From positions 1 to 18,379 of the forward strand of contig JAMDBV010000032.1 of NCBI GenBank assembly GCA_023487965.1: 18,379 nucleotides of DNA, written 5' to 3'. The notes beneath the pieces are model-generated. The model did no database searches, was not told where the DNA came from, and saw only the letters and a list, made by a program, of their open reading frames with translations. Below, piece by piece: positions 1 through 18,379 of the stretch. The position numbers and the translations under genes are program-made. The DNA is from Patescibacteria group bacterium (GTDB lineage Bacteria; Patescibacteriota; Minisyncoccia; Phycocordibacterales; PALSA-1337). Position 1 is the stretch's first letter; every line of letters begins with the position of its first letter.

Positions 1-1902
1 ACGATTGTCATCGACATTCATCCATTCAAATATCGAATGCGCGATATTGGGTCCCACTCCATGAATGATATCGAAGTCAGATTCTTTTGCATTCATCATG
101 CTCATGACTATCTCCTTACCATCGCCTCTATCCGATCGGTCGGAGAAATGTCTGGCAATATCAATCGCCGTTTCCTCACCAACTTGCGGTATAGACAGTG
201 AAGCGATGAGGCGCGGCAACGTCACATTCCTGGCCTTTTCGATTGATTCGAGCAGATTATTTACCGACCTTTCTCCGAAACGTGGCAGATTGTCTATATC
301 TCCGCGCTTGATCGTAAATATATCGTCCGGATTGGCGATGATGCCATGAGTCAAGAGCAGATCCACAACTTTCGGTCCCATGCCGTCGATGTCGAAACAA
401 TGTTTCGATACGAAATAGTACAGTTTGCGTTTATTTTGTTCATAGGAATTGCGATCCCTGCATCGCCACGCCGCCTCACCGGGAATGCGTTCTATTTCGC
501 CATCGCCTCCGCATGCGATTATTCGCTCCGGCCAAATGAATGGTTTACTATCCGTCGGCCGCAGTTCCGGTACATATGAGACGATATCCGGAATAACGTC
601 CCCGGCCTTGCGCACCACAACCGTATCGCCGATCCTGATGCCGAGTCTTTTGATCTCATCTTCATTGTGCAGAGTCGCGCGCGAAACCGTCGAACCGGCG
701 ACGCTTACGGGTTTTAGTATGGCAACAGGCGTGATCGTGCCCATGCGCCCGACTTGAAATGTGATATCTTCGAGAATGGTCGTCACTTCCTCTCCCGGAT
801 ATTTGAAAGCGATACCCCAACGCGGCGCCTTGCCTGTATAGCCGAGAATTCCCTGATATTCGATTTCATTTACTTTGACGACAATGCCATCAGCCCAATA
901 TTCCTCGCTTTTGAGCTTGTCCCTCCACTTCTTCCAATACTCGATGACCGCGTCCATATCATCGCAACGTTCGAAATGTTTATTGACCTTGAATCCCAAA
1001 CCGCGCAAAAGTTCCAATTCTTCGTACTGGGTTCTCGGCATTTTATAATCGTCAGCCGCTCCCGTCGCAGGCGGCGACAAGTGGCGACTTTCGCGGAGCG
1101 GAGCGGAGCGAAACGAAGGCACTTCGTCGCGCCGAGGAGGGAGCGGTGCCCGCTCACCAACCGCGCTGTCGGAACCGCCATATGCAATTGTTGCAATATC
1201 ATATATGAAAGAATCGAGGTGGCGTTCGGCCGCGATTTTCGGATCCAATTGTCGTATCGATCCCGCCGCCAAATTGCGCGGATTGGCAAACGGCTCTTCG
1301 CCATTCTTCCTGCGCTCAACATTCAGTCTCTCCAAAGTCTTTTTCGCGATCCACGCTTCCCCTTCGACAATCATCGATACATTCTCCTTCAGTCGGAGAG
1401 GCACCGAATTGATCGTTTTCACATTCTCGGTTACATCTTCACCGATTATGCCGTCTCCGCGTGTTGCCGCCATGACCAGCAAACCTTCCTTGTACGTCAA
1501 GACAATCTTGAGACCATCGATCTTGTGTTCGCATGTATAGCTAGGTTTAGGTTCCGCTATACCATTCTGGACCAGGAATTTCTTGACACGCGCGTCGAAA
1601 TCATACATCTCTTTCGGCTCGAACGCGTCGTTAAATGACCACTGAGCTACTTCATGCTTCACTTTTGCGAATTCTGGCAGTGCCGGACCGCCGACACGCA
1701 CAGATGGCGAATCAGCCGTGGCCAATTCAGGATATTTTCGCTCAATGTCCATGAGCTCATGAATGAGCGAATCGTATACGGTATCTGACACCTCGATCTT
1801 GTCGAGCACGTAATAATTGTAACGATGTTTTTCAATCGTTTCTTTGAGTTTGGCAAGTCTGTTTATGATGTCTTGACTGGGTTTTACGTATTCATTCACC
1901 AT
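1..1902 (-). CDS. ligA: NAD-dependent DNA ligase LigA (C-terminus beyond window)
   Basis: Seals nicks in duplex DNA using NAD+ during replication and repair. I translated 634 codons from the ATG at 1900-1902 to base 1 without a stop. The Ia-domain start has the HRYNYYVLD helix. The adenylation motif CEHKIDG places the nucleophile at Lys127. Further on are WADGIVVKVN, KAPRWGIAFKYP, an OB-fold stretch, a zinc-finger region around residues 464-487, and helix-hairpin-helix repeats ending in HGVGPNIAHSIF. Family members usually run about 670 residues with a BRCT domain, so that domain should lie outside the window. Two oddities: residues about 244-284 are a GC-rich insert between the nucleotidyltransferase strands, and only Cys464 and Cys481 remain of the usual four zinc cysteines. 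There is no clear ribosome-binding site; a strong promoter lies about 40 nt upstream. Family call very secure. Confidence 0.96.
   Translation of the reverse strand, partial: MVNEYVKPSQDIINRLAKLKETIEKHRYNYYVLDKIEVSDTVYDSLIHELMDIERKYPELATADSPSVRVGGPALPEFAKVKHEVAQWSFNDAFEPKEMYDFDARVKKFLVQNGIAEPKPSYTCEHKIDGLKIVLTYKEGLLVMAATRGDGIIGEDVTENVKTINSVPLRLKENVSMIVEGEAWIAKKTLERLNVERRKNGEEPFANPRNLAAGSIRQLDPKIAAERHLDSFIYDIATIAYGGSDSAVGERAPLPPRRDEVPSFRSAPLRESRHLSPPATGAADDYKMPRTQYEELELLRGLGFKVNKHFERCDDMDAVIEYWKKWRDKLKSEEYWADGIVVKVNEIEYQGILGYTGKAPRWGIAFKYPGEEVTTILEDITFQVGRMGTITPVAILKPVSVAGSTVSRATLHNEDEIKRLGIRIGDTVVVRKAGDVIPDIVSYVPELRPTDSKPFIWPERIIACGGDGEIERIPGEAAWRCRDRNSYEQNKRKLYYFVSKHCFDIDGMGPKVVDLLLTHGIIANPDDIFTIKRGDIDNLPRFGERSVNNLLESIEKARNVTLPRLIASLSIPQVGEETAIDIARHFSDRSDRGDGKEIVMSMMNAKESDFDIIHGVGPNIAHSIFEWMNVDDNR
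1051..1173. repeat. GC-rich hairpin-rich in-frame insert within ligA
   Basis: This stretch is far more GC-rich than the rest of the window and encodes about 41 extra residues (PPRRDEVPSFRSAPL is typical), where other LigA proteins have a short linker. It contains a GAGCG tandem run (about 1097-1110) and several small hairpins: GTCGC/GCGAC, ACGAAG/CTTCGT with a GCA loop, and GAGCGG/CCGCTC with a TGC loop. The reading frame stays open on both sides. It resembles in-frame palindromic or minisatellite-type insertions known from some bacteria. Whether other copies exist in this genome cannot be seen here. Confidence 0.6.
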
Positions 1903-1948
1903 CGCAATCTAAGAATATCACAAAAGTAGTTTCGGCTCACGATGCAAG

Positions 1949-1976
1949 ATAATAGATCAGAGAACTTTAGTGTCAA
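1949..1976 (-). promoter_or_regulatory. Sigma70-type promoter for ligA
   Basis: On the minus strand a perfect TTGACA (1971-1976) is followed after 16 nt by TATTAT (1949-1954). Transcription would start near 1942, giving a leader of about 40 nt before the ligA ATG. It lies in the 91-nt gap after the last minor-pilin gene, so ligA can be expressed separately from the pilus genes. Confidence 0.7.
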
Positions 1977-1993
1977 AATACTACCGTATAATA

Positions 1994-2578
1994 TCAGTAT
2001 AATGTCAATCTTATTTGTCTTTCAACAAGACGCGGGTTGTATGCCGAACCAGGATCACATGGACTATAGGTAAACATATTATATCCACGTGCGTCAATAA
2101 CAGTCATATGCTTGTTTGAGGAATTGTAACCATCAACAACAGTAATCGTGGCACACGTTCCGTCATCTACGCCCGTCTGTGGAAATGTGAAATTAACACT
2201 GTTATCAGTAGATGATATTGCATAAGGATAACTACTAGAATTGCTTGTGTTCAGTGAAATGCCATTTGCGGTAGCGTAAGTGTCTGCAAGGTTCCTATCA
2301 TTAGAATAGGACAAGGTTTTGCTTTGAACATTGCCGTCTTTATCAATACCGCATAGAATAACAGGATTGGGATTGCTAGGATCAATATTTCCTTTATTGT
2401 ACGCTTCAACCGCGCATTGTATAGCACTGTCTGCCGCGTAAATCGCCAAGGTTGAATCACTGGCGACCGACGATAATATGGCCTGTTTTCTCGCCGCTGT
2501 CACAATGAAAACCGCTATCGATAATACTATCGATGAGACAATGACCGATATGAGTAATGTATATCCGCGATTATTCAT
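1994..2578 (-). CDS. Minor pseudopilin, PilX/GspK-like, lacking Glu5
   Basis: A 194-residue protein with a very short leader (MNNRG) and the class III prepilin pattern G^YTLLIS followed by a hydrophobic helix to about residue 28 (ending before TAARKQ). It is therefore a substrate of prepilin peptidase and a pilus or pseudopilus subunit. Position 5 of the mature protein is Ile, not the usual Glu. Loss of Glu5 is the hallmark of GspK-type tip subunits, which fits its place last in the minor-pilin cluster. PilX proteins also begin with short RG leaders. The soluble part (residues about 30-194) has no motif I recognise and contains few cysteines. Its ATG overlaps the stop of the upstream gene (TAATG), implying translational coupling. 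The pilin-like nature is secure; the PilX/GspK assignment is inferred from position and the N-terminus. Confidence 0.82.
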   Translation of the reverse strand: MNNRGYTLLISVIVSSIVLSIAVFIVTAARKQAILSSVASDSTLAIYAADSAIQCAVEAYNKGNIDPSNPNPVILCGIDKDGNVQSKTLSYSNDRNLADTYATANGISLNTSNSSSYPYAISSTDNSVNFTFPQTGVDDGTCATITVVDGYNSSNKHMTVIDARGYNMFTYSPCDPGSAYNPRLVERQIRLTLY

Positions 2579-3126
2579 TATTTTTGATAATTCGTTAATA
2601 CTGTCTTAAGCGCAATAAAATCCTGATTGGTAGAGGAGCGATTCGTATACCATTTTGTAATTGCGGTAACGACTATTTGATTCGGGTCTTCGCTTACTTG
2701 TTGCAATGTGAAGTATCTATAATAATCAGAAAGTTTTGCGCCACCCGCGCTATATTGATATCCGTTACTGCCGAGATACAATCTGCATGGATACACTCCT
2801 CCGGACGGACAAGAAGTATTTACAACCCAGTCGTCATGATTATTGAGGTAAATGGCGCAAACAGATGAACTACAATCGCCACTTGCCGCCATTTGAAACA
2901 GATTTTTGCCAGTACTTGTATCGGTCTGCAGATTGTCTTTGAAATTATTCAGCATTTCCAATTCTTCGGCGGCAAGATTTGCGGCAATTACACGGTGTCT
3001 GGATTCCAGTGCGGCACTGTAGCCTTTGTTGGCGGCGGTAAGAGGACCAACGATCGCAATCATAAGTATACTCACAGCTACAAGTGTTTCAATAATGGTA
3101 AATGAATTTTGTAGTGTCTTTTTCAT
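2578..3126 (-). CDS. Minor pseudopilin, PilV/GspI-like
   Basis: A 182-residue prepilin-like protein. The N-terminus has a short basic leader, then S^FTIIETLVAVSILMIAIVGPL, a typical methylated helix with Glu5 present. The ETLVA pattern and length are typical of PilV/GspI-type minor pilins. The residue before the predicted cleavage site is Ser8 rather than the usual Gly, which is unusual for prepilin peptidase substrates. The C-terminal domain contains four cysteines (CSSSVC, then TSCPSGGVYPC), which could form disulfides outside the cell. Start and stop overlap its neighbours by one base on each side (TAATG), so it is co-translated with the PilW-like and PilX-like genes. The family is secure; the subclass is inferred. 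Confidence 0.82.
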   Translation of the reverse strand: MKKTLQNSFTIIETLVAVSILMIAIVGPLTAANKGYSAALESRHRVIAANLAAEELEMLNNFKDNLQTDTSTGKNLFQMAASGDCSSSVCAIYLNNHDDWVVNTSCPSGGVYPCRLYLGSNGYQYSAGGAKLSDYYRYFTLQQVSEDPNQIVVTAITKWYTNRSSTNQDFIALKTVLTNYQK

Positions 3127-3788
3127 TAGTCGGAAATGCGCTGTGAAGCGGTTGTCTCTATATCAAAATCGGTCTGATCTTTGTACAAGATAGTACCGTC
3201 GGCAGACATTGGTCCAGCATAACCGGTAAGATACATCTTGGCCATCAAATATCCGCCGTATTTGTACACGGTCATTTTTATGTCATTAATTTTGATATTA
3301 CTATCGTCTAAAATAGAATAAGGTTGCGGTTTTTTGTCGCATTGTGTTTGTTGATATTTGACCAGACTGAGAGGATTACCACCGCCTGATACGGCTCTAT
3401 AGCCATATATTAGATTGCATGAATTGCTAGGATCGCGATTGGCAGAAGTGAAATATATTGCTTTACAATTTTTGACAGTATTGTGGCTCGGGCTGTAACC
3501 GCTATTAAAAGAGAAAGAACTGGAAGAATCGTCGGAACTGTCGCAAAAATATTTTGTACCAACTCTCATTTCTCTGGTCATTGCCTCGGTGACAAAATTC
3601 ATATTATTCATGGCGGATTGCAATGCTTGGGTTCTACGATTGAGATCCGTTATCTTGACCAATGAGCCTACAGCAATAACAGCGACAACGGTAAATATTC
3701 CTAGCGAAACAAGCATCTCGAGGAGGGTGAAACCGCGTAAACCCGTTTCACATATACTGTTATTGCATTTATTACTATTTTTTTTCAT
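3126..3788 (-). CDS. Minor pseudopilin, PilW/GspJ-like
   Basis: A 220-residue prepilin with a 19-residue leader ending in LRG, followed by FTLLEMLVSLGIFTVVAVIAV, including Glu5. The FTLLEMLVSLGIF pattern and the following helix are typical of PilW/GspJ-type minor pilins, which pack into the complex that primes pilus assembly. The soluble domain carries scattered cysteines (CDSS, NCKA, SCN, QCDK) and a DSSSSFSF low-complexity turn. It lies 54 nt downstream of the large Ig-tailed pseudopilin and overlaps the next gene by one base. No Shine-Dalgarno sequence is visible before the ATG. The exact subclass is inferred from order (FimT-, PilW-, PilV-, PilX-like). Confidence 0.83.
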   Translation of the reverse strand: MKKNSNKCNNSICETGLRGFTLLEMLVSLGIFTVVAVIAVGSLVKITDLNRRTQALQSAMNNMNFVTEAMTREMRVGTKYFCDSSDDSSSSFSFNSGYSPSHNTVKNCKAIYFTSANRDPSNSCNLIYGYRAVSGGGNPLSLVKYQQTQCDKKPQPYSILDDSNIKINDIKMTVYKYGGYLMAKMYLTGYAGPMSADGTILYKDQTDFDIETTASQRISD

Positions 3789-3842
3789 TTAATGATGCGT
3801 ATTATCGGTCTGTTTTGTGACGAATCTTACAGAGTGAAATAA

Positions 3843-5504
3843 CTATGGCGCAATAACATGCTTCAACGCTGTGATTTTTACAACACCCGCACCATCTCGT
3901 CCTGTAATATATATGCCATAATCTCCACCACTAACAAGAGAATTGTTATCTAAACAGAACAGGTCAGAACCAGAAGTAAATGGGCCCGAAATACTTCCCG
4001 TTACTGGTTCATACCATCCGTATGGAGTATATACCCTAATAAGAACTGACTGTATATCGGAACTTGCCGTAAAATTGAACGTTTGTGTGGAATATCCAAA
4101 ATTACAAAACAGTGGAGTACTAGTATAATTGATTGTAATATTTGAACCCGGTGATGACGTTTGAGTCATCGGGTCTACGGTAACTGATTTGGAACTTATG
4201 ACACCATTCGGATCCTTGCACTCAATGTCGAACTGGACTGGATTATCCCACACGCCAACTTTTGACATCACTGTACCGTTCATAAGTCGATTGTCTGTAA
4301 TCTCAAATTTATTATTATCGAGAGACCTGCATTCATAGCCGAATGTATAATTTGGAATACCTGTGTTCCACGTCAAACTTGGCTTCTGACCTGGATAAGT
4401 CACTGGGTCATAATCGGCGCTAAAGGTTAAATTGATCGCTGGACTTGGTCCGGTTCCTATGTTTGAATATGTGGCCGTATTTTGTTGCAGATCTCCACCC
4501 GCATTTGTACTACAGACCAAGTTGTACACGAAACTCCCGCCCATTTGCACGCATGGACTTGCGGACCCTCCGTTTCCGGTAGATGTAACGGATGAACACG
4601 AGCCAACACCACCAATACCACTAGCAGTGCATGTTGAGTAAAGATTCGTGCTCCACTGCAAACTGGGATTACTTCCATAGTCAACGAAATCATTGTTGTC
4701 GATCTGAGTCCAATTACCACCAACAGAACCATATAGGCTTGTATTAATCGTCAAAGTTCCGGAACTTTGCGTAGGTGGTGGCGCATACGTAGACAATACA
4801 GACAATTGTCCGTTGCTGGTCAAGTTTACCGCGTTCTGCTCATCATTATTTGGCGCACGGGATGATAAATATATTCTTGCTCCTGTATAGCTTGATGGTA
4901 CATCACTTGCTACAATAGCATCCGGATTTGGACGAATAAACGTAATGTTTAACCATTTGATCTTATTCCAGTATGGTGCTGCCAATATACTGCAATCCTC
5001 TTTAGTTTGTTGTGTCGACCAGCTATCACCTGCGAGAACGCCACAGAATGAATAAATCTGAGCCGAATTCTTCAACGTATAGGCTTTGACAAACTCTGGC
5101 CCAGCCATACATTCCACAATTGTCGTTGCCGGATTGCCAGATGTGTTATCACACGCATGATTACTTTTTCCGTCATTATCAAATTTATCAGCAAATAAGA
5201 CAAACGTACCAGTATTGGTATGTGTGGCATCATAAGCCGTACTAAAATACAAACCATAACCGGTACTAAACTGTTTATATGAATATTGCTTCACCCCAAT
5301 CCCATACGTCTGCGCTTCTTTCACCGCCAAAGCTACGTCATATGCCGCATTGGTCAACAAAGTCCCGGAATTGAAACTGTTGTATCTAGCCAATATGAGA
5401 GCGGTCATAAATACGAAAATAGCAATCGTTACCAACAATTCAATCAAAGTGAATCCTTTCCTTACACCGTTCTTTCCTGTTATGTTAGTGGTTCCGATCT
5501 TCAT
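3843..5504 (-). CDS. Large FimT/GspH-like pseudopilin with C-terminal Ig-like modules
   Basis: A 553-residue protein. After a 17-residue leader it has G^FTLIELLVTIAIFVFMTALIL with Glu5. A FimT/GspH-type head follows (residues about 40-238; the AAYDVALAVKEAQTYG helix is characteristic). FimT/GspH proteins are normally 150-200 residues, so the rest is an extension: a proline linker (APPPTQ, 241-246) and then about three beta-rich modules (247-350, 352-446, 450-553). The first two share the pattern SLxWxT...C...Y/FxxxC found in Ig-like repeats of Patescibacterial surface proteins. Paired cysteines suggest disulfides. It follows a PilA-like pilin after only 4 nt and precedes the other minor pilins, so it is probably displayed on the pilus, perhaps as a tip adhesin. 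That role is inference. Confidence 0.85.
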   Translation of the reverse strand: MKIGTTNITGKNGVRKGFTLIELLVTIAIFVFMTALILARYNSFNSGTLLTNAAYDVALAVKEAQTYGIGVKQYSYKQFSTGYGLYFSTAYDATHTNTGTFVLFADKFDNDGKSNHACDNTSGNPATTIVECMAGPEFVKAYTLKNSAQIYSFCGVLAGDSWSTQQTKEDCSILAAPYWNKIKWLNITFIRPNPDAIVASDVPSSYTGARIYLSSRAPNNDEQNAVNLTSNGQLSVLSTYAPPPTQSSGTLTINTSLYGSVGGNWTQIDNNDFVDYGSNPSLQWSTNLYSTCTASGIGGVGSCSSVTSTGNGGSASPCVQMGGSFVYNLVCSTNAGGDLQQNTATYSNIGTGPSPAINLTFSADYDPVTYPGQKPSLTWNTGIPNYTFGYECRSLDNNKFEITDNRLMNGTVMSKVGVWDNPVQFDIECKDPNGVISSKSVTVDPMTQTSSPGSNITINYTSTPLFCNFGYSTQTFNFTASSDIQSVLIRVYTPYGWYEPVTGSISGPFTSGSDLFCLDNNSLVSGGDYGIYITGRDGAGVVKITALKHVIAP

Positions 5505-5508
5505 TCAT

Positions 5509-6012
5509 TTATTTTGGGCCGATACAATAGTCAAAATTGGCAATACCAGTCTTGCAACTGGTTACATTCCAAGCAGTGGATGATCCATCGGAATCCCAAT
5601 CGGTATTCGACGAAAATGTCAGACTATCCGTCATGGCTGATTCCGTAGTCTCAAATTTTGTATGCAATACATAATCCAACTTATCAGATTTATGGTACGC
5701 ATAATCATACGTACCGCTCGGTGGCGTCGGTATCTTTGATATAAAATTCCCCAGTGCCACTGTATTATTCAATCCACACGTAGCGCCAGTGCTACCGAGA
5801 ACAATACTAGTCGGATATTGGTGACATCTCTCAAAAAAATTTTCGAGGGCCAATTGTATCTGCGCCAGGTCGGATATTCTTTTGGCATCACGCGACTTGG
5901 CGCGTGAAGTAGACAAACTTGCCAGAACGACACTGGTCAAAATACCGATAATCGCTATAACTACGAGCAATTCAATGAGTGTAAAGCCCGTTTGGGCGGC
6001 TTTTTTATTCAT
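5509..6012 (-). CDS. Type IV pilin, PilA-like
   Basis: A 167-residue prepilin: leader MNKKAAQTG, cleavage before FTLIELLVVIAIIGIL, Glu5 present. The helix continues into STSRAKSRDAKRISDLAQIQLALENFF, the usual pilin alpha1-C segment, and then CHQYPTS, common in small pilins of this lineage. Cysteines at CHQYP, ATCG, TSCK and DYCIG could form a C-terminal disulfide loop. It lies 118 nt after the prepilin peptidase gene with a TATAAT between them, and 4 nt before the Ig-tailed pseudopilin. It may be a major subunit or an abundant minor one; the sequence alone does not say which of the three PilA-like genes here forms the fibre. Confidence 0.88.
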   Translation of the reverse strand: MNKKAAQTGFTLIELLVVIAIIGILTSVVLASLSTSRAKSRDAKRISDLAQIQLALENFFERCHQYPTSIVLGSTGATCGLNNTVALGNFISKIPTPPSGTYDYAYHKSDKLDYVLHTKFETTESAMTDSLTFSSNTDWDSDGSSTAWNVTSCKTGIANFDYCIGPK

Positions 6013-6070
6013 GGTCTAATTGTAACATATCAACATGCGAAGATACCGTGATTGTGGATAAACAATCAGG

Positions 6071-6076
6071 ATTATA
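6071..6076 (-). promoter_or_regulatory. Possible -10 element for the minor-pilin operon
   Basis: A perfect TATAAT on the minus strand sits about 60 nt upstream of the pilin at 6012, within the only sizeable gap (118 nt) in the pilus block. No good -35 hexamer is seen at 16-18 nt and no TG extension is present, so it is a weak candidate. It would allow the five-gene pilin cluster to be transcribed apart from pilD. Confidence 0.35.
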
Positions 6077-6130
6077 GTTACTTTCACCTTCGTCTATTGG
6101 ACGAGTCTTATAGTCGCAATCTTTGGTATA

Positions 6131-6934
6131 TCACAAATACAGTCCGATCATATCGCGAACAAGCCCGACATCGAGCACTTGAACACCGAATATTATAACA
6201 ATATACATTCCCAGAATGAGATACGTGCCGAAAGGTATTTCGGTATTGCGTTTGAATTTGCCATAAGTTATGAGAAGCCAGGCGACGCTAAATATCGCAC
6301 CGATCCAAAATGACAGTATGAGTGCGTTGACGCCGGCGTTTATTCCGGTCAACCAACCGATGCCAAGCATGAGCTTGGCGTCACCGAGACCCATCCATTT
6401 GCCGCGTGATACTAGCCATATCAGAGCCAACGGCATAGCCAGTATCGGGCCGGAGAGAATACTTTCCCAAGTCGGTATATGCCACAACGTGTCACCACCA
6501 AGAAAGAGCGTAGCGAGAGCGATCACACCAAATGTCACTGCGAGCGCGTCGGGTATGATCTTGTGCTTCATGTCGTGAATAGTTATGACCAGAAGTACAG
6601 ACGCCGCCAATATTTGCAGTACGGTCACGATACCGGCGGACAATGTAATCGGCGGAAACTTGATGAATATGAGTGCAAATATCACACCGGCCATGAATTC
6701 GATGATCGGATATTGCCAGGATATTTTGCTCTTGCATTTCCGACACGCGCCGCGCAAAAAGACGAAGCTCAGTATCGGTATCAATTCCATCCATTCAAGC
6801 TTCTTGCCACAAGACATACACGTCGATCTGCCACCGATACCACGACCGGTTTTGTATCGCAATGCTACGACATTCAGGAAACTTCCGATTATCGTACCAA
6901 AGACGAAATAAAGGAGGGGTACGAGTATGTCCAT
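6131..6934 (-). CDS. pilD: Prepilin peptidase PilD (A24 family, bifunctional type)
   Basis: A membrane aspartyl protease that removes prepilin leaders and N-methylates the new N-terminus. The 267 residues match full-length PilD/GspO. The N-terminal segment FGTIIGSFLNVVALR is diagnostic. Two CxxC pairs follow (Cys39/Cys42 and Cys64/Cys67), as in bifunctional peptidases, then about seven hydrophobic segments. The catalytic aspartates sit in HDMKHKIIPD (Asp121) and MGLGDAKLMLG (Asp185). It starts 4 nt after the stop of the pilin at 6939-7538, so the two are probably co-transcribed. Its substrates would be the pilins on either side. There is no visible ribosome-binding site. Identification is very secure. 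Confidence 0.97.
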   Translation of the reverse strand: MDILVPLLYFVFGTIIGSFLNVVALRYKTGRGIGGRSTCMSCGKKLEWMELIPILSFVFLRGACRKCKSKISWQYPIIEFMAGVIFALIFIKFPPITLSAGIVTVLQILAASVLLVITIHDMKHKIIPDALAVTFGVIALATLFLGGDTLWHIPTWESILSGPILAMPLALIWLVSRGKWMGLGDAKLMLGIGWLTGINAGVNALILSFWIGAIFSVAWLLITYGKFKRNTEIPFGTYLILGMYIVIIFGVQVLDVGLVRDMIGLYL

Positions 6935-6938
6935 TATT

Positions 6939-7538
6939 TTACTTGCAGATTACACGGTTGTTACTATCCAGAGGAACACTGCTTATTGGCAAAGAGACAC
7001 CTGTTCCGCTTGTGACGTTGTTGCCGTTTGAATCAATGCAATCGTAGCCCATGGTTGTCGTGGCATATATGGCGTAATCCGTGACGGGGTTACCGGCCGT
7101 AGCGCTGGTGAAGATGATAAGGCCTGTGTCCAAATACGACGAGTCACTCAGGTTTTCCCCTATCGTAGCATCAGATGTTGTCGCAAACAGATCGTTATTG
7201 GTTCCGGAAAAATCAGTAAGAGCCGCATGACCATTCATGTTACCCACATCGTTTACGAGAGTATACAATCCGGACGCACCTTCGCCTGAAGAGTTTATGT
7301 TTGCAATGTTATCAGTACTGCCCACAACAAGATCGGAATATGTACCATCGGAATTCGCTTCAAGCTGATTGCGCATCTGAGCGAGGTCAGTCTTGATCCT
7401 TACGTCGGTCGCCTTGGAACGAGCACTTCCCAAACTTACTAGCACGACAGATGCGAGTATGCCTATGATAGCTATAACCACCAGGAGTTCGATCAATGTA
7501 AAGCCGCGACCCGAGATATATTTTGCAGTTTTTTTCAT
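6939..7538 (-). CDS. Type IV pilin, PilA-like, first gene of pilD operon
   Basis: A 199-residue prepilin with an 11-residue basic leader ending in GRG, followed by FTLIELLVVIAIIGILASVV and LGSARSKATDVRIKTDLAQMRNQLE. Glu5 is present. The body is rich in Asn, Ser and Thr, as in small surface pilins, and has cysteines only near the C-terminus (YDCIDSN and the penultimate Cys), suggesting one C-terminal disulfide loop. The N-terminal helix is almost identical in protein sequence to the pilins at 5509 and 16733, but the DNA differs at many synonymous sites, so these are old paralogs rather than recent copies. Promoter-like elements lie just upstream. Confidence 0.88.
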   Translation of the reverse strand: MKKTAKYISGRGFTLIELLVVIAIIGILASVVLVSLGSARSKATDVRIKTDLAQMRNQLEANSDGTYSDLVVGSTDNIANINSSGEGASGLYTLVNDVGNMNGHAALTDFSGTNNDLFATTSDATIGENLSDSSYLDTGLIIFTSATAGNPVTDYAIYATTTMGYDCIDSNGNNVTSGTGVSLPISSVPLDSNNRVICK

Positions 7539-7566
7539 ATTATTTACTTATTCGGACTATTGTTAT

Positions 7567-7596
7567 GTCATAAATGTAACACGCCGTCACGGTCAA
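7567..7596 (-). promoter_or_regulatory. Putative promoter of the pilin-pilD operon
   Basis: On the minus strand TTGACC (7591-7596) is followed after 18 nt by TATGAC (7567-7572). It lies in the 64-nt gap between the GT2 stop and the pilin start, giving a leader of about 20 nt. The -10 match is only 4 of 6. Confidence 0.4.
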
Positions 7597-7602
7597 GCAA
7601 AA

Positions 7603-8385
7603 TTACTTATCCACATTTACGTGCTTGCGTAAATGAGTCTTGTGGAAATACCTGAGTATACTTTTTGTATGATTTAGAAATCTGGCTCGGAACAGTTTCG
7701 ATGAGGTTCGCGCATATTCATGATTTACAATTATATTCGGCATATATATCGATCGGCCACCATGTTCTTTCAAGCGAAAAAACAAATCTGCATCCTCATA
7801 CCCATAGAAATAACCTTCATCAAATAGACCAATATGATTAAATATGTTTCTTCTGAATATTAAACATGCTCCTATTGCCCAATCAATATTTTCCCTGTCG
7901 TCGTCCGCGTCAATAATATAAGAAGTGTTTAAACTGGAATTTGGAAATAACCGATAAAGACCGAGTACCCTGTATACCAGATTTCTGATCCGAGGAAATT
8001 TCCTTACTGATTCTTGAATTCTACCGTCCGGATATAATATTTTTGGCACCAACACGTGCACACCACCATTCTGAGCAAAAAGACTTACAACATCATCGAG
8101 CTTTATTGTCTCAATCCACGCATCGTCATCGATTATCATACAGATTTTCTCATTGGAGACGCTTATACCAATATTTCTAGCTGCTGATACGCCAGTGTTA
8201 TAATCTTTACGTATTACAGTAACGTTATCAAGACTTTTCAGGTACTCTGGCGTCCCGTCATTGGAGCCGTTATCGATAACGATTAGTTCAGAGTTAGGTA
8301 AATGTCTCATAAGAGAGTCGATACAACGCTTCAGCTTGTCTTTTCTATTCCTTGTTACCACAACGACCGATATAGTTTGACCCAT
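7603..8385 (-). CDS. GT2 family glycosyltransferase (rhamnosyltransferase-like)
   Basis: A 260-residue cytoplasmic GT-A fold enzyme that would transfer a nucleotide-activated sugar to a growing glycan. The N-terminus ISVVVVTRNRKDKLKRCIDSL and DNGSND (38-43) form the nucleotide-binding part. The metal-binding aspartates are at DDD (86-88). The acceptor-side motif GACLIFRR followed by GLFDEGYFYGYEDADLFFR (Glu197-Asp198) is typical of WbbL-type rhamnosyltransferases and relatives. There is no transmembrane segment. It is divergent from the wzm operon with only 34 nt between start codons and shares its promoter region, so it probably acts on the same glycan. The sugar specificity cannot be read from the sequence. 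Confidence 0.93.
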   Translation of the reverse strand: MGQTISVVVVTRNRKDKLKRCIDSLMRHLPNSELIVIDNGSNDGTPEYLKSLDNVTVIRKDYNTGVSAARNIGISVSNEKICMIIDDDAWIETIKLDDVVSLFAQNGGVHVLVPKILYPDGRIQESVRKFPRIRNLVYRVLGLYRLFPNSSLNTSYIIDADDDRENIDWAIGACLIFRRNIFNHIGLFDEGYFYGYEDADLFFRLKEHGGRSIYMPNIIVNHEYARTSSKLFRARFLNHTKSILRYFHKTHLRKHVNVDK

Positions 8386-8405
8386 ATTATTCTGGATTAT
8401 ATCAT
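8377..8405 (+). promoter_or_regulatory. Sigma70-type promoter of the glycan operon
   Basis: TTGACC (8377-8382), a 17-nt spacer, then TATCAT (8400-8405): five of six matches in each box. Transcription would start near 8412, leaving a leader of about 8 nt before the ATG at 8420. The -35 lies inside the first codons of the divergent GT2 gene. Confidence 0.6.
8396..8404 (-). promoter_or_regulatory. Extended -10 promoter of the divergent GT2 gene
   Basis: Minus-strand TGATATAAT matches the extended -10 consensus TGnTATAAT perfectly; no -35 is needed or seen. Ten bases separate it from the ATG, so the transcript would be leaderless or nearly so. It overlaps the -10 of the opposing promoter at 8400-8405. 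Confidence 0.55.
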
Positions 8406-8419
8406 TACCTTACCGCTAT

Positions 8420-9253
8420 ATGTTACACAATAGCAATAAAACATTCACTATCGAACCTCTTGAAAACAGAAGTGTGTTTGATTCAATTGTTAATCTGTAT
8501 CAATATAGGGAATTATTGCTTACTCTTGCATGGCGCGACTATAAAGTAAAATACCGCCAAACGTTTGTCGGTATAGCATGGGCAATATTCCAGCCACTTC
8601 TTGCAATGTTCGCCTTCGTCTTTATATTCGGCAGGATCGCAGGGATTTCACCACAAGGCATTCCGTATGCTCTGTATGTCTATTCCGGAATGGTTATATG
8701 GCAATTCTTCTCAAGCGCCATATCGGAAGCAAGCATGTCATTGCGAGAAAGCAGTCAGATGATAACGAAAATATATTTTCCGAGAATAGTCATACCGGTT
8801 GCAAAGGTCATGACACTCTGTATTGATCTGTTTTTCTCACTATCGGTCCTAGCCATATTGATGCTCTATTACGGACATATCCCATCAGTCCTGGGTATCG
8901 TTACAATTATCCCGACGCTGATCGTATTGTTTGTAATATCGACAAGCATCGGCTCGATACTGTCCGCAATAAACGTAAAGTACAGAGATGTTCAATATAT
9001 TTTGCCCTACTTTGTACAACTGGGTCTTTTCTTGAGCCCTGTGATATATTCCGGGACAAATCTGGGTGCTTATCGCAATCTCTTATTCCTGAATCCGGCT
9101 ACCGGCATAATAGATATGTTCAGATATTCCCTATTTGGTTCCAGTTTTCCTACTGTGTCATTTGCGATTTCATGCATGATTGCGATAGTATTGTGGCTAT
9201 TCGGATCGTATTATTTTGCCAAAGCTGAGGGGGAATTCTCGGATGTAATATAA
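8420..9253 (+). CDS. wzm: ABC-2 type polysaccharide export permease (Wzm/TagG-like)
   Basis: Membrane subunit of a glycan exporter that moves undecaprenyl-linked polysaccharide across the cytoplasmic membrane. The 277 residues are typical for Wzm/RfbD/TagG. After a cytoplasmic N-terminus the motif ELLLTLAWRDYKVKYRQTFVG and GIAWAIFQPLLAMFAFVFIF is diagnostic, followed by about six hydrophobic segments. The conserved INVKYRDVQYILPYFVQLG and LFLNPATGIIDMFRYSLFG come later. Its ATPase partner is the Wzt at 9651, but the usual adjacency is broken by an ORF6N gene. The ATG follows a promoter by only a few bases and has no Shine-Dalgarno sequence. The general role is secure; the exported polymer is unknown, and a classical lipid A-linked LPS is not expected in Patescibacteria. 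Confidence 0.94.
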   Translation: MLHNSNKTFTIEPLENRSVFDSIVNLYQYRELLLTLAWRDYKVKYRQTFVGIAWAIFQPLLAMFAFVFIFGRIAGISPQGIPYALYVYSGMVIWQFFSSAISEASMSLRESSQMITKIYFPRIVIPVAKVMTLCIDLFFSLSVLAILMLYYGHIPSVLGIVTIIPTLIVLFVISTSIGSILSAINVKYRDVQYILPYFVQLGLFLSPVIYSGTNLGAYRNLLFLNPATGIIDMFRYSLFGSSFPTVSFAISCMIAIVLWLFGSYYFAKAEGEFSDVI

Positions 9254-9257
9254 AATA

Positions 9258-9285
9258 TTGGCGTCTATATATTTTGTGGTAACAT
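9258..9285 (+). promoter_or_regulatory. Weak promoter candidate before the ORF6N gene
   Basis: TTGGCG (9258-9263), a 16-nt spacer, then TAACAT (9280-9285), four of six matches each. The predicted start would fall at about the ATG at 9292, so the mRNA could be leaderless. The match is weak and could be chance. Confidence 0.25.
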
Positions 9286-9291
9286 AACGCT

Positions 9292-9654
9292 ATGAATTCG
9301 ATAGAATCAGTTACAATATCGGCGGACCATGTTGCCAGCAAGATATTCCTTATCCGTGGTAAAAAAGTGATGTTTGACCGCGATCTGGCGGAATTGTATG
9401 GCGTTCAAACAAAGGTATTAAATCAGGCAGTCAAGAGGAACATCGACAGGTTCCCTGACGATTTTATGTTTGTTCTTAGTAAGGATGAAGCCGATATGTG
9501 GCAAGATCGAGTTTTAAGGTCACAATCCGTGACCTTAAAACGCGGTAAACACCTCAAATATCGACCATATGTTTTTACGGAACAAGGCGTGTTCAAATAT
9601 TTAACCAGAGAAAAAGCAAAATCAAAGGGGCATTTTGGGTATATAAAACCATGA
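9292..9654 (+). CDS. Truncated ORF6N-domain DNA-binding protein
   Basis: A 120-residue protein. Residues 1-95 are a clear ORF6N domain, a phage-antirepressor-associated DNA-binding module common in Patescibacteria: [22 protein letters not shown], then [17 protein letters not shown] and, after a variable stretch, [10 protein letters not shown]. In intact relatives FTEQGV leads into AMLSSVL and another 40-100 or more residues. Here the similarity stops right after FTEQGV and a short unrelated tail ([15 protein letters not shown]...) ends in a TGA overlapping the wzt start. So it looks like an ORF6N fragment that landed between wzm and wzt, or a minimal domain kept as a regulator. Codons 74-84 contain a perfect 13-bp inverted repeat. 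DNA-binding is known for the family; a role in glycan regulation would be speculation. Confidence 0.8.
9511..9541. repeat. Perfect 13-bp inverted repeat with 5-nt loop inside ORF6N gene
   Basis: GTTTTAAGGTCAC (9511-9523), loop AATCC, then GTGACCTTAAAAC (9529-9541): all 13 pairs match. It encodes [10 protein letters not shown], which still fits the ORF6N family. There is no T run on either side, so it is not a standard terminator. It could be an operator, an RNA hairpin, or the foot of a mobile element. Confidence 0.9.
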
Positions 9655-10889
9655 CGAAAATGATCGAAATAGAAAACTTGAGCAAGAAATACCCGATCCG
9701 CCATTCAACGGCGCGTTACGGAACATTGCGAGACGATATGATGCAATTCATCAGACATCCATTTGCCAAAAGGACGAAAAAGGAAGAATTCTGGGCTCTG
9801 AAAGACATAAATCTGACGATAAACAAAGGTGATGTTGTCGGCATCATCGGCCGGAATGGCGCCGGGAAATCGACACTGCTCAAGATTATTTCTGGCATAA
9901 CCAAGCCAACAACAGGAAGGGTGAAATTGTACGGCAGGACTTCTTCCCTCCTTGAAGTAGGTACTGGGTTTCACCCGGAATTGACAGGCAGAGAAAACAT
10001 CTTTTTGAACGGAGTCATTCTCGGCATGTCCAGAAAAGAAGTGGAGAAGAAATTTGATGAGATAGTCGCCTTTTCGGGAGTTGAAAAATTCCTAGACACT
10101 CCTGTTAAACATTATTCAAGCGGTATGTACGTCAGACTCGCCTTCGCTGTCGCCGCCCATCTCGAGCCGGATATTCTGATCGTGGACGAGGTCCTCGCCG
10201 TCGGCGATGCCGAGTTTCAGAAAAAATGTCTCGGCAAGATGGATGAAGTGGCAAAGAAAGAAGGTAGGACAGTGCTGTTTGTGAGTCATAATATGGGAGC
10301 AATTGAACAATTATGTCCGGTTAGTATTTTAATTACTAGCGGCTTATGTACACCTATTAGCAACACAAGAAGCATTTTGGATGATTATATCGGGAGTAGA
10401 ACACAAAATACTACAGAATGGTTCGATAATAACAGACCGAGAGATACTGATGTGTATTTCAATCACGCGATGATCAAACACAAGAATTGTTCATTAAATA
10501 GTAGCGTGTTTTCTACAGACGATGAGATATATGTTGAGTTGGGTTATGAAATCTTGAGGCCTCTGGCCAATATGCAGATCGGATTAAGACTCCAGAGGGA
10601 CACAACGGTGGTCTTTGAATCAGGAGATGTGCGACTTCCTGAAGAAATGGAAAAAATTAGGCATAATGGGAGATATCGGAGTGTATGCACTATTCCGAGT
10701 AACTTACTAAATTCTGGGATATATTCGATAACCATATTTGCTCATATTCCTAATGTAACTGAAATAACTCATCATGAAAATATTTTAACATTCAACATAT
10801 CGATAAAATATCCATGGTCTGGCACGTTCACTCAACCAGGTATTATTCGACCGAATTTGAGGTGGCAGATTTTACCTGAATTAATATGA
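9651..10889 (+). CDS. wzt: ABC polysaccharide exporter ATPase with carbohydrate-binding domain (Wzt-like)
   Basis: Energises export through the Wzm permease. Residues 1-250 form the nucleotide-binding domain: Walker [10 protein letters not shown] (67-75), signature [12 protein letters not shown] (from 155), Walker B ILIVDE (175-180), and H-loop His213 in VSHNM. The early insert [20 protein letters not shown] is typical of Wzt/TagH. Residues about 255-412 are a beta-rich Wzt C-terminal domain, which in known systems binds the finished non-reducing end of the glycan. Length 412 fits CBD-bearing Wzt. The first ATG (9651) overlaps the ORF6N stop; Met4 (9660) is an alternative start. DNA composition changes abruptly near 10310, from GC-rich to AT-rich, right at the domain junction, which suggests the specificity half was exchanged. 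The gene ends in an ATGA overlap with the next. Confidence 0.94.
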
Positions 10890-12073
10890 ATATTCTATCT
10901 ATAAATACCCACTACATGGGCGGCGGGGCCGAAGCTGTAATGAGAATGATTACCGACGGTCTTAAAAAAAGAGGTCATGAAATATCGATATTTACGGGAG
11001 ATGCGGTTTATGTCAATGAAAATGTGTCGCCTATAGATCTTTCTGTATTTAGAAGAAAATTGAGTATCAAAATATCGAATGATATCGACATATCTCAATC
11101 CGATAAGATCATGCTGACACCAGAGTTTAAGCGTGCAGATGTAATCCATTGCCATAATCTACATGGATGGTACTTCAACTTAAACACCCTTAGAAAAATG
11201 TCACTTATCAAACCAGTTATATGGACACTACATGATATGTGGGCTATTACTCCGCATTGCGCTCATACATCAAATTATAAGAGTTCGAATGGATTCTTTG
11301 AATGTTCGGACCGTAGTATATATCCAGGCACTTATTGGCCAAACGCCAAGTATCTCTGTTACAGAAAGGAATACATATACAAAAGGTCAAAATTCACGTT
11401 AGTGGTGCCATCACAGTGGCTTAAGAATCTGGTAAATCAAAGTGTCTTAGCTGATAAACCTATAGAACTTATAAGTAATGGCATTGATACATCGATTTTC
11501 AAGGTAACTGACAAAGTATCCGCGAGACAACTACTCGGCATACCACTGGACAAAAAGGTCATATTATTCGTAGCAAATGGCGGTAAGAATAATATGTTCA
11601 AAGGTTGGCAATACGCCAATAGTGTACTTTCGAAATTTGCCGATAATAAAAATATCTTGGGCATCTGTGTAGGTGGAGAAGAAAATATCATCACGGAAAA
11701 TATGTACTACGTAAGCAAAGTTAATTCTCAACACAAATTAGCTCTATATTATTCGTCATGCGACGTACTCCTTTTCACATCGATATCAGAAAATATGCCG
11801 CTTGTAGTGTTAGAGGCGTCAAGTTGTGGCGTTCCGGTAGTAAGTTTCGATGTTGGTGGTGTCAGAGAAATTATAGATTATACGGGTAATGGATATTTGG
11901 CGAGACACAAATCCGTTGAAGATCTATACCAAGGGGTAAAACATTTCTTATCAATGTCGGAAGATACAAGAAAAGTCGTCGGTAAGAATTCAGCAAACAA
12001 AGTATCACAGATATTTGGAGTTGATACGATGGTTGAAAAATACATTTCGTTATATGTGAATTTAATTTCATGA
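10886..12073 (+). CDS. GT4 family glycosyltransferase
   Basis: A 395-residue GT-B fold transferase. The N-terminus ILSINTHYMGGGAEAVMRMITDGLKKRGHE is the acceptor-side glycine-rich loop. WTLHDMWAITPHCAH (113-127) is shared with colanic-acid-type and other EPS GT4 enzymes. The donor-binding EX7E pair is Glu302/Glu310 in SENMPLVVLEASSCGVPVV, followed by DVGGVREII. It is cytoplasmic with no membrane segment. The gene starts by ATGA overlap with wzt and ends by ATGA overlap with the next GT2, so all are translationally coupled. The sugar is unknown; retention of anomeric configuration is a family property. The AT-rich composition matches its downstream neighbours, not the wzt N-terminal half. Confidence 0.93.
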   Translation: MNILSINTHYMGGGAEAVMRMITDGLKKRGHEISIFTGDAVYVNENVSPIDLSVFRRKLSIKISNDIDISQSDKIMLTPEFKRADVIHCHNLHGWYFNLNTLRKMSLIKPVIWTLHDMWAITPHCAHTSNYKSSNGFFECSDRSIYPGTYWPNAKYLCYRKEYIYKRSKFTLVVPSQWLKNLVNQSVLADKPIELISNGIDTSIFKVTDKVSARQLLGIPLDKKVILFVANGGKNNMFKGWQYANSVLSKFADNKNILGICVGGEENIITENMYYVSKVNSQHKLALYYSSCDVLLFTSISENMPLVVLEASSCGVPVVSFDVGGVREIIDYTGNGYLARHKSVEDLYQGVKHFLSMSEDTRKVVGKNSANKVSQIFGVDTMVEKYISLYVNLIS

Positions 12074-12909
12074 AATTCTCGATCATAACTTGCACAAAAA
12101 ATAGCGAGAGGTATATTAGAGAAAATATACTGTCGGTGGAAACACAGACATTCACAGACTACGAACATATATTCATCGACGGCCATTCCACAGATAGAAC
12201 GAAAGAGATAATCAACGAGTACATGAGAAGATATTCTGGGCGAGTCAAATTGTTTGAATATGAACCAAAGGGTATAGCCAATGCGATGAATATGGGAATA
12301 AAGCACGCAACTGGCGACTATATCACATTTTTACATTCCGACGACAGATTTTTTGATGCCACCGTGCTTAATGATGTCAACGATTTCCTTGATAGAAAAG
12401 AATTAGATTGGATATATGGAAAGGAGGTCAGAATGTATGAATCTGGAGAGATTCAAGCATTAACGACCGACAGTAAATACCTTCAGTATTCGAGCTCGGA
12501 TCTACTCGGTAAATATTTACTGAAATATTTTCTATTTATAAAACACCAGAGTGTCTTTACAAACGAGTCTGTATTTAAAAGGTACGGTTGTTTCAATGAG
12601 GGTCTTCAGTGCGCCATGGACTACGATTTCTTTCTAAGGATCATTTCACAAACAAAGTGGTCGTTCTTCAACAGAATAATCGACAAGTTCACTGTTCATG
12701 AGAACAATAGATCACTAGCATCAAGATACGGAACAGTAAATGCAATTGAGACTCTTTTACTGAGAGAGAGGCATATGAACAAAATCGAAAAAAAAATAGC
12801 TTTTGTCTTTGAAATTATGCTTGCATTAAGAAATGACGTCAGACATCTAACGAAGATAAGAAAGCTTACCAAAACACAAAAGATGCATAATTTCGTAAAA
12901 CAGCAATGA
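12070..12909 (+). CDS. GT2 family glycosyltransferase (WcaA-like)
   Basis: A 279-residue GT-A fold enzyme. KFSIITCTKNSERYIRENILSVETQTFTDYEHIFIDGHSTDRT gives the nucleotide-binding core, with DGHSTD at 37-42. The metal-binding aspartates are in LHSDD (88-92, Asp91/Asp92). GIANAMNMGIKHATGDY is a strongly conserved GT2 helix. The acceptor-side region QCAMDYDFFLRI (from 180) holds the probable catalytic base region. The C-terminus (residues 240-279) is basic and may contact the membrane. It overlaps its neighbours by ATGA on both sides. This subgroup is common in O-antigen and EPS clusters; donor and linkage cannot be read. Confidence 0.93.
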   Translation: MKFSIITCTKNSERYIRENILSVETQTFTDYEHIFIDGHSTDRTKEIINEYMRRYSGRVKLFEYEPKGIANAMNMGIKHATGDYITFLHSDDRFFDATVLNDVNDFLDRKELDWIYGKEVRMYESGEIQALTTDSKYLQYSSSDLLGKYLLKYFLFIKHQSVFTNESVFKRYGCFNEGLQCAMDYDFFLRIISQTKWSFFNRIIDKFTVHENNRSLASRYGTVNAIETLLLRERHMNKIEKKIAFVFEIMLALRNDVRHLTKIRKLTKTQKMHNFVKQQ

Positions 12910-13859
12910 ATATCACAAACGTCATACTTTCATCAGACGAAAAATATGCACAGCACCTCGGGGTAACAATTTGCTCGTTGATGGAAAATAACCGTAACCA
13001 ATATTTTGATATATATATTATTGATGGCGGCATGAGTGAAAATACCAAATCCAATCTTTCCCTCCTAAAGGGACGTTACGGATTTGGATTAGTATATTTA
13101 CAGCCTGATCCATCATTATTCAAGAACGCTTATTTGAGCGACTATTTGACAGAGGCGGCATATTACAGGATCTTATTGGGAGATTTACTACCGCCGAATA
13201 TTACTAATGTACTTTATCTAGACAGCGACATGATTATCATGTCAGATATTAGTGAGCTGTTCACCACCCAATTCGACGAAAATATTATATGCGCAATCAG
13301 CGACCCAGGGATTGTCAATTTTAGACACCTTTCAATATCTGAGAAAAAGAACTATTTCAATTCTGGCTTTTTATATGTAGATTTGAAAAAGTGGAGAGAT
13401 GAAGATATTGGGCATAAATGTATAGATTTTATAAATACCAACCGGGAAAAGATAATACTTCACGATCAGGATGTGTTAAATTACGTATTGAATGGCAGAT
13501 GGAAGCACATAACACCAAGTTTCAATGTCATGACGCATTTCTACGATGGTCTAGGGGATGATGTATTTACTCCGAAGGAAATCTCAAGGGCTATACAAGA
13601 CCCATTAATTCTTCATTTTAATACAGCAGTGAAGCCGTGGCACAGACTCTGTAATCATCCACGCAAACGTGACTATAAAAGATATTTGGCAATGACACCG
13701 TGGTATAACTACAAGGCACCCATGCCAACATTAGCTGAATTTATAAAATTTTACTATTATTCACTGTTCTCGCAAGACACCAGAATAAAGATTCGGAAGA
13801 GAATCTTGGAGCCACTTGGTTTTAAGAAGCGCTGCACAAAAGATTATGAACTCAAATAG
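12906..13859 (+). CDS. GT8 family glycosyltransferase (LgtC/WaaJ-like)
   Basis: A 317-residue retaining GT-A enzyme, the family of LgtC galactosyltransferases and WaaJ/RfaJ glucosyltransferases. Seen in order: NVILSSDEKYAQHLGVTICSL, AAYYRILLGDLLP, the DXD metal site NVLYLDSDMI (Asp106-Ser-Asp108), FNSGFLYVDLKKWR (from 151), LHDQDVLNYVLNGRWKHITPSFNV, and HFNTAVKPWH (237-246), which replaces the usual HYxGxxKPW. The tail (residues about 285-317) is basic and hydrophobic, as in membrane-associated GT8 enzymes. It is coupled to the preceding GT2 by ATGA and overlaps the next gene. It probably adds Glc or Gal, which is a family-based inference only. Confidence 0.94.
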   Translation: MNITNVILSSDEKYAQHLGVTICSLMENNRNQYFDIYIIDGGMSENTKSNLSLLKGRYGFGLVYLQPDPSLFKNAYLSDYLTEAAYYRILLGDLLPPNITNVLYLDSDMIIMSDISELFTTQFDENIICAISDPGIVNFRHLSISEKKNYFNSGFLYVDLKKWRDEDIGHKCIDFINTNREKIILHDQDVLNYVLNGRWKHITPSFNVMTHFYDGLGDDVFTPKEISRAIQDPLILHFNTAVKPWHRLCNHPRKRDYKRYLAMTPWYNYKAPMPTLAEFIKFYYYSLFSQDTRIKIRKRILEPLGFKKRCTKDYELK

Positions 13860-15150
13860 ATTCAGATTGATGATATTCGATATATCGTGCTTGGTAACGG
13901 CAATATTGGTGTCAGTTCTAATTAGAGAATCCGCGATAGTCATATCGTCATTTGGTCAAATATCGGTTAAACCTATCATCTTTACTGCGTACACAGCGAT
14001 TATGTTTGTATTTTTGCTCATAATATTTGGACTATTTAGACTATATAGACCGATTAGACTCCAACTGTCTGCTCGCCTATTCACCATCATAAAAGCGATC
14101 GGTCTTTGGGCACTTGTTGTGTGCACAATAATATACATTGCTAAATACGATTTTCCTCGAAGCATTTTATTCATGACAGTAATCATTACCGCCATGTTGA
14201 TATGCATCTGCAGATATTTGATCTACAGAATTTTTGTCCACAAATCTTTTCAACACGATTACAGGGTACACATTATAGGACCAGACACTCGTGCGGAGAG
14301 GTTGCTATGTGAATTGAGATCCAGATTTCCGAAAATCACATCGGTAAATCACGTAAGTACTGATAGAATCCGAGATAAACTAATACCAGATTCTCAAGCT
14401 GAAATCTTCCTTGTTGGTGACGTATTCGATTGGAGTGAAATTATAGACGTATTAATCGCTGATCGGGAGAACCGACACGGTTTCCGACTCATTAACCACA
14501 TCTTCGGTCAAACAAATAGAGAGATACGACTGAGTGAAATCGATGAGACAGCACGTCTTGTGTCGTCCGTTGGCGATAATCCAATAAACTCGTTTATCAG
14601 AAGGTGCTTGGACATAGGCATGTCTTTATCTGCAATTCTTTTATGCATACCGATATTGGCCTTGCTGGCATTCATTGTCAAAATCTATTCATCTGGAACA
14701 ATCTATATTAAACAGGAACGAATAGGTAAGAATGGAAAAAGGTTCACAATGTACAAATTCCGCACGATGCGTAGCGACACTCCCTTATACGAAATGGCGC
14801 CGAGTAATGGTAATGATCCGCGAATCACTCGTATAGGTCGCATCCTCCGACGCTTCAGCCTAGATGAGCTCCCCCAACTGTGGAATGTCCTAAAAGGCGA
14901 TATGAGCATAGTCGGACCAAGGCCTGAAATGGAATTCATAGTCAAAAATTACAAGCCGTGGCAAAGATATCGTTTGCGTGTCAAACCGGGGCTTACGGGA
15001 CTATGGCAGATCATGGGGCGCAAGGATTTGCCACTCCATGAGAACTTGGAGTATGATTTCTTCTATGTCGCTACGCAAAATATTGTTACTGATATTTCGA
15101 TAATATTAAAGACAATACCCGCGGTAATATTTGGCAAGGGCGCTTATTAA
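13846..15150 (+). CDS. Polyprenyl-phosphate sugar-phosphate transferase (WbaP/WcaJ-type initiating enzyme)
   Basis: A membrane enzyme that starts glycan synthesis by moving a sugar-1-phosphate from a nucleotide sugar onto undecaprenyl phosphate. The 434 residues have four N-terminal hydrophobic segments, a short Rossmann-like domain (HIIGPDTRAERLLCEL onward), a re-entrant helix (near ILLCIPILALLAFIVKI) and the conserved catalytic domain: KFRTMRSD (from 304), SLDELPQLWNVLKGDMSIVGPRP (338-360, with the catalytic Asp-Glu), and VKPGLTGLWQI (from 379). I chose the ATG at 13846, which overlaps the GT8 stop by 14 nt. An in-frame TTG at 13816 would add ten residues but runs deeper into the GT8 gene. 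In the operon it sits after the GTs that it primes. Confidence 0.94.
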   Translation: MNSNRFRLMIFDISCLVTAILVSVLIRESAIVISSFGQISVKPIIFTAYTAIMFVFLLIIFGLFRLYRPIRLQLSARLFTIIKAIGLWALVVCTIIYIAKYDFPRSILFMTVIITAMLICICRYLIYRIFVHKSFQHDYRVHIIGPDTRAERLLCELRSRFPKITSVNHVSTDRIRDKLIPDSQAEIFLVGDVFDWSEIIDVLIADRENRHGFRLINHIFGQTNREIRLSEIDETARLVSSVGDNPINSFIRRCLDIGMSLSAILLCIPILALLAFIVKIYSSGTIYIKQERIGKNGKRFTMYKFRTMRSDTPLYEMAPSNGNDPRITRIGRILRRFSLDELPQLWNVLKGDMSIVGPRPEMEFIVKNYKPWQRYRLRVKPGLTGLWQIMGRKDLPLHENLEYDFFYVATQNIVTDISIILKTIPAVIFGKGAY

Positions 15151-15171
15151 TAGATATCTTTCAAATAATTC

Positions 15172-16680
15172 ATGAGTACATACATAGACTCTGCCCGATT
15201 GCGTGCAAGACTGCCCGAAATAATATTGTGGTTTATCGTTACGGTTCCGGTATTTTTTTCAGGTTATTTCCTGAACAATACAGTACAGCCATTATGCGCC
15301 GTCGCTATAACACTCGGTTGGTTTCTCCTCATTAGAGATGGCAAATCGATAGTATTCGATAGATTAACGAAAATGCTGGGGATCATTGCATTGCTCTCCG
15401 TAATTTTTTTACCGTTATCGACATACGTATTCGGCTCTCTTTCTGGTACATTATGGTGGATTATAATCTTTGCCACCTTCGCGTATACAAGAGTCGTTAT
15501 CGATTCTAGCGATAAACTCAATAGTCTCGCCAAAGCAGTTGTTATCGGTGCTGCATTTGTAGCCATTCATGCGACTTACTTCTTCATCGTCATCGGTCTA
15601 ACTTCATATCCGCGTCTCAATTCCCTTTTTGGCTTGCACAATGTATACGGCGGATATTTGATTATTCCTTTATTCTTGAGTCTTTACCTATTCATTTCCT
15701 CCAAGAATAGTAGGGCAAAAGCGTTGTGGGCCAGCATATCAATATTGTTATTCTCAAATCTAATCCTAACCTTCTCAAGAGGCACATGGCTATCGATAAT
15801 TCTCGCAATTTTAATAATAGGCATTTTGACCAAGAATGACTTGGCGACGCGTTTGAAGGGTAAAGTAAAAAACTTAATAATAGGGATTGTCGCTGTCATC
15901 GCTCTTGGAAGTATTCTTTCGGTCGCGATATGGTTTGCCGCAAAGGCAAATACCGATACGACAGTAAATCAGGCAATACCCAATAGCTCCTACATATTTA
16001 GTGGTGAGACTGCCGAAAATAATGCATTTACAGACAGACTTATGTATTGGAAAGATGCCACAATTGTCGTTTCGCAATCGCCACTATTTGGAGTCGGTAT
16101 CGGAAATTATGGTGACGCGATTCATAAATATACACCGGATACGAAATACTTCGCATCTGATCCGCACAATTTCTATGTGAAGATATTTGCCGAACAAGGT
16201 GTCATCATTGGTCTCCTATTCGTGATTATGATAATTACCGTTGTCTATCGTATGACCATCGCTGTCCGCGCAAATAAAGCAAATTCCCTTCAGATTATTC
16301 TCTGGACGGCAATCCTCACTTCGCTGATACACATAGGGATGGAAGTTGATTGGAATTCGCCGATAATAGCGATTATATTATTTGCATTCGTCGGTAGTCT
16401 CATATCAATCACCAAAGATGGTCATAACAAAACAGCAAGATCGTTAAAGTCTTTGCAACCAATAATAGCATCTATCCTTATACTGATGTCTCTATTATCT
16501 CTATGGATATTCCTGGCCGAAAGTGCGAAAAGAGATGGTGAATTCCTCATGGAAAAAGGAAAATATAGTGAGGCACTGAGTGCGTTCAACAGGTCGGTAC
16601 ATATAAATCCGTTTGATCGCAAAACCATTGATGACAAGGTAATTGCGGAATTTACACTAATTCTTAAGGATAAGAGATAA
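15172..16680 (+). CDS. O-antigen ligase/polymerase family membrane protein with TPR-like tail
   Basis: A 502-residue polytopic membrane protein (about 11-12 hydrophobic segments) of the Wzy_C superfamily, which includes WaaL O-antigen ligases, Wzy polymerases and PglL/PilO protein O-glycosylases. Diagnostic parts are FSRGTWLS (Arg203), an outer loop with DRLMYWKDA (Arg289), GVGIGNYG, and DPHNFYVKIFAEQGVIIGLLF with the catalytic-type His332. A short TPR-like helix pair, EKGKYSEALSAFNRSVHINPFDRK, is at residues 460-484. In Wzm/Wzt pathways no separate polymerase is required, so this is more likely a ligase that puts the exported glycan on a lipid, wall polymer or protein. Being next to pilin genes makes pilin glycosylation worth considering. 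It starts 21 nt after the initiating transferase and ends at a terminator. Confidence 0.88.
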   Translation: MSTYIDSARLRARLPEIILWFIVTVPVFFSGYFLNNTVQPLCAVAITLGWFLLIRDGKSIVFDRLTKMLGIIALLSVIFLPLSTYVFGSLSGTLWWIIIFATFAYTRVVIDSSDKLNSLAKAVVIGAAFVAIHATYFFIVIGLTSYPRLNSLFGLHNVYGGYLIIPLFLSLYLFISSKNSRAKALWASISILLFSNLILTFSRGTWLSIILAILIIGILTKNDLATRLKGKVKNLIIGIVAVIALGSILSVAIWFAAKANTDTTVNQAIPNSSYIFSGETAENNAFTDRLMYWKDATIVVSQSPLFGVGIGNYGDAIHKYTPDTKYFASDPHNFYVKIFAEQGVIIGLLFVIMIITVVYRMTIAVRANKANSLQIILWTAILTSLIHIGMEVDWNSPIIAIILFAFVGSLISITKDGHNKTARSLKSLQPIIASILILMSLLSLWIFLAESAKRDGEFLMEKGKYSEALSAFNRSVHINPFDRKTIDDKVIAEFTLILKDKR

Positions 16681-16682
16681 AT

Positions 16683-16715
16683 ACAAAAACACCGCTGAGA
16701 TGCGGTGTTTTTTGT
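16683..16715. terminator. Bidirectional rho-independent terminator
   Basis: AAAAACACCGC (16685-16695), loop TGAGAT, GCGGTGTTTTT (16702-16712): an 11-bp perfect stem flanked by A and T runs. It ends the glycan operon 3 nt after its stop and also serves the convergent pilin gene ending at 16733. Confidence 0.9.
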
Positions 16716-16732
16716 CTCACGCAAATGAATAC

Positions 16733-17152
16733 TTAGTTGGCAGGACATGCCTTAACACCCGAGCCTAACGCAGAGGCGATCTTTCGGGAGGCACCGGTAC
16801 TATCCGCACACCAATTCCCTGAACCAGACGCCAACGGTACAGAAACCGCCCAGCTATTAGCGTCAGAATTACATGTTACGGTAGCGTTATTATATGTTGC
16901 AGACTGAGTCAAGGTGTAAACACCCGTCGTATCGCCTGAACCGGCAGAACAGATGTTGTAATTACTGTTATTGTTGCCTGCATATATCTCAGCCGCAGCT
17001 CTGATACTTGATACCTGCTCTTGAATCTTCGCATCTTGACCCTTCTGTCTCGCACTACCCAAGCTCACCAATACGACTGACGCCAAAATGCCGATGATGG
17101 CGATGACGACGAGCAATTCGATAAGGGTGAAACCTTTATTTTGTTTTTTCAT
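16733..17152 (-). CDS. Small type IV pilin, PilA-like (possible major subunit)
   Basis: A 139-residue prepilin: leader MKKQNKG, then FTLIELLVVIAIIGIL with Glu5, ASVVLVSLGSARQKGQDAKIQEQVSSIRAAAEIYAG, and a compact Ser/Asn/Thr-rich head ending in a cysteine-containing C-terminus (WCADSTG...KACPAN). The last two cysteines could form the D-region disulfide of type IV pilins. Small size, a single-gene transcription unit, a strong extended -10 promoter, a hairpin at the predicted 5' end of the mRNA and a strong terminator together suggest high expression. That points to this being the main fibre subunit (inference). The head is rich in Ser/Thr, so possible O-glycan sites exist. It is convergent with the glycan operon. 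Confidence 0.9.
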   Translation of the reverse strand: MKKQNKGFTLIELLVVIAIIGILASVVLVSLGSARQKGQDAKIQEQVSSIRAAAEIYAGNNNSNYNICSAGSGDTTGVYTLTQSATYNNATVTCNSDANSWAVSVPLASGSGNWCADSTGASRKIASALGSGVKACPAN

Positions 17153-17195
17153 ACTTTTTAATATGATTTATTAATAATCGACTAATAATTCACTC

Positions 17196-17220
17196 AACAG
17201 ACCTTGAATATAAGGTTGTT
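17196..17220 (-). ncRNA. 5'-terminal stem-loop in the pilin mRNA leader
   Basis: AACA plus ACCTT (17196-17205, one bulged G at 17200) pairs with AAGGT plus TGTT (17212-17220) around a 6-nt loop, forming a nine-pair stem. With transcription starting near 17222 the hairpin would lie at the extreme 5' end of the transcript, where such structures commonly stabilise bacterial mRNAs. The function is inferred. Confidence 0.45.
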
Positions 17221-17228
17221 CACGCTTA

Positions 17229-17237
17229 ATTATAGCA
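17229..17237 (-). promoter_or_regulatory. Extended -10 promoter of the small pilin gene
   Basis: Minus-strand TGCTATAAT matches TGnTATAAT exactly. TTGCAC lies upstream with a 19-nt spacer, too long to be a good -35, so the extended -10 is the main signal. The leader would be about 70 nt, longer than elsewhere in the window. The rest of the 209-nt gap 17153-17361 shows nothing clear for the divergent NYN gene. Confidence 0.65.
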
Positions 17238-17361
17238 AAATGTTACACAAACGGTGCAAGCCATATGTGGGGATAACGATTTTTAGCGGTATTTTCACGG
17301 AAATGGACAGTGGCTTTGACCATAATTCGCAATCTCATTCCAAAACAGGTAAACTACGGCC

Positions 17362-17865
17362 ATGAAACAGACAAGAAATAACTTTGCATTCATAGATAGC
17401 CAAAACCTCAACCTGGGCATTGGCAAACTCGGTTGGAAATTGAGCTATCGAAAATTCAGAATATATCTTGCCGAGAAATATGATGTCAAAAAAGCATTCA
17501 TATTTATAGGTTTTGTGGCTTCAAATCAAAGACTATACGACAACTTACAAAAAGCTGGTTTTACATTAATGTTCAAACCAACAGTACCAGATGAGGACGG
17601 AAAGATAAAAGGAAATGTAGATGCAGATATGGTTTTATCCGTAATGAAGGAGTGGTATCGATATGACGGAGCGATAATCGTATCAAGTGACGGCGACTTC
17701 TATTCATTGGTCGATCATTTGTATGTGAATAATAAACTTGAAATAGTATTGAGTCCGTACGTGCGTGAATGTTCAAGTCTGCTAAAACAGACGGCAAAAG
17801 AAAAGATTCATTTCATGGATAATCTAAGAAATAAACTGGAATTCAAAAAGAAAAGCACCGCCTGA
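17362..17865 (+). CDS. NYN-domain (PIN-like) putative ribonuclease
   Basis: A 167-residue protein of the NYN/LabA-like (DUF88) family, PIN-fold metal-dependent nucleases thought to act on RNA. The acidic site is visible: NFAFIDSQNL (Asp12), GNVDADMVLSVM (Asp87/Asp89), and IIVSSDGDFYSLVDHL (Asp110/Asp112). The order and spacing match the family, and the length is that of the single-domain form. Small NYN proteins are frequent in Patescibacteria and have no settled role there. It is a single-gene unit that reads away from the pilin and converges on pilC. The stop codon lies inside the downstream terminator hairpin. Family secure, cellular role unknown. Confidence 0.92.
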   Translation: MKQTRNNFAFIDSQNLNLGIGKLGWKLSYRKFRIYLAEKYDVKKAFIFIGFVASNQRLYDNLQKAGFTLMFKPTVPDEDGKIKGNVDADMVLSVMKEWYRYDGAIIVSSDGDFYSLVDHLYVNNKLEIVLSPYVRECSSLLKQTAKEKIHFMDNLRNKLEFKKKSTA

Positions 17866-17892
17866 GGACAAGACCCCAAGAAGTGCTTTTCT
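17849..17892. terminator. Terminator hairpin shared by NYN and pilC genes
   Basis: AGAAAAGCAC (17849-17858) pairs perfectly with GTGCTTTTCT (17883-17892) around a 24-nt loop. The minus-strand copy is followed by a T run (TTTTT), so it should work best for transcripts coming from the pilC side; the plus side ends in TTTTCTCT. It overlaps the last codons of the NYN gene. Confidence 0.6.
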
Positions 17893-17979
17893 CTAAAGAT
17901 ACATGTCAATCGTATCACATGGAGCATAGCTGTCAATGACCTATAAAGTCAACCCGATAAGGGAAATTAGTGCGTGGCA

Positions 17980-18379
17980 CTATTGCGAAGAAGCGATATT
18001 GTAAATAGGTATGAGCACAGCCGCCAAGAGAACCGCTACGCCGCCACCGAGGAGAATAATCATCGCCGGTTCAATGAGCGAAACAATCGAATCGATCGCC
18101 GTCGTCACTTCACGGGTATAGAATTTCGCGACTGTCTTTAGGATATTACCCAATTCACCTGACTCCTCGCCGACTTTCATCATTTGCGTCATGATACCCG
18201 GAATAATATTCGGATCGACCGAAAGTGATTCCGACAGTGTCTTGCCTCCTTTTACAGCATCGACCGCCTGGCCCAAGACATTTTTATAGACTTCATTATT
18301 GATAACATTGGAAGTCAGTTCGAGAGCACGCACCATAGCGATACCAGAACTCAACATTGTCGAAAAAGTCTTATCAAAC
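17980..18379 (-). CDS. pilC: Type IV pilus inner-membrane platform protein PilC/GspF (C-terminal part)
   Basis: The platform protein couples the assembly ATPase to pilin insertion. About 133 codons are present and the frame is still open at the right edge (FDKTFSTMLSSGIAMVRALELTS), so the N-terminal two thirds lie outside. The second GspF repeat is plain: LSSGIAMVRALE, LSESLSVDPNIIPGIMTQMMKVGEESGELGNIL, FYTREVTTAIDSIVSLIEPAMIILLGGGVAVLLAAVLIPIYNI, ending in the usual C-terminal transmembrane helix. The GEESGELG motif is diagnostic. The stop is at 17980-17982. Upstream, outside the window, the usual partners would be the PilB and PilT ATPases. Confidence 0.95.
   Translation of the reverse strand, partial: FDKTFSTMLSSGIAMVRALELTSNVINNEVYKNVLGQAVDAVKGGKTLSESLSVDPNIIPGIMTQMMKVGEESGELGNILKTVAKFYTREVTTAIDSIVSLIEPAMIILLGGGVAVLLAAVLIPIYNIASSQ

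Follow-up and report, generated by a model that had tools for sequence, protein, structure and literature searches.

A palindrome inside ORF6N genes covaries with the recognition helix of the encoded protein and is probably an intragenic operator

The ORF6N gene of the window and its palindrome

The DNA analysed here, referred to as the window, is a stretch of 18,379 nucleotides from a Patescibacteria group bacterium (GenBank assembly GCA_023487965.1, contig JAMDBV010000032.1, positions 1 to 18,379, forward strand). A short ORF6N gene lies within it, between a wzm-like and a wzt-like gene, and contains a palindrome. The features of the locus are as follows.

8420 to 9253, plus strand: ABC-2 permease gene (wzm-like), upstream; PF01061, E 6.5e-15.
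9292 to 9654, plus strand: ORF6N gene of 120 codons; PF10543, E 3.4e-31; shorter than its relative P0002 by 57 residues of the long C-terminal helix.
9409 to 9441, plus strand: recognition-helix codons (11 residues, 40-50), with specificity residue Q45 at 9424-9426; residues 40-49 are predicted to be helical in an AlphaFold model of P0002, which is near-identical; residue 6 of the helix motif holds the most information on the site.
9511 to 9541, plus strand: proposed intragenic operator (palindrome; 10 residues encoded) in codons 74-84; exact 13-bp arms; homologous palindrome in 279 of 291 ORF6N domains.
9518 to 9525, plus strand: left half-site GGTCACAA; specificity bases CA at 9521-9522; half-site form TTTAAGGTCACAA; code Q-CA.
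9527 to 9534, minus-strand reading: right half-site GGTCACGG; specificity bases CA at 9531-9530; half-site form TTTAAGGTCACGG.
9651 to 10889, plus strand: ABC ATPase gene (wzt-like), downstream; PF00005, E 2.5e-24; overlaps the ORF6N stop by 4 nt.

The window protein belongs to the ORF6N family by its match to PF10543 (107.8 bits against a curated cut-off of 27.8), while the Wzt_C profile matches the downstream ATPase only below its cut-off. Over its first 100 residues the protein is 99% identical to P0002, a full-length relative that matches PHROG anti-repressor families. At window positions 9592-9654, just after FTEQGV, 57 residues comprising most of the long C-terminal helix of P0002 are absent in frame, and the last 20 residues match P0002 again with two changes. 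The window copy may not be active because of this loss.

Positions 9511-9541 read GTTTTAAGGTCAC AATCC GTGACCTTAAAAC, with 13 of 13 arm pairs matched around a 5-nt spacer; the perfect inverted repeat that the first-pass annotation placed in codons 74-84 is thereby confirmed. The arms can be stretched to 16 nt at 94% pairing (9508-9544), and the palindrome is the longest perfect separate-arm inverted repeat among the matches listed in the window (the 25 longest of 31 pairs). It is a two-fold symmetric site within a coding region, as an intragenic autoregulatory operator would be. The annotation had also judged such a stem unlikely by chance, and this holds: by hand calculation, about 18,379 x 6 / 4^13 = 0.002 perfect 13-bp stems with a spacer of 3-8 nt are expected in random sequence, and when the peptide was recoded synonymously, only 3 of 5000 draws came up to the palindrome score of the window. 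Its further statement that the repeat is not a usual terminator agrees with the count of terminator-like sites (a GC-rich stem with a T run) in 9100-9800, which is zero. The wzm-like gene holds a 24-nt palindrome of its own at 8551-8574 (overlapping arms, 94%).

Conservation of the palindrome across the ORF6N family

ORF6N domains were gathered from the phylum of the window (17 of 286 genomes positive), from species contigs (80 kept of 539 relatives, one of them titled as an archaeon) and 29 of their genomes, from Bacteroidia (130 of 295 genomes positive; 30 loci and 60 further regions), from plasmids (4 loci among 21 matching records; 3 matching phage records were left out) and from viral contigs (3 and 58 loci). 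These loci are mostly best-scoring protein matches, not a random sample; the profile was built from matches that include the palindrome-coded peptide, and very odd members may be missed.

In the stretch bounded by the conserved motifs F-M-F and FTEQG, a palindrome scoring at least 7 is present in all but 12 of the 291 distinct ORF6N domains (279). This is the opposite of what the first-pass annotation had named as grounds for doubt, namely homologs without the palindrome. The number of palindromes was one in 257 domains, two in 18, three in 3 and four in 1, and their spacing was variable in the 22 domains with at least two. Viral contigs are no exception, with a palindrome in 55 of 59 domains. 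When each gene was recoded synonymously with its own codon use, 4.7% of the recodings reached a score of 7, compared with 95.9% of the natural genes; at a score of at least 10 the figures were 0.34% and 71.8% (209 of 291). As negative controls, the N-terminal part of the ORF6N domains gave 0 of 281 at a score of at least 10 and 11 of 281 at 7 or above, and 99-nt windows of other genes at the same loci gave 32 and 251, respectively, of 6291.

In 13 of 272 domains the palindrome is read in another frame, where it encodes unrelated peptides such as ELVTNCDRF; 12 of these 13 follow the helix code described below. Retention of the palindrome in another frame indicates that the conserved entity is the DNA and not the peptide.

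Covariation of the recognition helix with the half-sites

Within the motif T-K-x-L-N-X-A-V-K-R-N, residue 6 covaries with two bases that lie 4-5 positions from the centre of the palindrome. Counted by half-site, Q goes with CA (250 of 262), E with CG (160 of 162), K with TC (32 of 34) and R with GC (57 of 76). The mutual information between this residue and the site is 1.55 bits, where the maximum of 2000 shuffles was 0.17; the columns that come next are motif residue 3 (1.39) and two palindrome-coded columns (1.23 and 0.83), and all others are at or below 0.37. The code table draws on 272 of the 291 domains, the 19 dropped being the 12 without a palindrome and 7 without an aligned helix. The code gets at least one half-site right in 256 of 267 domains and both in 243, and the simple code is broken in the other 11. 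Two of these exceptions, both from locus L016, combine R at motif residue 3 with Q at residue 6 and have the site TTGC, and motif residue 3 may therefore matter to the site as well.

With 120 domains as the training set (the window and loci up to L161), the held-out domains were predicted with both halves correct in 142 of 147 and with one half or both correct in 145; a baseline that always guesses CA had both halves correct in 66 of 152. The window gene itself fits, with VLNQAV in the helix and GGTCAC in the site. In the second ORF6N gene of its genome (L020:994-1251, minus strand, contig C41) an in-frame TAA precedes the helix, and a perfect palindrome (TTTTTTGATATCGCAAATTGCGATATCAAAAAA) is kept all the same; the helix RLNEQV and site ATATCGC of this gene, which are outside the 272 code domains, fit by direct reading.

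Relatedness of the domains was addressed in three ways. At every level of identity outside the helix and site, site bases are shared by 79-96% of pairs with the same residue and by 0-6% of pairs with different residues. On a FastTree tree built from 50 columns, with helix and site excluded, at least 110 changes are counted for the residue and 111 for the site. Among supported independent pairs, E against the rest gave 9:0 (median p 0.004), Q against E gave 7:0 (median p 0.016), and Q against the rest gave about 8:0, plus two pairs that did not differ; the K class, with 2 supported pairs, and the R class, with 6 (on average 3.4 in agreement and 2.6 without a site difference), are too small for a test. 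As far as these sequences can tell, the code is not explained by relatedness. Judged by covariation, and by that only, the specificity of the site matches the protein of the same gene, the mark by which an operator would be recognised. In this respect, the proposal of the first-pass annotation that the palindrome may be an operator to which the ORF6N protein itself binds has strong support, the recognition helix predicting the palindrome across the family.

A proposed intragenic operator

An AlphaFold model of P0002, made with a 99-sequence alignment (pLDDT 79.5; a single-sequence run reached only 40), predicts helices at residues 29-36 and 40-49 that form a helix-turn-helix by eye, the second of which bears the code. 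The palindrome-coded residues 74-84 are modelled without secondary structure, as a low-confidence loop (block pLDDT 58 and 55). Searches of the PDB gave no relatives by sequence, the two formin coiled-coil matches having E values of 0.35 and 0.64, and no fold matches at E 0.001 or better, the best being Ski/Dachshund domains at E 0.095. The specificity bases of the two half-sites are about 9 bp apart across the palindrome centre, close to the one-turn spacing of the recognition helices in helix-turn-helix dimers.

These observations leave us in little doubt that the palindrome is the ORF6N protein's own binding site. The best overall reading, to which we give a probability of about 0.8, is that of an intragenic operator, a binding site for the protein encoded by the same gene. 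We propose that an ORF6N dimer sets its two recognition helices on the half-sites GGTCAC/GTGACC, physical binding being suggested by the covariation. The site would be placed where the gene encodes a low-confidence loop of variable length, beyond the helix-turn-helix, so that base changes would cost the protein little. The bound dimer would act as a roadblock to transcription through the gene and so repress it, giving negative feedback that is independent of the promoter. Such feedback, working under any host promoter, would be fitting for a single mobile gene like that of the window, set between wzm-like and wzt-like genes. Sequence evidence speaks for the dimer-binding operator; the roadblock and the promoter-independent feedback are what we infer from it. 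Provided that the palindrome is the protein's own site, autorepression is rather likely to be its main use. Promoter-like sites at the window ORF6N gene number 3, compared with 2.4 in shuffles, that is, none above chance, so that a roadblock here would presumably also affect the downstream ATPase gene.

Some ORF6N genes have extra copies of the palindrome beside the in-gene site. At least 43 upstream and 19 downstream palindromes with a score of at least 10 are listed near ORF6N genes (L094 and L137 being one place), and 16 of the 43 and 5 of the 19 have the same 4-base core as the in-gene site, against 27.9% of random gene pairs. The clearest case is L321, with three upstream palindromes like its in-gene site. 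Since the core of several other flanking palindromes differs from the gene's own, we take these sites as mild support only for autoregulation. Five loci (L321, L323, L371, L268 and L347) have one to three extra upstream palindromes with their own in-gene core, as promoter operators would show.

Alternative explanations

The protein may instead bind its own gene for other ends, such as marking or pairing gene copies that are to be transferred or recombined, shutting off copies that arrive from outside, or helping domains to be exchanged in a family given to shuffling. We regard this as possible, if unlikely. It gains from where the site occurs: the commonest form, AGGTCRCAAWTTGYGACCT, is found exactly at 31 places in 20 of 29 genomes (a reversed-pattern control gave 0), and lies mainly in the gene itself, with 24 of the 31 inside ORF6N domains. 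Five of the other seven are within 0.7 kb of such a domain, and of the last two one is in a KilA-N-like reading frame and one near a DUF1016 gene. The same reading would accommodate the presence of ORF6N genes on plasmids and viral contigs, the two related plasmids that differ by a neighbouring block, and the 22 of 291 genes with at least two palindromes. Against it, the extra upstream sites of some genes resemble ordinary operators, and mutual silencing in particular is not favoured, as the 4-base core is the same in 6 of 25 tandem pairs, with no clear difference from the 27.9% of random pairs; mutual exclusion of tandem copies was rejected as a candidate on this count.

The two plasmids, L254 and L255 from Bacteroides uniformis, have the same annotated neighbourhood and ORF6N protein, and one is without the adjacent Fic-to-RhuM block (the gene tables being incomplete); it looks as if single genes come and go. 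An ORF6N-type palindrome (AATGGAGGTCACAAATTGTGACCTCCATT) lies near the end of a KilA-N-like reading frame at L158:664-692.

It is improbable that the palindrome works as an mRNA stem-loop, bound by the protein or another factor, that controls translation, stability or a downstream gene. The predicted RNA fold is strong (-23.2 kcal/mol, z -7.7) and the arms covary among homologs, as a stem would require; the kinds of mismatch, however, do not suit RNA. Among 2720 arm pairs the 138 mismatches comprise 41 A.C, 30 A.A, 22 G.T and 45 others, so that pairing is not kept up through wobble pairs; an RNA stem would favour G.T, and the lack of such an excess speaks for duplex DNA. In the class with K at residue 5, A.A is frequent (GGACGC paired with GGTCGC), which would break an RNA stem but fits a half-site in which one base is degenerate. 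No Rfam family matched window positions 9000-10000 at E up to 1. The more specific suggestion of the first-pass annotation, an RNA structure that lowers wzt expression, fares no better given the absence of a wobble preference and the occurrence of the palindrome in ORF6N genes of other neighbourhoods.

We consider it very improbable that the palindrome is a selfish element, like REP or Rickettsia palindromic elements, which inserts in frame into ORF6N genes. In 22 of 291 domains the palindromes are multiple and variably spaced, and these do look like added copies. The element occupies one homologous place, however, its sequence is tied to the helix of the host gene and changes with it, and 24 of 31 exact copies lie inside ORF6N domains, which tells against the small palindromic element spreading through ORF6N genes that had been proposed at first reading. 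The further copies of the 31-nt element that the same annotation suggested looking for are absent, at up to 3 mismatches, from the window and from the 506,721-base draft genome of the source (74% complete), so that one copy is found in its own genome and not a dispersal beyond one gene family. As to a link to Y1/RAYT transposases, Y1 genes were present in 16 of 20 genomes, and by eye the hairpins of the 30 Y1 loci in this set had no core in common with the ORF6N palindromes. Four loci from Patescibacteria-type genomes (L173, L183, L187 and L190) have long hairpins repeated around or inside Y1-transposase-like frames, for example GTAGAGACGC..., which occurs three times in L187; such an arrangement would be expected of REP/RAYT systems.

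A chance origin, or a symmetry that follows from the codons of the peptide LRSQxVTLK, is a negligible prospect: the peptide permits a palindrome, and recodings reach the low threshold at the rate given above, but hardly any reach the score of 10 attained by most natural genes, and palindromes are retained with quite different peptides and in another frame.

In-gene palindromes in other mobile regulator families

RhuM genes (loci L192-L221 and L404-L433) likewise contain palindromes, which occupy a conserved position and follow a helix-to-site code specific to these genes. At a score of 7, 57 of 64 domains have one, against 12.9% of recodings, and at a score of 10 the figures are 28 of 64 and 0.8%. 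Two helix residues before the H of IxxH covary with the half-site, in parallel with the ORF6N code. In the 50 of 64 domains that score at least 8, SE and NE go with TTCGG (NE with variants), SR with TTGCA, SK and NK with TTTCC, TK with GTTCC or GTGCA, TI with GTAAG, NI and NM with TTAAG, SL with TCAAG, and NY with TTCGA.

The nuclease genes with a DUF1016_N domain (L222-L251 and L464-L492) have the palindrome immediately ahead of the SWTH motif: it is present in 50 of 57 domains, against 3.8% of recodings, and in 19 of 57 against 0.2% at a score of 10; helix residues 48, 51 and 52 give some information on the site in this small sample. Bro-N (L434-L463), intended as a negative control, proved positive, with palindromes in 26 of 28 domains, taken from 30 loci, against 17.9% (13 of 28 against 1.7% at a score of 10), and in one subclass the palindrome sequence seems to follow the residues before YW. 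For KilA-N (L499-L528) the count is 27 of 30 against 20.3% of recodings, and 23 of 30 against 3.7% at a score of 10. The KilA-N palindromes are built around an invariant CGAATTCG core, the half-sites having CGAA next to the centre with each base in at least 50 of 52. Outside the palindrome-coded stretch, information on the KilA-N site peaks at residues 47, 48, 50 and 51 of TIIQNWLRNRN (26 domains), a segment taken to be a helix.

The Bro-N gene dinD of E. coli K-12 has a 32-nt palindrome at nt 174-205 of the gene (L493:7934-7965), with 14 of 16 arm pairs matched and in a position homologous to other Bro-N sites. Two of six dinD alleles have it (K-12 and AR_0015); in BLR(DE3) and three further alleles, all of the 86-87% identity class, it is degenerate and below threshold (best 4.5). 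Taken with these four examined alleles, the 2732 of 4668 matching E. coli records in which dinD is 80-90% identical to that of K-12 suggest that the palindrome may be missing from many strains.

It seems likely that ORF6N, RhuM, KilA-N and Bro-N, with DUF1016_N as a probable further member, are 'self-addressed genes', which would each hold their own cognate operator within a protein-tolerant stretch of the DNA-binding-domain coding sequence. Site and helix would co-evolve, regulation would move with the gene under any promoter, and the palindrome would reveal the DNA target of the protein.

Comparison with known systems

If the intragenic operator reading is right, the DNA target of many uncharacterised antirepressor-type proteins could be read from the gene sequence, a residue-to-base code could be learned from natural data alone, and the feedback control kept by a single mobile gene in any operon would be explained; the dinD palindrome of E. 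coli K-12 makes the idea testable in a laboratory strain. To our knowledge, no self-site has been described before that is shared by a whole family, lies within the protein's own coding sequence and co-evolves with the recognition helix. Our literature search found nothing that links the ORF6N, RhuM, KilA-N and Bro-N families with in-gene palindromes, and an earlier description in subscription journals or preprints is possible. Among the papers found for ORF6N, one lists a phage genome and another owes its match to a coincidence of text in the name of a Klebsiella enzyme; those found for RhuM, among the matches listed, mostly dealt with other subjects. The accessible portions of PMC11231755, PMC6591296, PMC4862756 and PMC5448814 make no such link; in the portion of PMC4862756 (2016), little is said to be known of the structure, recognition sequence or function of KilA-N outside the fungal SBF/APSES subfamily.

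The window protein, through PF10543, and P0002, through its PHROG matches, resemble the phage antirepressor-type proteins. Domain shuffling among these proteins (ORF6N, KilA-N and Bro-N) was reportedly described by Iyer and colleagues in 2002. The accessible text of PMC4862756 cites Iyer et al. 2002; the published accounts found, as far as their available parts go, are without a self-site inside these genes.

Palindromic DNA maintained within protein-coding sequence is also known from the Rickettsia palindromic elements, which are dispersed insertions. It is likewise a feature of PARCEL elements, which are described in the available part of PMC2996958 as tandem 25-residue repeats of surface-type proteins. 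The ORF6N palindrome is like both in this respect; a match to the binding specificity of the encoding protein is not reported for either in the available parts of the accounts found.

The fungal SBF/APSES proteins are homologs of KilA-N. According to the accessible parts of the sources, SBF binds CGCGAA (PMC4862756) and the SBF/APSES site is CRCGAAA (PMC5448814). The in-gene half-sites of bacterial KilA-N keep CGAA, similar to CGCGAA; the fungal sites, however, lie in promoters of target genes, and the bacterial ones in the regulator's own coding sequence. The ORF6N half-sites (GGTCAC and variants) differ from the fungal sites.

Intragenic operators with roadblock repression are known from lacZ O2 and from the internal operator of galE, and in these, as in ORF6N genes, the repressor site lies within transcribed coding sequence. 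In lacZ and galE the regulator binds, within a single operon, the coding sequence of a gene that it controls, whereas the ORF6N site is embedded in the codons for the DNA-binding domain of the regulator itself. There it keeps a homologous position in different phyla and appears to co-evolve with the helix that would read it.
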